NCBI RefSeq assembly: GCF_030269605.1
Contig: NZ_BSTQ01000028.1
Coordinates: 1 to 64,000 of the forward strand
Length of the DNA: 64,000 bases
Direction of reading: 5' to 3'
Source: Lentzea sp. NBRC 105346
GTDB lineage: Bacteria; Actinomycetota; Actinomycetes; Mycobacteriales; Pseudonocardiaceae
In this document: one piece after another, positions 1 through 64,000 of the stretch
How the letters are laid out: each line of letters starts with the position of its first letter
Numbering within the stretch: the stretch's first letter is position 1
Notes under the pieces: generated by a model
What the model was told of the DNA's origin: nothing
What the model saw: the letters and a program-made list of their open reading frames with translations, nothing else
The model's database searches: none
Made by a program: the position numbers and the translations under genes

Positions 1-117
1 CCCTCCCGTCGCATCGCACCTGAGGCAGCCGCATCCGAGACCCCAGGTCAAGCGAAAAGCGTGCTTGACCTGGGGTCTCGGATGCGGCAGGGCTTCGCCT
101 GCGATGCGACGGGAGGG
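1..117. repeat. long inverted repeat (about 53-bp arms)
   Basis: The left arm (1-53) and right arm (63-117) are near-perfect reverse complements around a 9-nt loop at 54-62. The inner 25 bp (29-53 with 63-87) and outer 18 bp (1-18 with 100-117) pair perfectly. The middle, 19-28 against 88-99, is an internal loop. The stem may extend left of the window. It could be a strong terminator of an upstream gene or a small palindromic repeat; no run of T follows it. It is far longer than the other terminators here. Confidence 0.8.
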
Positions 118-301
118 GCCCACCACCGGTTGGTTGCGCGCTGCGCGCGCGGTGTACCTGCCGGTTCCGTACGTGGTCGCTTCCTTGGCTGGCGGTTCCG
201 TCGTGGTTGGTTCCGGGGCTCGCGCTTCGCGCATCGTGTGTGGGGTGTGGCTCTTTCGGGGTAGGTCGAAGTTCTGGGCCCCGCGTGCGGCCCGGCGGCC
301 G
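118..301. other. non-coding upstream stretch
   Basis: No gene is supported between the inverted repeat and the peptidase start at 315. Open frames here are short and lack family features or ribosome binding sites. The only element seen is the -10 hexamer listed at 302-307. Confidence 0.5.
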
Positions 302-307
302 TAGGCT
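302..307 (+). promoter_or_regulatory. -10 element (TAGGCT) of a likely leaderless promoter
   Basis: TAGGCT fits the actinobacterial -10 consensus TANNNT and lies 7 nt before the ATG at 315. No Shine-Dalgarno sequence precedes that ATG. This spacing is what a leaderless transcript starting at the start codon would show. The -35 region is not recognisable. Confidence 0.45.
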
Positions 308-314
308 GCTGGGC

Positions 315-1391
315 ATGTCGGAGTCGTACGCCAACCGCCGTGCCGCACTGCGCTTGAAGCTCCGTGACCTGGAGCTGGACGCCCTGCTGGTCACCGATCT
401 GCTCAACCTTCGTTACCTCACCGGGTTCACCGGATCCAACGGCGCGGTGCTCGTCTCCGCCGAAGGGGACGAGAAGACGGTCTTCTGCACGGACGGGCGG
501 TACCTGACGCAGTCCGCGCAGCAGGTGCCGGACCTGGAGCGCCTCATTGAGCGGCCGTGTGACCTGGCGTTGGCGGCCAAGGCCAAGGGGCGGACGGGGT
601 ACGAGAGCCATCACGTGACGGTGGACGGGCTGGACTCTCTGGCCAAGGCGGCGGACGCCGAGCTGGTGCGGGCGCCGGGGCTGGTGGAGGAGTTGCGGCT
701 CGTCAAGGACGAGATCGAGATCGAAGCCCTGCGCATGGCGTGCGCGGCGGCTGATCGGGCGTTGGCGGCGTTGATTCAGCACGGTGGGTTGAGGCCGGGG
801 AGGACTGAGCGGGAGGTTGCCCGCGAGCTGGAGAGCCGGATGCTCGACCACGGGGCGACTGGGCCGTCGTTCGACACGATTGTGGCGTTCGGCGTGAACA
901 GTGCGGTGCCGCACCACCGGCCGACCGACGCGGCCTTGCACAAGGGTGACCTGGTCAAGCTCGACTTCGGGGCGCTGGTGGACGGGTATCACTCGGACAT
1001 GACGCGCACGCTCGTCGTGGGGAAGCCCGCTGACTGGCAGCGGGAGCTGTACGACCTGGTCGCGCGGTCGCAGGCTGCTGGGCGGGCGGCGTTGGCGCCG
1101 GGGGTGGCGTTGAAGGACGTCGACAAGGCGGCTCGCGACGTCATTGAGAAGGCTGGGTACGGGGAGCAGTTCCTGCACGGGCTCGGGCACGGGGTCGGGT
1201 TGGAGATCCACGAGGCTCCGGCGCTGTCGAAAGTCGGTGACGGTACACTTTCGGCCGGTATGGCGGTCACCGTCGAGCCCGGCGTCTACCTGTCGGGGAA
1301 GGGCGGGGTCCGCATCGAGGACACTCTCGTCGTGCGCGAAAGCGCGCCGGAGCTCCTCACCCTGACCACGAAGGAACTCGTGGTCGTCTGA
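315..1391 (+). CDS. M24-family aminopeptidase P / Xaa-Pro dipeptidase
   Basis: This cytoplasmic metallopeptidase would cleave X-Pro bonds. It has 358 residues: an N-terminal creatinase-type domain (about 1-125) and a C-terminal pita-bread catalytic domain. The five expected metal ligands are visible: Asp217 (LDFG), Asp228 (HSDMTR), His292 (GLGHGVG), Glu321 (VEPGVY) and Glu335 (RIEDT). The ATG at 315 was chosen because the family N-terminus begins there; upstream codons in the same frame give an unlike Arg/Gly-rich peptide. It lies 30 bp before efp, a common actinobacterial arrangement, often labelled pepQ. The exact substrate cannot be told from sequence. Confidence 0.93.
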   Translation: MSESYANRRAALRLKLRDLELDALLVTDLLNLRYLTGFTGSNGAVLVSAEGDEKTVFCTDGRYLTQSAQQVPDLERLIERPCDLALAAKAKGRTGYESHHVTVDGLDSLAKAADAELVRAPGLVEELRLVKDEIEIEALRMACAAADRALAALIQHGGLRPGRTEREVARELESRMLDHGATGPSFDTIVAFGVNSAVPHHRPTDAALHKGDLVKLDFGALVDGYHSDMTRTLVVGKPADWQRELYDLVARSQAAGRAALAPGVALKDVDKAARDVIEKAGYGEQFLHGLGHGVGLEIHEAPALSKVGDGTLSAGMAVTVEPGVYLSGKGGVRIEDTLVVRESAPELLTLTTKELVVV

Positions 1392-1421
1392 CGCCCGTCC
1401 CAACACAGGAGAAACTCCACC

Positions 1422-1985
1422 GTGGCCACCACGAACGACCTCAAGAACGGCCTGGTGCTGAACCTCGACGGCCAGCTGTGGACCGTCACCGCGTTCCAGC
1501 ACGTCAAGCCGGGCAAGGGCGGCGCCTTCGTGCGTACGACCCTCAAGCACGTGCTGACCGGGAAGGTCGTCGACAAGACCTTCAACGCGGGCACCAAGGT
1601 CGAGACCGCCACCGTGGACAAGCGCGGCATGACGTACCTGTACAAGGACGGCGCCGACTTCGTCTTCATGGACGGCGACACGTACGACCAGATCCACGTC
1701 GCGGCCGAGGTCGTGGGCGACAACGCCAACTACATGCTGGAGAACCAGGAAGCGGTCGTCGCCGTGCACGAGGGCGTGCCGCTCTTCATCGAGCTCCCCA
1801 CCTCGGTCGAGCTGGTCATCGAGCACACCGACCCCGGCCTGCAGGGCGACCGCTCCACGGGTGGCACCAAGCCCGCGAAGCTGGAGACCGGCGCGGAGAT
1901 CCAGGTCCCGCTGTTCGTGACCACCGGCGAGAAGATCAAGGTCGACACCCGCGACGGTCGCTACCTCGGTCGCGTCAGCAGCTGA
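1422..1985 (+). CDS. efp: translation elongation factor P
   Basis: EF-P binds ribosomes stalled at consecutive prolines and promotes peptide bond formation. The 187-residue protein has the usual three beta-barrel domains. The tip loop reads KPGKGGAF, with Lys32 at the position that contacts the P-site tRNA. No lysine-modifying genes (epmAB, deoxyhypusine-type or ymfI) are nearby, consistent with reports that many actinobacterial EF-Ps work unmodified. The GTG start follows an AGGAGA ribosome binding site. It precedes nusB by 1 nt, so the two are probably co-transcribed. Confidence 0.97.
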
Positions 1986-1986
1986 C

Positions 1987-2406
1987 ATGGGTGCACGGAG
2001 CAAGGCGCGCAAGCGCGCGGTCGACTTCCTCTACGAGGCTGACCTCCTCGGCACGGACCCGGTGACGCTGCTCGCCGAGCGCGTCGGCTCACCGGATGTG
2101 CCGCCGGTCAACGACTACACGGTGGCCCTCGTCGAGGGGGTCACCGCGCACCGGGCGCGGATCGACGACCTCATCTCGGAGCACTCCGAGGGGTGGACGC
2201 TGGCCCGCATGCCGGCGGTCGACCGGGCTGTATTGCGGATCGGGCTGTACGAGCTGCTGTGGGCTTCCGATGTGCCCGACGCCGTGGCGATCGACGAGGC
2301 CGTCGAGCTGGCCAAGGGGTTGTCGACGGACGACTCGCCGCGGTTCGTGAACGGTGTGCTGGGGCGGATCGCCGTCATCGCGGACCAGATCCGCGCGGTT
2401 CTCTAG
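1987..2406 (+). CDS. nusB: transcription antitermination protein NusB
   Basis: NusB pairs with NusE (ribosomal protein S10) on boxA RNA to antiterminate rRNA transcription. The 139-residue all-helical protein has the family N-terminus (KARKRAVDFLYEAD) and the C-terminal helix pattern with DSPRFVNGVLGRI. Its ATG is 1 nt after the efp stop, which indicates translational coupling. A perfect 23-bp hairpin begins 3 nt after its stop codon and ends the peptidase-efp-nusB unit. The length is normal for the family. Confidence 0.96.
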   Translation: MGARSKARKRAVDFLYEADLLGTDPVTLLAERVGSPDVPPVNDYTVALVEGVTAHRARIDDLISEHSEGWTLARMPAVDRAVLRIGLYELLWASDVPDAVAIDEAVELAKGLSTDDSPRFVNGVLGRIAVIADQIRAVL

Positions 2407-2409
2407 ACG

Positions 2410-2460
2410 CCGTTAAGGCCACCTTCACTGCGCTCAACGCAGTGAAGGTGGCCTTAACGG
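2410..2460. terminator. perfect 23-bp hairpin terminator, CTCAA loop
   Basis: Arms 2410-2432 and 2438-2460 are perfect reverse complements around the loop CTCAA (2433-2437). The hairpin starts 3 nt after the nusB stop, between convergent nusB and bldD. No T-run follows, as is usual for high-GC actinobacterial terminators. Its core sequence and loop recur at 40523-40575. Confidence 0.8.
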
Positions 2461-2480
2461 TGTCAGCAGGGAGGCACGGC

Positions 2481-2530
2481 TTGTGTCCCCTTGGCGCGCT
2501 CCGTCAGGACAGCGCATCAAGGGGACACAA
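2481..2530. terminator. second inverted repeat between nusB and bldD
   Basis: Arms TTGTGTCCCCTTG (2481-2493) and its exact complement (2518-2530) flank a 24-nt loop that also holds matching GCGC tetramers. It ends 6 bp before the bldD stop codon, so it probably terminates bldD transcription from the other strand. Confidence 0.6.
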
Positions 2531-2536
2531 ACGCGT

Positions 2537-3025
2537 TCAGTCTTCCTTCGCGGGGCGGGCCTCAGGGGGAAGGACGCCCCAGTCGATGAGCTGTTCGGTC
2601 AGTTCACCAGGGGTCATGTCGTAGATGATGGCGAGCGAACGCAGGTCCTCGGTGCGGATCGAGAGGACCTTACCGTTGTAGTCGCCGCGCTGGGACTGGA
2701 TGGTCGCGGCGTAGCGGGCCAGGGGACCCACCTTTTCGACCGGCAGCTGTTGCAGCCGTTCGAGGTTGATCACGATCTTCGTTGCCGGCTCGGCGCCGGA
2801 GGGGACGCGGCCCTCGGGAAGAAGCTCGGCCACGGGGACCCCGTAGAAGTCGGCCAGCTCGGCCAGCTTCTGCACGGTCACCGCACGGTCTCCGCGCTCG
2901 TACGAGCCGACGACCACGGCCTTCCAACGACCGCCGGACTTCTGCTCGACGCCGTGCAGGGACAGGCCCTGCTGCTGGCGGATAGCGCGGAGCTTGGCCC
3001 CCAGCGCCTTGGCGTAGTCGCCCAT
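2537..3025 (-). CDS. bldD: developmental master repressor BldD (c-di-GMP-binding)
   Basis: BldD is the XRE-type regulator that represses sporulation genes in Streptomyces when two copies are bridged by a c-di-GMP tetramer. This 162-residue protein has an N-terminal helix-turn-helix (about 1-75, including RWKAVVVGSYERGDRAVTV) and a C-terminal domain with the c-di-GMP signature RGD-X8-RxxD: RGD at 113-115, then YNGKVLSI, then RTED at 124-127. It sits convergent to nusB and divergent from the pyr operon, the same neighbourhood as in Streptomyces. A BldD-box-like sequence lies about 65 bp upstream, suggesting autoregulation. The tail (PPEARPAKED) is shorter than I recall for Streptomyces. Confidence 0.96.
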   Translation of the reverse strand: MGDYAKALGAKLRAIRQQQGLSLHGVEQKSGGRWKAVVVGSYERGDRAVTVQKLAELADFYGVPVAELLPEGRVPSGAEPATKIVINLERLQQLPVEKVGPLARYAATIQSQRGDYNGKVLSIRTEDLRSLAIIYDMTPGELTEQLIDWGVLPPEARPAKED

Positions 3026-3088
3026 GTGGCGGTTCTCCGTTCATTCGCCCCGTCAGCAGTACGGGCGGCTGCGGGGAGGCTTAGATCG

Positions 3089-3102
3089 ATACGCAGAGTA
3101 AT
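3089..3102. promoter_or_regulatory. candidate BldD operator upstream of bldD
   Basis: The core ACGCAGAGT at 3091-3099 followed by AA matches the published BldD pseudopalindrome tnACnC(A/T)GnGTnAn. Only the weakly conserved first base differs. It lies in the bldD-pyrR divergent region, about 65 bp before the bldD start, where self-repression would be expected. It partly overlaps a second near-palindrome, AGAGTAATGATTGCTCT. Confidence 0.55.
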
Positions 3103-3245
3103 GATTGCTCTCCGTGGTCATAAGGTCAAGCTGATCTCGACGAAGCCAACCGCGTCGCAACCCGACACCACCCGGAAGGTTGACCCGCCACGCCTGATAC
3201 GGTGCAGGTCAGCCCGGCAATAACCGGGTGTCCGACGTCCTTTAA

Positions 3246-3276
3246 GGACCCGTCCAGTGAGGCGGGGAAGGAGGTC
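3246..3276 (+). promoter_or_regulatory. PyrR-binding RNA hairpin over the pyrR ribosome binding site
   Basis: GGACC (3246-3250) pairs with GGTCC (3272-3276), enclosing TCCAGTGAGGC, a close match to the PyrR-binding loop known from Bacillus (TCCAGAGAGGCT). The Shine-Dalgarno GGAAGGAGG (3266-3274) lies inside the hairpin, 7 nt before the GTG. This is the mycobacterial-type arrangement: UMP-bound PyrR would stabilise the hairpin and block translation of the operon. No terminator/antiterminator pair is seen, so control is probably translational. Confidence 0.7.
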
Positions 3277-3281
3277 CAGCC

Positions 3282-3854
3282 GTGGCGCCACGTCAACGTG
3301 GTGCGACGGATCCGGCTGGAGATCGCGAGATCTTGTCAGCCGGTGATGTCGCGCGCACCGTCGCCCGAATGGCCCATCAGATCATCGAGAAGACCGCTCT
3401 CGATGCACCGAGCGCACCCGACGTCGTCTTGATGGGTATTCCCAGCCGGGGTGCCCCGCTCGCGCGCCGGCTCGCCGAGAAGATCGCCGAGTTCTCCGGC
3501 ACGACGCCCAGAACCGGCACGCTCGACGTCACCCTCTACCGCGATGACCTGCGGCGCGGCCCGACCAGGCCGCTGGAGACGACGAAGCTGCCCGACGGCG
3601 GGATCGACGACAAGCTGATCATCCTGGTCGACGACGTGCTGTTCTCCGGACGCACGATCCGCGCCGCCCTCGACGCGCTGCGGGACCACGGACGGCCCCA
3701 GGCCGTCCAGCTCGCCGTGCTGGTCGACCGCGGCCACCGCGAGCTGCCGATCCGCGCGGACTACGTCGGCAAGAACCTGCCGACCGCGAAGAGCGAGGAC
3801 GTGATCGTCTACCTCGACGAGATGGACGACCGGGACGGGGTGCTGATCCGGTGA
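3282..3854 (+). CDS. pyrR: bifunctional pyr operon regulator / uracil phosphoribosyltransferase
   Basis: PyrR binds UMP and pyr leader RNA to repress the operon, and can also make UMP from uracil and PRPP. The 190-residue protein has the type I phosphoribosyltransferase fold. The PRPP loop [12 protein letters not shown] is near residue 115, and [11 protein letters not shown] forms the N-terminal part of the site. The basic RNA-binding surface is plausible ([12 protein letters not shown]). GTG at 3282 follows a strong GGAAGGAGG. The stop overlaps the pyrB start (GTGA), so repression of pyrR translation would spread down the operon. Confidence 0.95.
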
Positions 3855-4783
3855 AACACCTGCTCAGCACGGAGAGGATCGACCCGGACACGGCGACCGC
3901 CATCCTCGACACCGCCGACCGCCTCAAGCAGGCGCTGCTCGGCCGCGAGGTGCGCAAGCTCCCCACGCTGCGCGGCCGCACCGTGATCACGATGTTCTAC
4001 GAGAACTCCACCCGCACGCGCGTGAGCTTCGAGATCGCCGGCAAGTGGATGAGCGCCGACGTGATCAACGTCAGCAGCAGCGGCTCCAGCGTCAGCAAGG
4101 GCGAGAGCCTGCGCGACACCGCGCTCACGCTCCAGTCCGCAGGTGCGGACTGCATCATCGTGCGCCACCCGGCGAGCGGCGCGGCGCACCGGCTCGCGGG
4201 CTGGCTGCAGCACACGAACACGAGCGTCGTGAACGCCGGTGACGGCATGCACGAGCACCCCACGCAGGCGTTGCTCGACGCCGCCACGCTCAGGGACCGG
4301 CTCGGGAGTCTCAACGGCCGCCGCATCGCGATCGTCGGCGACGTCCTGCACAGCCGGGTCGCCCGGAGCAACGTGCACCTGCTGCACGCGCTGGGCGCGG
4401 ACGTCACGCTCGTCGCCCCGCCGACCCTGCTGCCGACGGGCGTGCAGAACTGGCCGGTCACCGTCTCGCACGAGCTGGACGCAGAGCTGTCCAGCCTCGA
4501 CGCGGTCATGCTGCTGCGCGTGCAGGCCGAGCGGATGCACGGCGGGTTCTTCCCGTCCGCCCGCGAGTACTCGATCGCCTATGGCCTCAACGAGAACCGC
4601 CTCAGGCTCCTCCCGGAGCACGCGGTCGTGCTGCACCCCGGCCCGATGCTGCGCGGCATGGAGATCGCGTCCGTCGTCGCCGACAGCCCCCAGGCCGCCA
4701 TCACCGAACAGGTCCGCAACGGCGTGCACGTGCGCATGGCCGTCCTGTACCACCTGCTTGCGCACGAGGAGGAGACCGCGTGA
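3851..4783 (+). CDS. pyrB: aspartate carbamoyltransferase catalytic subunit
   Basis: It condenses carbamoyl phosphate with aspartate, the committed step of pyrimidine synthesis. The 310-residue protein has the carbamoyl-phosphate loop ([11 protein letters not shown], from about residue 51), the SVSKGES loop, HPTQALLD (about 136) and [11 protein letters not shown] near the C-terminus. No regulatory subunit gene pyrI is present, as usual in actinobacteria. GTG at 3851 overlaps the pyrR stop by 4 bp, and the gene overlaps pyrC in the same way. Confidence 0.97.
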
Positions 4784-6060
4784 AGCCTTTGCTGCTCAAG
4801 GGAGTAAGGCCCTACGGCGAGGGTGACCCGGTAGACATCCTGATCAAGGACGGCGTCATCGCCGAAGGCACCGACGACAACGCCGAAGTGATCGAGGGCA
4901 ACGGCGCGATCCTGCTGCCGGGCTTCGTCGACCTGCACACCCACCTGCGCGAACCGGGCCGCGAGGACACCGAGACCATCGCGACCGGCTCCAAGGCCGC
5001 GGCGCTCGGCGGCTACACGGCGGTCTTCGCCATGGCCAACACCGATCCGGTCGCGGACAACGCGGTGATCGTCGAGCACGTCGCCCGCCGGGGGAAGGAA
5101 GTCGGCCTGGTCGACGTCCACCCGGTCGGCGCCGTCACGGTCGGCCTCAAGGGCGAGAAGCTCGCCGAGCTGGGCACCATGGCGAAGTCCAGCGCGAACG
5201 TCCGGGTGTTCTCCGACGACGGCCACTGCGTGCACGACCCGTTGATCATGCGCCGGGCGCTGGAGTACTCGAAGGCGTTGAACGCCGTCATCGCCCAGCA
5301 CGCCGAGGAGCCCCGGCTCACGATCGGCGCGCAGGCCCACGAGGGTGAGAACGCGAGCAGGCTGGGCCTGCAGGGCTGGCCGGCCGCCGCCGAGGAGTCG
5401 ATCGTCGCCCGCGACTGCATCCTCGCGAAGCAGGTCGACGCGCGGCTGCACGTCTGCCACGTCAGCACGACCGGCACCGCCGACGTGCTGAAGTGGGCGA
5501 AGGAGCGCGGCACCAAGGTCAGCGCCGAGGTCACCCCGCACCACCTGCTGCTGACCGACGACCGGCTGGAGACCTACGACCCGGTCAACAAGGTCAACCC
5601 GCCGCTGCGCACGCAGGCCGACGTGGACGCACTCCGCCAAGCGCTGGCCGAGGGCACGATCGACTGCGTCGCCACGGACCACGCCCCGCACGCCGTGCAG
5701 GACAAGGACTGCGAGTGGTCCGCGGCCCGCCCCGGCATGCTCGGCCTGCAGACCGCCCTGTCCGTCGTCATCAAGACCATGGTCCAGACGGGTCTGCTCG
5801 ACTGGCGCGGCGTCGCTCGCGTGATGAGCGAGAAGCCCGCCGAGATCGCCGGTCTGACCGACCACGGCCGGCCGATCGAGGCCGGCGAGCCCGCCAATCT
5901 CACGCTGGTCGACCCGGACGCGACGTGGGTCGTCAACGGCGCCGAACTGGCGAGCGTGGCGGGCAACACCCCGTTCGAGGGCATGGAACTGCCCGGCGTG
6001 GTGACGACGACCATCTTGCGTGGGCAGGTCACGGCCGCGCGGGGAAGGATTGACGCATGA
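4780..6060 (+). CDS. pyrC: dihydroorotase (class I)
   Basis: It cyclises carbamoyl aspartate to dihydroorotate. The 426-residue amidohydrolase shows the metal-binding HTHLREPG motif near residue 53, a second histidine site (VCHVSTTG) and the catalytic Asp motif ATDHAPH. The length fits the class I type that partners with aspartate carbamoyltransferase. Its GTG start overlaps the pyrB stop (GTGA), and its stop overlaps the next gene (ATGA). Confidence 0.97.
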
Positions 6061-6545
6061 CCCGCGTGTTGCTCGTCCTGATCGTCTTCCTCTTCTTCGC
6101 GCTCTGCGTGTACGGCATGTGGCACGGCTGGCGACGACGCGCGCGCAAGCAGGCCGAGTCCCTGCCCGCGTTCCCCGCGAAGCCGGAGCAGCTCGGTGAC
6201 GAGATCCTGAACGCGACCGGCGTGTACATCGGCACGACGAACGCGGGCAACTGGCAGGACCGCATCCAGGTCGGCGACATCGGCCACCGCGCCGAGGCCG
6301 AGCTGCACCTGCACCCCGAAGGCGTCGCGATCGAACGCGTCGGCGCGGACGACCTGTTCATCCCGAAGACCGCGATCAAGGACGTCCGGACGGACAAGGG
6401 ACTCGCGGGCAAGGTGATGTTCGACGAGGGCCTGCTGGTCATCCAGTGGGAGCTGGAGGACCGCGTGTTGGACACCGGTTTCCGCGGCGACGACAAGAGT
6501 GTTTATGGCCAGTGGGTTGACGCCCTGGTGGGAGGTAAAGCGTGA
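6057..6545 (+). CDS. single-pass membrane protein of the pyr operon (PH-like)
   Basis: The 162-residue protein has one N-terminal transmembrane helix (about residues 3-25), a basic juxtamembrane segment (RRRARKQ) and a soluble beta-rich domain resembling bacterial PH-like domains. A protein of this kind sits between pyrC and carA in many actinobacteria, including mycobacteria and Streptomyces, but I know of no function. It overlaps pyrC (ATGA) and carA (GTGA) by 4 bp each, so its dosage is tied to pyrimidine enzymes. A regulatory or anchoring role is only a guess. Confidence 0.85.
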
Positions 6546-7653
6546 CGAACGCGGCTCTGGTTCTTGAAGATGGTCGCGTTTTCCGCGGCGAGAAGTTCGG
6601 CGCGGAAGGGCGTTCGCTCGGTGAGGTCGTGTTCTCCACGGCCATGACCGGCTACCAGGAGACCCTGACCGACCCGTCGTACCACCGGCAGATCGTGGTG
6701 CAGACGGCACCGCAGATCGGCAACACGGGCTGGAACGACGAGGACGACGAGTCGTCCCGCATCTGGGTCGCCGGCTATGTCGTGCGGGACCCGGCGCGGA
6801 CCCCGTCCAACTGGCGGTCCAAGCGCAGCCTGGACGACGAGCTCGTCCGGCAGGGGATCGTGGGCATCTCGGGGATCGACACCCGGACCCTGACCCGGCA
6901 CATCCGGGAGCAGGGCGCGATGCGCGCGGGTGTGTTCTCCGGTGACGCGCTCGGGCCGAAGGACTACATGCTCGAGCAGGTCCGCGAGTCGGCGGGGATG
7001 CTCGGCGCGAACCTCGCGGGCGACGTCACGACGGCCAAGCCCTACGTGGTCGAGGCGATCGGCGAGAAGAAGTTCACCGTCGCGGCACTCGACCTGGGCA
7101 TCAAGTCGAACACCCCGCGGATGATGGCGGCGCGGGGCATCGAGGTGCACGTCATGCCGTTGACAAGCACGATCGACGACATTCTGAGCGTGAACCCCAC
7201 GGGTGTCTTCCTGTCGAACGGTCCGGGCGACCCGGCCACGCAGGACCACGCGATCGGCCTGACGAAGGAAGTGCTGCAGCGGAAGCTGCCGTTGTTCGGC
7301 ATCTGCTTCGGCAACCAGATCCTGGGCCGCGCGGTGGGTCGGGGGACGTACAAGATGCGCTACGGCCACCGCGGCATCAACATCCCGGTGATCGACGTCG
7401 CCACCGGCAAGGTCGCGATCACGGCGCAGAACCACGGGTTCGCGCTGGAGGGAGAGCCGGGGGAGGAGTTCGGTTCGGACTTCGGCCGGGTACAGCTGAG
7501 CCACTACTGCCCGAACGACGGCACGGTCGAGGGCGTGCGGCTGCTGGACACGCCTGCGTTCTCCGTGCAGTACCACCCCGAGGCCGCGGCCGGTCCGCAC
7601 GACGCCGCGCCGCTGTTCGACGAGTTCGTGAACCTGATGAGCGAGGCCAACTG

Positions 7654-7654
<1 letters not shown>
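6542..7654 (+). CDS. carA: carbamoyl-phosphate synthase small (glutaminase) subunit
   Basis: It hydrolyses glutamine and channels ammonia to CarB. The 370-residue protein has the CarA N-terminal domain (about 1-150) and a class I glutamine amidotransferase domain. The nucleophile Cys lies in [14 protein letters not shown], and the His-Glu pair in [12 protein letters not shown]. The oxyanion strand FLSNGPGDP is also present. The GTG start overlaps the preceding gene. The stop shares one base with the carB ATG. Confidence 0.98.
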
Positions 7655-10958
<3,304 letters not shown>

Positions 10959-10962
<4 letters not shown>

Positions 10963-11771
10963 CGTTCGGAGAACGGCTCACGAAGGCTGTGGACGCGTTC
11001 GGGCCGCTCTGTGTGGGCATCGACCCGCATCCGGGCCTGATGGACGCCTGGGGGCTGTCTCAGGACGCCTCCGGGCTGGAGCGGTTCGCGCTGACCTGCG
11101 TGGAGGCGTTCGGCGGCCGGGTGGCGGTCGTGAAGCCGCAGTCGGCGTTCTTCGAGGCGTGCGGGTCGCGTGGCGTGGCGGTGCTCGAGCGTGTCATCGC
11201 CGATCTGCGCGACTCGGGGACGCTCGTGCTGCTGGACGCCAAGCGCGGCGACATCGGCTCCACGATGGCCGCCTACGCGGCGGCGTACCTGACCGAGGGG
11301 TCGCCGCTGGCGGCGGACGCGGTGACGCTGTCGCCGTACCTCGGCTTCGGGTCGCTGGAACCGGCCCTGGAGGCCGCTCGGGCGAACGGGCGGGGCGTGA
11401 TCGTGCTCGCGCTGACGTCCAACCCGGAGGGCGCTTCGGTCCAACGCGCGGTTGGGCCGGATGGGCGAACCGTGGCTCAGTCGATCGTGGATTTCGCTGC
11501 GGAACGGAATTCCGGCATTTCCCCCGTGGGTGATGTCGGTCTGGTCGTCGGGGCCACGATCGGGGAAACCGGGGTCGACCTGTCGAAGCTCAACGGCCCC
11601 GTCCTGGCGCCCGGTTTCGGCGCCCAGGGAGCCACCGTGGCCGACCTGAAGGCGTTGTTCGGCGCCGATTTGCGGAACATTCTGCCGACTTCGTCGAGGG
11701 ACGTCCTCAAGCATGGCCCGGACGTATCTTCGCTGGTCAGCGCGGTGCAGCGGGTGCAGGAAACGCTCTGA
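10959..11771 (+). CDS. pyrF: orotidine 5'-phosphate decarboxylase
   Basis: It forms UMP, the last step of the pathway. The 270-residue length and the motif [10 protein letters not shown] (Asp93, Lys95, Asp98) place it in the subfamily of longer decarboxylases common in actinobacteria. [11 protein letters not shown]-like and GLVVGAT segments are also present. ATG at 10959 overlaps the carB stop. This closes the operon; a hairpin follows. The pathway genes pyrD and pyrE are not in this window. Confidence 0.96.
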
Positions 11772-11779
11772 GGAGGTGT

Positions 11780-11817
11780 GCGCCACGCCGTCCTGGGGAA
11801 ACTTAGGGGCGTGGCGC
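11780..11817 (+). terminator. hairpin terminator after the pyr operon
   Basis: GCGCCACGCC (11780-11789) pairs exactly with GGCGTGGCGC (11808-11817) around an 18-nt loop, 8 nt after the pyrF stop. Confidence 0.6.
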
Positions 11818-12079
11818 GCTCACCTGGGCAAACCTGTGTTGGTAGGGTCCCTGCCACCAGGAGCCCCGCTGGTCATCGGGCCCACTACCACACAGGCCGT
11901 GGGCAGTCAGTTACCGAGGTCGGTGATCAGGCTTCTGGAGGGTGTTGGTACTACTACCACCCGCCGCTACGAACGGGCCGCTGAGAGATTTAGCTGACTG
12001 GGTCACGTTGTCCCCAGGCAATTGCGGTCGGTACGGTCGCGGCACCGATCCGAAAAGAATCCACACCACGGAGGAAATC
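11818..12079. other. mihF leader region, no gene
   Basis: Between the pyrF terminator and mihF there is no supported gene. TTGTCC at 12008 and TACGGT at 12032, spaced 18 bp, could be a sigma-70-type promoter for mihF. GGAGGAAA at 12070-12077 is its ribosome binding site. Small inverted repeats (GTTGGTACTACTACC region) are weak. Confidence 0.35.
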
Positions 12080-12397
12080 GTGGCCCTTCCCCAGCTTACC
12101 GAGGAGCAGCGGGCCGCAGCGCTGGAGAAGGCTGCTGCCGCTCGTCGCGCTCGGGCTGAGCTCAAGGAGCGCCTCAAGCGCGGTGGCACGACCCTCGCGG
12201 ACGTGCTCAAGGCCGCCGAGAGCGACGAGGTCCTGGGCAAGATGAAGGTGTCCGCGCTGCTCGAGGCCCTTCCGGGCGTCGGCAAGGTTCGCGCGCAGCA
12301 GCTCATGGAGCGCCTCGAGATCGCTCCGAGCCGTCGTCTGCGCGGCCTGGGCGACCGCCAGCGCAAGGCCCTGCTCTCCGAGTTCAGCGGAGAGTGA
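12080..12397 (+). CDS. mihF: integration host factor, actinobacterial type (mIHF/sIHF)
   Basis: This essential nucleoid-associated protein bends DNA and is unrelated to proteobacterial IHF. The 105-residue protein begins [18 protein letters not shown], with a long basic N-terminal helix and the helix-two-turn-helix DNA-binding motif [18 protein letters not shown] near residue 70. GTG at 12080 is preceded by GGAGGAAA at 4-bp spacing. The stop overlaps the gmk GTG by 4 bp, the usual actinobacterial pairing. Confidence 0.95.
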
Positions 12398-12996
12398 GTG
12401 ACACCGAGGCGGGCGCGGGTTCGCCCCGCGCCCGCCTCACCGTCCTGTCCGGGCCGTCCGGAGTGGGCAAGTCGAGCGTTCTTGCCGCGCTCCGGGTGAT
12501 GGCACAGGAGCAGCAGCTCTATTTCAGTGTCTCGGCGACCACCAGGCCGCCGAGGCCGGGAGAAGTCGACGGAGTGCATTACCACTTCGTCGATCGCGAG
12601 AAGTTTCAGCGCATGGTGGCCGAGGGCGAGTTCCTCGAGCACGCCGAGTTCGCGGGGAACCACTACGGCACCCCGCGCACGCCAGTACTGCAAGCCCTCG
12701 CGTCCGGAACGCCCGCGCTGCTGGAGATCGAACTCCAGGGGGCGCGGCAGGTCCGGGCGGCGATGCCGGAGGCCCAGCTCGTCATGCTGGCCCCGCCGTC
12801 GTGGGAGGACCTGGTCGGCCGGCTGACCGGCCGGGGGACCGAGGATCCCGCCATCGTCGAGCGCAGGCTCGAGATCGCCAGGGAAGAGCTGGCCGCCGAA
12901 AAGGAGTTCGACGAGGTCGTCGTGAACTCCGATGTCAAGACCGCCGCGGCCGACTTGCTATCCTTGGTGGTCGGACCACGAATCTCAGGAGTTTGA
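12394..12996 (+). CDS. gmk: guanylate kinase
   Basis: It phosphorylates GMP to GDP. The 200-residue protein has the P-loop GPSGVGKSS near residue 20, the GMP-binding segment [17 protein letters not shown], and the lid and C-terminal arginine helix. The GTG start overlaps the mihF stop. rpoZ follows after 3 nt, the conserved gmk-rpoZ order. Confidence 0.97.
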
Positions 12997-12999
12997 CGA

Positions 13000-13281
13000 G
13001 TGATCACCCACACCGAGCTCGGTCATCTGACCGGTTCTCCGGAGGGCATCACCAACCCGCCGATCGACGACCTGCTTGAGCAGGTGAGCTCGAAGTACGC
13101 GTTGGTGATCTACGCAGCGAAGCGTGCCCGCCAGATCAACGACTACTACGCGCAGCTCGGCGAGGGCCTGCTCGAGTACGTCGGCCCGCTCGTCGAGCCG
13201 GGCCCGCGTGAGAAGCCCCTCTCCATCGCGCTCAGGGAGATCCACGCCGGTCTCCTGGAGCACACTGAGGGAGAAGGCTAG
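13000..13281 (+). CDS. rpoZ: RNA polymerase omega subunit
   Basis: Omega is a small RNA polymerase assembly subunit that binds beta-prime. The 93-residue protein contains the family core [28 protein letters not shown] (read from about residue 23) and the C-terminal [10 protein letters not shown] segment. The GTG start is just after gmk. It is co-transcribed with mihF-gmk. GC-rich hairpins follow its stop. Confidence 0.96.
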
Positions 13282-13347
13282 AGGCGACGGCTCTGGGTGA
13301 GGTCTGTCTGCGGAATGCGCAGACCGACGTCGCCGCAGCCGTGTTTT

Positions 13348-13485
13348 CTGGGGGCCGAGCCCCCAGACCCCGCGCCGGGGGCAAGCCCCCGGACCCCGCT
13401 GACGGCACGTTCCCGGAGCACACTGGGGGCAAGTCCCCGGAACCCACGGCGGCATGTCCCTGAGCAGTCTGGGGGCGCGCCCTCG
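13348..13485. repeat. tandem GC-rich hairpins after rpoZ
   Basis: Several short palindromes lie in series. CTGGGGGC/GCCCCCAG (13348-13355 and 13359-13366) comes first, after a TTTT. CCGGGGGC/GCCCCCGG (13375-13382 and 13385-13392) is next. Related CTGGGGGCAAGTCCCCGG (about 13423-13440) and a GGGGGCGCGCCCTC copy (from about 13470) follow. The shared GGGGGC-AAG-CCCCC unit suggests repeat expansion. The first copy may terminate rpoZ. The 233-bp gap to coaBC holds no gene. Confidence 0.65.
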
Positions 13486-13514
13486 GGGTTCCTGTCACTA
13501 GATGGCGAGGGTAA

Positions 13515-14744
13515 GTGAGCTCTACTTCCGCTGATGCCCCCTCCCGCCCCCGCGTCATTCTCGGGGTGGGCGGGGGCATCGCCGCGTACAAGGCCTGCGA
13601 GCTGCTCCGCCGGCTGACCGAGTCCGGTCACTCCGTGCGGGTCGTGCCGACCGACGGCGCGCTCAAGTTCGTCGGCGCCGCCACCTTCGAGGCGCTCTCC
13701 GGCGAGCCGGTGACCGCGGACCCGTTCGACCGGGTGCACGAGGTGCCGCACGTCAAGCTCGGCCAGAACGCCGACCTCGTCGTCGTCGCGCCCGCCACCG
13801 CGAACCTCATCGCGAAGGCCGCGCACGGCCTCGCCGACGACCTGCTCACCAACACGTTGCTCACCGCGCACTGCCCGGTACTCCTCGTGCCCGCGATGCA
13901 CACGGAGATGTGGGAGCACCCGGCGACGCAGCACAACGTGGCGCTGCTCCGCGAGCGCGGCGTGAACGTGATGGAGCCCGCGTCCGGGCGGTTGACCGGA
14001 AAGGACACCGGCAAGGGCCGGCTGCCCGATCCCGCCGAGATCTTCGAGTTCGCCCGGTTGCTCCTTGCACGTCCGGACGCGCTGCCGCGGTCGATGGCGG
14101 GCGTGCGGGTCGCGATCTCAGCAGGTGGGACGCGCGAGCCGCTGGACCCCGTTCGATTCCTGGGTAACCGGTCGTCCGGCAAGCAGGGGTATGCGCTCGC
14201 CCGAGTGGCCGCACAGCGGGGCGCGGACGTCACGCTCGTCGCCGCACACACCGCTGACCTGGGGGAACCCGCCGGCGTGACCGTCGTGCGGGTCGGCACC
14301 GCGCTTGAACTCCGGGACGCGATGCACGCTGCGGCCGAGACCGCGGACATCGTGGTGATGGCCGCCGCCGTGGCCGACTTCCGGCCCGTGGCGCTTGCCA
14401 CACACAAGATCAAGAAATCGTCTGCGGACCCGGATCCCGTTGTGCTAACAAAGAATCCGGACGTCCTGGCCGAGCTGGTCGCGGCGCGCCGCGAGGGGCA
14501 GGTGATCGTCGGGTTCGCCGCCGAGACGGGCGACGAGACCGGTGACGTGCTGGAACACGGCCGTGCGAAGTTGAAGCGCAAGGGCTGTGACTGGCTGGTG
14601 GTCAACGCGGTCGGCGACGGGAAGGCGTTCGAGGTCGAGGATAACGCGGGCTGGCTGCTCGCCGATGACGGTAGGGAGACGCCGATCCCGCACGGCTCGA
14701 AAGCGCAACTCGCGGCCACAGTGTGGGACGCCGTCACCGCGTAG
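13515..14744 (+). CDS. coaBC: bifunctional phosphopantothenoylcysteine synthetase/decarboxylase
   Basis: It joins phosphopantothenate with cysteine and decarboxylates the product, giving phosphopantetheine for CoA. In the 409-residue protein, residues about 1-185 are the FMN-binding CoaC half (GVGGGIAAYKACELLRRL; VAPATANLIAKAA; PAMHTEMWEHPATQHN). The rest is the CoaB half (SAGGTREPLDPVRFLGNRSSGKQGYA and AAAVADFRP). The GTG start is chosen by the conserved N-terminus. It lies between rpoZ and metK, as in other actinobacteria. Confidence 0.96.
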   Translation: MSSTSADAPSRPRVILGVGGGIAAYKACELLRRLTESGHSVRVVPTDGALKFVGAATFEALSGEPVTADPFDRVHEVPHVKLGQNADLVVVAPATANLIAKAAHGLADDLLTNTLLTAHCPVLLVPAMHTEMWEHPATQHNVALLRERGVNVMEPASGRLTGKDTGKGRLPDPAEIFEFARLLLARPDALPRSMAGVRVAISAGGTREPLDPVRFLGNRSSGKQGYALARVAAQRGADVTLVAAHTADLGEPAGVTVVRVGTALELRDAMHAAAETADIVVMAAAVADFRPVALATHKIKKSSADPDPVVLTKNPDVLAELVAARREGQVIVGFAAETGDETGDVLEHGRAKLKRKGCDWLVVNAVGDGKAFEVEDNAGWLLADDGRETPIPHGSKAQLAATVWDAVTA

Positions 14745-14819
14745 TGCTCAGTACTCGACACACTATTGAGTGACCGTCCGTAAACTTGTTCCATCTGCCG
14801 TAGACCAAAGGGAGCGTCC

Positions 14820-16022
14820 GTGAGCCAGCACAGCAGCAGGCTGTTCACCAGTGAATCCGTCACTGAGGGACACCCTGACAAGATCTGTGACGCCATCAGC
14901 GACTCCATTTTGGACGCGCTGCTCGCGAAGGACCCGCGCTCCCGCGTCGCCGTCGAGACGCTGGTCACCACGGGCCAGGTGCACGTCGCCGGCGAGGTGA
15001 CGACCGAGGCGTACGCGGACATCCCGTCGATCGTGCGCGACGTGATCCTCGGCATCGGCTACGACTCGTCCGCCAAGGGCTTCGACGGCCACTCGTGTGG
15101 CGTCAACGTCGCGATCGGCTCGCAGTCCCCGGACATCGCGCAGGGTGTCGACACCGCGTACGAGAACCGCGTCGAGCACGCCGAGGACGAGATCGACAAG
15201 CAGGGCGCGGGCGACCAGGGCCTGATGTTCGGCTACGCGTGCACGGACACGCCTGAGCTGATGCCGCTGCCGATCGCGCTCGCGCACCGGTTGTCGCGCC
15301 GCCTGACCGCCGTGCGCAAGGACGGCACCGTCCCGTACCTGCGTCCGGACGGCAAGACCCAGGTCACCATCGAGTACGCGGGTGACCAGCCGGTTCGTCT
15401 CGACACGGTCGTCGTGTCCACGCAGCACGCCGACGGCATCGACCTCGAGAAGCTGCTCGGCGTCGACATCCGCGAGCACGTGGTGGCGCCCGAGATCGCC
15501 GAGCTCGGCCTGGACACGTCGAACGTCCGGCTGCTGGTCAACCCGACCGGCCGGTTCGTCATCGGCGGTCCGATGGGTGACGCGGGCCTGACCGGCCGCA
15601 AGATCATCGTCGACACCTATGGCGGCATGGCGCGGCACGGTGGTGGCGCGTTCTCCGGCAAGGACCCGTCGAAGGTCGACCGGTCCGCCGCGTACGCGAT
15701 GCGCTGGGTGGCCAAGAACGCCGTGGCGGCGGGTCTGGCCACGCGGATCGAGGTTCAGGTCGCCTACGCGATCGGCAAGGCCGCCCCGGTGGGTCTGTTC
15801 GTGGAGACGTTCGGCACCGAGACCGTGGACCCGACGAAGATCCAGCAGGCGATCAGCGAGGTGTTCGACCTGCGTCCGGCCGCGATCATCCGCGACCTGG
15901 ACCTGCTGCGCCCGATCTACGCGCCGACCGCCGCGTACGGCCACTTCGGCCGCACCGACGTGGCGCTGCCGTGGGAGTCCACGGACCGCGCGGAGGCCCT
16001 GCGTTCGGCGGCAGGAGCCTGA
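14820..16022 (+). CDS. metK: S-adenosylmethionine synthetase
   Basis: It makes SAM from methionine and ATP. The 400-residue protein has [20 protein letters not shown] at the N-terminus, [12 protein letters not shown] in the middle and the P-loop-like [19 protein letters not shown]. The GTG start follows AAAGGGAGCG. The upstream gap is only 75 bp and shows no SAM riboswitch. A GAAA-loop terminator follows. Confidence 0.98.
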
Positions 16023-16051
16023 CCGTCCGGCGCAACTGTGTGTGAGCAGTC

Positions 16052-16083
16052 AACGATCCCGGTCCGAAAGGGCCGGGATCGTT
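16052..16083 (+). terminator. metK terminator hairpin with GAAA tetraloop
   Basis: A 14-bp stem with one T-G pair (16052-16065 with 16070-16083) closes on a GAAA tetraloop, 29 nt after the metK stop and 49 nt before the next start. Confidence 0.75.
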
Positions 16084-16132
16084 CATACTCCGGTAGGTTC
16101 CGCGTCACGTCCGGGAACTAGAAACTGCAGGC

Positions 16133-18088
16133 ATGTCCTTGAGTCGTCGCGGTTTCATGGCCGCTGCCGTCGCAACCGCGGCGGGTTCACTGCTGCCACC
16201 GTCCGTGCACGCCGCGCTCGCCCGTGAGCCGCGGCCGGGCGGGCTGCGCGCGATCAAGCACGTAGTGCTGCTGATGCAGGAGAACCGGTCGTTCGACCAC
16301 TACTACGGGTCGTTGCGCGGTGTGCGCGGCTTCGGTGACCGCAACGCGCTGCCCGGCGTCTTCCAGCAGTCGGGCGTCTACCCGTTCCCCGTGCGCGAGG
16401 CGGCGCTCGGGCGCGACGTCCAGTACATCGGCGACCTCGACCACAGCTGGAACGGCGGGCACACCGCGTTGCGCCACGGTTGGAACGACAACTGGGTGCC
16501 CGCCAAGACCGCGGCCACCATGGCCTTCTACGACCGGCGCGACGTGCCGTTCCACTACGAGCTCGCCGAGACGTTCACGATCTGCGACGCCTACCACTGC
16601 TCGTTGCCGTCCTCGACGTCGCCGAACCGCAACTACTGGGTCAGCGGCTACACGGGGTTCGAGCCGAACGGCAACCGCGCCACCGGCAACGCGGCCTACG
16701 ACGAGGACAACCACGCCGGGTACACCTGGACGACCTACGCGGAACGCCTGGAGCAGGCCGGCGTTTCCTGGCGCGTGTACCAGGAACACGACAACTTCCA
16801 GGACAACAACCTCGAGTTCTTCGTGCGGTTCAAGGAGATCGCGCGCAAGGTGCTGCCGCCGGGGTTCAAGTCGCTGGACAAGCTCTACGCGCACGGCGAT
16901 CCGAAGCTGATCGACCTGTCGAGGCTGACCCCGGCCGAAAGGCGGTTGTACGACCGGGGACTGCACCGCGTCGCACCGAAAACGCTGGGGCAGGTGTTCC
17001 GCGACGACGTGGAGCACGGCCGCCTGCCCGCGGTGTCGTACCTGGTTCCGTCCTCTGTGGACTCCGAGCACCCCGGCGCTTCTTCCCCCGCGGCCAGCGC
17101 GTCGATCACCTACCAGGTGCTGGACGCGCTCGCGTCGTCGCCGGAGGTGTGGGAGTCGACGGTTCTGTTCATCACCTATGACGAGAACGACGGCTTTTTC
17201 GACCACGTGCCGCCGCCGCGTCCGCCCGCGCAGCACACCGACGAGTGGGTGGGGGACCGGCCGCTCGGGCTGGGCGCGCGCGTGCCGATGACGGTCGTGT
17301 CGCCGTGGAGTGTCGGCGGGTACGTGTGCTCGCAGGTGTTCGACCACACGTCGATGACGCGGTTCCTGGAGCGCTGGCTGGACGTGCGTGAGCCGAACGT
17401 CAGCGCGTGGCGGCGAGCGGTGTCCGGTGACCTCACGTCGGCGTTCGACTTCGACCGGCGGCGCACCTGGCCGGACGTCGGCGAACCCGCTCCCGTGCCG
17501 CCCGCGTCGCCGCGCTGGCGGCCCACCCCGCCCGCCACGCAGGCCATGCCGGAGCAGGAGGCCGGGCGGCGGCGGGCCAGACCGCTGCCCTACCAGCCGG
17601 ACGCGCAGGCTTCGTTGTCGGACGGCAAGGTGAAGCTGGAGCTGTCGAACTCGGGCAAGTCCTCCGTGCACTTCGCGTTGTATCCGTACGCCAAGGAGTT
17701 CGAGAACCCGGCGCACTTCGACGTCACGTCGTCGCAGGAGCACGTGGTTCCGTTCGGCGAGTCGTACGACCTGTTGCTGATGGGGCCCAACGGGTTCCGC
17801 CGCGAGTTCGCGGGTTCGGCGCACGGGACGGCGCAGGTGTCGTCGTCCGTGCGCGGGTACAGCCGCGTGCTGACGCTGACGTTCGCCAACCTCGGCGACA
17901 AGCCGCTGACGTTCGTCGCGGGACGGCGCAAGGTCGTCGTGCGCGCCGGGCGGCGGGCGGTGATCCCGTGGCTCACCGTGATGAACTCCGGTTGGTACGA
18001 CCTGACCGTCACCGTGGTGGAGGAGCCGGGGTTCCGGCGCCGGCTGGCCGGTCACATCGAGGACGGCAAGGAGTCGATCTCGGGATAG
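16133..18088 (+). CDS. Tat-exported phosphocholine-specific phospholipase C
   Basis: This exported enzyme would hydrolyse phosphatidylcholine or sphingomyelin head groups. The 651-residue protein starts with a twin-arginine signal (SRRGFMA, cleavage near residue 27). The phosphoesterase catalytic domain (about 35-440) has the nucleophile region LLMQENRSFDHYYG and later FITYDENDGFFDHV. The C-terminus holds two beta-sandwich DUF756-type domains (about 500-640) seen in this family. It interrupts the metK-priA backbone. The substrate head group cannot be fixed from sequence; some family members act as acid phosphatases. Confidence 0.9.
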   Translation: MSLSRRGFMAAAVATAAGSLLPPSVHAALAREPRPGGLRAIKHVVLLMQENRSFDHYYGSLRGVRGFGDRNALPGVFQQSGVYPFPVREAALGRDVQYIGDLDHSWNGGHTALRHGWNDNWVPAKTAATMAFYDRRDVPFHYELAETFTICDAYHCSLPSSTSPNRNYWVSGYTGFEPNGNRATGNAAYDEDNHAGYTWTTYAERLEQAGVSWRVYQEHDNFQDNNLEFFVRFKEIARKVLPPGFKSLDKLYAHGDPKLIDLSRLTPAERRLYDRGLHRVAPKTLGQVFRDDVEHGRLPAVSYLVPSSVDSEHPGASSPAASASITYQVLDALASSPEVWESTVLFITYDENDGFFDHVPPPRPPAQHTDEWVGDRPLGLGARVPMTVVSPWSVGGYVCSQVFDHTSMTRFLERWLDVREPNVSAWRRAVSGDLTSAFDFDRRRTWPDVGEPAPVPPASPRWRPTPPATQAMPEQEAGRRRARPLPYQPDAQASLSDGKVKLELSNSGKSSVHFALYPYAKEFENPAHFDVTSSQEHVVPFGESYDLLLMGPNGFRREFAGSAHGTAQVSSSVRGYSRVLTLTFANLGDKPLTFVAGRRKVVVRAGRRAVIPWLTVMNSGWYDLTVTVVEEPGFRRRLAGHIEDGKESISG

Positions 18089-18097
18089 GTTGGCCGG

Positions 18098-19429
18098 GTG
18101 GAGCTGACCAGCGGTGAGTTAGTCGATCTCGACGGCGAGACGATCAAGGCGTCGGTGATCCGCGACCTGCTGGTCGAGGCCGATCGCCTCGACCCGCGCG
18201 GCGTGCGGATCCGCAACGCGCGCATCGACGGGCAGCTCGACCTCTGTGACGTCGTCGCCAAGCGGCCGTTGGTATTGCGCGACTGCGTCGCTTCGGAGAA
18301 GTTGCTGTTCGACCGCGCGCAGCTGTCCGCGCTGGACCTGACGGGGCTGACGGCGCCGGCGGTCAGCGCGCCGTGGCTGAAGCTCGACCACTACCTGTAC
18401 CTCTCGAACGCCCGGCTCGACGGCGGCCAGGACTGGGCCGTCGACCTGGGCGAGGCGCACATCGGCGGCCACATCAGCATGTCCGGTGCCACGTTGTCCA
18501 CGGAGGGCGAGTACGCGTTGCACGCGCTCAAGCTGCGCACCGGCAGCCAGGTGTACCTGACGGCGGTCACGGCGGTGGGCACGTTGCGGTTCGACGGGGC
18601 CCGGATCGGCGGCAGCCTGCGCTGCGACGGTGCCTCGTTCAGCGCGGAGCACGCCGCGTTCCTCGGGACGGACATCCAGGTCGAGGACAGCATCCTGTTG
18701 CACAGCGGCTTCCGCGCGCGTTCGGAGAGCTATGCGGCCGTGCGCATCCGCGGCGCGCGGATCGGCGGGCAGCTCGTGCTGCGCGAGGGCCGGGCGACCG
18801 GGCCGATCGCCCTGGACCTCAAGCACGCGCGGATCGGCCAGGAGATCTTCCTCAGCGCCGACTACGCCGAGGGTGCGGTGGATCTCGACGGGCTGACCTA
18901 CACCGGCGTGCCGCGTGACTCGGACCTCGGCACGTGGCTGGACATGTTGGCGCACAAGACACCCAGGTTCGCCAGCCAGCCGTACCTGCAGCTCGCTGCC
19001 GCGCACCAGGCGGCCGGGCAGGAACGGGACGTGCGGCGGATCCGCATCGCGCAGCAGCGGGACCTGTTGCGGCGCGGGCAACTGACGCGATGGGGCCGGA
19101 CGTGGCACCGCGTCACCGGGGCGACGGTCGGGTACGGGTACCGGCCGGCGATCGCCCTGCTGTGGCTGGTGGCGACGCTCGCCGTGTCCGTCGGTGTGGT
19201 GCTGTCGTCGGGCGCCGTGCGATGTGCCGTGGTGGATCAGATCGGCTACGCGTTGAACGCGGCGACGCCGTTGGTGAAAACCGATGTGCAGCAACGGTGC
19301 CAGGTCGCCACGACCACGGGGGCGGGTCAGTTCGTGGTCGTGACGACGTGGGTGCTGCAGCTGCTGGCGTGGGCGTTCGCCACGCTGTTCGTGGCCGGGT
19401 TCACCGGCCTGGTGCGGAAGAACGCCTAA
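18098..19429 (+). CDS. repeat-rich membrane protein of unknown function
   Basis: I do not recognise a named family. The first ~290 of 443 residues form degenerate beta-helix-like repeats (IRNARIDGQLDL, VDLGEAHIGGHISM, FDGARIGGSLRC, IRGARIGGQLVL), resembling pentapeptide-like scaffolds. A helical linker follows. Two transmembrane segments are near residues 348-370 and 408-435, separated by a loop with two cysteines. GTG at 18098 is the likely start, 9 nt after the phospholipase stop. Codon 8 is TTA, a rare codon in such genomes and often a developmental control. The 3' end overlaps the convergent hydrolase gene by 4 bp. Confidence 0.8.
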   Translation: MELTSGELVDLDGETIKASVIRDLLVEADRLDPRGVRIRNARIDGQLDLCDVVAKRPLVLRDCVASEKLLFDRAQLSALDLTGLTAPAVSAPWLKLDHYLYLSNARLDGGQDWAVDLGEAHIGGHISMSGATLSTEGEYALHALKLRTGSQVYLTAVTAVGTLRFDGARIGGSLRCDGASFSAEHAAFLGTDIQVEDSILLHSGFRARSESYAAVRIRGARIGGQLVLREGRATGPIALDLKHARIGQEIFLSADYAEGAVDLDGLTYTGVPRDSDLGTWLDMLAHKTPRFASQPYLQLAAAHQAAGQERDVRRIRIAQQRDLLRRGQLTRWGRTWHRVTGATVGYGYRPAIALLWLVATLAVSVGVVLSSGAVRCAVVDQIGYALNAATPLVKTDVQQRCQVATTTGAGQFVVVTTWVLQLLAWAFATLFVAGFTGLVRKNA

Positions 19430-20511
19430 GGGACGAACCTCGCGTCCGGATAGGACGGTGAGTCGCCGTCGAACAGGTGCCGGTCGATTCCCTTGAGGTG
19501 CAGGTCGAAGTACGCGGCCAGGTAGTCGTGCTGGACGGCGAGGGAACCCGCGGGATCGATGGTGCCGATGTACGGCGCGCGTTGAGCCGGGGTGAGGAAG
19601 TCCATCTGCGGCAGGGCGAACTGCAGGTCCGTGAAGCCGTAGTGCGCGCCGCGGCCCAGGTTGAGATCGCGTTTCCAGCCGCGCTGGTTGGACCAGAACT
19701 GCGCCCACGATGGGTCCTGTTCGGTCGCCAGGTGGGAGTGGCCCTGGCTGCCCACCAGCAGGAACGGGCGGTCGAGGCCTTTGGTGACGTCGCCGGGCAT
19801 GGCGCCGTCGAGGTTGACCCCGGCGTCGATCCGCTGGTCCTGGAGCATCGTCTCGCCCGCGGTGAAGCCGCCGTACGAGTGGCCGACCATGCCGACGTGG
19901 TCCAGGTCGGCGCCGGGGAGCCGGAGCTGCGAGAGGACGAACCGGGTGTCGGCGACGCGGGTGTCGATGGCCTTTCTCGTGTTCGCCCAGCTCCCGACGA
20001 CCGAGTGTGCCACGCGGTCGCCGGGGAACTCGACGGCCGCGGCCTCGAAGGTGTGGGAGATCGAGACGACGATGTAGCCGTGGCTGGCGAGGTCGTCGAC
20101 CAGCCCGGCGTGCATTTCGCGCACGCTGCCGAAACCGTGGGAGACCAACAGGACCGGCCACCGGCCCGGCGCGACCGGGGCCCCGGTGGCCGCGTGTCTG
20201 CGGACCGACCGCCAGTCGACCGCGCCGGGGGTGAGGAGGAGCTCTGCGTTCACCGCGGTCGCCACGGCCGGCCCGAGCAACGGCGCCCGTTGCCCGCCCC
20301 GCAGTGCGGGGTAGGACACGGTGACCATGAGCTCGCGCTTGTTGTCCGGCCGCCAGGGGTCCTGGCGGCCGGAGTCGACGAGATGCAGGTCCGTGGTGCC
20401 GACGGGGTACTGCCCGGTGAGTGCGGGCATCTGGATCGTCGTGGCCGCCTTCGCGGGTGCGGCGGCGACCAGTGTCACGATCGCGAGCAGGCCCGTCAGC
20501 AGTGTGCGCAT
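19426..20511 (-). CDS. secreted alpha/beta hydrolase, PAF-acetylhydrolase-like
   Basis: The 361-residue protein has a Sec signal peptide (cut near AKA, residue 22). The alpha/beta-hydrolase fold carries a GHSYGG nucleophile elbow (Ser about 212), as in platelet-activating-factor acetylhydrolase/dienelactone-type esterases. A late DLQFALP and HYGFTD segment supplies the likely catalytic His. It may act on phospholipids or other short acyl esters outside the cell, which fits the neighbouring phospholipase C. It is convergent with 18098-19429 and followed upstream by a second secreted hydrolase on the same strand. Confidence 0.85.
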   Translation of the reverse strand: MRTLLTGLLAIVTLVAAAPAKAATTIQMPALTGQYPVGTTDLHLVDSGRQDPWRPDNKRELMVTVSYPALRGGQRAPLLGPAVATAVNAELLLTPGAVDWRSVRRHAATGAPVAPGRWPVLLVSHGFGSVREMHAGLVDDLASHGYIVVSISHTFEAAAVEFPGDRVAHSVVGSWANTRKAIDTRVADTRFVLSQLRLPGADLDHVGMVGHSYGGFTAGETMLQDQRIDAGVNLDGAMPGDVTKGLDRPFLLVGSQGHSHLATEQDPSWAQFWSNQRGWKRDLNLGRGAHYGFTDLQFALPQMDFLTPAQRAPYIGTIDPAGSLAVQHDYLAAYFDLHLKGIDRHLFDGDSPSYPDARFVP

Positions 20512-20551
20512 CTTCCTTTCGTAACAGTGGTTCCCGGTGGTCTCCGTTGTC

Positions 20552-22033
20552 TTAAGCGAAAGGCCCGCGGTCGATGCCGCAGTTCGTTACTTTCGGGAGC
20601 ACACCTGTGAAGAGGTAATCCCGCTTGGCCTTCTCCGCGCACGTGCTGCGCACGAGCATCGTCGAGTGCCCGTAGCCCTCGACCGTGAGGAAACCGGTGC
20701 GGGCGAGCTCGGCGGCACCGTCCTTGGCCCCGTGGTACGGGGTCGAGGGGTCGAACCGGTTGTTGATCACGAGGATCGGCGCGGACGTCCACCGGTTCCA
20801 CGGGCCGGTGTAGCGGTCGGTGTCGCGGCCCTGCCAGAACGCGCACGCCATCATGTCGAACACGACGATGCGGCCGAAGTCCGGGACGCGCTTGTCCTCC
20901 GAGGCGCCATAGCTGGTGTAGACGTTCGTGTCGCGCGGGAAGTCGCTGTCCGCGCACTGGATCGCGTTGAACGCCTCGGTGCGGTTGCTGATGTAGCTCT
21001 TCGTCGTCAGCGAGGCCGGAGCGTCGTAGAGCTCCTGCATCGTTTTTGCCGTCTCCTGCCAGGTGTCCGGCACGGAGAGCGCGCCGTTGACCGTGCCGAT
21101 CAGCGCGACGTAGTCGTAGGTGCCGGACGGGATGGTGACCGGGCCGGCCTTGACCTTGTCGACCAGCTGCCGCCACTTGAGCTTCAGGTCACCGCCCGCG
21201 AAGGCGCAGTGGGCACCCGGCGCCGCGCACTGGGTGAGGAACTGGTCGAACGTCTCCGCGGCGCCGCGCGGCACGTCCTGACGGGTGTCCAGCGGCACGG
21301 TCGTGCCCTGGTCGCCGTGGCCGGTGGCGTTGCCGATGAAGTCGAGCGTGCCGTCGAACGCCATGGCGCGCACCTTGTTCGGGAACAGGTTGGCGTAGAT
21401 CGCGCCGAGGTGCGTGCCGTACGAGATGCCGTGGTAGGTCAGCTTCTGGTCGCCCACGGCCTTGCGCAGCTGGTCGAGGTCGCGTGCGGTGTTCGCGCTC
21501 GACACGTGGTCGAGCAGCTCGCCCGCCTTGTCCTTGCAGCGCTGCGCGAACTCCTTGTACTGCGAGTAGAAGCCCGGTTCGGCGTTCTGGTCCGCGGGGA
21601 ACTCCGGGATCTGGCCGAGGAACTGCTGTTGCTGCTCCTCGGTGTCGAAGCAGTTGACGGGCGTGCTGCGGCCGATGCCGCGCGGGTCCCAGCTCACGAG
21701 GTCGAACCGTTCGCGCAGCTCCGGTGAGAAGAGCCATGTCCAGCCCGCGCGTTCGCGCAGCCGGTTGACGCCGGACGCGCCGGGGCCGCCGAAGTTCACG
21801 AACAGCGAACCGATCCGCTTGCTGGGGTTGGTCGCCTTGAGCCGGATGACCGCGAGGTCGATCTTGCGGCCATACGGGTCGTCGTAGTCGAGCGGGACCT
21901 TGGCGGTCGCGCACTCGAAGCCGTCCTGGCAGTCGGCCCAGGTCAGCGCGGTCGTCTCCTCGGCCTGCGCGGCTGGTGCGAGTCCAACGAGGACGGCCGC
22001 GGCGACGAGCAAGGTGCTGATTTTCAGCTTCAT
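20552..22033 (-). CDS. secreted tripeptidyl-aminopeptidase-type alpha/beta hydrolase
   Basis: The 493-residue exported hydrolase has a Sec signal (MKLKISTLLVAAAVLVG, cleavage after AQA). It resembles the SlpD/SlpE and tripeptidyl aminopeptidase family of actinomycetes. VNFGGPGASG is the oxyanion segment, GISYGT (Ser about 204) the nucleophile, and the C-terminal TAP-like region has NNRFDPSTPYHGA (Asp) and EGYGHSTM (His). The ATG at 22033 begins the signal peptide; the frame is open further upstream but without signal features. It is divergent from priA. Confidence 0.92.
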   Translation of the reverse strand: MKLKISTLLVAAAVLVGLAPAAQAEETTALTWADCQDGFECATAKVPLDYDDPYGRKIDLAVIRLKATNPSKRIGSLFVNFGGPGASGVNRLRERAGWTWLFSPELRERFDLVSWDPRGIGRSTPVNCFDTEEQQQQFLGQIPEFPADQNAEPGFYSQYKEFAQRCKDKAGELLDHVSSANTARDLDQLRKAVGDQKLTYHGISYGTHLGAIYANLFPNKVRAMAFDGTLDFIGNATGHGDQGTTVPLDTRQDVPRGAAETFDQFLTQCAAPGAHCAFAGGDLKLKWRQLVDKVKAGPVTIPSGTYDYVALIGTVNGALSVPDTWQETAKTMQELYDAPASLTTKSYISNRTEAFNAIQCADSDFPRDTNVYTSYGASEDKRVPDFGRIVVFDMMACAFWQGRDTDRYTGPWNRWTSAPILVINNRFDPSTPYHGAKDGAAELARTGFLTVEGYGHSTMLVRSTCAEKAKRDYLFTGVLPKVTNCGIDRGPFA

Positions 22034-22112
22034 GTAACCCCCATGTTTTTCCTTAACACGATCTTGGCGGCCGATCGGTTGCCCTCGATCCGGATTTGTC
22101 AGACCCGTCTGG

Positions 22113-22118
22113 TAGACC
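22113..22118 (+). promoter_or_regulatory. weak -10 element before priA
   Basis: TAGACC sits 7 nt before the priA ATG, similar to the GTAGACT elements before other genes here. No Shine-Dalgarno sequence is evident. The last base departs from TANNNT, so support is weak. Confidence 0.3.
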
Positions 22119-22125
22119 AGCGGGT

Positions 22126-24087
22126 ATGGCGAACAACCGGCGCGGAGAGCGGACCCCTGCTCCGGTGCTGCCTGTCGCCAGGATCGTGGTGGACGTGCCG
22201 CTCGCTCACCTCGACCGGCCGTTCGACTACCTGGTTCCGTCCGAACTGGACGCGGACGCGGTGCCGGGCTGCCGCGTGCGGGTGCGGTTCGCCGGGCAGC
22301 TGGTCGACGGGTTCCTGCTGGAGCGCGTGGAGACGTCGGAGTACGGGAAGAAGCTGGCGTACCTGGAACGGGTCGTGTCGCCCGAACCCGTGCTGTCACC
22401 GGAGATCGCTTCGCTGGCCCGCGCCGTGGCGGACCGGTACGCGGGCGGGATGATCGACGTGCTGCGGCTGGCGATCCCGCCCCGGCACGCGCGCGCCGAG
22501 TCCTCCGTTCCCGATGGTTCGTGGGAGCCGCCGCCGGTTCCTTCGTTCGACGGCTGGTTGCGCTACCACCCGCGCGGGGCCTCGTACCTGGAGGCGTTGC
22601 GCGCGGGCCGCTCCGCGCACGCCGTGTGGCAGGCGCTGCCCGCGGAGGACTGGCCGGCGCGGCTGGCCGAGGTGGCGGCGGTCGTGGCGTCCACGGGCAA
22701 GGGCGTCGTGATCGTGGTGCCGGACCACCGCGACCTGGCGCGGCTGGATGGCGCGTGCTCCGCGCTCATGTCCGGAGTGGTCACCCTTTCGGCTGATCTT
22801 GGTCCGGCGGAGCGCTATCGGCGATGGCTGATGGTCCGGCGCGGTGTCGCGCGAGTGGTGCTGGGGACGCGCGGCACGATGTTCGCGCCTGTGGTTTCTC
22901 CTGGCCTGTTCGTCGTGTGGGACGACGGGGACGACCTGCACAGTGAACCGCGCGCGCCCTACCCGAACGTGCGGGACGTGCTGGCCCTGCGCGCGCACGC
23001 GTCCGGTGCCTCGTTGCTGGTGGGTGGCTTCGCCAGGACGGCCGAGGCGCAGCTGCTGGTCGACTCGGGCTGGGCGCACGAGATCGTGGCGTCCCGCGAG
23101 ACCCTGCGCTCCGTGGCCCCACGCGTTGTGTCGGTCGGTGATTCGGACTGGCAGGAGGTGAAGGACCCGGCGGCCCGTTCGGCCCGCCTCCCGTCCATCG
23201 CCTTCGAGGCCGCTCGCGCGGCTCTCGCCGATTCGCCCGTGCTCATCCAGGTGCCGCGCCGCGGGTACGTGCCCGCCCTCGCGTGTCAGCAGTGCCGCCA
23301 GCCCGCGCGGTGCCGGCGGTGCGCCGGTCCGCTGGCCATGCCCGATACGGGGTCTCCGTACTGCCGGTGGTGTGGCGTGTCCGAGGCGGGGTTCAGGTGC
23401 CCGGCCTGCGGGTCCCGGCGGTTGCGCGGGCAGGTGATCGGGGCGCGGCGGACGGCGGAGGAGCTGGGACGGGCGTTTCCCGGGGTTCCCGTGCGTACTT
23501 CCGGGGCGGAGGAGGTGCTGGCGTCGGTTCCGTCGAAGCCGGCTCTGGTGGTGTCGACGCCGGGCGCCGAGCCGTTCGCCGTTGGCGGGTATGGCGCTGT
23601 GCTTCTGCTGGACGGGTGGGCTTTGCTCGGGCGGGCCGACCTGCGGGCGGGCGAGGAGGCTCTGCGGCGTTGGATGACCGCGGCGGCCCTCGTTCGTCCT
23701 GGGAACGGGCGGGTCGTGGTGATCGCCGATTCGTCGTTGGCGCCGGTGCAGGCTTTGGTGCGGTGGGATCCGGTGTGGCATGCGCGGACCGAGCTGGCGG
23801 CGCGGACCGAGCTCGGGTTCCCGCCCGCGGTGCGGATGGCGACCGTCGACGGGTCTCCGGAGGCTTTGAACGCGTTGCTGGATGAGCTGCGGTTGCCTTC
23901 GACGGGGGAGATTCTGGGGCCCGTGCCGTTGGGGGAGGACGAGCAGAAGGAGCGGGCTCTGCTGCGGGTGTCGCGGGCCGAGGGGCGGGCGCTGGCTGCG
24001 GTGCTGGCTGAGGCGCAGGCGGTGCGGACGGCGCGGAAGGAGCCGGACCTGGTGCGGATCAAGCTCGACCCGGTGGAGGTTTTGTGA
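22126..24087 (+). CDS. priA: PriA-like primosomal protein N', helicase-deficient type
   Basis: PriA reloads the replisome at stalled forks. This 653-residue protein keeps the N-terminal DNA-binding domain (RIVVDVPLAHLDRPFDYLVP) and the zinc-binding cysteines (CQQC, CRRC, CRWC, CPAC near residues 387-430). It lacks the GSGKT Walker A, and the DEAH position reads WDDGDD. Loss of helicase motifs is typical of actinobacterial PriA. Start choice rests on the family N-terminus. It lies in its usual place between metK and fmt, though accessory genes separate it from both here. Confidence 0.92.
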   Translation: MANNRRGERTPAPVLPVARIVVDVPLAHLDRPFDYLVPSELDADAVPGCRVRVRFAGQLVDGFLLERVETSEYGKKLAYLERVVSPEPVLSPEIASLARAVADRYAGGMIDVLRLAIPPRHARAESSVPDGSWEPPPVPSFDGWLRYHPRGASYLEALRAGRSAHAVWQALPAEDWPARLAEVAAVVASTGKGVVIVVPDHRDLARLDGACSALMSGVVTLSADLGPAERYRRWLMVRRGVARVVLGTRGTMFAPVVSPGLFVVWDDGDDLHSEPRAPYPNVRDVLALRAHASGASLLVGGFARTAEAQLLVDSGWAHEIVASRETLRSVAPRVVSVGDSDWQEVKDPAARSARLPSIAFEAARAALADSPVLIQVPRRGYVPALACQQCRQPARCRRCAGPLAMPDTGSPYCRWCGVSEAGFRCPACGSRRLRGQVIGARRTAEELGRAFPGVPVRTSGAEEVLASVPSKPALVVSTPGAEPFAVGGYGAVLLLDGWALLGRADLRAGEEALRRWMTAAALVRPGNGRVVVIADSSLAPVQALVRWDPVWHARTELAARTELGFPPAVRMATVDGSPEALNALLDELRLPSTGEILGPVPLGEDEQKERALLRVSRAEGRALAAVLAEAQAVRTARKEPDLVRIKLDPVEVL

Positions 24088-24197
24088 GCCTGCCTCGCGA
24101 TCCGTGCCGCCCTTCGGATCCCACATCCATGTCAGTTCGCCGGCTTTGCATCCGGTGGGGGTGTTGCCTGCGTCGCCGCAGCGGTAAAAGGGTCAAT

Positions 24198-25964
24198 ATG
24201 CTGCTGCGAACGGTTGCCGCTGTCGTGTCCCTGCTCCTCGTAGCACCACCCGCCGCCTTCGCGGAGGCGCCGCCGCGTCAGCCGCTGGCCGTCGGCTGGG
24301 GTGGCGCGGTGTCGAGCGTCGACCCGGACGCGTCGCAGATCGGGATCGAGGTCCTCCAGCGTGGCGGCAACGCCGTGGACGCTGCGGTGGCGACGGCCGC
24401 GGCGCTCGGCGTCACGGATCCGTTCTCCGCCGGGATCGGCGGGGGCGGGTTCTTCGTCTACTACGACGCGGACTCCGAGAAAGTGTCCACAATCGACGGT
24501 CGTGAGACGGCGCCGATGAGCGCCGACGCGAACCTGTTCCTGGAGAACGGGACACCGCTCCCGTTCGCCGAGGCGATGACCAGTGGGTTGTCCGTGGGCG
24601 TGCCCGGGACGCCGAAGACGTGGCAGCAGGCCCTGAAGAAGTGGGGCACGCTGAGTCTCGAGGACGCCCTGGAGCCGGCGGAGGAGCTGGCGCGGCGCGG
24701 GTTCGTCGTCGACGCGACGTTCAACGGCCAGGTCACCAACAACGCGGCGCGGTTCGCGGACTTCACGTCCACGCGGGCGTTGTACCTGCCGAACGGGCAG
24801 GCGCCCGCGGTGGGCAGCACGTTCCGCAACCCGGAGCTGGCGGACACCTACCACGAGCTGGGGCGGACGAACCTGCGGTCGTTGTACGGCGGCGCGGTGG
24901 GGCAGGACCTCGTGAAGACCGTGCAGCAGCCGCCGGTGGTGCCGGGGTCCACGCGCAAGGTGCGGCCGGGCAACCTGCAGCTGAGTGATCTCTCGCGGTA
25001 CGAGGCGCCGTTCCGGCAGCCGACGAAGACGAAGTACAACGGGTTCGATGTGTACGGGATGGCGCCGCCCTCGTCCGGTGGGACGACGGTGGGGGAGGCG
25101 CTCAACATCCTGGAGAGCTACGACCTCGGCAAGCTGACCGAGCCGGAGTACTTCCACCGGTTCATCGAGTCGACCAAGCTCGCGTTCGCCGACCGCAACC
25201 GGTGGGTGGGCGACCCGGCGTTCTCGGACGTGCCGACGCGCGAGCTGCTGAGCCAGCGGTTCGCGAACTCGCGGGCCTGCCTGATCAAGCCGGACTCCGT
25301 CATCAAGGCGCCGACCGCGCCCGGAGACCCGCGCAAGCCCGCGCCCTGCGCTTCGAGCGGGGTCGAGGCGCCCACGCGGGTCGACGCTGAGCGCACCACG
25401 CACCTGACGGTCGCCGACCGGTGGGGCAACGTCGTCGCGTACACGTTGACCATCGAGGCCGAAGGCGGCAGCGGCATCGTGGTGCCCGGCCGCGGGTTCC
25501 TGCTGAACAACGAGCTGACCGACTTCAACTTCGCGCCGGTCAACCCAGGCGTGCCCGACCCGAACCTGCCCGGTCCCGGCAAGCGGCCGCGGTCGTCGAT
25601 GTCGCCGACCATCGTGCTCGACGACGGCGACGTGGTGCTCGCCCTCGGGTCGCCCGGCGGCGCGACCATCATCACGACCGTCACGCAGGTGCTGACCTCG
25701 CGGCTGGATCGCGGGCTGGGCATCCAGGACGCCATCGCGGCGCCGCGCGTGTCGCAGCGCAACAGTGCGGCCACGCCGGCCGAGAAGGAGTTCCTGTCCG
25801 GACCGAACGTGCCGGCGTTGGAGGCCAAGGGGCACGTGTTCACGGCCAACGCCGAGATCGGCGCCGTCACCGCGATCGAACCCGCCGGCCGAGGGCGGTG
25901 GCGTGCGGCGGCCGAGCCCGTGCGACGGGGCGGTGGGGCGGCTCGCGTGGTCTATCCCGGCTGA
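24198..25964 (+). CDS. ggt: secreted gamma-glutamyltransferase
   Basis: It transfers or hydrolyses gamma-glutamyl groups, for example from glutathione-like thiols. The 588-residue protein has a Sec signal (MLLRTVAAVVSLLLVAPPAAFA), the large-subunit motif GGNAVDAAVATA and GIGGGGFFVYY. The autoprocessing site TTHL has Thr400 as the likely nucleophile of the small subunit. The later motif RPRSSMSPTIVL and the GSPGG oxyanion loop complete the active site. The ATG at 24198 begins the signal peptide. The 110-bp gap from priA holds no gene. Confidence 0.94.
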   Translation: MLLRTVAAVVSLLLVAPPAAFAEAPPRQPLAVGWGGAVSSVDPDASQIGIEVLQRGGNAVDAAVATAAALGVTDPFSAGIGGGGFFVYYDADSEKVSTIDGRETAPMSADANLFLENGTPLPFAEAMTSGLSVGVPGTPKTWQQALKKWGTLSLEDALEPAEELARRGFVVDATFNGQVTNNAARFADFTSTRALYLPNGQAPAVGSTFRNPELADTYHELGRTNLRSLYGGAVGQDLVKTVQQPPVVPGSTRKVRPGNLQLSDLSRYEAPFRQPTKTKYNGFDVYGMAPPSSGGTTVGEALNILESYDLGKLTEPEYFHRFIESTKLAFADRNRWVGDPAFSDVPTRELLSQRFANSRACLIKPDSVIKAPTAPGDPRKPAPCASSGVEAPTRVDAERTTHLTVADRWGNVVAYTLTIEAEGGSGIVVPGRGFLLNNELTDFNFAPVNPGVPDPNLPGPGKRPRSSMSPTIVLDDGDVVLALGSPGGATIITTVTQVLTSRLDRGLGIQDAIAAPRVSQRNSAATPAEKEFLSGPNVPALEAKGHVFTANAEIGAVTAIEPAGRGRWRAAAEPVRRGGGAARVVYPG

Positions 25965-26114
25965 GCACCGGCCGAGTTGCCGGGCGGCCTGTGTCATGGA
26001 GCAATCGGAGCAACACCGTCCGCTGAACGGGACGTTCGCGGGACAGAAGACCCTGTGACGTCCCTCACGTGGTTGCTTACCGTGACCGTGCCCTAGGCCG
26101 CCTGGAGGAACCCC

Positions 26115-27503
26115 ATGACCATCGACCTTGACGTGACCACTCTGCGCACTGGCTTTCACGGCATCGTCTGTACGCCCGGTGACCCGGAGTACGACGAGGC
26201 GAGATCCATCTGGAACGGCGCCATCGACCGGCGCCCGGCGCTGATCGCCCGCTGCGGGAGCGCCGGGGACGTCGCCGCCGCGGTGCGGTACGCGAGGGAG
26301 ACCGGGCTCGAGATCGCGGTGCGGGGCGGTGGGCACAGCTTCTCCGGCGCGTCCGTGTGCGACGACGGGTTGATGATCGACCTGAGCCGGCTCAACGAGG
26401 TCACGGTCGACCCGGTGAACAGGACCGCCGTGTGCGGTGGCGGGGCCGCGCTGGCGGACCTCGACGCGGCCACGCAGGAGCACGGGCTCGCGGTGCCCGC
26501 GGGCACGATCAGCCACACCGGCGTCGCCGGCCTCACGCTCGGGGGCGGGTTCGGCTGGCTGACCGCGCGGCACGGGTTGTCGTGCGACAACCTCATCGGG
26601 GCCGACGTGGTGCTGGCCGACGGGCGGCTGGTGCGCGCGTCCGCGACGGAGAACCCGGACCTGTTCTGGGCGATCCGGGGTGGCGGCGGCAACTTCGGCA
26701 TCGTGACGGCCTTCGAGTTCCGGCTGTTCCCGATCGGGCCCATGGTGAACCTGGGCATGTTCTTCTTCACCCTCGAGCAGGGCGCCGACGCCCTGCGGCT
26801 GGCTCGCGAGATCGTGCCCGCGCTGCCGCGCAGCTGCGGCGCGCTGGTCGCCGCGCTGAACGCGCCGCCGGCGCCGTTCGTGCCCGAGCAGCACCACTTC
26901 GCGCCCGGCTTCGCGATCCTCATCGCCGGGTTCGAGTCGCCGGAGGAGCACGCTTCGCTCGTCGCGCCGATCAGGGAGGCGTTGCCGCCGCTGTTCGAGT
27001 TCGTCACGCCGTTGCCGTACGCCGCGCTGCAGTCGATGCTCGACGACAGCGCGCCGTGGGGCATCCTCGGCTACGAGAAGGCGGTGTACGTCGACGACCT
27101 CACCGAGGACGTCGTCAACGTGATCGCCGGGCTGGTTCCCAGCAAGGCGTCCCCGATGTCGCTCATGCCGATGTTCTATCTCGGTGGCGCGTTCTGCGAC
27201 ACCGGTGCGGACGACACGGCGTTCGGTGGCGACCGGAACGCCAAGTGGGTGATCAACATGGCCGCCGTCGCGCCGACGCCCGAGCTGCTGGAGGCCGACC
27301 GGGCGTGGTCGCGCGCCTTGTTCGACGCGTTGCTGCCGCACACCTCGGAGTCCGGCGTGTACATCAACTTCATGGCCGAATACGACGCGGACCGGGTGCG
27401 CGCGACCTACGGGCCGGAGAAGTACGCGCGACTGGCCGCGTTGAAGGCCCAGTACGACCCCGAGAACCTCTTGCACCGCAACATGAACATCAAGCCGGCT
27501 TGA
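26115..27503 (+). CDS. FAD-linked oxidoreductase, berberine-bridge type, bicovalent flavin
   Basis: The 462-residue protein has a PCMH-type FAD-binding domain (about 35-210) and a C-terminal BBE segment (NPENLLHRNMNI). RGGGHS (His near 75) and HGLSCDNL (Cys near 157) are the two positions that carry 8-alpha-histidyl and 6-S-cysteinyl FAD in bicovalent members such as sugar or antibiotic oxidases. No signal peptide is seen. Substrates in this family range from oligosaccharides to alkaloids and polyketides, so none is assigned. ATG at 26115 follows GGAGGAA. The 3' end overlaps a convergent gene by 14 bp. Confidence 0.9.
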   Translation: MTIDLDVTTLRTGFHGIVCTPGDPEYDEARSIWNGAIDRRPALIARCGSAGDVAAAVRYARETGLEIAVRGGGHSFSGASVCDDGLMIDLSRLNEVTVDPVNRTAVCGGGAALADLDAATQEHGLAVPAGTISHTGVAGLTLGGGFGWLTARHGLSCDNLIGADVVLADGRLVRASATENPDLFWAIRGGGGNFGIVTAFEFRLFPIGPMVNLGMFFFTLEQGADALRLAREIVPALPRSCGALVAALNAPPAPFVPEQHHFAPGFAILIAGFESPEEHASLVAPIREALPPLFEFVTPLPYAALQSMLDDSAPWGILGYEKAVYVDDLTEDVVNVIAGLVPSKASPMSLMPMFYLGGAFCDTGADDTAFGGDRNAKWVINMAAVAPTPELLEADRAWSRALFDALLPHTSESGVYINFMAEYDADRVRATYGPEKYARLAALKAQYDPENLLHRNMNIKPA

Positions 27504-28590
27504 CCGGACCGTCGTACACCACCGTTCCGTTGATGTCGTAGAGCCGGATCTTCGACTCTGTACCGGCCCGGAGGTTGATCACGGCCGCGAAGCTGCCGTG
27601 GTCGATCTCCGCGGGTTGCCCGGTGCCGGCTCCGTCGGAGGAGACCAGCACCACCCGCGCGACTGTCGAGTCGACCAGGCCGGCCAGGAAGAAGCGGCCG
27701 TCGCTGAACTCGGTGTGGAACAACGGTGCCCAGTGGTTCGCGATCGGCCCGAACGCGATGGTCCCGTCGAGTGAGGCGGGGGCGTTGCCGTTCGGGTCGA
27801 TCGGGCAGGTGCCCCACTCGCCCTTCGAGTTGAACGCGGTGAGCACGCCGGGCCGCACCATCGCGCCGGGCCGCCAGTCCTGCTCGAACCCGGTCGACGA
27901 GCGTCTCGCGATGGCGTTGTCGAGGCAGCGCGCCAGCACGTTCACCGGGCTCGCCGGGTTCGGGTCGCCGCTGACGAAGCTGTCCTTCGGGACGCCCTGC
28001 CTGCTGATGTCGCCCCAGCGCAGGTCCACCGAGTGGTTCTCGAACTTCAGCGTCAGCTTCGAGTCGGCGACGTTGTTCGGGCTCGCGTCCACGAGGAACA
28101 GGTCCGGCGTGATCATCGTGGGCGGTGACCAGTTCGCCAGGCTCTTCTCCGGGTCGGTGTGCCGCGCGGACATCGACTTGGCCCGTACGGGCGGTACGCC
28201 CATGACCAGTCCGCTCGGCGTCTGCACGGCCGTCGCGGGGCCGAGCTCCACTGTCGTGGCGGTCGAACGGCCCAGCTCGCAGATCTTGCCGTCCGTTCCG
28301 AGCAGGACCGTGCGCGCCTGGAACGACAGCGCGTACTTCGCCCGCCATCCGGCATTGTCGAACGCCGTTCGGCATCGGGCGATGTCGGCTTTGGCGGCGG
28401 GTTGTGCGGGTGCTGGTACTTCAGCGTCGTCGCGGGTGGTCTGCACGGTGATGATGCCGCCCGCGACGATCAGTGCGGCGGCGGCCGCGGCGCCGATCCA
28501 CGTGCGGTGCCGGGTCTGCGTTAGGCGGGGGCGCATCCGCTCCTTGATCTCCGGCGGTAGCTCCCGGCGTGGGGGTAGCTGGATGGTCAT
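27490..28590 (-). CDS. membrane-anchored protein coupled to an ECF sigma factor
   Basis: The 366-residue protein has a short basic cytoplasmic N-terminus (about 1-30), one transmembrane helix (about 31-49), and a large exported domain rich in beta strands. I do not recognise the exported domain. There is no zinc anti-sigma motif (HxxxCxxC). Its ATG overlaps the stop of the duplicated sigma fragment by 4 bp, and before that duplication it probably overlapped the sigma gene directly. That context suggests a sensor or anti-sigma-like partner, but this is inference. Confidence 0.75.
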   Translation of the reverse strand: MTIQLPPRRELPPEIKERMRPRLTQTRHRTWIGAAAAAALIVAGGIITVQTTRDDAEVPAPAQPAAKADIARCRTAFDNAGWRAKYALSFQARTVLLGTDGKICELGRSTATTVELGPATAVQTPSGLVMGVPPVRAKSMSARHTDPEKSLANWSPPTMITPDLFLVDASPNNVADSKLTLKFENHSVDLRWGDISRQGVPKDSFVSGDPNPASPVNVLARCLDNAIARRSSTGFEQDWRPGAMVRPGVLTAFNSKGEWGTCPIDPNGNAPASLDGTIAFGPIANHWAPLFHTEFSDGRFFLAGLVDSTVARVVLVSSDGAGTGQPAEIDHGSFAAVINLRAGTESKIRLYDINGTVVYDGPVKPA

Positions 28591-29125
28591 GACTCGACCT
28601 CCGTGAGGGTCCGTGGCCGGGCGCGGGAGATGGGGGTGCGGATGCCGGCTTCGGCGATCCCGTGTACCTCGGCGACTGGCAGCTCGCGCAGCAGGACGAG
28701 CTCGACCGGCGCGTGTTCGGCATTGGGGAACGTTGCGGTCGCTTTCAGCGCGGTTCGCAAATGGCGTTCGACATGGCCGAACGCGGCGGCCTCGTCGACG
28801 TGCCCGCGCACCACGTCGTTCGAGGGCCCCGTAACCGCCCGCCCTCGGCGCAGGGGTGGCTGGATGGTCATGACTCCACCTCCATCAGAGTCCGCAAGCG
28901 GGCGCGCGCACGCGAAATGCGGGTGCGGACGCTGACCTCCGCCACACCGAGCACCTCGGCGGCCTCGGCGACCGGCAGTTCGCCCAGCAGGACGAGCTCG
29001 ACCGCCTCGCGTTCGGCATTGGGGAACGTTGCGATCGCCGCAAGCACCATTCGTAGGCGGCGTTCGACATCGACGAACGCGGCCACCTCTTCGGCATGGT
29101 CGCGCACCACGTCGTTCGGCGGGAC
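28580..29125. repeat. imperfect tandem duplication spanning a sigma gene end
   Basis: The unit beginning TGGATGGTCATGACT at 28580 recurs at 28861. The copies can be followed for about 250 bp, to the shared CGCGCACCACGTCGTTCG at about 28805 and 29101. Copy 2 is the 3' part of the sigma gene plus the start of the downstream gene. Copy 1 is diverged, with point changes and small deletions. The event created the small reading frame at 28587-28871. Confidence 0.85.
28587..28871 (-). pseudogene. duplicated fragment: downstream-gene start fused to sigma region 4
   Basis: The 94-residue frame starts MTIQPPLRRG, like the start of the downstream gene (MTIQLPPRRE). It then continues as a degenerate copy of the sigma C-terminus: NDVVRGHVDEAAAFGHVER against NDVVRDHAEEVAAFVDVER, and FPNAEHAPVELVLLRELPVAE against FPNAEREAVELVLLGELPVAE. 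Region 4 has lost about five residues in the turn between helices and gained prolines (RTPISRARPRT), so DNA binding is doubtful. It overlaps both neighbours by ATGA, so translation coupling is kept. It may simply be a spacer, or it could be a dominant-negative peptide. Confidence 0.75.
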
Positions 29126-29437
29126 GCGGTGCAGCAGCCTGCGGAACCGGGCCGCCCGGCGGAACTCGGTGCGCGCCAGGTTCGCCGCCACGGTGAACAG
29201 CCACGGCAACGCGCTGTCGCGCACCAGCCGCACCTCGCGGCGGCGGCGCCACGCGGTGAGGAAAGTGCTCGACGTCAGGTCCTCCGCGGTCGACCACGAC
29301 GCGGTCAGCCGGTAGGCGTGGTTCCACACCGCCTCGGCATACCGGTCGTACAGCTCGGCGAAGGCGGCCTCGTCACCGCGCTCCCAGAGCGTCGCGTCGG
29401 AGGAGTCCACGGCCGCCGCCCCCTGCATCAGCCTCAT
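28868..29437 (-). CDS. ECF-type RNA polymerase sigma factor
   Basis: The 189-residue sigma-70 family protein has region 2 (AFAELYDRYAEAVWNHAYRLT, STAEDLTSSTFLTAWRRR) and region 4 (PNAEREAVELVLLGELPVAEAAEVLGVAEVSVRTRISRARARLR). This is an extracytoplasmic-function sigma. ATG at 29437 is preferred because region 2 begins about 15 residues later. An ATG at 29428 or 29485 is possible, since no ribosome binding site stands out. The stop overlaps the next frame by 4 bp. The operon partner is a membrane-anchored protein. Confidence 0.88.
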   Translation of the reverse strand: MRLMQGAAAVDSSDATLWERGDEAAFAELYDRYAEAVWNHAYRLTASWSTAEDLTSSTFLTAWRRRREVRLVRDSALPWLFTVAANLARTEFRRAARFRRLLHRVPPNDVVRDHAEEVAAFVDVERRLRMVLAAIATFPNAEREAVELVLLGELPVAEAAEVLGVAEVSVRTRISRARARLRTLMEVES

Positions 29438-29556
29438 GACCTGGGTGTGTCCACCATCCGGCCGGGTGTTGCACCTGATCTTCATACCAGCGCGGTAGAT
29501 GACTTTCATACGGCGAGTGGAGGCGCGCTGACCTGCGAGAGGAGCATCGTTGTGGC

Positions 29557-29694
29557 ATGACGACGACAACCCTCCACGCGCCGGTCGCGATCCCGAATGT
29601 CCTGCGTCCCCTGCTCACCGCCCTGCGGTTCGCCGGGCACTTCGTCCTCGCGCTGGTCGGCGTGATCTTCCTGGGCAGCGGCACCGAGTACTGA
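29557..29694 (+). CDS. 45-residue putative membrane peptide
   Basis: The peptide MTTTTLHAPVAIPNVLRPL continues into a hydrophobic stretch (FAGHFVLALVGVIFLG) and ends SGTEY. GAGAGGAG lies 12 nt before the ATG. It is divergent from the sigma gene and 49 bp before def. Codon third positions are GC-rich, as in a real gene. No family is recognised. Confidence 0.5.
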   Translation: MTTTTLHAPVAIPNVLRPLLTALRFAGHFVLALVGVIFLGSGTEY

Positions 29695-29706
29695 CCGTCC
29701 TCCTCG

Positions 29707-29712
29707 TAGACT
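29707..29712 (+). promoter_or_regulatory. -10 element (TAGACT) before def
   Basis: GTAGACT fits TANNNT and lies 31 nt before the def GTG, which has its own AGGAG ribosome binding site. The same heptamer precedes the flavoprotein gene at 32721, and a near match precedes rpe. The -35 is not clear. Confidence 0.4.
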
Positions 29713-29743
29713 GGCCTGCAGTCCACCCCGAGGAGTAGTGCGC

Positions 29744-30292
29744 GTGACCGTTCAACCCATCCGTCTGTTCGGCGACCCGGTGCTGCGAACACCCGCCGTC
29801 GAGGTCACCGACTTCGACGCGGAGCTGCGCACGCTGGTGAAGGACCTCTGGGAGACGATGCAGAACGCGGGCGGCGCGGGGCTCGCGGCGCCCCAGCTCG
29901 GTGTCGGGCTGCGCGTGTTCACCTACCACTGCGACGGTTTCGCCGGGCACCTGGTCAACCCGACGTTTGACATTGTCGGCGACGAGACGCAGGACGGGCC
30001 CGAGGGCTGCCTCTCGATTCCCGGGATGTCGTGGGACTGCCGCCGCCACCTGCACGTCGTGGCGAAGGGCTGGAACATGCACGGCGACCCGGTCGAGGTC
30101 GAGGGCAGCGACCTGCTGGCGCGCTGCATCCAGCACGAGACGGACCACCTCGACGGCGTCATGTTCCTCGACCGGCTCGACGCGGAGACCCGCAAGGAGG
30201 CCATGAAGGCCATCCGGCAGGCGGAGTGGTTCGACGGTAACGTTCCCACGCTCAAGCAGAGCCCCCACCCACTCTTCGGCAGGGCCAACTGA
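29744..30292 (+). CDS. def: peptide deformylase
   Basis: It removes the formyl group from nascent N-terminal methionine. The 182-residue protein shows all three motifs: [17 protein letters not shown] (metal Cys) and QHETDHLDG (two metal His and catalytic Glu). GTG at 29744 is preferred over 29738 because AGGAG at 29731-29735 is then 8 nt away. It is followed by fmt after 1 nt, the classic pairing of formylation and deformylation genes. Confidence 0.96.
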
Positions 30293-30293
30293 C

Positions 30294-31217
30294 ATGCGCC
30301 TGGTGTTCGCGGGCACGCCCGAGGTCGCACTGCCCTCGCTGCGTGCCTTCATCGACTCTCCCCGCCACGAGGTCGTCGCGGTCGTCACGCGGCCGGACGC
30401 CCCGGCCGGACGCGGCCGGCGGCTCGAGCGGTCGCCCGTGGGCGCGCTCGCCGACGAGCACGGGATCGAGGTGCTGACGCCGCCGAAGGCCGGGGACCCC
30501 GAGTTCCTCGAACGGTTGCGCGAGCTCGCTCCCGACCTCTGCCCGGTCGTCGCGTACGGCGCCCTGTTGCCGCAGAAGACTTTGGACGTGCCGAAGCACG
30601 GGTGGGTCAACCTGCACTTCTCCGTGCTGCCCGCATGGCGTGGCGCCGCACCCGTGCAGGCCGCGGTGCGCGCGGGCGACGACATCACCGGTGCCACGAC
30701 GTTCCGCATCGTCAAGGAACTCGACGCCGGACCGGTGTTCGGCGTCGTGACCGAGCAGGTGCGCGAGCGCGACACGTCCGGTGACCTGCTGCACCGGCTG
30801 TCCGAGTCCGGTGCGCGCCTGTTGCTGTCCACTGTGGACGGCATCGAGGACGGCATTCTCGAGGCCAAGGACCAGCCCGCCGACGGTGTGACCTACGCGT
30901 CGAAGATCACCGTCGAGGACGCACGACTCGACTTCACCGCGCCCGCGCACATCGTGGATCGGCTGGCCCGTGCGGTGACGCCGGATCCGGGCGCGTGGGC
31001 CGAGTTTCGCGGCGAACGGCTCAAGCTCGGCCCGGTGACACCGGTGGACGACAAGCTCGAACCCGGTGAGATCCGGGTGGAACGCAAGCGCGTGCTCGTC
31101 GGGACCGCGACGCAGGCCGTCGCGCTCGGCGAGGTGCAGGCACAGGGTAAGAAGCGCATGAACGCGACCGACTGGGCTCGCGGCGTGCGCATCGAGGCGG
31201 GGGAGAAGATCGCGTGA
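30294..31217 (+). CDS. fmt: methionyl-tRNA formyltransferase
   Basis: It formylates initiator Met-tRNA. The 307-residue protein has the Rossmann-like N-terminal domain ([16 protein letters not shown]), the formyl-folate signature with [17 protein letters not shown] and the C-terminal OB-fold domain (from about 205). It lies directly after def and overlaps rsmB (GTGA). Confidence 0.97.
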
Positions 31218-32647
31218 ACTACTCCCGTGGAGCCTCGAAGCCGTCCCGGCCGCGCAAGCCGGCGCCGCCCCGCAGGCGCACCGGCCCGTCCCGGCCGCCC
31301 GTCGAGGACCCGGCGCGCCTGGCCGCGCTGGACACGTTGCGCGCGGTGCGCCAGCGCGACGCGTACGCCAACCTCGTGCTGCCGCAGCTGTTGCGGGAAC
31401 GCAAGATCAGCGGCCGGGACGCCGCGCTGGCGACCGAGCTGGCCTATGGCGCCTCACGTGCGCAGGGGCTGCTCGACGCGGTGATCGAGGCGTGCTCGGA
31501 CCGACCGTTGTCCGAAGTGGACGGATCGGTGCTCGACGCGCTGCGGCTGGGCACTTACCAGTTGCTGCGCACCAGGATTCCCGCGCACGCCGCCGTTGCG
31601 TCCACTGTGGACCTCGTGCGTGGCGAGCTGGGCTCGGGCGCGGCGGGGTTCGTGAACGCCGTGCTGCGCCGCGTCACCGAACAGGACGAGAACGCGTGGG
31701 TCGACGAGCTCGGCCCGGACCCGGACGAGGACCCGATCGGCTACCTCGCGCTCGCCAACGCACACCCGCGCTGGGTGGCGCAGGCGTTCGCCGAGGCGCT
31801 CGGCAGCCGCGACGAACCGTTGAAGCTGGCCCTGGAGGCCGACGACGCGCGGCCCGCCGTGCACCTGGTCGCGCGGCCCGGCGAGGTCAGCTCGGACGAG
31901 CTTGCGGCGATCACCGGCGGCGACGTCGCGCCGTACTCTCCCTATGGCGTGCACCTGGAGCCCGGCGCGGGCGATCCCGGCGACCTGGAACCGGTGCGCG
32001 AACGCCTCGCGAACGTCCAGGACGAGGGCAGTCAGCTGTGCGCGCTGGCGCTCACCCGCGCGCCGCTCGACGGACCGGACCTGCGCTGGCTGGACCTGTG
32101 TGCGGGCCCCGGCGGCAAGGCGGCTCTGCTGGCCGCGCTCGTCGGTCTGGAAGGCGGCGAACTGGACGCCGTCGAGAAGGCGCCGCACCGGGCGGACCTC
32201 GTGCGCAAGATCACCAGCGGACTGCCGGTGAACGTGCACATCGGTGATGGCCGCGAGTCCGGCCTGGAGCACGGGGTTTACGACCGCGTGCTGGTCGACG
32301 CGCCGTGCACCGGGCTCGGAGCGTTGCGGCGGCGGCCGGAGGCGCGGTGGCGGCGGCAGCCCTCGGACGTCGGGCAGCTCACCAAGCTGCAGCGCGAGCT
32401 GCTCACCGAGGCGTTGCAGCTGGCCCGGCCCGGCGGTGTCGTCGCGTACGTCGTGTGCTCGCCGCACCTGTCCGAGACGGTCGGCGTGGTGGCGGACGTC
32501 GCGCGGCGGACCGGGGCCGAGGTGCTGGACACCAGGGAGTTCTTCCCCGGCGTCCCGGACCTCGGCAAGGGGCCGTACGTGCAGCTGTGGCCGCACCTGC
32601 ACGGCACGGACGCGATGTTCTGCGCGGTGCTCCGGCGGCCCGCCTGA
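31214..32647 (+). CDS. rsmB: 16S rRNA m5C967 methyltransferase
   Basis: The 477-residue protein has a basic N-terminal tail (about 1-35), a NusB-like RNA-binding domain (about 36-175) and a SAM-dependent methyltransferase domain. [17 protein letters not shown] is the SAM site. [18 protein letters not shown] carries one catalytic cysteine, and [15 protein letters not shown] the other. The GTG start overlaps the fmt stop. A hairpin follows. Confidence 0.95.
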
Positions 32648-32650
32648 CGG

Positions 32651-32701
32651 CTATGAGGGGACCATTCATAGCGGTCAGCGCTGGGAAAGCTCCCCTCATG
32701 G
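32651..32701 (+). terminator. inverted repeat after rsmB
   Basis: ATGAGGGGA (32653-32661) and TCCCCTCAT (32691-32699) are exact complements, extended by a T-G and a C-G pair. They begin 4-6 nt after the rsmB stop. The 29-nt loop is long, so efficiency is uncertain. Confidence 0.5.
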
Positions 32702-32708
32702 CAAGCCG

Positions 32709-32714
32709 TAGACT
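32709..32714 (+). promoter_or_regulatory. -10 element (TAGACT) of a likely leaderless promoter
   Basis: GTAGACT lies with its last base 6 nt before the GTG at 32721, and there is no Shine-Dalgarno sequence. Position and sequence fit leaderless transcription. Confidence 0.5.
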
Positions 32715-32720
32715 CGCGGC

Positions 32721-33206
32721 GTGATCTTGGGGTTGGTGGCGTCGGCGGGTGGCGGCGTGGAGCGTTGGTTCCGCACCGGCCTGGCCGAGCCCGCGGCACG
32801 CAGGGGCTGGCAGCTGGCGATCACGTTCACGCCCACCGTCGCGCGGTGGTTCGAGGCCGCGGGCGAGCTGGAACCGTTGCAGGCGTTGACGGATCTCCCG
32901 ATCCGGTGGACGCCGCGACTGCCGTCCGAACCCAAGCCGTATCCGGTACCGGACGCGTTCATCTTCGCGCCCGCGACGGCGAACTCGCTCGCCAAGCTGG
33001 CGCTGGGCATCGCGGACAACCAGGCCCTCACCGCGCTCGGTGAGGGCTTGGGCACGGGCAACCCGTTCGTCGTGCGGCCGCAGGCCAACGACGCGCAACG
33101 CCGTCATCCGGCGTGGGCGGGTCACATCGAAACGCTGACCAAGGCAGGCGCTGTGGTGGCCGAACCGGATTCGCCGGAACGGCTGATCGACTTGGTCGAC
33201 GGCTGA
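32721..33206 (+). CDS. flavoprotein of the HFCD family
   Basis: The 161-residue protein has the flavin-decarboxylase-like fold: GLVASAGGGVERWFRTGL at the N-terminus and FIFAPATANSLAKLALGIADNQALT, which parallels the PATANLIAK motif of CoaBC. It lacks the cysteine and substrate loops needed to call it a phosphopantothenoylcysteine decarboxylase. It might decarboxylate a C-terminal cysteine or act in flavin chemistry; the substrate is unknown. It is transcribed separately from rsmB. Confidence 0.82.
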   Translation: MILGLVASAGGGVERWFRTGLAEPAARRGWQLAITFTPTVARWFEAAGELEPLQALTDLPIRWTPRLPSEPKPYPVPDAFIFAPATANSLAKLALGIADNQALTALGEGLGTGNPFVVRPQANDAQRRHPAWAGHIETLTKAGAVVAEPDSPERLIDLVDG

Positions 33207-33221
33207 GCAGACTCTGGACGG

Positions 33222-34001
33222 GTGGACCGCAACCGCATCAGCGGAAATCTCTGGGGCAACGCGGTCCAGGCCAGGGACATCCACGGTGACGTTACGTTCA
33301 TCGTCAGACACCGTTGGTGGCTAACCGCTCTGCTGGTCGTCATCGGGATCGCCGCGTCCACCACTGCGGTCTACTGGATCACCAGGCCTGGGGAGGTCGG
33401 CACGGCCAAGGCCGGACCGCCGCCACCGCGGTTGGTGAGCAAGGTCAGCTACGAGTCGTGTGGCCTGCAGCACCATGAGGGCGACCCGAAGGCCGCTGAT
33501 GTCGGACGGATCAAGAAGGGCGAGGATCCGACACTGACGCACGTCCAGTCGAGCCTGCTCACACTGGACATCTACGCGCAGAACCCGAGCCCGCAGGAGG
33601 TCATCCTCACGGACCTGCGCGTGGAGGTGCACAAGAAGACCTCGCCGCCCACGACCGGCTACCTGGCGGACACCAGCCCGTGCGGCGGCCCGGTCGAGCC
33701 GCGCTACCTGCTGGTGGACCTCAAGCCGGTCACGCCGACTGTCGTTCCGGACCCCGGTGAGCAAGGGGAGGAGCCGGTGAAGTTCCCGTACCAGGTGAAA
33801 CAGGGCGACCCGGAGCTGTTCCGGCTGCATTTCGCAGAGCTGACGGACTACGTCGAGTTCCTGGTGGTGCTCGACGTCATCGTCGAGGGGCGCGAGTACC
33901 AGATCCCGCTCGACAACGAAGGCCGCTACTTCAAGGTCACCGGACCGAGCGACCTGCCGCGGTACCAGGCGCAGGGTGACCGGCTGGTCCCCAGCGGCTG
34001 A
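33222..34001 (+). CDS. membrane-anchored protein with an ISGNxxGNxVQAxxI N-terminal motif
   Basis: The 259-residue protein begins with RISGNLWGNAVQARDIHGDV, then one transmembrane helix (about 33-52) and a roughly 200-residue exported beta-rich domain with a CG-LQHHEGDP segment. The N-terminal motif resembles a short G-x-V-x-Q-A-x-x-I-x-G element I have met at the start of many actinobacterial signalling ATPases and repeat proteins. Its role is unknown to me. The exported domain is not recognised. GTG at 33222 is 15 nt after the flavoprotein stop. Confidence 0.75.
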   Translation: MDRNRISGNLWGNAVQARDIHGDVTFIVRHRWWLTALLVVIGIAASTTAVYWITRPGEVGTAKAGPPPPRLVSKVSYESCGLQHHEGDPKAADVGRIKKGEDPTLTHVQSSLLTLDIYAQNPSPQEVILTDLRVEVHKKTSPPTTGYLADTSPCGGPVEPRYLLVDLKPVTPTVVPDPGEQGEEPVKFPYQVKQGDPELFRLHFAELTDYVEFLVVLDVIVEGREYQIPLDNEGRYFKVTGPSDLPRYQAQGDRLVPSG

Positions 34002-34004
34002 GCC

Positions 34005-34010
34005 TAGACT
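34005..34010 (+). promoter_or_regulatory. -10 element (TAGACT) before rpe
   Basis: TAGACT ends 8 nt before the rpe GTG at 34019, with no Shine-Dalgarno sequence between. This suggests a leaderless transcript for the rpe-rib operon. Confidence 0.45.
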
Positions 34011-34018
34011 CAGCGATC

Positions 34019-34699
34019 GTGGTCCACTCGCCGATGATCGCTCCGAGCATCCTGTCCGCCGACTTCGCGAACCTCGCCGCCGAGGTCGCCGCGATCCCGA
34101 CCGCGGACTGGATCCACGTCGACGTGATGGACAACCACTTCGTGCCGAACCTGACGATCGGCCTGCCGGTCGTCAAGTCGCTGCTGAAGTACACGAACAT
34201 CCCGCTCGACTGTCACCTGATGATCGCGAACCCGGACAAGTGGGCCATCGGGTACGCCGAGGCCGGCGCGTACAACGTCACGGTGCACGTCGAGGCCGCG
34301 CACGACCCCGTGATGCTCGCCAAGAACCTGCGCGCCGCGGGTGCGAAGGCCGGGCTGAGCGTCAAGCCGGGCACGCCGCTGGAGCCGTACATCGAGACGC
34401 TCAAGCACTACGACACGCTGCTCGTGATGAGCGTCGAACCCGGATTCGGCGGGCAGTCGTTCATGCCGGAGGTGCTGGACAAGGTTCGTGAGGCGCGGCG
34501 TCTGGTGGACACCGGACACCTGAAGCTGGTCGTGGAGATCGACGGCGGCATCAACGCCGACACCATCGAGCAGGCCGCCGAGGCCGGCGTCGACTGCTTC
34601 GTCGCCGGGTCCGCGGTCTACGACGCGGGCGACCCCGGCAAGGCCGTGGAAGCGTTGCGGGCCAAGGCTGCCCAGTTCAAGGTGGACGAGGCAAGGTGA
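34019..34699 (+). CDS. rpe: ribulose-phosphate 3-epimerase
   Basis: It interconverts ribulose 5-phosphate and xylulose 5-phosphate, supplying the ribulose phosphate used by RibBA downstream. The 226-residue TIM barrel shows APSILSADFANLAAE, HVDVMDNHFVPNLTIG (metal Asp and His), DCHLMI and EIDGGINADTI. GTG at 34019 is used; an ATG at 34034 directly before IAPSILSAD is an alternative. The stop overlaps ribD by GTGA. Confidence 0.97.
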   Translation: MVHSPMIAPSILSADFANLAAEVAAIPTADWIHVDVMDNHFVPNLTIGLPVVKSLLKYTNIPLDCHLMIANPDKWAIGYAEAGAYNVTVHVEAAHDPVMLAKNLRAAGAKAGLSVKPGTPLEPYIETLKHYDTLLVMSVEPGFGGQSFMPEVLDKVREARRLVDTGHLKLVVEIDGGINADTIEQAAEAGVDCFVAGSAVYDAGDPGKAVEALRAKAAQFKVDEAR

Positions 34700-35721
34700 A
34701 CCCGGAGGACGCGATGGCGCTCGCCATCGCGGAGAGCGAACGGGTCCGCGGCACCACGAGTCCCAACCCGCCCGTCGGCTGCGTCATCGTGGACCGCGAC
34801 CGCAAGCCGGTCGGGTTCGGCGCCACCCAGCCGCCCGGCGGCAGGCACGCGGAGATCATGGCGCTGCACGACGCGGGGGAGCGGGCGCGCGGCGGAACCG
34901 CGTACGTGACGCTGGAGCCGTGCTCGCACTGGGGCCGCACGCCGCCGTGCACCGACGCGCTCATCGAGGCCGGCGTCAAGCACGTCGTCTACGCCGTCGC
35001 CGACCCGAACCCCGAGGCCGCCGGTGGTGCCGAGGTCCTGCGCAAGGCCGGGATCACGACGGCCGACGGCGTGCTCCGCGAGCAGGTCGAGAAGGGGCCG
35101 CTGCGCGCGTGGCTGCACTTCGCCCGCACCGGGCGCCCGCACGTGACGTGGAAGTACGCGGCCTCGCTGGACGGCCGGGTGGCCGCGGAGGACGGCACGA
35201 GCCGGTGGATCAGTTCCGAGGTCTCGCGCGCCGAGGTACACGAGCTGCGGACCAAGATCGACGCGATCGTGGTCGGCACCGGGACGGTCCGCGCGGACGA
35301 CCCGGCGCTCACGGCGCGAGATGCCGATGGAATGCCGTTGGACCGCCAGCCGTTGCCGGTGGTCGTGGGACACAGCGATCTGCCCGCGGGCGCCAAGCTG
35401 GAGGCGACCGCGCTGCACGTGCGCACGCACGATCCGGACGAGGTGCTGCGCCTGCTCGCGGGCAAAGGCGTCGTGGACGTGCTGCTGGAAGGCGGTCCGA
35501 CGCTGGCCGGGGCGTTCCTGGAACAGGACCGGATCGACCGCGTGGTGGCCTACGTCGCGCCGGTGCTGCTGGGCGCGGGCCCGGCGGCCCTCAAAGACGC
35601 GGGCGTGTCAACCATCACGGACGCTGTCCGGCTGGACGTCGAAGAAGTCACCATGAGCGGACCGGACATGCGGATCAGTGCGGTTCCGCAAAGGAGGAAT
35701 GGTGTTCACCGGGATCGTTGA
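34696..35721 (+). CDS. ribD: bifunctional riboflavin deaminase/reductase
   Basis: It deaminates and reduces the pyrimidine intermediate of riboflavin. In the 341-residue protein the N-terminal zinc deaminase domain has GGRHAEIMAL and PCSHWGRTPPCTDALI. The C-terminal reductase domain (from about 145) has GRPHVTWKYAASLDGRVA. The GTG start overlaps rpe by 4 bp, so no FMN riboswitch precedes it. It overlaps ribE by 20 bp. Confidence 0.97.
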   Translation: MNPEDAMALAIAESERVRGTTSPNPPVGCVIVDRDRKPVGFGATQPPGGRHAEIMALHDAGERARGGTAYVTLEPCSHWGRTPPCTDALIEAGVKHVVYAVADPNPEAAGGAEVLRKAGITTADGVLREQVEKGPLRAWLHFARTGRPHVTWKYAASLDGRVAAEDGTSRWISSEVSRAEVHELRTKIDAIVVGTGTVRADDPALTARDADGMPLDRQPLPVVVGHSDLPAGAKLEATALHVRTHDPDEVLRLLAGKGVVDVLLEGGPTLAGAFLEQDRIDRVVAYVAPVLLGAGPAALKDAGVSTITDAVRLDVEEVTMSGPDMRISAVPQRRNGVHRDR

Positions 35722-36320
35722 GGAACTCGGCAGCGTCGTGACGGTGACCGACCTGCCGGACGCGGCGCGGCTCACCATCGCGGGGCCGCTGGTCACGAGC
35801 GACGCCAAGCACGGCGACTCGATCGCGGTGAACGGCGTCTGCCTGACCGTGGTGGACGTCGTCGAGGGCGCCTTCACCGCGGACGTGATGCGCGAGACGC
35901 TCGTTCGCAGCAGCCTGAACAAGGTCGCCGAGGGCGACCGCGTGAACCTGGAGCGCGCGGCGGCGCTCGGCCAGCGCCTCGGCGGCCACATCGTGCAGGG
36001 CCACGTCGACGGCACCGGCACGATCCTGGCGCGTGAGCAGGCCGAACACTGGGAGCTCGTCCACATCGGACTGCCGCCCGCGCTGTCGCGGTACATCGTC
36101 GAGAAGGGCTCCATCACGGTCGACGGCGTCTCGCTGACCGTGGTGAGCGTGCAGCCGGACCAGTTCACCGTGAGCCTCATCCCGACCACCCTGGAGCTGA
36201 CCACGCTGGGCCACCGCAAGCCGGGTGACCTGGTCAACCTCGAGGTGGACGTGCTGGCGAAGTACGTGGAGAAGCTGGCGACCCCGCATCTGGGTGACAA
36301 TGTGGGCGAGGAGGCCCGTG

Positions 36321-36328
<8 letters not shown>
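35702..36328 (+). CDS. ribE: riboflavin synthase alpha subunit
   Basis: It dismutates lumazine to riboflavin. The 208-residue protein has two repeated lumazine-binding barrels ([12 protein letters not shown] from residue 1; [13 protein letters not shown] from about 98). GTG at 35702 is preferred because the family starts MFTGIVEE and AAGGAGGA at 35691-35698 is then well spaced. The ATG 3 nt earlier would sit too close to it. The gene overlaps ribBA by 8 bp. Confidence 0.94.
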
Positions 36329-38577
<2,249 letters not shown>

Positions 38578-38969
38578 CGGCTTCGTCGAGTCGAACACGC
38601 CGGTGACGGTCAGGACCGCCGCCGCGACGCCGATACCGACGACGATCGCCAGCACGATCGCCTCGCCGACCGTGTCCGTCCCGGTGGCTTTCGCGATCAT
38701 GGCGGTGGCCAGCGTGGCGACGAAGCAGGTGACGAGCGGGAAGACGTAGATCCCCGCGCCGCCGCCCTCGGGGGCGTTGCCCTCCCAGCCCATGGCCTTC
38801 TGCCACTGCTTGCCGAAGAGGAACTCGGCGTACCAGAGGCCACCGAGTCCGAAGTAGACGACGGTGGCGACGATGACGGCGAGCCAGTTCAGGTCGCCCA
38901 GGACGCTGAAGCTCATGGTTCCTCCAGCCGTGATCAGGTGCCTTGGAATCGCGGCTCAGCGGAGGTTCG

Positions 38970-39161
38970 TTACCCCCAGCCCAGCGCTGGGATAGAACCA
39001 CGGGCTGGGCTCGCCGCGGCGAACCGCTCGACCCACTCGCGCACGACCGGAACCGGCTCGTACTCCGGCCAGCACCAGCCGAACCAGTCGGTGTCCTCCC
39101 ACAGCAGGTCTGCCGTCCACCGCAACGCCAGCCGGACGACTCCCGCATCGTCGAGGGACAT
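38970..39161 (-). CDS. small hypothetical protein
   Basis: The 63-residue frame MSLDDAGVVRLALRWTADLL is rich in Trp and acidic residues (WEDTDWFGWCWPEYEPVP) and reads like a helical protein remnant. It follows the frameshifted gene at 39169-39403 on the same strand and may be part of the same decayed locus. ATG at 39161 overlaps a GAGG that is too close to be a good ribosome binding site. Family unknown. Confidence 0.4.
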   Translation of the reverse strand: MSLDDAGVVRLALRWTADLLWEDTDWFGWCWPEYEPVPVVREWVERFAAASPARGSIPALGWG

Positions 39162-39168
39162 CCTCGAG

Positions 39169-39403
39169 CTACGGCCGGAGGTCGTCGTACACGCTCGCGA
39201 GCCCGCCAAGCGACGTGGTCAGCTCGGCGGCGAGCAGCTCACCCAGCGTCTCGTGGCCCGCGATCATGTCCAGGATGCGGTGACCGAACCTCTGCCAGCC
39301 GAACCGCCACTGCTCGGGGCTCCAGTGGCACGGCGGCGGGATCGCCTACCAGCAACCGGAGATCCGCCTCGCTGTAGCAGGCGCGGCATCCGTCCAGCAT
39401 CAC
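39169..39403 (-). pseudogene. frameshifted small gene of an XRE/DUF397 locus
   Basis: The GTG at 39403 overlaps the DUF397 stop (GTGA). The frame reads MLDGCRACYSEADLRLLVGDP, after which the composition becomes unlike protein and it ends at 39239. One base shift near 39320-39335 gives a sensible continuation, HWSPEQWRFGWQRFGHRILD then MIAGHETLGELLAAELTTS, ending at TAG 39169. The joined product would be about 77 residues. Either the gene is broken or the sequence has an indel error. Confidence 0.55.
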
Positions 39404-39573
39404 CTCGACAGGTGGCTGGACTTGACCGCCGTGAGGAACGAGCTCCACGCGGGTGCGTTGACCGGGAGATGGCCCGCGGCTACCGCCTTGCTGTCGCGGA
39501 TGCCGACGCCATGGCCGACCTCGACGCAGTTCATTCCGTTGCCGCTGTAGCTGCTCTTGCGCCAGACCATCAT
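39400..39573 (-). CDS. DUF397 protein
   Basis: The 57-residue protein has the DUF397 hallmark VWRKSSYSGNGMNCVEVG, then GIRDSKAV and a C-terminal WSSFLTAVK. These small proteins are typically encoded next to XRE/DUF5753 regulators in actinomycetes, and BldB is a distant relative. They may act as antitoxin-like or developmental partners. ATG at 39573 has GGGAGG about 5 nt upstream and lies 12 nt after the XRE stop. Confidence 0.88.
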   Translation of the reverse strand: MMVWRKSSYSGNGMNCVEVGHGVGIRDSKAVAAGHLPVNAPAWSSFLTAVKSSHLSR

Positions 39574-39584
39574 CGGCGCCTCCC

Positions 39585-40415
39585 TCAGGTCATTAGCTTG
39601 GTGATCCACCTCCTCGATTGTTCCGCATCCAAGCTGGTCTGATCGAGTGACTCTATGACTTGCTCATAGCCCTGGACGGACTGTTGCGACTCGATGATCA
39701 GCATGGAGTTCTCGTTCTCCAGGAACACGACCTGCGGGACCTTGTCGAACCTCATGAGGTCGAATGCGCCGCCGAGACCTGCGTGGGCGCCGATCGCCGT
39801 GGGCACCAGGCGAATGGTGATGTTGGGCCGTACCTCCATCCGAAGCATGTGATGGAGCTGGTCGCGCATCACCCGTTTGCCGCCGACCGGCAGGCTGAGG
39901 GCCTGTTCGTGGATGTAGAACGTGCACTGGAGCATCCGCCGGAACACGTCCTGGGTGCCAGTTCGCGCCACGACACGCGTCCCGATCTCATCGCGCGGAA
40001 TGGTCGCGGTGGCCCGGAAGACCTCATGCATGTAGTGGGGGATCTGCAGCAGGCCGGGCACCAGGAGCGGTGACCAGCTGACGTACCGCGTCGCGATGTT
40101 GAGGTGCTCGACGAACGTCCGCGGCTGGATCGGCGCGCTCGTGCCGTGTTCCTGCAGCCAGCCCCTGAGATGCGCTTCCCGGAAGAGCTTCAGCAGGTGG
40201 TCGCGTTCCTCGTGCGGGGTGCGGCAGACGCCGAGCAGGATGCCGACCTCCAACTCGGTCGAGCCGCCCTTGCCGTTCAACAGAGCGGAGATCTTGGCTT
40301 CGTCCCAGTGCAGCAACTCGGACACCGAGCGGGACGTCAGCCCCGCCGCGGTGAGCGCGGCCCGGACCCCGTCGCCGAACTCTCGGCCGCGCACCGTGGA
40401 GATTCGTCGTGGCAT
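39585..40415 (-). CDS. XRE-family regulator with DUF5753
   Basis: The 276-residue protein has an N-terminal helix-turn-helix (about 15-70; SRSVSELLHWDEAKISALLNG) and a C-terminal DUF5753 ligand-like domain (about 100-270; YVSWSPLLVPGLLQIPHYM, FYIHEQALSLPVGG). This is the common actinomycete regulator type that pairs with DUF397 proteins. Targets are unknown. The ATG at 40415 is preceded by a gap holding the shared CTCAA hairpin. Confidence 0.92.
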   Translation of the reverse strand: MPRRISTVRGREFGDGVRAALTAAGLTSRSVSELLHWDEAKISALLNGKGGSTELEVGILLGVCRTPHEERDHLLKLFREAHLRGWLQEHGTSAPIQPRTFVEHLNIATRYVSWSPLLVPGLLQIPHYMHEVFRATATIPRDEIGTRVVARTGTQDVFRRMLQCTFYIHEQALSLPVGGKRVMRDQLHHMLRMEVRPNITIRLVPTAIGAHAGLGGAFDLMRFDKVPQVVFLENENSMLIIESQQSVQGYEQVIESLDQTSLDAEQSRRWITKLMT

Positions 40416-40522
40416 GTAACGAAGTTAGGGCCGGAGGTTGCCGGACCTCCATCGTTTGGGCCGAAGTCAACCCGAACGGGGAGCGCTTTGGAAGGCCTCC
40501 AAAACCCTTGCCCGCCAAGGAA

Positions 40523-40575
40523 ACCGTTATGGCCACCTTCACGGACCTCAAGTCCGTGAAGGTGGCCATAACGGT
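40523..40575. terminator. perfect 24-bp hairpin terminator, CTCAA loop
   Basis: Arms 40523-40546 and 40552-40575 are exact complements around CTCAA. It ends 2 nt from the subtilase stop (minus strand), so it terminates that gene before the XRE gene. GTTAxGGCCACCTTCAC and the loop are shared with 2410-2460. Confidence 0.8.
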
Positions 40576-40577
40576 CG

Positions 40578-42035
40578 TCAGCTCACGGCCTTCAGGGCGT
40601 CGATCTCGCCGCTGCCGTAGAAGCTGTTGTGCGCCGGACCGCCGGTGCACTCCTGCGGCTCCCCGCTGTTCTGCGGGAACGGCGCGTAGATCGACATGTC
40701 GGACGGACACGCCAGCGGGTTCGTCGCCGTCTGCAGCTGGGAGGCCACCGAGCCCGCCGTGCCGCCGCGGGCGCTGAGGATCAGCGCCGCGACACCGGCC
40801 GCGTGCGGGCCGGCCATCGACGTGCCCTGCAGGTAGCAGAACTTCGCGCCGTTGTCGGTCACCTGGATCGCGCAGCCGAGGTAGCTCGGCCACGTCGACA
40901 GCACGCGGCCGTTCGGGGCCTCGGCGGTCAGCTGCAGCCGCCGGTCACCGCCCGGCGCCGCCACGTCGGCGGTGGAGATGCCGTAGCTGGAGTAGTACGA
41001 CTTGAACCGCTTGTTGCCCGTCGCGGTCACGCCGACGACGCCGGGCACCTCGACCGGGACGACCGAGCAGGCGTTGGTGATCTCGCGTTCCTGCTCGCTG
41101 CCGGGCGGGAAGTCGGGGCTGATCACGTCGACCCGCGGGTGCGAGAGGTCCGTGCTCTCGTTGCCCTCGGAGGCGACCACGACCGTGCCCTTGGACTGGG
41201 CGTAGCGGATCGCGCGGCGCTCGGCCTTCCAGATCGCCCGCTGGTCCGCGTCGTTCTTGCAGTTGAACAGCCACGGGTCGGCGAAGTAGCTGTTGTTGGT
41301 GACGTTGATTCCCTTGGCGGCCACCCACATGTAGGCGCAGATGACCATCTCGGGGAAGAAGAAGCCGTCGTCGTTGCTGGTCTTCACGCCGGCGATCTTC
41401 ACGTTCGGCGCCACACCGACGATGCCGGTGCCGTTGGCGGCCGCGGCGATGGTGCCCGCGGTGTGCGTGCCGTGGCCGTTCTGGTCGTTGCCCGCGGCCA
41501 ACGGGGTAGCGGCGCCGCTTGAGCAGTCCGCGCTCTTCGAGGCGTCGTAGTTCGGCGCGATGTCGGGGTGCGTGAAGTCGAGACCGGTGTCGAGGTCACC
41601 GACGACCACGGTGCGGCTGCCCGCGTTGACCGCGTGAGCCTGCGGCACGTTGATCTGCTTCATGTCCCACTGCAGGCCGGAAAGCGTGTCGCCCCAGGCG
41701 GCCTGGGCGACCTCCGCGGTGCCGGTGTCCTGATCGGCCGCGACCCGCGTGCCGAGGCCCGCGGTGGACGCGACGCCCTCGACCGCGGAGTTCTGCCGCA
41801 ACGACGAGGCGAACCCGTCTCTCGACGAGCGCGCGATCACGACACCGATCTGGTCGTAGCGGGCGACGAGCGTGCCGCCCGCCTGCGAGACGGCGCTCGC
41901 CGCGTTCGCCGACGACGCCCCCTCGCGATACAGGACCACGTAGGTCGAGTCCGGGGTGGCTTGGGCTGGTACGACGAAGAGTGCCGCGCCGAGACAAGCC
42001 GTTGCCAGCACTGCCATGGGACGGTTCATGGTCAC
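40578..42035 (-). CDS. secreted S8 (subtilisin-like) serine protease
   Basis: The 485-residue exported protease has a Sec signal (cut near AQA, residue 26), an inhibitor-I9-like propeptide (about 30-100) and the catalytic domain. Asp149 lies in DLDTGLDFTHPD, His188 in NGHGTHTAGT and Ser (about 418) in GTSMAGPHAAG. A cysteine-rich C-terminal part (NPLACPSDM, PQECTGG) may be disulphide bonded. The GTG at 42035 overlaps the upstream gene's stop (GTGA); ATG at 42029 is an alternative. It is co-transcribed with the sugar dehydrogenase-like gene. Confidence 0.93.
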   Translation of the reverse strand: MTMNRPMAVLATACLGAALFVVPAQATPDSTYVVLYREGASSANAASAVSQAGGTLVARYDQIGVVIARSSRDGFASSLRQNSAVEGVASTAGLGTRVAADQDTGTAEVAQAAWGDTLSGLQWDMKQINVPQAHAVNAGSRTVVVGDLDTGLDFTHPDIAPNYDASKSADCSSGAATPLAAGNDQNGHGTHTAGTIAAAANGTGIVGVAPNVKIAGVKTSNDDGFFFPEMVICAYMWVAAKGINVTNNSYFADPWLFNCKNDADQRAIWKAERRAIRYAQSKGTVVVASEGNESTDLSHPRVDVISPDFPPGSEQEREITNACSVVPVEVPGVVGVTATGNKRFKSYYSSYGISTADVAAPGGDRRLQLTAEAPNGRVLSTWPSYLGCAIQVTDNGAKFCYLQGTSMAGPHAAGVAALILSARGGTAGSVASQLQTATNPLACPSDMSIYAPFPQNSGEPQECTGGPAHNSFYGSGEIDALKAVS

Positions 42036-44284
42036 CGCTTCCGGTAGTAGGCCGTGTAGGTGGTGTTCACCGCGGGCGCGATGATCGTGTGGTCCTTCGC
42101 GCCGCCGTCGGACCAGGACGCGAAGGCGTAGGTCGAGCGGTTGAACACCTGGGTCTCAGGTGCGCTCACCGAGTTGCCCGACCCCACGATCACCGTTGCG
42201 CTGAACGGGGTCGACTGCGCGGACTCGTTGAACCCGAGCCCGGACAGCTTGAGCCCGCCGGGGTTGGTCTTGAACGTGAGCACGACCGTCAGCGGGTCGA
42301 GCCGCACGCTCGTCGTGGTCGACAGCCCGCCGGAATCCGTTGCGGTCAAACGAAGTTGCAGGTAGGACGGGTACTGGTGGTCAGGGGCGGCGAACTGTCC
42401 ACTTGCGACACCGGAGTATGTCTGAACAACATGCTCGTGGCAATCACTTGCACTGAAGCAATGGTTCATAACCAGTTGCCAGTTGAGCCCGGACGCGGGA
42501 ATCGTGCCGTCCTGCGTGTCCGTGGCGTGGCCGGAGAAGCTGATGACGTCACCGACCTTCCAGCGCAGAGATGCAGTGGGCGAGTCGATGGCCGGCATCG
42601 GCGGTGTGTTGCCGACGGTGATCGTGACACTGTCGGTGTCACTGGCGCCCTGCGGATCGGTGACCCGCAACGACGCGACGTAGCTGCCGGAAGCGTTGTA
42701 GGTGTAGCTGGTCGTCGCGGTGGTGGCGTCGCCGTAGACGCCGTCGCCGTTGAGGTCCCAGCTGTACGTCAGCGCCGCGTTCTCGGGATCGGTCGACGTC
42801 GTGCCGCTGAAGTTCACGGTCAGCGGGGCGTTTCCGCTCGTCGGGGTGGCGGTGACCCGCGCGGTGGGCGGCTGGTTCGCGGCGGTGTAGACGATCCGGT
42901 GGATCGTGCCGTTGTCCATGTTGACGTAGAACAGGTCGCCGTTCGGCCCGATCTCCAGGTCGACCGGGTGTCCCGCGCCCGCACCGGTTCCGTCGACGCA
43001 CACCAGGCACTGGCGGTTCGCCGGATCCGGCAGACCGTTGGTACCGGGCATCATCGCCCAGATCTCGTTGCGGCTGTGGTCGCCGAAGAACAACGCGCCG
43101 TTGTACTGGGCGGGGTACGAACCGCCGCTGTAGAACGCCATGCCGGTGATCGACGAGCTGCCGGTGCGGCAGCCGGAGTAGTTCACCACGCAGGCACTGT
43201 GCGCGTAGGTGTAGTACGGCGCGGTGACCGAGCCCGGCGTGTTGTACAGCTGCGAGCACATGGTCAGGTTCGCGCTCTGGTACCCGGACTGGATGCCGGC
43301 GCCCTCGTAACACGGCCAGCCGAAGTTCTGGCCGGAGGTGAGCCGGTTGATCTCCTCCCAGTTGTTCCAGCCGACGTCACCGATCCAGATCTCGTCGGTG
43401 CCCGGCCGCTGGGTCATCCGGAACGGGTTGCGCAGGCCGTAGCCGAGGATCCGCCGAGCGTTGGGGTCGGTCGACGACGCGAACGGGTTGCCCGGCAGGC
43501 CCTCTCCGGTGGTGGGGTCGATGCGCAGGACCGCGCCGTCGAGCGTCACCGGGGTGCGCCGCACGCTCTGGCTGCGCAACGCGCCACCCTGCGCACCCGG
43601 TGGGGTCAGCGGGGTGCCGACAGTGCCCGGCGGGTCACCGCACGGGTTCGCCTGGAAACCGGGGTAGTTCGCGCCGTACTGGCCGTAGTCGACGTTGTTG
43701 AAGCTCGCGCCGTCACCGCCGCTGACGTACAACGCGCCGTCGCGCCCGAACAGCAGCGTGCCGATCGAGTGGCTGGGGTACTGCTGGCACCAGTCGTTGA
43801 TCAGCACCGTCTCGTTCGTCACGGTGTTGCCGCTGGCGGTCAACCGGCTCAGGCGCCCGTAGACCAGGCAGCCGTCGGTCGTCGGTCCGGGCGGGGTCGG
43901 GCAGCCGTCGCCCCAGCGTCCACTCGGGTCGTAGGCGTACAGCGCGTACGCGTAAGGCGTCGCCGGGAAGTTCGGGTGCAGCGTGAAGCCGAGCAGGCCG
44001 CGGTCCCAGAAGTCGTGCACGCTCGCCGACAGGTCGGCGAACGTCGTGGCCGTCGTGTCGGTCAGGTTGTCGAAGACCTTGATCTGACCGTTCTTCTGCG
44101 CGACGAACACCCGGCCGTCATTGGCGAACTGAATGGCCGTCGGGTTCGTGAGCCCGCTGAACACCACTCGATCACTGAAGTTGGGCGGCAGCGTCGAGGC
44201 CGCCGCGACGGGCATCGCCACCGTCGCGGGCGCCAGCAGGACCACTGCGAGCAGTGCTGTCTTGAGTCTGGGGCGCAGCTTCAT
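42032..44284 (-). CDS. secreted PQQ-type sugar dehydrogenase with PKD domain
   Basis: The 750-residue protein has a Sec signal (about 1-28), a six-blade beta-propeller of the soluble glucose/sorbosone dehydrogenase family (about 35-465) and a PKD domain (about 475-560; FSGTTSTDPENAALTYSWDLNGDG). C-terminal beta-sandwich modules follow. Propeller landmarks include RGLLGFTLHPNF, YGLRNPFRM, GDVGWNNWEEIN and IEIGPNGDLFYV-like strands. The substrate is probably a sugar, with PQQ as cofactor by family inference. It is divergent from the megasynthase operon and shares a 288-bp intergenic region with it. Confidence 0.9.
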   Translation of the reverse strand: MKLRPRLKTALLAVVLLAPATVAMPVAAASTLPPNFSDRVVFSGLTNPTAIQFANDGRVFVAQKNGQIKVFDNLTDTTATTFADLSASVHDFWDRGLLGFTLHPNFPATPYAYALYAYDPSGRWGDGCPTPPGPTTDGCLVYGRLSRLTASGNTVTNETVLINDWCQQYPSHSIGTLLFGRDGALYVSGGDGASFNNVDYGQYGANYPGFQANPCGDPPGTVGTPLTPPGAQGGALRSQSVRRTPVTLDGAVLRIDPTTGEGLPGNPFASSTDPNARRILGYGLRNPFRMTQRPGTDEIWIGDVGWNNWEEINRLTSGQNFGWPCYEGAGIQSGYQSANLTMCSQLYNTPGSVTAPYYTYAHSACVVNYSGCRTGSSSITGMAFYSGGSYPAQYNGALFFGDHSRNEIWAMMPGTNGLPDPANRQCLVCVDGTGAGAGHPVDLEIGPNGDLFYVNMDNGTIHRIVYTAANQPPTARVTATPTSGNAPLTVNFSGTTSTDPENAALTYSWDLNGDGVYGDATTATTSYTYNASGSYVASLRVTDPQGASDTDSVTITVGNTPPMPAIDSPTASLRWKVGDVISFSGHATDTQDGTIPASGLNWQLVMNHCFSASDCHEHVVQTYSGVASGQFAAPDHQYPSYLQLRLTATDSGGLSTTTSVRLDPLTVVLTFKTNPGGLKLSGLGFNESAQSTPFSATVIVGSGNSVSAPETQVFNRSTYAFASWSDGGAKDHTIIAPAVNTTYTAYYRKR

Positions 44285-44464
44285 CGCGGCCCCCTTCCTG
44301 TCCGCCTGGAAGGGACATCGGGGGTCGACGAAATGCGTTACGTGGCAACGGAAAGTGCCCGGACGGCTACAGGCCGGTCCTTATCAGCTGCCGGGCGTAA
44401 AGGCGAGAACGCCACGTTACAAGCACCAAAAGAGTTGCTCAGCGTATCAATAGCTTAACTATGG

Positions 44465-44548
44465 GTGATGTCGATCACGACTCCATCGGTAAGGCATAGG
44501 AACGTTCCTAGACTCCGATCCGGTCCATTTTGATCACGCGTGGTGATC
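44465..44548. promoter_or_regulatory. three operator-like palindromes upstream of the megasynthase operon
   Basis: GTGAT-N4-ATCAC lies at 44465-44478. TAGGAACGTTCCTA, a perfect 14-bp palindrome, lies at 44497-44510. GATCAC-N5-GTGATC lies at 44532-44548. The first and third share the GTGAT/ATCAC half-site, about 70 bp apart, so one repressor could bind both. They lie 25-108 bp before the ATG at 44573. No regulator gene is in the cluster. Confidence 0.5.
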
Positions 44549-44572
44549 GAGCAGGCACTGTGAGGGGTCACC

Positions 44573-47500
44573 ATGGGTGAAGTTCTGGGGATCACGCCGT
44601 CGGCGCGAGTCGCCGCCACGCTGTGCGCCGCGGGAGCCGTCGGCGTGCTGGATCTCGGTGCCGGGGACCGGAACGCGGTGCGGGAGCTGCGCCGGGCGGC
44701 GCGGTCGATCGATGGAACGTTCGGCGTGCGGGTCGGCGCGGCCACAGCGGAGGTGTTGCCGGACCAGGTTTCCCTGGTCGTGACCGACACCGTCGGCGAG
44801 TGGCGGGCCGCCGGACGACGGGTCGTCGTCGAGGTCGCTGACGTGGCCGCGGCGCGTGCGGCCGTGTGTGCGGGCGCGGATGGCCTGCTGGTCAAGGGCG
44901 ACGAGACGAGCGAGCTGACCTCGTTCGTGCTGCTGCAGTACGTGCTGTCCGAAGTGGACGTACCGGTGTGGGTGGCGGGTGGTATCGGGCCGTGGACCGC
45001 AGCGGCGGCCGTCGCCGGTGGAGCGGCCGGTGTCGTGCTGGACTCGCCGGACGCCGGCGCGGTGCGCGCGGTGCGGGACGCGATCGCGGCGGCGCGGCGA
45101 CCGGAGATCGTGTCCACGCTGGCCGAAGGATCGCCGTTGGCGCAACGGCTCGGCTGCCGGTTGCCGGTGGCGCAGGGGCCGATGACCAGGGTCAGCGACC
45201 GGCCCGAGCTGGCGCTGGCCGTGGCCGGCGCCGGAGGCATGCCGTTCCTCGCGCTCGCACTGGCGGACGAGGCGGCCACCACGGCGTTGCTGCGCGAGAC
45301 CTCGAAGAGTCTGGGCGAGAAGCCTTGGGGCGTGGGCATTCTCGGTTTCGCGCCGGAGGAGGTGCGGGCGGCGCAGCTCGACGCGATCCGGCGGGAGCGG
45401 CCCGCCGCGGTGATCATCGCCGGCGGGCGGCCGACGCAGGCGAGCGCGCTGGAGGCCGACGGCATCCCGGCGTTCCTGCACGTGCCGTCGCCGAGGCTGC
45501 TCGGGCAGTTCCTGGACGCGGGGGCGCGGCGGTTCGTCTTCGAGGGCGCCGAGTGCGGCGGCCACATCGGGCCGAAGTCGAGCTTCCGGCTGTGGCAGGA
45601 GCAGGTCGACGTGCTGGTCGGCTTTCTCGACGCGCGTCCGGGCACCGTGGTCGACGTGTTCTTCGCGGGCGGTGTGCACGACAGCCGGTCCGCCGCGATG
45701 GTGGCGGCGCTGGCGGCCCCGCTGACGACGCGCGGCGCCGGGGTCGGCGTGCTGATGGGCACGGCGTACCTGTTCACCGCGGAGGCCGTGACCAGTGGCG
45801 CGATCGGCGCGGCGTTCCAGCGGCAGGTGCTCGCCGCCGCCACGACCGCGGTGCTGGAGACCGCGCCCGGCCACCAGACCCGGTGTGTCACCAGCCCGTT
45901 CGCCGACGAGTTCACCGCGTTACGCGCCGAGTTGCGGGAGCAGGGCGTGCCCGACCGCGAGGCGTGGGAACGGTTGGAGCAGCTCAACATCGGGCGGTTG
46001 CGCATCGCCAGCAAGGGACTGCGCCGCGCCGGTGACGCGCTGGTCGAGGTGGACGAAGCCACGCAGGTCGCCGAGGGGCTGTTCATGGCCGGGCAGGTCG
46101 CGGTGCTGCGCGACACCGTGACGACGGTCGCCGAGCTGCACGCGGACGTCACCGCGGGTGCGACCGAAGTGCTGGCGCGCAACGTGATCGAGGACGACGA
46201 CGCGTTCGTCGCACCACCGCTGGACATCGCGATCATCGGGATGGCGGGCGTCTTCCCCGGCGCGACCGACACGGCCGCGTTCTGGGCGAACGTGCTCGAC
46301 GGGGTGGACGCGGTCACCGAGGTGCCCGCGCACCGCTGGGACCCGGCGCTCCACCACCCCGGCCGCGTACCGTCCAAGTGGGGCGGGTTCCTGCCGGAGA
46401 TCGGGTTCGACCCGCTGCGCTACGGCATCCCGCCCGCCTCGCTCGCCTCGATCGAACCGGTGCAGCTGGTCGCGCTCGAGGTCACGGCGCGAGCCATCGC
46501 CGACGCCGGGTACGCCGACCGGTCGTTCGACCGCTCACGCACGGCGGTCGTGTTCGGTGCCGAGTCCGGTGGCGAGCATTCCAACGCCGTGATGCTGCGT
46601 GCGATGCTGCCCGGTTACCTCGCCGAGGTACCCACCGAGCTGGACGAGCAGCTGCCGGCGTTCACCGAGGACACCTTCCCCGGTGTGCTGGCCAACGTCA
46701 TCTCCGGCCGCATCGCCAACCGGCTCGACCTGGGTGGCGCGAACTTCACCGTGGACGCGGCGTGCGCCTCGTCGCTCGCCGCACTGCACGTCGCCTGCCG
46801 GGAGCTGACCAGTGGCAGCGCCGACCTCGCGCTGGCCGGCGGCGCGGACACCCACAACGGGCTCTACGACTACCAGCTGTTCGGCGCGGTCGGCGCGTTG
46901 TCTCCGACCGGCCGGTCCCGCGCGTTCGACGCGAGCGCGGACGGCATCGCGCTGTCCGAAGGCGTCGGATGTGTTGTGCTGAAACGACTTGCCGACGCCG
47001 AACGCGACGGCGACCGGGTGTACGCGGTGATCCGGGGCATCGGCACGTCCAGCGACGGGCGTTCCCTCGGGCTCACCGCGCCGCGTCCCGACGGCCAGCG
47101 CGCGGCGATCACCAGGGCGTACGCGAACGCACGGGTCACCCCGGCGGACGTGGGCATCGTCGAGGCGCACGGCACCGGCACGGCCGTCGGTGACCGCACC
47201 GAGCTCGCCACGCTCACCGAGATGTTCGCCGGGACCGCGCCGGGCGGCACGGTGCTGGGGTCGGTCAAGTCCCAGATCGGGCACACCAAGTGCGCGGCCG
47301 GACTCGCCGGGCTGATCAAGACCGCGATGGCGCTGCACACCGGCACCCGGCCGCCGACCGCGCACCTGACCAGGCCGGTCGAGCCGTGGTCGGCGGACGA
47401 CAGCCCGTTCGCGTTCCACACCTCGGCCGCACCCTGGCCCGGTGTCGCTTCCGACCGGGTCGCGGGCATCAGCGGGTTCGGCTTCGGCGGCACCAACTTC

Positions 47501-50500
47501 CACGCGGTGCTGACCGGTCACGGCGGGCCGTCGCCCCGGCACGGCCGCGACCAGTGGCCCGCCGAGCTGTTCGTGTTCCGCGCCCAGTCCGATGTGGACT
47601 GGTTGCGGACGCTGGTCGACGCCCGCCCGGACGCCCGGCTGCGGGACCTCGCGCTGACCGCCGCCCGCCGGTTCGAACGGACCGAGGCGCGCGCCGGTGC
47701 CGCGTTCGTCGCACGCGACGTGGCCGAGCTGACGCGCAAGCTCGCGGACGTGACGATCAGCGAACCGCGCCCGCTGGGCGAGGTGGCGTTGCTGTTCCCG
47801 GGCCAGGGCAGCCAGCGGCCGGGCATGGCGGCCGAGCTGCTCGTCGCGTTCCCCGAACTGCAGGAGCTCGCGGACCGGCCGTGGGCCGGCGTGCTGTTCC
47901 CGCCCGCCGCCTTCACCGAGGAGCAGGCGCGGCGGCAGCAGGATCGGTTGCGGGACACCAGGATCGCGCAGCCGGCACTCGGTGTCGCCGGGCTCGCCTA
48001 CCACCACGTGCTCACGACGGCCGGGGTGCGGCCGGACATGGCGGCCGGTCACAGCTACGGCGAGCTGGTCGCGCTGACCGCGGCCGGTGCGCTGGACCCG
48101 GACGACCTGGTCGGGCTGAGCGAGGCCCGCGCGGCCGAGATCCTCGCCGCCACCGGGGACGACCCCGGCGCGATGGCCGCGGTGACGGCGCCTCCGGCCG
48201 AGGTCGAGCCACTGCTCACCGGTGGGGTCGTGATCGCCAACCACAACTCGCCGCGGCAGACCGTGATCTCCGGTCCGACCGCGGACGTCGAGCGCACGGT
48301 CGAGGCGTTGTCGGCGGCCGGGCTGCGGGTGAAGCCGATCCCGGTGGCGTGCGCGTTCCACAGTCCGCTGGTCGCGGATGCCGGGCCGCGGTTCGCCGCA
48401 CGGGTCGCCGAGCTGGAGCTCGCGGCGCCGCTCTTCCCGGTGTGGGCCAACCGGACCGCGTCCGAGTACCCGGCCGACGCTGACGTCGCAGTCGAGCTGG
48501 GCGCCCAGATCGGCGCTCCGGTGCGGTTCGCCGAGCAGATCGAGGCGATGTATGCCGCCGGTGCCAGGGTGTTCGTGGAGTGCGGTCCCGGAACGGTGCT
48601 CAGCGGACTCGTCGACGCCGTGCTGGGCGACCGTCCACATCAGACGGTGCACATGGAGCGCTCGGGTGGCGGCCTCACCGGTGTCCTGACCGCGCTGGCC
48701 GAGCTCGCCGCTGCCGGTGTGCCCATCAGGCCGAGCGGGCTGTGCGACGGCCGGGCCGCCGACCTCACCGACACTGTGGCGAAGCGGCCACAATGGACGG
48801 TGGACGGCCAGGCGGTGCGGACCGCGGCGGGAGAGTTCGTCAGCGGCAGGCCGCCGAAGCGGGTCACGCTGACCCGCACCGCGCGCGGCGGCGACCCGGA
48901 CGCGGTCATCGACGACTACCTGCGCACCACCAGGGAGTTCGTCAACGCGCAGCGGGACATCATGCTCGCCTACTTCGGTGCGGAGCAGCGCCCGTTGCCG
49001 CGGGCCGAGTCCGTGCCCGCGCCGGTGGAGCCGGTTGTCGTCGAGTCCCAGCAGGAAGAACCCGTCGGTTCCACGCTCGACGTGGTGACCTCGTTGATCA
49101 GCGAACGCACCGGCTACCCGGTCGAGATGATCGAACCGGGCCTCGACCTGGAGGCCGACCTGTCGATCGACTCGATCAAGCGAACCGAGCTGGTCGGCGA
49201 GCTGGCTGCCCGGTTCGCCGGACGGGTGGGCGATGCCGACATCGAGGAGCTCGCCAAGGCCCGCAGCGCGGGTGCGCTCGCCGAGTCGCTGGACCGCAGG
49301 CTGGGTGGTGCCGCGGAGTCGAAGCCGGTCGTGCGGGTGGAGACGCCGTCGGGTGTCGCGCCGACCCGGTTCGTGCTCACCGAGGTCGTCGCGGAGGCCG
49401 AGCCCACCGGTGAGCTGACCGGCAGGCGGCTCGCGGTCACCGGTGCGGACACGCCGTTCGGCGCCGCGGTCGCGACGGCACTTGTCGAACGGGGTGTGGT
49501 GCTTGACCCGGACGGTCCGGACGGGCTGGTGTACCTGGACGCGCTCGCCCCGGCCGGGGCCGAGGACGATCCGATGCTGTTGCCGGAGCTGTTCCCGCGG
49601 TTGCGGGCCGCCGCGCTGACCGGCGGGACGCTGCTCGTCGTCGTGCGCGACGGTGACCGCAGGGCCGCCGGGCTGCGCGGGTTCATGCGGTCGGTGTTCC
49701 GTGAGTGTCCACAAGCGACGATCAAACTGGTGGAGCTGACCGGCGAACCGGACCCGGACCTGGTGTGCGCGGAACTGCTGTCTCGCGGTGAACCCGTGGT
49801 GCGGCTGGGGGAGCGGCGCTCGGCGTTCACCCTCACCGCCGCACCGCTGGGACTGCTCGGCACCGCGGGCGGCGGGCCGGACGGTCAGGGCGGCGCGGAA
49901 GCGGCCGCACTGGGCCTGGGCCGTGAGTCGGTGCTGGTGCTCGTCGGTGGCGCGCGTGGCATCACCGCGCGGTTCGCCGAGACCGCGGCCGCCGCGAGCG
50001 GCTGCCGGATCGTGCTGGCCGGGCGCACCGACCTGGCCGGTGACCCCGAGCCCGCCGAGGTGGCCGCCGCCGCGGATCTGGCCGGGATCCGCGCCGCGCT
50101 CGCGGCTCTCGGCACGCGGGAACCCACCGAGCTGGACCGGCTCGCGCGGCGGGTGCTGGCGCGGCGCGAGGTGAACGCCACGCTCACGCGGCTGCGCGGC
50201 CTCGGCAGCGACGTGCGGTACTGGACGCTCGACGCGACGGACACCGCCGCGGTGCGGACCCTGGTCAAGCAGACGCACGCCGAGTTCGGCCGGGTCGACG
50301 GCGTCGTGTTCGCCGCCGGCGTGATCGAGGACCGCCTGCTCGCCGACAAGACCGTCGACTCGTTCCGCCGGGTGTTCGGCACCAAGGTCGACGGCGCGTC
50401 GGCGTTGCTCGCGGCGCTCGCCGACCTCCCGGACGCGCCGTCGTTCACGGTGTTGTTCGGCAGCATCGCCGCGGTGCTGGGCAACCGCGGCCAGTGCGAC

Positions 50501-50758
50501 TACGCCGCCGCCAACGACGCGCTGGAGACGCTCGGCCGGGAGTTCGCCGCCCGCTCCGGGTCGCGTGCGCTGACCGTCCATTGGGGACCGTGGGCGCCGG
50601 ACGCGGAACACGGCGGCATGGTCACGCCCGAGCTCGCCGTGGACTACGCGCGCCGGGGCATCGAGCTGATCGACCCGGAGGAGGGCGCGGTCGGCCTGCT
50701 GCGCGAGCTCGCGTGGGGCGCGCAGGACTGCGTCGTGTACACGGCGTCCGGGTGGTGA
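44573..50758 (+). CDS. iterative megasynthase: PfaD-like ER-KS-AT-ACP-KR
   Basis: In this 2061-residue protein, residues about 1-540 form a nitronate-monooxygenase/PfaD-like enoyl-reductase barrel (PVAQGPMTRVSDRPELA; ECGGHIGPKSSF). The KS (550-975) has Cys731 in VDAACASS, His866 in EAHGTGT and His904 in SQIGHTKCAAG. The AT (1085-1400) has GQGSQ, Ser1161 in GHSYGE and His1263 in AFHSP, fitting malonyl transfer. One ACP has Ser1534 in LSIDSIKRTE, the PUFA-synthase style. The KR (1750-2061) has GGARGIT, Ser1964 and Tyr1977. The ATG follows GAGGGG. Codon 450 is TTA. It likely builds a chain with malonyl units, ketoreduction and enoyl reduction; dehydration comes from the next protein. Confidence 0.93.
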   Translation: MGEVLGITPSARVAATLCAAGAVGVLDLGAGDRNAVRELRRAARSIDGTFGVRVGAATAEVLPDQVSLVVTDTVGEWRAAGRRVVVEVADVAAARAAVCAGADGLLVKGDETSELTSFVLLQYVLSEVDVPVWVAGGIGPWTAAAAVAGGAAGVVLDSPDAGAVRAVRDAIAAARRPEIVSTLAEGSPLAQRLGCRLPVAQGPMTRVSDRPELALAVAGAGGMPFLALALADEAATTALLRETSKSLGEKPWGVGILGFAPEEVRAAQLDAIRRERPAAVIIAGGRPTQASALEADGIPAFLHVPSPRLLGQFLDAGARRFVFEGAECGGHIGPKSSFRLWQEQVDVLVGFLDARPGTVVDVFFAGGVHDSRSAAMVAALAAPLTTRGAGVGVLMGTAYLFTAEAVTSGAIGAAFQRQVLAAATTAVLETAPGHQTRCVTSPFADEFTALRAELREQGVPDREAWERLEQLNIGRLRIASKGLRRAGDALVEVDEATQVAEGLFMAGQVAVLRDTVTTVAELHADVTAGATEVLARNVIEDDDAFVAPPLDIAIIGMAGVFPGATDTAAFWANVLDGVDAVTEVPAHRWDPALHHPGRVPSKWGGFLPEIGFDPLRYGIPPASLASIEPVQLVALEVTARAIADAGYADRSFDRSRTAVVFGAESGGEHSNAVMLRAMLPGYLAEVPTELDEQLPAFTEDTFPGVLANVISGRIANRLDLGGANFTVDAACASSLAALHVACRELTSGSADLALAGGADTHNGLYDYQLFGAVGALSPTGRSRAFDASADGIALSEGVGCVVLKRLADAERDGDRVYAVIRGIGTSSDGRSLGLTAPRPDGQRAAITRAYANARVTPADVGIVEAHGTGTAVGDRTELATLTEMFAGTAPGGTVLGSVKSQIGHTKCAAGLAGLIKTAMALHTGTRPPTAHLTRPVEPWSADDSPFAFHTSAAPWPGVASDRVAGISGFGFGGTNFHAVLTGHGGPSPRHGRDQWPAELFVFRAQSDVDWLRTLVDARPDARLRDLALTAARRFERTEARAGAAFVARDVAELTRKLADVTISEPRPLGEVALLFPGQGSQRPGMAAELLVAFPELQELADRPWAGVLFPPAAFTEEQARRQQDRLRDTRIAQPALGVAGLAYHHVLTTAGVRPDMAAGHSYGELVALTAAGALDPDDLVGLSEARAAEILAATGDDPGAMAAVTAPPAEVEPLLTGGVVIANHNSPRQTVISGPTADVERTVEALSAAGLRVKPIPVACAFHSPLVADAGPRFAARVAELELAAPLFPVWANRTASEYPADADVAVELGAQIGAPVRFAEQIEAMYAAGARVFVECGPGTVLSGLVDAVLGDRPHQTVHMERSGGGLTGVLTALAELAAAGVPIRPSGLCDGRAADLTDTVAKRPQWTVDGQAVRTAAGEFVSGRPPKRVTLTRTARGGDPDAVIDDYLRTTREFVNAQRDIMLAYFGAEQRPLPRAESVPAPVEPVVVESQQEEPVGSTLDVVTSLISERTGYPVEMIEPGLDLEADLSIDSIKRTELVGELAARFAGRVGDADIEELAKARSAGALAESLDRRLGGAAESKPVVRVETPSGVAPTRFVLTEVVAEAEPTGELTGRRLAVTGADTPFGAAVATALVERGVVLDPDGPDGLVYLDALAPAGAEDDPMLLPELFPRLRAAALTGGTLLVVVRDGDRRAAGLRGFMRSVFRECPQATIKLVELTGEPDPDLVCAELLSRGEPVVRLGERRSAFTLTAAPLGLLGTAGGGPDGQGGAEAAALGLGRESVLVLVGGARGITARFAETAAAASGCRIVLAGRTDLAGDPEPAEVAAAADLAGIRAALAALGTREPTELDRLARRVLARREVNATLTRLRGLGSDVRYWTLDATDTAAVRTLVKQTHAEFGRVDGVVFAAGVIEDRLLADKTVDSFRRVFGTKVDGASALLAALADLPDAPSFTVLFGSIAAVLGNRGQCDYAAANDALETLGREFAARSGSRALTVHWGPWAPDAEHGGMVTPELAVDYARRGIELIDPEEGAVGLLRELAWGAQDCVVYTASGW

Positions 50759-53700
50759 GCGTGGAACCCGTTGCCGTCGTCGGAATGGGGGCGCTGTTCC
50801 CCGGCGCCCCCGACCTGGACGCGTACTGGCGCAACCTCGTCGGCGGAGTGGACTGCATCACCGGCGTGCCCGAGGACTACGGCCTGGACGGGTTTCCCGG
50901 CGCGCGAGGCGGTTTTCTCGGCGACCTCGCCACCGTCGACGTGGCCGGGCTGGGACTGATGCCGGCCGCGTTGCCGTCCACCGAACCCGACCAGCTGCTC
51001 GCGCTGCACGTTGCCAAAGCAGCGATAGCCGACGCCGGTGACCTCGGCGACCACGCGCGGGTCGGGGTGATCCTCGGCCGGGGCGGCTATCTCACCGCCG
51101 GGTTGTCGCAGATCGACCTGCGGACCAACGTCGCGCGCCAGCTCGTGACCACGCTCGGCGAGCTGCTGCCCGACCTCGGACCCGCCGAGCTGGACCGGGT
51201 GCGCACCGCGTTCCTCGACCGGCTCGGGCCCGAGTCGCCGGGGTCGGAGATCGGTCACGTGCCGAACCTGGCCGCGTCCAGGATCGCGAACCGGCTCGGG
51301 TTCGGCGGCCCCGCGTACACGGTCGACGCGGCGTGCGCCTCGTCGTTGATCGCGATCGACCACGCCGTGAACGAGCTGGCCGGCGGCCGGTGCGACGCGG
51401 TGCTGGCCGGTGGGGTGCACCACGGGCACGACGCGACGCTGTGGACCGTGTTCGCCCGGCTCGGCGCGCTGAGCCGGACGGCGGGCATCCGGCCGCTCTC
51501 CGGAAACGCCGACGGCCTGCTGATCGGTGAGGGCACCGGAATCGTTGTCCTGAAACGACTTTCCGACGCGCGTGCGGCCGGTGACCGGGTCTACGCGGTG
51601 GTGCGGGGCACCGGTGTCGCGAGCGACGGTGGTGGCGTCAGCCTGATGCACCCGGCCAGCGGCGGGCAGGTGCTCGCGGTCCGCCGGGCGTGGGACGCCG
51701 CCGGTCTGGATCCCGCCGCGCCGGACTCGGTGGGGCTGATCGAGGCGCATGGCACCGCCACCCGTGAGGGTGACGCCGCCGAGGTGGCGACACTGCGAGA
51801 CGTGTTCGGACCGGGCGAACCCGCGGTGGTCGGGTCGGTCAAGTCGATGATCGGGCACACCATGCCCGCCGCGGGCATCGCCGGGTTCATCAAGGCCGCG
51901 CTGGCGGTGCACCACGGCGTGCTGCCGCCGACGCTGCACTGCGAGACCCCGCATCCGGGACTGGCAGGCACCCGGTTCCGGCCGATCGCCGAGGCACAGC
52001 CGTGGACTGGGACGCGCCGGGCCGCGGTCAACGCCTTCGGCTTCGGCGGGATCAGCGCGCACGTGGTGCTGGAGCAGGAGAGTTCGCCGGTTGTCGTGCG
52101 CACGCCGACGCGGGTGTTGCGGATCGCGGCGAACTCCGCCGGGGAACTGGCCGAGTTGCTGAACGCCGGCCGGTCTGTGGGATCCGGCCCGGTCCGTATG
52201 TCCATTGTGGATCCTGACGAGCGGAAGATCGCGACCGCGCACCGCGTGCTCGTGGCGGGCAAGCCGTGGCGCGGACGAGGCGACATCTGGTTCAGCCCCG
52301 CGCCGCTGCTGCCCGAAGGGAAGATCGCGTTCCTCTATCCGGGGCTGGAGGCGCAGTTCTCGGCCGAGGTCGAGACGGTCGCCCGCCGGTTCGGGTTCGC
52401 CGCACCGGAGTTGTCCACGCACACGCTCGGCAGGCACGGCGCAGCCGTCTCCGACGTCGGCCGGATGATGGACGCGGCCGTACGGATGCTCGGCATCCTT
52501 CCGGACGCCGTGGCGGGCCACTCGATCGGTGAGTGGAGCGCCATGACATCCGCCGGGATGTACGACGAGGACGAGCTCAGCGCCGTGCTCGACACGTTCG
52601 ACCTGGACAACTTCCCGGTGCCGGACGTGGTGTTCGCGACGCTGGGCGCTCCGGCGGAGCGCGTCGAGCCGAGGCTGACCGGCGATCTCACGCTGTCGCA
52701 CGACAACTCGCCCAACCAGTGCGTCGTGTGCGGTCCGGCCGACCAGGTGCGCGCGCTGCTGGCGGAGCTGCTCGACGAACGGGTGCTCGGCCAGGAACTG
52801 CCGTTCCGGTCCGGGTTCCACACGCCGGCGTTGCGGCCGTACGTCGGGCGGATCGAGAACGGCCTCGGTAAGCACGTGCTGCGTCCGCCCGCGGTGCCGA
52901 TCTGGTCGGCCACGATCGCCGCGCCGTATCCGGACGACATCGACGAGGTGCGCGAGCTGTTCACCCGGCACCTGCTGGAGCCGGTGCGGTTCCGGCCGAT
53001 GATCGAGGCCATGTACGCGGCGGGGTTCCGGGTGTTCGTCCAGGTCGGACCGGGCCAGCTGCACACGCTGGTGTCCGACGTCCTGGCCGGCCGCGACCAC
53101 CTCGCGGTCGCCGCGAGCTCCACCCGGCACGACGGCATCGGCCAGCTCACCAGGGTCGCCGCCGCGGTGTGGGCGGACGGCGGTGCGGTGCGCGACGAGC
53201 TGTGGCCGCCGCTGCCGCTGACCCCGACGCGGTTGCGGCTGGGCAGGCCGCTGGTCTCCCTCGGCCCGGATGCCCCGGCGCTGATCGGGTCGGTGCGTGC
53301 CGAGCCCGCGCGGCCGGACCGGGTGGCGGCATTTCTGCGTGACACCGAACAAGCAGTCGCTGACGTGCTCGCGGCGGCACGGGTCACCGGTGGTCATCAA
53401 GAGCACGAGATGTCGTTGCGCACCATGCCTTATCTGCGCGACCACTCGTTCTACGACCTGCCCGCGGGCTGGCCGGACGCGCACGACGGCTTCCCGGTCG
53501 TGCCGGCGACCGAACTGGTGCGCCAGCTCATGGCCGCCGCGGAACGGGCGATGCCCGGTATGCGCGCGATCGCCGTGCACGACGCGAGGTTCGAACGCTG
53601 GCTCGCGGTCGAACCGGCGGTGCGGGTGCGGTTCGAGATCACTCCCGTGGGACCACGGCGGATCCGGGTGACGGCCAAGGGCCACGCGCAGGCGGAGATC

Positions 53701-54657
53701 GAGCTGGCCGCCGGATATCCCGGTGACCGGCCGGTGCCGTGGACGTTGCCCGCCGACCGTGAGCCGCTGCTCACCGGCGAGGAGATGTACCGGCGGCGGT
53801 GGATGTTCCACGGTCCCGCCTACCAGGGCGTGTCGGAGATCAGCGGGATCGGCGACCGGCACGTGCACGGCGTGATCACCGTGCCCGACGCGCCGGGATC
53901 GTTGCTGGACAACGCGGGCCACTTCGTCGGGTACTGGGTGATGGAGGAGTTCGAGGAGAACTGCTGGACGTTCCCGAAGCGGTTCGGGCACATCCGGTTC
54001 TTCTCCGACCCGCCACGCCCCGGCGACAAGGTGGTCTGCCAGGCACGGCTCGTCTCGGTCACCGGCACCTCGGTCGAGGCCGAGCTGCTGCTGGTCCGCG
54101 ACGACGGCACGGTGTGGGCGCACGCGACCGGCTGGCAGTTGCACCGGTTCGCCTGTACGCCACGGGTGCGGGCGATGAAGGAGAACATGGGCACCGCCAT
54201 GATCGCGCACGACCGGGACGGCTGGTACTGGGTCGGCGAGACCTGGCCGGACCTAGCCACCCGCGAGCTGATGGCCCGGATGTACCTGACCCGCGCCGAG
54301 CAGGCCGACTACCAGTCCCAGCCGCCGACGGCCCGGCGCGGGTGGCTGCTCGGCCGGATCACCGCCAAGGACGCGGCACGGGCGTGGCTGCTGGCCTCCG
54401 GCCGGGCCGAGGTGTTCCCGGCGGAGCTGGAGGTCGGCTCGGGCGTCGTGACCGAACGCTTCGGCGCGCGGTCCACTGTGGACGTGACGGTGGAGCAGTG
54501 CCGTGAGGTCGCCGTCGCCCTGACCGGACCCGGCCGCATCACCGTGCTGGACACCGAGCCGTCCTTGGCCGAGCTGGGCCCGGAGGTTCGGCTGGAACGC
54601 CTGTGGCACAACGATCGCGAGTACTTCGTCGCATGGACCAGGGAGAGTGGACGTTGA
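50755..54657 (+). CDS. second megasynthase: KS-AT-dehydratase-degenerate PPTase-like tail
   Basis: In this roughly 1300-residue protein the KS (about 1-430) has Cys194 in VDAACASS, His332 in EAHGTAT and His368 in SMIGHTMPAAG. The AT-like domain (about 515-800) has Ser590 in GHSIGEW and His689 in GFHTP, but FLYPGLEAQ replaces the usual GQGSQ. The dehydratase (about 885-1150) has His897 in LRDHSFY and Asp1052/His1056 in DNAGH. The tail (from about 1190) starts GWLLGRITAKDAAR, as in phosphopantetheinyl transferase-like tails, but lacks clear SH and GIDxE motifs. No ACP is embedded. GTG at 50755 overlaps the previous stop (GTGA); GTG 50752 or 50761 are alternatives. Confidence 0.9.
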   Translation: MSVEPVAVVGMGALFPGAPDLDAYWRNLVGGVDCITGVPEDYGLDGFPGARGGFLGDLATVDVAGLGLMPAALPSTEPDQLLALHVAKAAIADAGDLGDHARVGVILGRGGYLTAGLSQIDLRTNVARQLVTTLGELLPDLGPAELDRVRTAFLDRLGPESPGSEIGHVPNLAASRIANRLGFGGPAYTVDAACASSLIAIDHAVNELAGGRCDAVLAGGVHHGHDATLWTVFARLGALSRTAGIRPLSGNADGLLIGEGTGIVVLKRLSDARAAGDRVYAVVRGTGVASDGGGVSLMHPASGGQVLAVRRAWDAAGLDPAAPDSVGLIEAHGTATREGDAAEVATLRDVFGPGEPAVVGSVKSMIGHTMPAAGIAGFIKAALAVHHGVLPPTLHCETPHPGLAGTRFRPIAEAQPWTGTRRAAVNAFGFGGISAHVVLEQESSPVVVRTPTRVLRIAANSAGELAELLNAGRSVGSGPVRMSIVDPDERKIATAHRVLVAGKPWRGRGDIWFSPAPLLPEGKIAFLYPGLEAQFSAEVETVARRFGFAAPELSTHTLGRHGAAVSDVGRMMDAAVRMLGILPDAVAGHSIGEWSAMTSAGMYDEDELSAVLDTFDLDNFPVPDVVFATLGAPAERVEPRLTGDLTLSHDNSPNQCVVCGPADQVRALLAELLDERVLGQELPFRSGFHTPALRPYVGRIENGLGKHVLRPPAVPIWSATIAAPYPDDIDEVRELFTRHLLEPVRFRPMIEAMYAAGFRVFVQVGPGQLHTLVSDVLAGRDHLAVAASSTRHDGIGQLTRVAAAVWADGGAVRDELWPPLPLTPTRLRLGRPLVSLGPDAPALIGSVRAEPARPDRVAAFLRDTEQAVADVLAAARVTGGHQEHEMSLRTMPYLRDHSFYDLPAGWPDAHDGFPVVPATELVRQLMAAAERAMPGMRAIAVHDARFERWLAVEPAVRVRFEITPVGPRRIRVTAKGHAQAEIELAAGYPGDRPVPWTLPADREPLLTGEEMYRRRWMFHGPAYQGVSEISGIGDRHVHGVITVPDAPGSLLDNAGHFVGYWVMEEFEENCWTFPKRFGHIRFFSDPPRPGDKVVCQARLVSVTGTSVEAELLLVRDDGTVWAHATGWQLHRFACTPRVRAMKENMGTAMIAHDRDGWYWVGETWPDLATRELMARMYLTRAEQADYQSQPPTARRGWLLGRITAKDAARAWLLASGRAEVFPAELEVGSGVVTERFGARSTVDVTVEQCREVAVALTGPGRITVLDTEPSLAELGPEVRLERLWHNDREYFVAWTRESGR

Positions 54658-54929
54658 AGGAGACCGTGCTGACCGAGGTCGCCGACGCCGTGCGGCAGGT
54701 GCTCGACGGCGTGCCGCTGGACGAGATCACCATGGAGACCAGCTTCGCCGACGACCTGCAGTTCGAGAGCATCGACGTCGTCGTGCTGAGCGGCCACCTG
54801 ACCGAACGCTACGGCGACGCGGTGAACGTGCCGAAGTTCTTTACCGACCTGGAGCTGGACGAGATCATCGCGCTGACCGTCGGCGACCTGGTCGCGTTCA
54901 TCTCGACCGGACTCGAGGCGGCCCGCTGA
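54654..54929 (+). CDS. free-standing acyl carrier protein
   Basis: The 91-residue ACP carries the phosphopantetheine Ser in DLQFESIDVVVLSG. TTG at 54654 overlaps the megasynthase stop (TTGA) and has GGGAGA 7 nt upstream. ATG at 54633 would add seven residues but has no ribosome binding site. The second megasynthase has no ACP of its own, so this one probably serves its KS-AT or hands the chain to the hydrolase. It shares one base with the next start. Confidence 0.92.
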   Translation: MKETVLTEVADAVRQVLDGVPLDEITMETSFADDLQFESIDVVVLSGHLTERYGDAVNVPKFFTDLELDEIIALTVGDLVAFISTGLEAAR

Positions 54930-55690
54930 TGGGGTTCGTCGAGGCGAACGGGATCCGCCTGCACTACCAGCGCCAGCCGCACACCTCCACGGACCGGCCG
55001 ACGGTGGTGTGCCTGCACGGGCTCGCGGACACGTTGGCGGGCTTCTACTTCACGCTCGTGGGCCCACTCGCCCAGGCGGGCTTCGACGTGATCACCTACG
55101 ACCTGCGCGGGCACGGCCGTTCCGACCAGCCGACGTCCGGCTACACGATCGGTGACCACCTCGACGACCTGACCGGCCTGCTCGACGAGCTCGGCGTCAC
55201 GGGCCCGCTGCACGTGCTCGGCTTCTCCTTCGGCGGCACGCTGGCGTTCTCCTTCGCCGAGCGTTTCCCCGCGCGGATGCTGACGCTGACGGTGATCGAG
55301 TCCGAGCCGCCGACGAAGGCGTGGGCGCGGCGCACCTCGGCCGGGTTCGGGAAGCTGGACACGGTGCTGCTCGACGAGGTGTTCGTGCGCGCGCAGCCCA
55401 GGGTGCTGCGGCGGATGGCCCAGTCGATCATGACCGCCGGGGAGACCAGCGTCGCCGTGGACACGGTCGCGCCGGAATGGCTGATCAGTTCCGACGAGAT
55501 CCGGAAGATCACTTGCCCGGTGCACCTCGTGGTCGGCGGCGACTCGGAACTCTCCCGCCACACCGAGGAGTTCGTGCCGCTGCTGCCGGACGTCACGGTG
55601 AACATCGTGCCCGGCGAGGAGCACATGGTGCTGACGTCGTCCCCGCGTGAGGTCGCGGCGCTCGTCGTACCGTGGCTGGCCGCCCGATGA
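54929..55690 (+). CDS. alpha/beta hydrolase of the megasynthase operon
   Basis: The 253-residue cytoplasmic protein has CLHGLADTLAGFYF (oxyanion), GFSFGGTLAFSFAE (nucleophile Ser), a late Asp (VVGGDSELSRH) and His (GEEHMVLT). It would release the chain from an ACP as a thioesterase, or process an ester or lactone. It resembles general alpha/beta hydrolases more than typical type II thioesterases. The ATG shares its A with the ACP stop (TGATG). The stop overlaps the glycosyltransferase gene. Confidence 0.9.
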   Translation: MGFVEANGIRLHYQRQPHTSTDRPTVVCLHGLADTLAGFYFTLVGPLAQAGFDVITYDLRGHGRSDQPTSGYTIGDHLDDLTGLLDELGVTGPLHVLGFSFGGTLAFSFAERFPARMLTLTVIESEPPTKAWARRTSAGFGKLDTVLLDEVFVRAQPRVLRRMAQSIMTAGETSVAVDTVAPEWLISSDEIRKITCPVHLVVGGDSELSRHTEEFVPLLPDVTVNIVPGEEHMVLTSSPREVAALVVPWLAAR

Positions 55691-56748
55691 GCCGCTTCCT
55701 GCTCGTCGTGCCCCCGTTGCCCGGCCACATCGCGCCGTTGCGCGGAGTGGCCGACGCGCTCACCGCCCGCGGGCACGAGGTGGCGTGGGCGGGTGTGGGC
55801 GAGGTGTTCCCGTGCGACACCGATGACTTCCACCCGGCGTCGTTCCACCGGCCTTCGCTGCGCGGGGCGGCCGCACTGAAGTTCCTCGTCGAGGACTACC
55901 TGGTGCCGCTGGCACAACGCATGGAACCGGGCGTGACCGCTGCGATCAAGACGTTCGAGCCGGACCTCGTTGTCGTGGACCAGCAGACCTACGCCGGCGC
56001 GTTCGCCGCCGACCGGCTCGGCGTGCCGTGGGTGACCTCCGCGTCCACCACGACCGAGCTGACCGACCCGTACCCGCCGAAGATCGAAGAGTGGCTGCTC
56101 TCCCGGCTGACCGAGTTGGGTGGCTTCGACCCCAGGTTCTCGCCGTCGCTGGTGCTGGCCTACAGCTCCGCCGAGCTGACCGGCCCGGTGAGCCGTCCGG
56201 TGAGCTTCGTCGGCCCGATGCTGCCGCCGTGCTCACCGTCCCCTGTGGACCCACCACTCGTGTTCGTCACGCTGGGCACGGTCAACGACGGCATCGGCGG
56301 CCGGTTCCTGAACGAGTGCGTATCGGCGCTGGCCTCGCGCGACGTGCGTGCCGTGGTCGTGGATCCCGGCGGCCATCTGGGTCCGGTGCCGCCCAACGTG
56401 GTCGTCGCGCCGCACGTCGACCAGCTCGCGGTGCTCGCGTCCGCTTCGCTGGTGATCTGCCACGGCGGCCACAACACGGTGTGCGAGACGCTGTGGCACG
56501 GCCTTCCGCTCGTGGTCGCGCCGATCAGGGACGACCAGCAGGTCGTGGCGGGTCAGGTCGCTGCTTCCGGTGCGGGCGTCCGGCTGCGGTTCGCGCACGC
56601 GACCGCCGCCCAGATCGGTGCCGCTGTCGACGAGCTTCTCGTGTCGCCGTCGTTCTTGGCTGCGGCACAACGGATCCAGCGTTCTTTCTTGGATGCGGGT
56701 GGTGCCGCGGCCGCGGTCGGGCTGCTGGAGGGGCTCATCTCCGCATGA
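55687..56748 (+). CDS. GT1-family glycosyltransferase (UGT/macrolide type)
   Basis: The 353-residue GT-B enzyme begins MSRFLLVVPPLPGHIAPLRG, with the His near residue 14 that often acts as base. The C-terminal donor site reads APHVDQLAVLASASLVICHGGHNT, then HGLPLVVAPIRDDQQVVAGQV. Such enzymes glycosylate polyketides, sterols or carotenoids. The protein is shorter than typical (about 390-420). ATG at 55687 overlaps the hydrolase stop. No deoxysugar genes are nearby, so the donor is probably a common UDP-sugar. Its 3' end overlaps a convergent methyltransferase by 14 bp. Confidence 0.92.
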   Translation: MSRFLLVVPPLPGHIAPLRGVADALTARGHEVAWAGVGEVFPCDTDDFHPASFHRPSLRGAAALKFLVEDYLVPLAQRMEPGVTAAIKTFEPDLVVVDQQTYAGAFAADRLGVPWVTSASTTTELTDPYPPKIEEWLLSRLTELGGFDPRFSPSLVLAYSSAELTGPVSRPVSFVGPMLPPCSPSPVDPPLVFVTLGTVNDGIGGRFLNECVSALASRDVRAVVVDPGGHLGPVPPNVVVAPHVDQLAVLASASLVICHGGHNTVCETLWHGLPLVVAPIRDDQQVVAGQVAASGAGVRLRFAHATAAQIGAAVDELLVSPSFLAAAQRIQRSFLDAGGAAAAVGLLEGLISA

Positions 56749-57304
56749 GGAAGGCGGCGAAGCCGTTCTTCGGTTCGTCGAGGCGCTCAATCTCGAACGT
56801 GTCCGCGAACAGGGTGGTCTCCTCGCCGGGTTTGAGGCCGGGGAAGCGGGCGCCCTTGCGGCGCCACCACGGGATCTCGTCGTAGAAGCACCACAGCAGG
56901 AAGCGTGATCCCTGGTGGGACAGTCGCTTGACGGTCCGCGCCATTTTCTCGCGGTCCGGACCTTTGAGGTCGTCCAGTACGCCGTAGTCGACCAGCAGGT
57001 CGAACGTGCCCTCGACGCCGGGGATCTCTTCGGCGGTCAGGTCGCCTTCGACGAACTCGATGGGCAGCTTGCCGGCGTTATCTCTGGCCTTCTCGAGCCC
57101 TTTGGGGGAGAAGTCGACGCCGGTCACGTCGAAGCCGTGCTCGGCCAGGAAGATCGCGTTGGCGCCGCTGCCGCAGCCCAGGTCGATCGCGCGGCCCGGT
57201 TTCAGAACGCCGCTCTCGACGAGTGCGACCAGTTCGGCGCGCGGCCCGGTCTCCCACGGCGCCCAGGTGCGGTACATGAAGTCGTATGCCCTGCGGCCCA
57301 CCAT
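56735..57304 (-). CDS. class I SAM-dependent methyltransferase
   Basis: The 189-residue Rossmann-fold methyltransferase has the SAM site AIDLGCGSGANAIFLAEHG, VTGVDFSPKGLEKA and the acidic motif VEGDLTAEE. It has a thiopurine-methyltransferase-like or small-molecule-type size. It is convergent with the glycosyltransferase, so membership of the biosynthetic cluster is uncertain. The substrate is unknown. Confidence 0.88.
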   Translation of the reverse strand: MVGRRAYDFMYRTWAPWETGPRAELVALVESGVLKPGRAIDLGCGSGANAIFLAEHGFDVTGVDFSPKGLEKARDNAGKLPIEFVEGDLTAEEIPGVEGTFDLLVDYGVLDDLKGPDREKMARTVKRLSHQGSRFLLWCFYDEIPWWRRKGARFPGLKPGEETTLFADTFEIERLDEPKNGFAAFLMRR

Positions 57305-57320
57305 GGTGCCGACGGTACGC

Positions 57321-57656
57321 CTAGCCCGCGGAGCGCTCGTGGTCGGCGATGAACTGCCGCACCGGCGCGAGCTCGTCGTGCACGACCTGACGCATCAGCT
57401 CCTCGAGTGTCGACACGTCGTTCGCGCTCGCCTGTTCCACCCAGCGGCGCATCAGCGCGGTCGGCTTGACGCCCTCGTCCGCGGCACGTGCGCGCACGCG
57501 GTCGAGAACGCTCTTCGGGAGCCGGAGCGAGGTGGTGATCATCGGGTCCGGATCGACCGTCTCGTCGAGCTCCGCGTGCTCGAGCTCGCTCGACAGGTCC
57601 GTGGTGTCGTAGTGCTCGGCCAGCTTCGTCAGGTCCTTCTCGCGCAACGCCCTCAC
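57321..57656 (-). CDS. BrnA-like / CopG-type antitoxin
   Basis: The 111-residue protein has a ribbon-helix-helix motif, MITTSLRLPKSVLDRVRARAADEGVKPTALMRRWVEQ, in its middle (about 36-72), with an acidic N-terminal part that would contact the toxin. GTG at 57656 overlaps the toxin stop (GTGA). The toxin-then-antitoxin order fits BrnT/BrnA modules, in which the RHH protein represses the pair. Confidence 0.82.
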   Translation of the reverse strand: MRALREKDLTKLAEHYDTTDLSSELEHAELDETVDPDPMITTSLRLPKSVLDRVRARAADEGVKPTALMRRWVEQASANDVSTLEELMRQVVHDELAPVRQFIADHERSAG

Positions 57657-57922
57657 CTCGCCTTCCTGCGGAACAGAACACGTTCCTTGCTCGTCATACC
57701 GCGCGCCGTGACGACGAACGTCGTGTGGCCGTCGCTGTCGTCGGCCAGCACGACCACCAAATGCCGGCCTGCGTTCGTCGTGCCGAAGATCAGGGTCGTG
57801 TCCTCTCTGCCGCGGGTGATCCACCGCGGCCTCGTGTAGGCGACTTCCTCCACCTCCGCCGGCGTGACACCGTGGCGGGCGATGTGTTCCTCGGACCACT
57901 CGGTCCATCGCAGTTCCCGCAC
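57653..57922 (-). CDS. BrnT-like ribonuclease toxin
   Basis: The 89-residue protein has the BrnT-like pattern WTEWSEEHIARHGVTPAEVEEVA, a central LIFGTTNAGRHLVVVLAD and a C-terminal TARGMTSKERVLFRR. BrnT toxins are small ribonucleases of the RelE-like fold. GTG at 57922 gives MRELRWTEW. The antitoxin follows with a 4-bp overlap. Confidence 0.82.
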   Translation of the reverse strand: MRELRWTEWSEEHIARHGVTPAEVEEVAYTRPRWITRGREDTTLIFGTTNAGRHLVVVLADDSDGHTTFVVTARGMTSKERVLFRRKAR

Positions 57923-57980
57923 TGGTCGGACCCTAGTGTATTGCGTTGCATTGCGTTGCGCCAGGGTCTGGGTCCAAACG

Positions 57981-58015
57981 AACGGGCCGCCCACCTGGAA
58001 GGTGAGCGGCCCGTT
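57981..58015 (-). terminator. acnA terminator hairpin
   Basis: AACGGGCCGC (57981-57990) pairs with GCGGCCCGTT (58006-58015). An inner CACCT/AGGTG stem closes on a GGA loop. It lies 17 nt after the acnA stop on the minus strand. Confidence 0.75.
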
Positions 58016-58031
58016 GGCGTTGAGCGGGTGA

Positions 58032-60845
<2,814 letters not shown>

Positions 60846-61032
60846 GTGGGAACTCCATCTGGACAGCGCTGGTCAGTTCGGGAACAGGAGCGATCCTTCC
60901 GCACGCCTGGCGCACGTGCAGCGTCGCCCTCCTGCTCCCAAACAGTACGCGTGTCCTGTATTCCGTTTCAACCCGGTTCAGGCGTGTCCGCCGCCACCTG
61001 AAGCGATCTTGGTGGCGGCGGACCACCGGGTT

Positions 61033-61473
61033 TCAGAAGCTTCCGTGCTCCCGCACGACGCGGCGGGCGGACGCGAAGAGCATGCCGATGTTGACCGACT
61101 TCGGGCACACGACGACCGCGACCACGTCCGCGTGGTGGTTGTTGCGGATGAACAGGTGGGTGAGGTTGCTGCTGTTGACGAGGATCTCCTGGAAGTAGTG
61201 CTCGGTGCTCGAGATGCCGCGCCGCTCCTTGAAGACGTCCTCGATCATCGTGACCGTGCGGCCCTGGAACAGGTCGAGCGTCGCGCCCGCGAGCAGGTCC
61301 ATGACCTCGGCGGGGTGTGTCTCGGTCGTCTCGAACGACAGCAGCATCCCGGTGGCCATGTCGACGACGCCGGCGGCCACGCAGCCCTGCACCTCCTGGC
61401 GCAGGTACTTGACCATGACCGACACCTGATCCGACATTCCTCGCTGGTTCGCCAACTTGTTCACTTTCCTCAT
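61033..61473 (-). CDS. Roadblock/LC7-like protein
   Basis: The 146-residue protein has a Roadblock-type profile: GCVAAGVVDMATGMLLSFE, a long helix, then LTHLFIRNNHHADVVAVVVCPKSVNIGML. Such proteins act as GTPase regulators or scaffolds. ATG at 61473 is taken. GTG at 61464 after AGGAAA, or ATG at 61437 (MSDQVSVMVKYL), are alternatives. It is the last gene of a three-gene operon, 10 nt after its paralogue. Confidence 0.78.
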   Translation of the reverse strand: MRKVNKLANQRGMSDQVSVMVKYLRQEVQGCVAAGVVDMATGMLLSFETTETHPAEVMDLLAGATLDLFQGRTVTMIEDVFKERRGISSTEHYFQEILVNSSNLTHLFIRNNHHADVVAVVVCPKSVNIGMLFASARRVVREHGSF

Positions 61474-61483
61474 CTATTTCAGT

Positions 61484-61855
61484 TCAGGCGGCGGTGAGAA
61501 TCGAGCTGATTCGTTCGATCGCGGGTTGGGTCTCCTGGTGCAGGTGGGTGACGTTGAGCCCTTCGTCGCCCACCACGACCATCAGTGCCAGCGATCCGAC
61601 GGCGTATACGGCGATGCAGCCGCTGCTGCTGTACGTGACGGTTTGCCGGAATGCGCCGAGACCGATCGCGGCCGTGGATCTGCGGGCGAGGCCGAGATCC
61701 GCGGCCGCGAGCGCGGAAATTCCTTCCGGATCGATGTCCGGCGACGTGTCCGCCAATATCAGCAAACCGTCGTTGGCGGCCACGATCGTGTTCGTTATGC
61801 CGGCTACCCGGTCACGCAATGCGTGCAACTCGGCGGCCAGCGCGTCCTGGTTCAA
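61484..61855 (-). CDS. Roadblock/LC7-family protein
   Basis: The 123-residue protein has the Roadblock fold: ITNTIVAANDGLLILADT, ALAAADLGLARRSTAAIGLG, CIAVYAVGSLALMVVVGDEGLNVTHLHQE. TTG at 61855 is preferred because GGAGGG lies 7 nt upstream and the TTGA overlaps the preceding stop. A TTG at 61870 would lie before that ribosome binding site. It is coupled to the DUF4388-like gene and precedes a second Roadblock-like gene. Confidence 0.85.
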   Translation of the reverse strand: MNQDALAAELHALRDRVAGITNTIVAANDGLLILADTSPDIDPEGISALAAADLGLARRSTAAIGLGAFRQTVTYSSSGCIAVYAVGSLALMVVVGDEGLNVTHLHQETQPAIERISSILTAA

Positions 61856-62652
61856 TTTGGTTCCCTCCAAATTCCGTTGAGCAGGCGCGGTAACAGGCTT
61901 CGGACGAGCGACCGGGGCAGCGGCACGCCCGTCGAATCGGTTTCGCGCACGGGTGGGGGCTCCTCCGGCGCGGGTGTCACGCGCGGGCGGAGCGGGACGT
62001 CGCGCAGGGCCCGCGTGACGGTGACGGAGGTGCCGTCGGTGTGGGTGACGACGATGAGCAGCCCCTCGCCGAGCATGCGCGACACCTCGACGGTGACCGG
62101 GAAAAGGCCGCGGCCGGCGGCGAACGCGATGTCGCGGGCGCTGCTGCGGCCGGTGGCGTGCTGCAGGATCTCGCGGCGGGACTCGGTGAGGGTTTCCTCT
62201 TGCGGGTCAGCTGATTCCGCGGGCGCGACGCGGTCGAGATGCGGCGAGACCGCGACGGGCAGCGAGCGCAGCGAGACCAGCCTGCGGGAGGTCTCCTGCA
62301 GCAGCCGGACCGGATCGACGCCGGGCGTCATCGGCAGCGGGACGTCGACCGGCCGGTCCAGCCGGCAGTCCACGATCTCGCCCGTGACGATCGCGAACAC
62401 GGCGTCGTGCGCGGCCATCATCGCGACGACCTGGAGCTCGGTCGAGCCGACGGCGCCGCGCGCCACGAGCTCGGACTGACGGGCCCAATCGGATTTGCTG
62501 ATTCGGCCCGAGCGCAACAACAAAGCGTCAGGTGCGGGTGACCCTGCGCTATAAACGGAGATGACGATGCCATTGCGCAGGTGGAACAGACCGCCGGGAT
62601 TACCGACCACGTGCAGCGTGGCCGTGACCCCGGCGGTCTGCCGTCCGGTCAA
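61852..62652 (-). CDS. DUF4388-like regulatory protein
   Basis: The 266-residue protein has an N-terminal DUF4388-like segment (TGVTATLHVVG-type strand, PGGLFHLRNGIVISVYSAG), a middle region with a second helical domain, and a Pro-rich tail. TTG at 62652 is the first conventional start. However, the frame upstream reads SDNQISFDLLAGVLTGRQTA, which looks like the true domain start. A CTG at 62697 with GGGAG upstream may be used instead. A TTA codon is at 61891-61893. It heads an operon with two Roadblock proteins. Confidence 0.72.
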   Translation of the reverse strand: MTGRQTAGVTATLHVVGNPGGLFHLRNGIVISVYSAGSPAPDALLLRSGRISKSDWARQSELVARGAVGSTELQVVAMMAAHDAVFAIVTGEIVDCRLDRPVDVPLPMTPGVDPVRLLQETSRRLVSLRSLPVAVSPHLDRVAPAESADPQEETLTESRREILQHATGRSSARDIAFAAGRGLFPVTVEVSRMLGEGLLIVVTHTDGTSVTVTRALRDVPLRPRVTPAPEEPPPVRETDSTGVPLPRSLVRSLLPRLLNGIWREPN

Positions 62653-62810
62653 AACGCCCGCGAGCAGGTCGAAGGAGATCTGGTTGTCGCTTCTCAGCGG
62701 GAGCTCCCGAGTTCGTCAATTGGACGTGTGCCTCATCGACGGCCCAGCCACCCGCGTTACGCAACTATTCAGTTCCGGCGAACATCACACGTTCGAGTGA
62801 AATGGCTTCG

Positions 62811-64000
62811 TCATTTCGCCCAGTCGGGGTATGAAAGCGCATTTCGCTGAATGCCGATCCAGCGCCTCGTGGTGAACTCGTCGAGATCCACATCATCGGC
62901 GTCGGTCGGTCGCGGGCCCGCATCATTGACGTGAACGTTCTTCGAGAAAACGCGCTGTGCGAATGCCAGCCCACGCATCGGATCACCCGTGTACACGGCG
63001 TTGACGAGCGCCTGGCAGCGGTTGACCAGTGCCAGCGCCTCCTCCTCGGTGTCCACCACGGTCACCGGCGCCACCGGTCCGAAGATCTCCTCGGTGAAGG
63101 CGGGCATGTCCGGTGTGACCTCGGTCAGCACCGTCGGCTGGTAGAACAGCCCGTCGTAGGTGCCGCCGGTGACCAGGTGCGCGCCGGCGTCGATCGACGG
63201 CCGGACGATCTTCTCGTGCACGCGGTCGCGTTGCACCGCGCTGATCAGCGGGCCCAGGTGCACGTCGGTTCGCATCGGGTCGCCGACCACGATCTGCCGC
63301 GCCCGCCGCGTCAGTGCCGCGACGTAGGCCTCGGCGACGTCGCGATGCACGATGTGGCGCGACGACGTGATGCACGTCTGGCCCTGGAAGTCGAACGACG
63401 ACCAGGCGCCGCACGTCGCGGCAGCCTCGACATCGGCGTCGTCGAGCACCACGAAGGCGTTGTCGCCGCCCAGTTCCAGCGAAGTCCGGCGCAACGTGCG
63501 CGACGCGATCCCGGCGACCCGCACGCCGATCTCGTTCGACCCGGTGAAGTGCACCAGCGCGACGTCCGGGTGCGCCGCGAGCGGTTCACCCGCGTCGGGG
63601 CCGAGTCCGGTGACGACGTTGAAGACACCCGGCGGCAGGCCCGCCTCGTGGCACACCTCGGCGAGCAGCTGCCCACCCGCGATCGGCGTGAGCTCGGCGG
63701 GCTTGAGTACGACCGCGTTGCCGGTCGCCAGCGCCGGGGCCATCGCGCGCATCGCCAGCACCAGCGGGAAGTTCCACGGCGTGATCACGCCGACGACGCC
63801 CAGCGGGATGCGCTCGAGCAGGGCGAGCTTGCCGGGCTTGGGGGAGGGCTGCACGTCGCCGCGGGCCATCGCCGCGAGCGACGCGGAGATGTTCAACCTG
63901 GAGAGTGCGGCGCCGACCTCGCCACGCGCTTTCGTCGCCACCCCACCGGTTTCGCGCATCAGCAGCTCGGTGAACTCGTCGGCGCGCGCCTCGATGCGCC
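62811..64000 (-). CDS. NAD(P)-dependent aldehyde dehydrogenase (5' end outside window)
   Basis: The visible 396 residues cover most of an aldehyde dehydrogenase of about 480: PLGVVGVITPWNFPLVLAM, SLELGGDNAFVVLDDAD (catalytic Glu), FQGQTCITSSR (catalytic Cys), and EEIFGPVAPV. It resembles benzaldehyde/vanillin-type members. The frame stays open to the window edge beyond the internal ATG at 63959, so the start is not in view. A short GAAATG/CATTTC hairpin overlaps the stop. Confidence 0.92.
   Translation of the reverse strand, partial: RIEARADEFTELLMRETGGVATKARGEVGAALSRLNISASLAAMARGDVQPSPKPGKLALLERIPLGVVGVITPWNFPLVLAMRAMAPALATGNAVVLKPAELTPIAGGQLLAEVCHEAGLPPGVFNVVTGLGPDAGEPLAAHPDVALVHFTGSNEIGVRVAGIASRTLRRTSLELGGDNAFVVLDDADVEAAATCGAWSSFDFQGQTCITSSRHIVHRDVAEAYVAALTRRARQIVVGDPMRTDVHLGPLISAVQRDRVHEKIVRPSIDAGAHLVTGGTYDGLFYQPTVLTEVTPDMPAFTEEIFGPVAPVTVVDTEEEALALVNRCQALVNAVYTGDPMRGLAFAQRVFSKNVHVNDAGPRPTDADDVDLDEFTTRRWIGIQRNALSYPDWAK

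Follow-up and report, generated by a model that had tools for sequence, protein, structure and literature searches.

The window, the 64,000-nucleotide stretch of Lentzea DNA analysed here, carries five genes that follow one another with overlaps of a few base pairs (Table 1): two synthase proteins, which we call P1 and P2, a free acyl carrier protein (ACP), an alpha/beta hydrolase, and a glycosyltransferase. The free ACP has an alternative ATG start at 54633, which would extend its overlap with P2 to 25 bp. Since GC at third codon positions lies between 0.88 and 0.96 in all five, we regard them as coding sequences and not as chance reading frames. Pfam and NCBIfam models back KS, AT, ACP, and KR in P1; KS, AT, and a PKS-type DH in P2; and the free ACP, the alpha/beta hydrolase, and the GT1/MGT-like glycosyltransferase. 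The compact operon of five overlapping genes proposed in the initial annotation is therefore real, and its domain content (ER-KS-AT-ACP-KR, KS-AT-DH, ACP, hydrolase, glycosyltransferase) was read correctly as far as it went; a FabK-like barrel at the start of P1 and the remnant of a phosphopantetheinyl transferase (PPTase) at the end of P2 were overlooked.

Table 1. Positions in the window of the operon's genes, their domains, and the upstream palindrome.
Feature	Position	Strand	Remarks
Palindrome, perfect, 14 bp	44497..44510	.	Ends 62 bp ahead of P1 start codon; putative operator
P1, fused PfaD/PfaA-like synthase	44573..50758	+	2061 aa; FabK-like barrel-ER-KS1-AT1-ACP-KR
Predicted degenerate FabK-like barrel (P1)	44573..45088	+	Residues 1-172; hhalign, profile matches
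FMN-type enoyl reductase, FabK/PfaD-like (P1)	45137..46180	+	Residues 189-536; TIGR03151 98.5 bits
KS1 (P1)	46223..47515	+	Residues 551-981; Pfam; catalytic Cys, two His, Lys present
AT1, malonyl-type (P1)	47783..48643	+	Gln and Arg retained
Single ACP (P1)	49082..49255	+	DSIKR motif
KR (P1)	49937..50596	+	Pfam; Ser, Tyr, Asn, Lys present
P2	50755..54657	+	GTG start, 1300 aa; KS2-AT2-DH-PPTase remnant; 4-bp overlap with P1
KS2 (P2)	50764..52080	+	Catalytic residues retained
AT2 core (P2)	52483..53094	+	GHS His-Ser retained; malonyl-type Gln and Arg lost
PKS-type dehydratase (PS-DH; P2)	53401..54150	+	PF14765 31.4 bits, cut-off 23.7; His and Asp/His present
Predicted phosphopantetheinyl transferase remnant (P2)	54202..54654	+	Residues ~1150-1300; N-lobe kept, catalytic C-lobe gone
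Free acyl carrier protein	54654..54929	+	TTG start; 4-bp overlap with P2
Alpha/beta hydrolase	54929..55690	+	GFSFG nucleophile loop; 1-bp overlap with free ACP
GT1/MGT-like glycosyltransferase	55687..56748	+	4-bp overlap with hydrolase

The palindrome ahead of P1 is the sole copy in the 9.39-Mb genome when up to one mismatch is allowed (the reversed pattern, run as a control, gave 0), and it is possibly an operator. A search of positions 44200-44700 for a sigma-70-like promoter found none. The 20 flanking genes scanned with Pfam encode a subtilase, a glucose/sorbosone dehydrogenase-PKD protein, a small methyltransferase, and housekeeping functions.

P1 opens with what appears to be a degenerate FabK-like barrel that ends near residue 172. 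Compared by hhalign with the ER of the same proteins it gives an E value of 1.5e-10, its profile matches FabK-like chains over the N-terminal part of P1 (best E 4e-22), and the loop His is present in 0 of 89 matched ORFs, where FabK carries GGH; in the window's P1 the barrel is shortened and lacks the EAGG loop. The ER that follows has an intact catalytic loop: of 19 rows, 18 show ECGGH, and the window is one of these. In one multiple alignment, all 88 AT1 rows retain both the malonyl Arg and the oxyanion Gln; of the 88 loci covered by pairwise alignments, 87 have the Arg.

In P2, KS2 keeps its catalytic residues, unlike the KS' of PfaB, and does so in 86 of the 86 loci that carry it, which the reading we prefer below does not account for. 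AT2 retains the malonyl Gln and Arg in no row of one multiple alignment (0 of 97 and 0 of 98), and the His ahead of the catalytic Ser is present in 98 of 98. Both residues are also lost in PfaB, which acts as a terminal acyltransferase for long chains (PMC12895367), and AT2 resembles it in this respect; AT2 differs from bacterial PfaB, as described there, in having His and not Tyr before the catalytic Ser. Because the residues that hold the malonyl carboxylate are gone, AT2 would not be expected to load extender units, and PfaB suggests a terminal role; because the His of GHS is retained where bacterial PfaB has Tyr, however, AT2 might be a starter-unit AT, a point against that role. No chain named as PfaB stands among the 60 listed of 107 solved chains that AT2 matched. 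The dehydratase His and Asp are retained in 97 of 97 loci, and this domain is of the PKS type, whereas dehydratases of the FabA type occur in the genome's PUFA-like loci.

The end of P2 is, as far as sequence can tell, a PPTase remnant without its catalytic lobe. Such losses recur among relatives: with an intact domain defined as one in which two sequence motifs are found, 56 of 97 loci (the window included, L123 not) are intact, 25 lack the C-lobe (the window among them), 15 are degenerate, and 1 is cut, so that 41 of the 97 have no intact domain, one of these being merely cut. The 97-locus residue and PPTase sets are partly redundant, L019/L066 and L022/L070 being the same contigs, as are L026/L123 in the residue set. 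The C-lobe is absent in all five Lentzea paralogue loci examined (L013, L024, L025, L101, L104). The hShxH (P1b') pattern matches 56 of 56 intact PPTases, 4 of 15 degenerate ones, and 2 of 25 without the C-lobe; the PUFA-type PPTase motif matches 1 of the 56 intact relatives. Since the built-in PPTase lacks its catalytic lobe, the ACPs would presumably be activated in trans, and the genome does hold one ACPS-type gene (PF01648) elsewhere, at C2:152680.

The hydrolase has its nucleophile as Ser in 89 and Cys in 4 of 93 loci, and its His in all 93. The Asp of GGDSE was rejected as the acid of the triad, being present in only 31 of the 93; Glu124 (89/93) is the better candidate. Donor-loop residues of the glycosyltransferase are found in 90-91 of 92 loci.

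The arrangement is widely conserved. Among the best 80 named loci, which were taken by similarity from one scan and so favour close relatives, 58 have the complete order (ER-KS-AT-ACP-KR, then KS-AT-DH, ACP, hydrolase, and glycosyltransferase), in 6 the second KS alone is missing, and of the other 16, which are incomplete, 11 lie on cut contigs. They include loci from Streptomyces, Amycolatopsis, Actinomadura, Frankia, and four metagenome-assembled genomes labelled delta-proteobacteria, Proteobacteria, or Acidobacteria, and the hydrolase and glycosyltransferase keep company with the synthase across several phyla. A methyltransferase gene lies 3' of the glycosyltransferase in 33 of the best 80, and the window operon has none; its absence here, and that of KS2 in the 6 loci just mentioned, count against the reading we prefer below. 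Of 346 genomes sampled from the host's family, 146 hold a relative of the dehydratase part of P2 (five candidates scored per genome, the host counted, five genomes through weak matches only), as do all 23 of the other Lentzea genomes. The window operon is a second copy in its host, which has a paralogue on contig 1, and a second copy was not seen in those 23.

An additional copy that has lost parts might be decaying and make no product at all. The missing PPTase lobe, the shortened N-terminal barrel, the lack of a methyltransferase gene, and the location of the operon on an accessory island would all fit. We nevertheless consider decay improbable: the catalytic residues sought in the KS domains, AT1, DH, KR, ACP, hydrolase, and glycosyltransferase were all found, the frames are open with high third-position GC, and loss of the PPTase is, as noted, common in the family.

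According to the initial annotation, the split into two proteins, the fused reductase, and the attached glycosyltransferase matched nothing known. This cannot be maintained. Judging by domain order and KS relationships, we assign the operon to Type M of the secondary lipid synthases (Shulse and Allen 2011, PMC3098273); a new architecture is ruled out by the order shared in 58 of the best 80 loci and by the presence of Type M in print, and the fused protein recurs in Type P. Type M clusters are listed in that paper for Frankia, Actinosynnema, Renibacterium salmoninarum, and Streptomyces avermitilis, and a 2026 paper describes fused pfaDA and pfaBC genes with a PPTase, which it likens to the Renibacterium cluster (PMC13291983). 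As in Type M clusters, the window's P1 is a fused pfaD-pfaA protein, and P2 combines AT, DH, and PPTase parts. The operon recurs in Actinosynnema mirum (L124), one of the strains listed as Type M, with ACP, hydrolase, and glycosyltransferase in the same order. One difference is that the window's PPTase, along with its C-lobe, has lost the hShxH (P1b') motif reported for Types M-T; since 41 of 97 loci have no intact domain, we treat the part as lost and do not exclude the operon from Type M on this ground. The word start "glycosyl" is absent from the main text of PMC3098273, and the tailoring genes are thus apparently not described there. The family has had a name since 2011, but no product was given with it then, and searches of an open-access library turned up none, in agreement with the initial annotation, which called the product unidentified. 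A link to the vesicle envelopes of Frankia was dropped, a term search of three Frankia mutant papers having returned no mention of polyketide or ketoacyl.

Phylogeny of the KS domains agrees with this assignment. The tree, a quick one that carries a long-branch warning, holds 84 of 186 KS sequences after thinning, with PfaA-, PfaC-, Type P-, enediyne-type, and modular KS as comparison groups. KS1 (32 rows) forms one side of a branch with support 100, and KS2 (39 rows) does likewise with support 99; both clades hold sequences of A. mirum and Frankia torreyi. KS1 thus groups with a listed Type M strain, and also with F. torreyi CpI1 (L075), which is outside the 2011 list although other Frankia are on it. 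Tree placement was the check set beforehand in the initial annotation: neither KS joins the PfaA-type, Type P, or enediyne-type branch, in a tree without heterocyst-glycolipid (hgl) sequences. Membership in the PfaA, Type P, or enediyne groups is excluded by the model cut-off or by this tree. L107 and L109, which represent Type P, branch off separately. The enediyne-type KS form a long branch of their own, 36-37% identical to KS1, and fall on the KS1 side (support 97) in one fork with Type P and PfaA; the tree gives no branching order among Type P, PfaA, enediyne-type KS, and KS1. These enediyne-type rows are two KS that adjoin DUF1702 genes, the sole basis for their label, DUF1702 being a marker of enediyne clusters.

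Enediyne PKS (PKSE) have the order KS-AT-ACP-KR, DH-PPTase. The window shows that same order, divided between two proteins, with an ER, KS2, and AT2 added. Conceivably, the chain is reduced only in part, and what is released and glycosylated is a conjugated polyene of the sort that iterative enediyne-type synthases with KR and DH and no ER would make. P2 does end in DH-PPTase in those relatives with an intact domain, a PKS-type DH could introduce trans double bonds without isomerisation, and the enediyne-type KS do share the KS1 side of the tree. We think a polyene rather unlikely all the same, given the fused FMN-type ER with its intact loop, the same fusion in Type P, an alkyl-chain maker, and the distance between enediyne-type KS and KS1.

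For Type P, products have been reported. The ArsA-ArsD system of Azotobacter vinelandii and a plasmid cluster of Beijerinckia indica (phenolic lipids) have the same fused FabK-like barrel-ER-KS-AT-ACP-KR protein; the Beijerinckia protein (L107) is 51% identical to P1 in the ER and 52% in the KS, and another protein of the cluster contains regions resembling DH and PPTase (26% and 32%). KS2, AT2, the free ACP, the hydrolase, and the glycosyltransferase were not detected in the 20-kb Type P stretches L107 and L109. ArsA of Azotobacter yields C23-C25 fatty acids and its synthase feeds a type III PKS (PMC4824345); no such partner is found among the window's five genes or the 20 scanned flanking genes. 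By extension, the window synthase might supply a fatty-acyl starter or side chain to a PKS, NRPS, or type III PKS and not make a free glycolipid, and hybrid clusters containing PUFA-like genes are on record (PMC13291983). That role seems improbable as well: KS1 and KS2 are the only KS matches on the contig, the flanking genes scanned hold no assembly line, and the hydrolase and glycosyltransferase belong to the operon itself.

The likeness to PUFA synthases noted at the outset holds in a limited form. TIGR02813 (PfaA) is the best NCBIfam model for P1 (792 bits) and for P2 (370 bits), both below its cut-off of 1010; two other loci of the host genome exceed that cut-off, and comparison proteins score 1603 (L014), 1389 (L015), 1156 (L107), and 1055 bits (L109). 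The ER, KS, malonyl AT, ACP, KR, and second AT are shared with PUFA synthases (PfaABCDE; Type L of Streptomyces coelicolor), which differ in having a FabA-type DH/isomerase in place of PS-DH and a KS-CLF where the window has one KS per protein and no CLF. They also carry 4-6 ACPs; the single ACP of P1, unlike canonical PUFA synthases, is a further point against our preferred reading.

That reading, to which we give a probability of about 60%, is that a Type M synthase together with genes for release and sugar transfer makes a glycosylated, long, reduced chain, off-loaded through AT2. P1, with KS1, a malonyl AT1, ACP, KR, and an FMN-type ER, would use malonyl units iteratively together with the DH of P2, yielding a long acyl chain that is probably largely or fully reduced. 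With no reported Type M product found, length and reduction lean on an analogy to Type P, and since the Type P KS branch apart, this too counts against the reading. AT2 would take an acyl group without a carboxylate, in all likelihood the completed chain, and pass it to the free ACP; the alpha/beta hydrolase would free the chain, and the GT1 glycosyltransferase would add a sugar to a hydroxyl or carboxyl group. The conservation of the ACP, hydrolase, and glycosyltransferase suggests that the product is indeed released and glycosylated. The residue pattern of AT2 offers a testable off-loading step, and five genes in 12 kb are small enough for transfer to a Streptomyces host, so that the question of the product is directly testable.

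Heterocyst glycolipid synthases (Type F, hgl) are likewise iterative lipid synthases with a glycosylated product; they differ in that hglC is KS-CLF-AT and DH/I domains are absent (PMC3098273). We speculate, with considerable reserve, that Type M operons are the actinobacterial equivalent of these systems and make a glycosylated very-long-chain lipid that is conserved among them, through a distinct route from AT2 to the free ACP and on to the hydrolase and GT1. A Lentzea genome paper counts 15 antiSMASH hglE-KS clusters (PMC9120177), and these may include Type M loci.

The operon is genuine and was correctly read at the domain level, and it belongs to an already known, uncharacterised family: it is a Type M secondary lipid synthase. 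The five genes are as the initial annotation had stated, with successive overlaps of 4, 4 (or 25), 1 and 4 bp, and its domain assignments were confirmed with Pfam and NCBIfam; the operon's worth is that of a small, conserved, testable example of Type M. The Type M list of Shulse and Allen (2011; PMC3098273) includes Actinosynnema mirum DSM 43827 and Frankia strains, and A. mirum has a single relative of the second megasynthase (P2), which lies inside an operon of the same order as the window's. In a KS tree of 84 sequences, KS1 (32 rows, including A. mirum and Frankia torreyi) forms one side of one branch with support 100, and KS2 (39 rows) one side of one branch with support 99; the PfaA-type and PfaC-type KS of two other host loci, as well as Type P, enediyne-type and modular KS, fall outside these clades. 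A 2026 paper (PMC13291983) likens fused pfaDA and pfaBC with a phosphopantetheinyl transferase (PPTase) to the R. salmoninarum cluster. The main text of Shulse and Allen (PMC3098273) holds no word starting with "glycosyl".

Features in the window (positions 1-64000 of contig 28; host genome, 9.39 Mb)
Feature	Position	Remark
Riboflavin cluster	34003 to ~38954	
Accessory stretch	~38954-57980	contains the operon
Perfect palindrome	44497-44510	TAGGAACGTTCCTA
Five-gene operon	44573..56748	
P1	44573..50758	ER-KS1-AT1-ACP1-KR
Second FabK-like barrel	44573-45088	P1 residues 1-172
P2	50755..54657	KS2-AT2-DH, PPTase remnant
Small methyltransferase gene	56735-57304	strand opposite to GT
Aconitase gene	from ~57980	

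The operon represents a conserved family. A one-genome-per-species scan with the AT2-DH part found at least 554 relatives in 591 candidate stretches, and the best 80 loci were kept. Among these best 80, the full order ER-KS1-AT1-ACP1-KR-KS2-AT2-DH-ACP-hydrolase-glycosyltransferase (GT) is found in 58, and KS2 alone is absent from 6. The detected domains stay in the same order in all of the other 16 loci, 11 of which lie on stretches ending at a contig edge (L033, L053, L055, L059, L062, L067, L075, L088, L092, L094 and L105). Five are uncut: no ACP1 was detected in L040 and L099, L079 lacks ACP1 as well as the ACP and the hydrolase, L086 lacks the ACP, the hydrolase and the GT, and in L049 P1 is represented by its KR part only. 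A second protein with AT2 and DH but no KS2 was seen in L017, L019/L066, L022/L070, L072, L077, L082 and L096.

Hosts of the best 80 loci include Streptomyces, Kitasatospora, Amycolatopsis, Actinomadura, Actinokineospora, Virgisporangium, Frankia and others, as well as four MAGs that carry the labels delta-proteobacteria, Proteobacteria and Acidobacteriaceae. Downstream of the GT, 33 of these 80 have a methyltransferase, and existing annotation by others places a six-gene version that includes the methyltransferase on a Streptomyces plasmid. With the host counted in both samples, a P2 relative occurs in 146 of 346 sampled genomes of the host's family (five only at E 1e-6 to 1e-3) and, at E 1e-60, in 9 of 396 sampled genomes of the phylum.

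The initial annotation overlooked a domain at each end of the megasynthase pair. At the N-terminus of P1 lies a second FabK-like barrel: a profile built on an alignment of 19 proteins, the window's among them, aligns this region with the ER that those proteins carry (hhalign E 1.5e-10) and matches it to FabK-like PDB chains (best E 4e-22). The FabK loop carries GGH, the His of which is catalytic. At the N-terminal barrel this His is found in none of 89 profile-matched ORFs (4871 ORFs searched), 36 having Arg, 11 other letters and 42 no motif. Since the loop His is absent there, while the adjoining ER keeps ECGGH (18 of 19 rows, with EAGGF in one), the N-terminal barrel is probably inactive. 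Both Type P proteins (L107 and L109) likewise have a degenerate FabK-like barrel ahead of the ER.

P2 ends in a truncated PPTase, which is complete in relatives; a profile from 26 proteins, the window's included, picks up AcpS and Sfp chains with E-values from 2e-5 to 8e-3. Across 97 loci the PPTase is intact by motif in 56, lacks the C-lobe in 25 (the window among these), is degenerate in 15 and is cut in 1. The motif given for Types M-T, hShxH (PMC3098273), matches 56/56, 2/25 and 4/15 of the first three groups, respectively.

The oxyanion Gln and malonyl-carboxylate-binding Arg are present in AT1 in 88 of 88 rows of one alignment (pairwise alignment recovers the Arg in 87 of 88 covered loci); in AT2 the same alignment gives 0/97 and 0/98. 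The same pair is gone from PfaB, for which a 2026 paper (PMC12895367) showed terminal acyltransferase activity on long chains, whereas the residue before the catalytic Ser is Tyr in bacterial PfaB and His in AT2. Because of this His, AT2 could instead load the starter unit. The catalytic residues of KS2 are kept in 86 of 86 loci having it; several loci lack KS2. The two PUFA-type loci of the host have a FabA-type DH; that of P2 is PKS-type, and therefore PUFA-type cis double bonds would not be expected in the product. These further host loci, L014 (own contig 32) and L015 (own contig 2), score 1603 and 1389 bits with PfaA models and have a separate PfaD-like protein. Type P, in which ArsA makes C23-C25 acids (PMC4824345), is the nearest characterised relative of the Type M operon; since KR, DH and ER also appear intact, our best guess, partly by analogy, is a long reduced chain. 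Residue conservation suggests that the alpha/beta hydrolase would release this chain (of 93 loci, 89 have the Ser, 4 have Cys, and all 93 have the His) and that the GT would transfer a sugar (three donor-loop residues kept in 90-91 of 92 loci).

Contig 1 of the host holds a further Type M locus, whose P1 and P2 are 47% and 41% identical to those of the window copy. In 23 other Lentzea genomes the P2 query gives a single strong match apiece, with 36-40% identity, about what the contig-1 paralogue shows, and no closer match occurs in any of the 23; gene order was read in four of the matched loci (L024, L025, L101 and L104). In the KS tree L025 clusters with the contig-1 copy, and the partners of the window copy are loci from three further family genomes and from Virgisporangium. 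The operon sits in an accessory stretch, as we infer because the riboflavin cluster lies close to aconitase in four other Lentzea genomes: L140 has 35 bp between the two, L141 and L138 have 2.1-2.3 kb, and L139 retains the subtilase, its match picking up again after 102 bp (window 42049/57985). Apart from its edges, the stretch has no matches in L138, L140 and L141, and L139 matches the subtilase part only. Gain here and loss elsewhere both fit these data; gain is simpler.

The Lentzea paralogue is followed by a protein of 607 (L013:3174-4997, the contig-1 locus) or 578 residues (L025:13228-14964), with a C-terminal Methyltransf_23 domain and an N-terminal part of about 340-370 residues that no Pfam model matches. 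The small methyltransferase gene in the window shares 14 bp with the 3' end of the GT gene. Its top Pfam model is Methyltransf_25, whereas for the post-GT methyltransferases of L013, L016 and L025 the top model is Methyltransf_23. The palindrome, present in one copy genome-wide with up to one mismatch allowed, is a possible operator.
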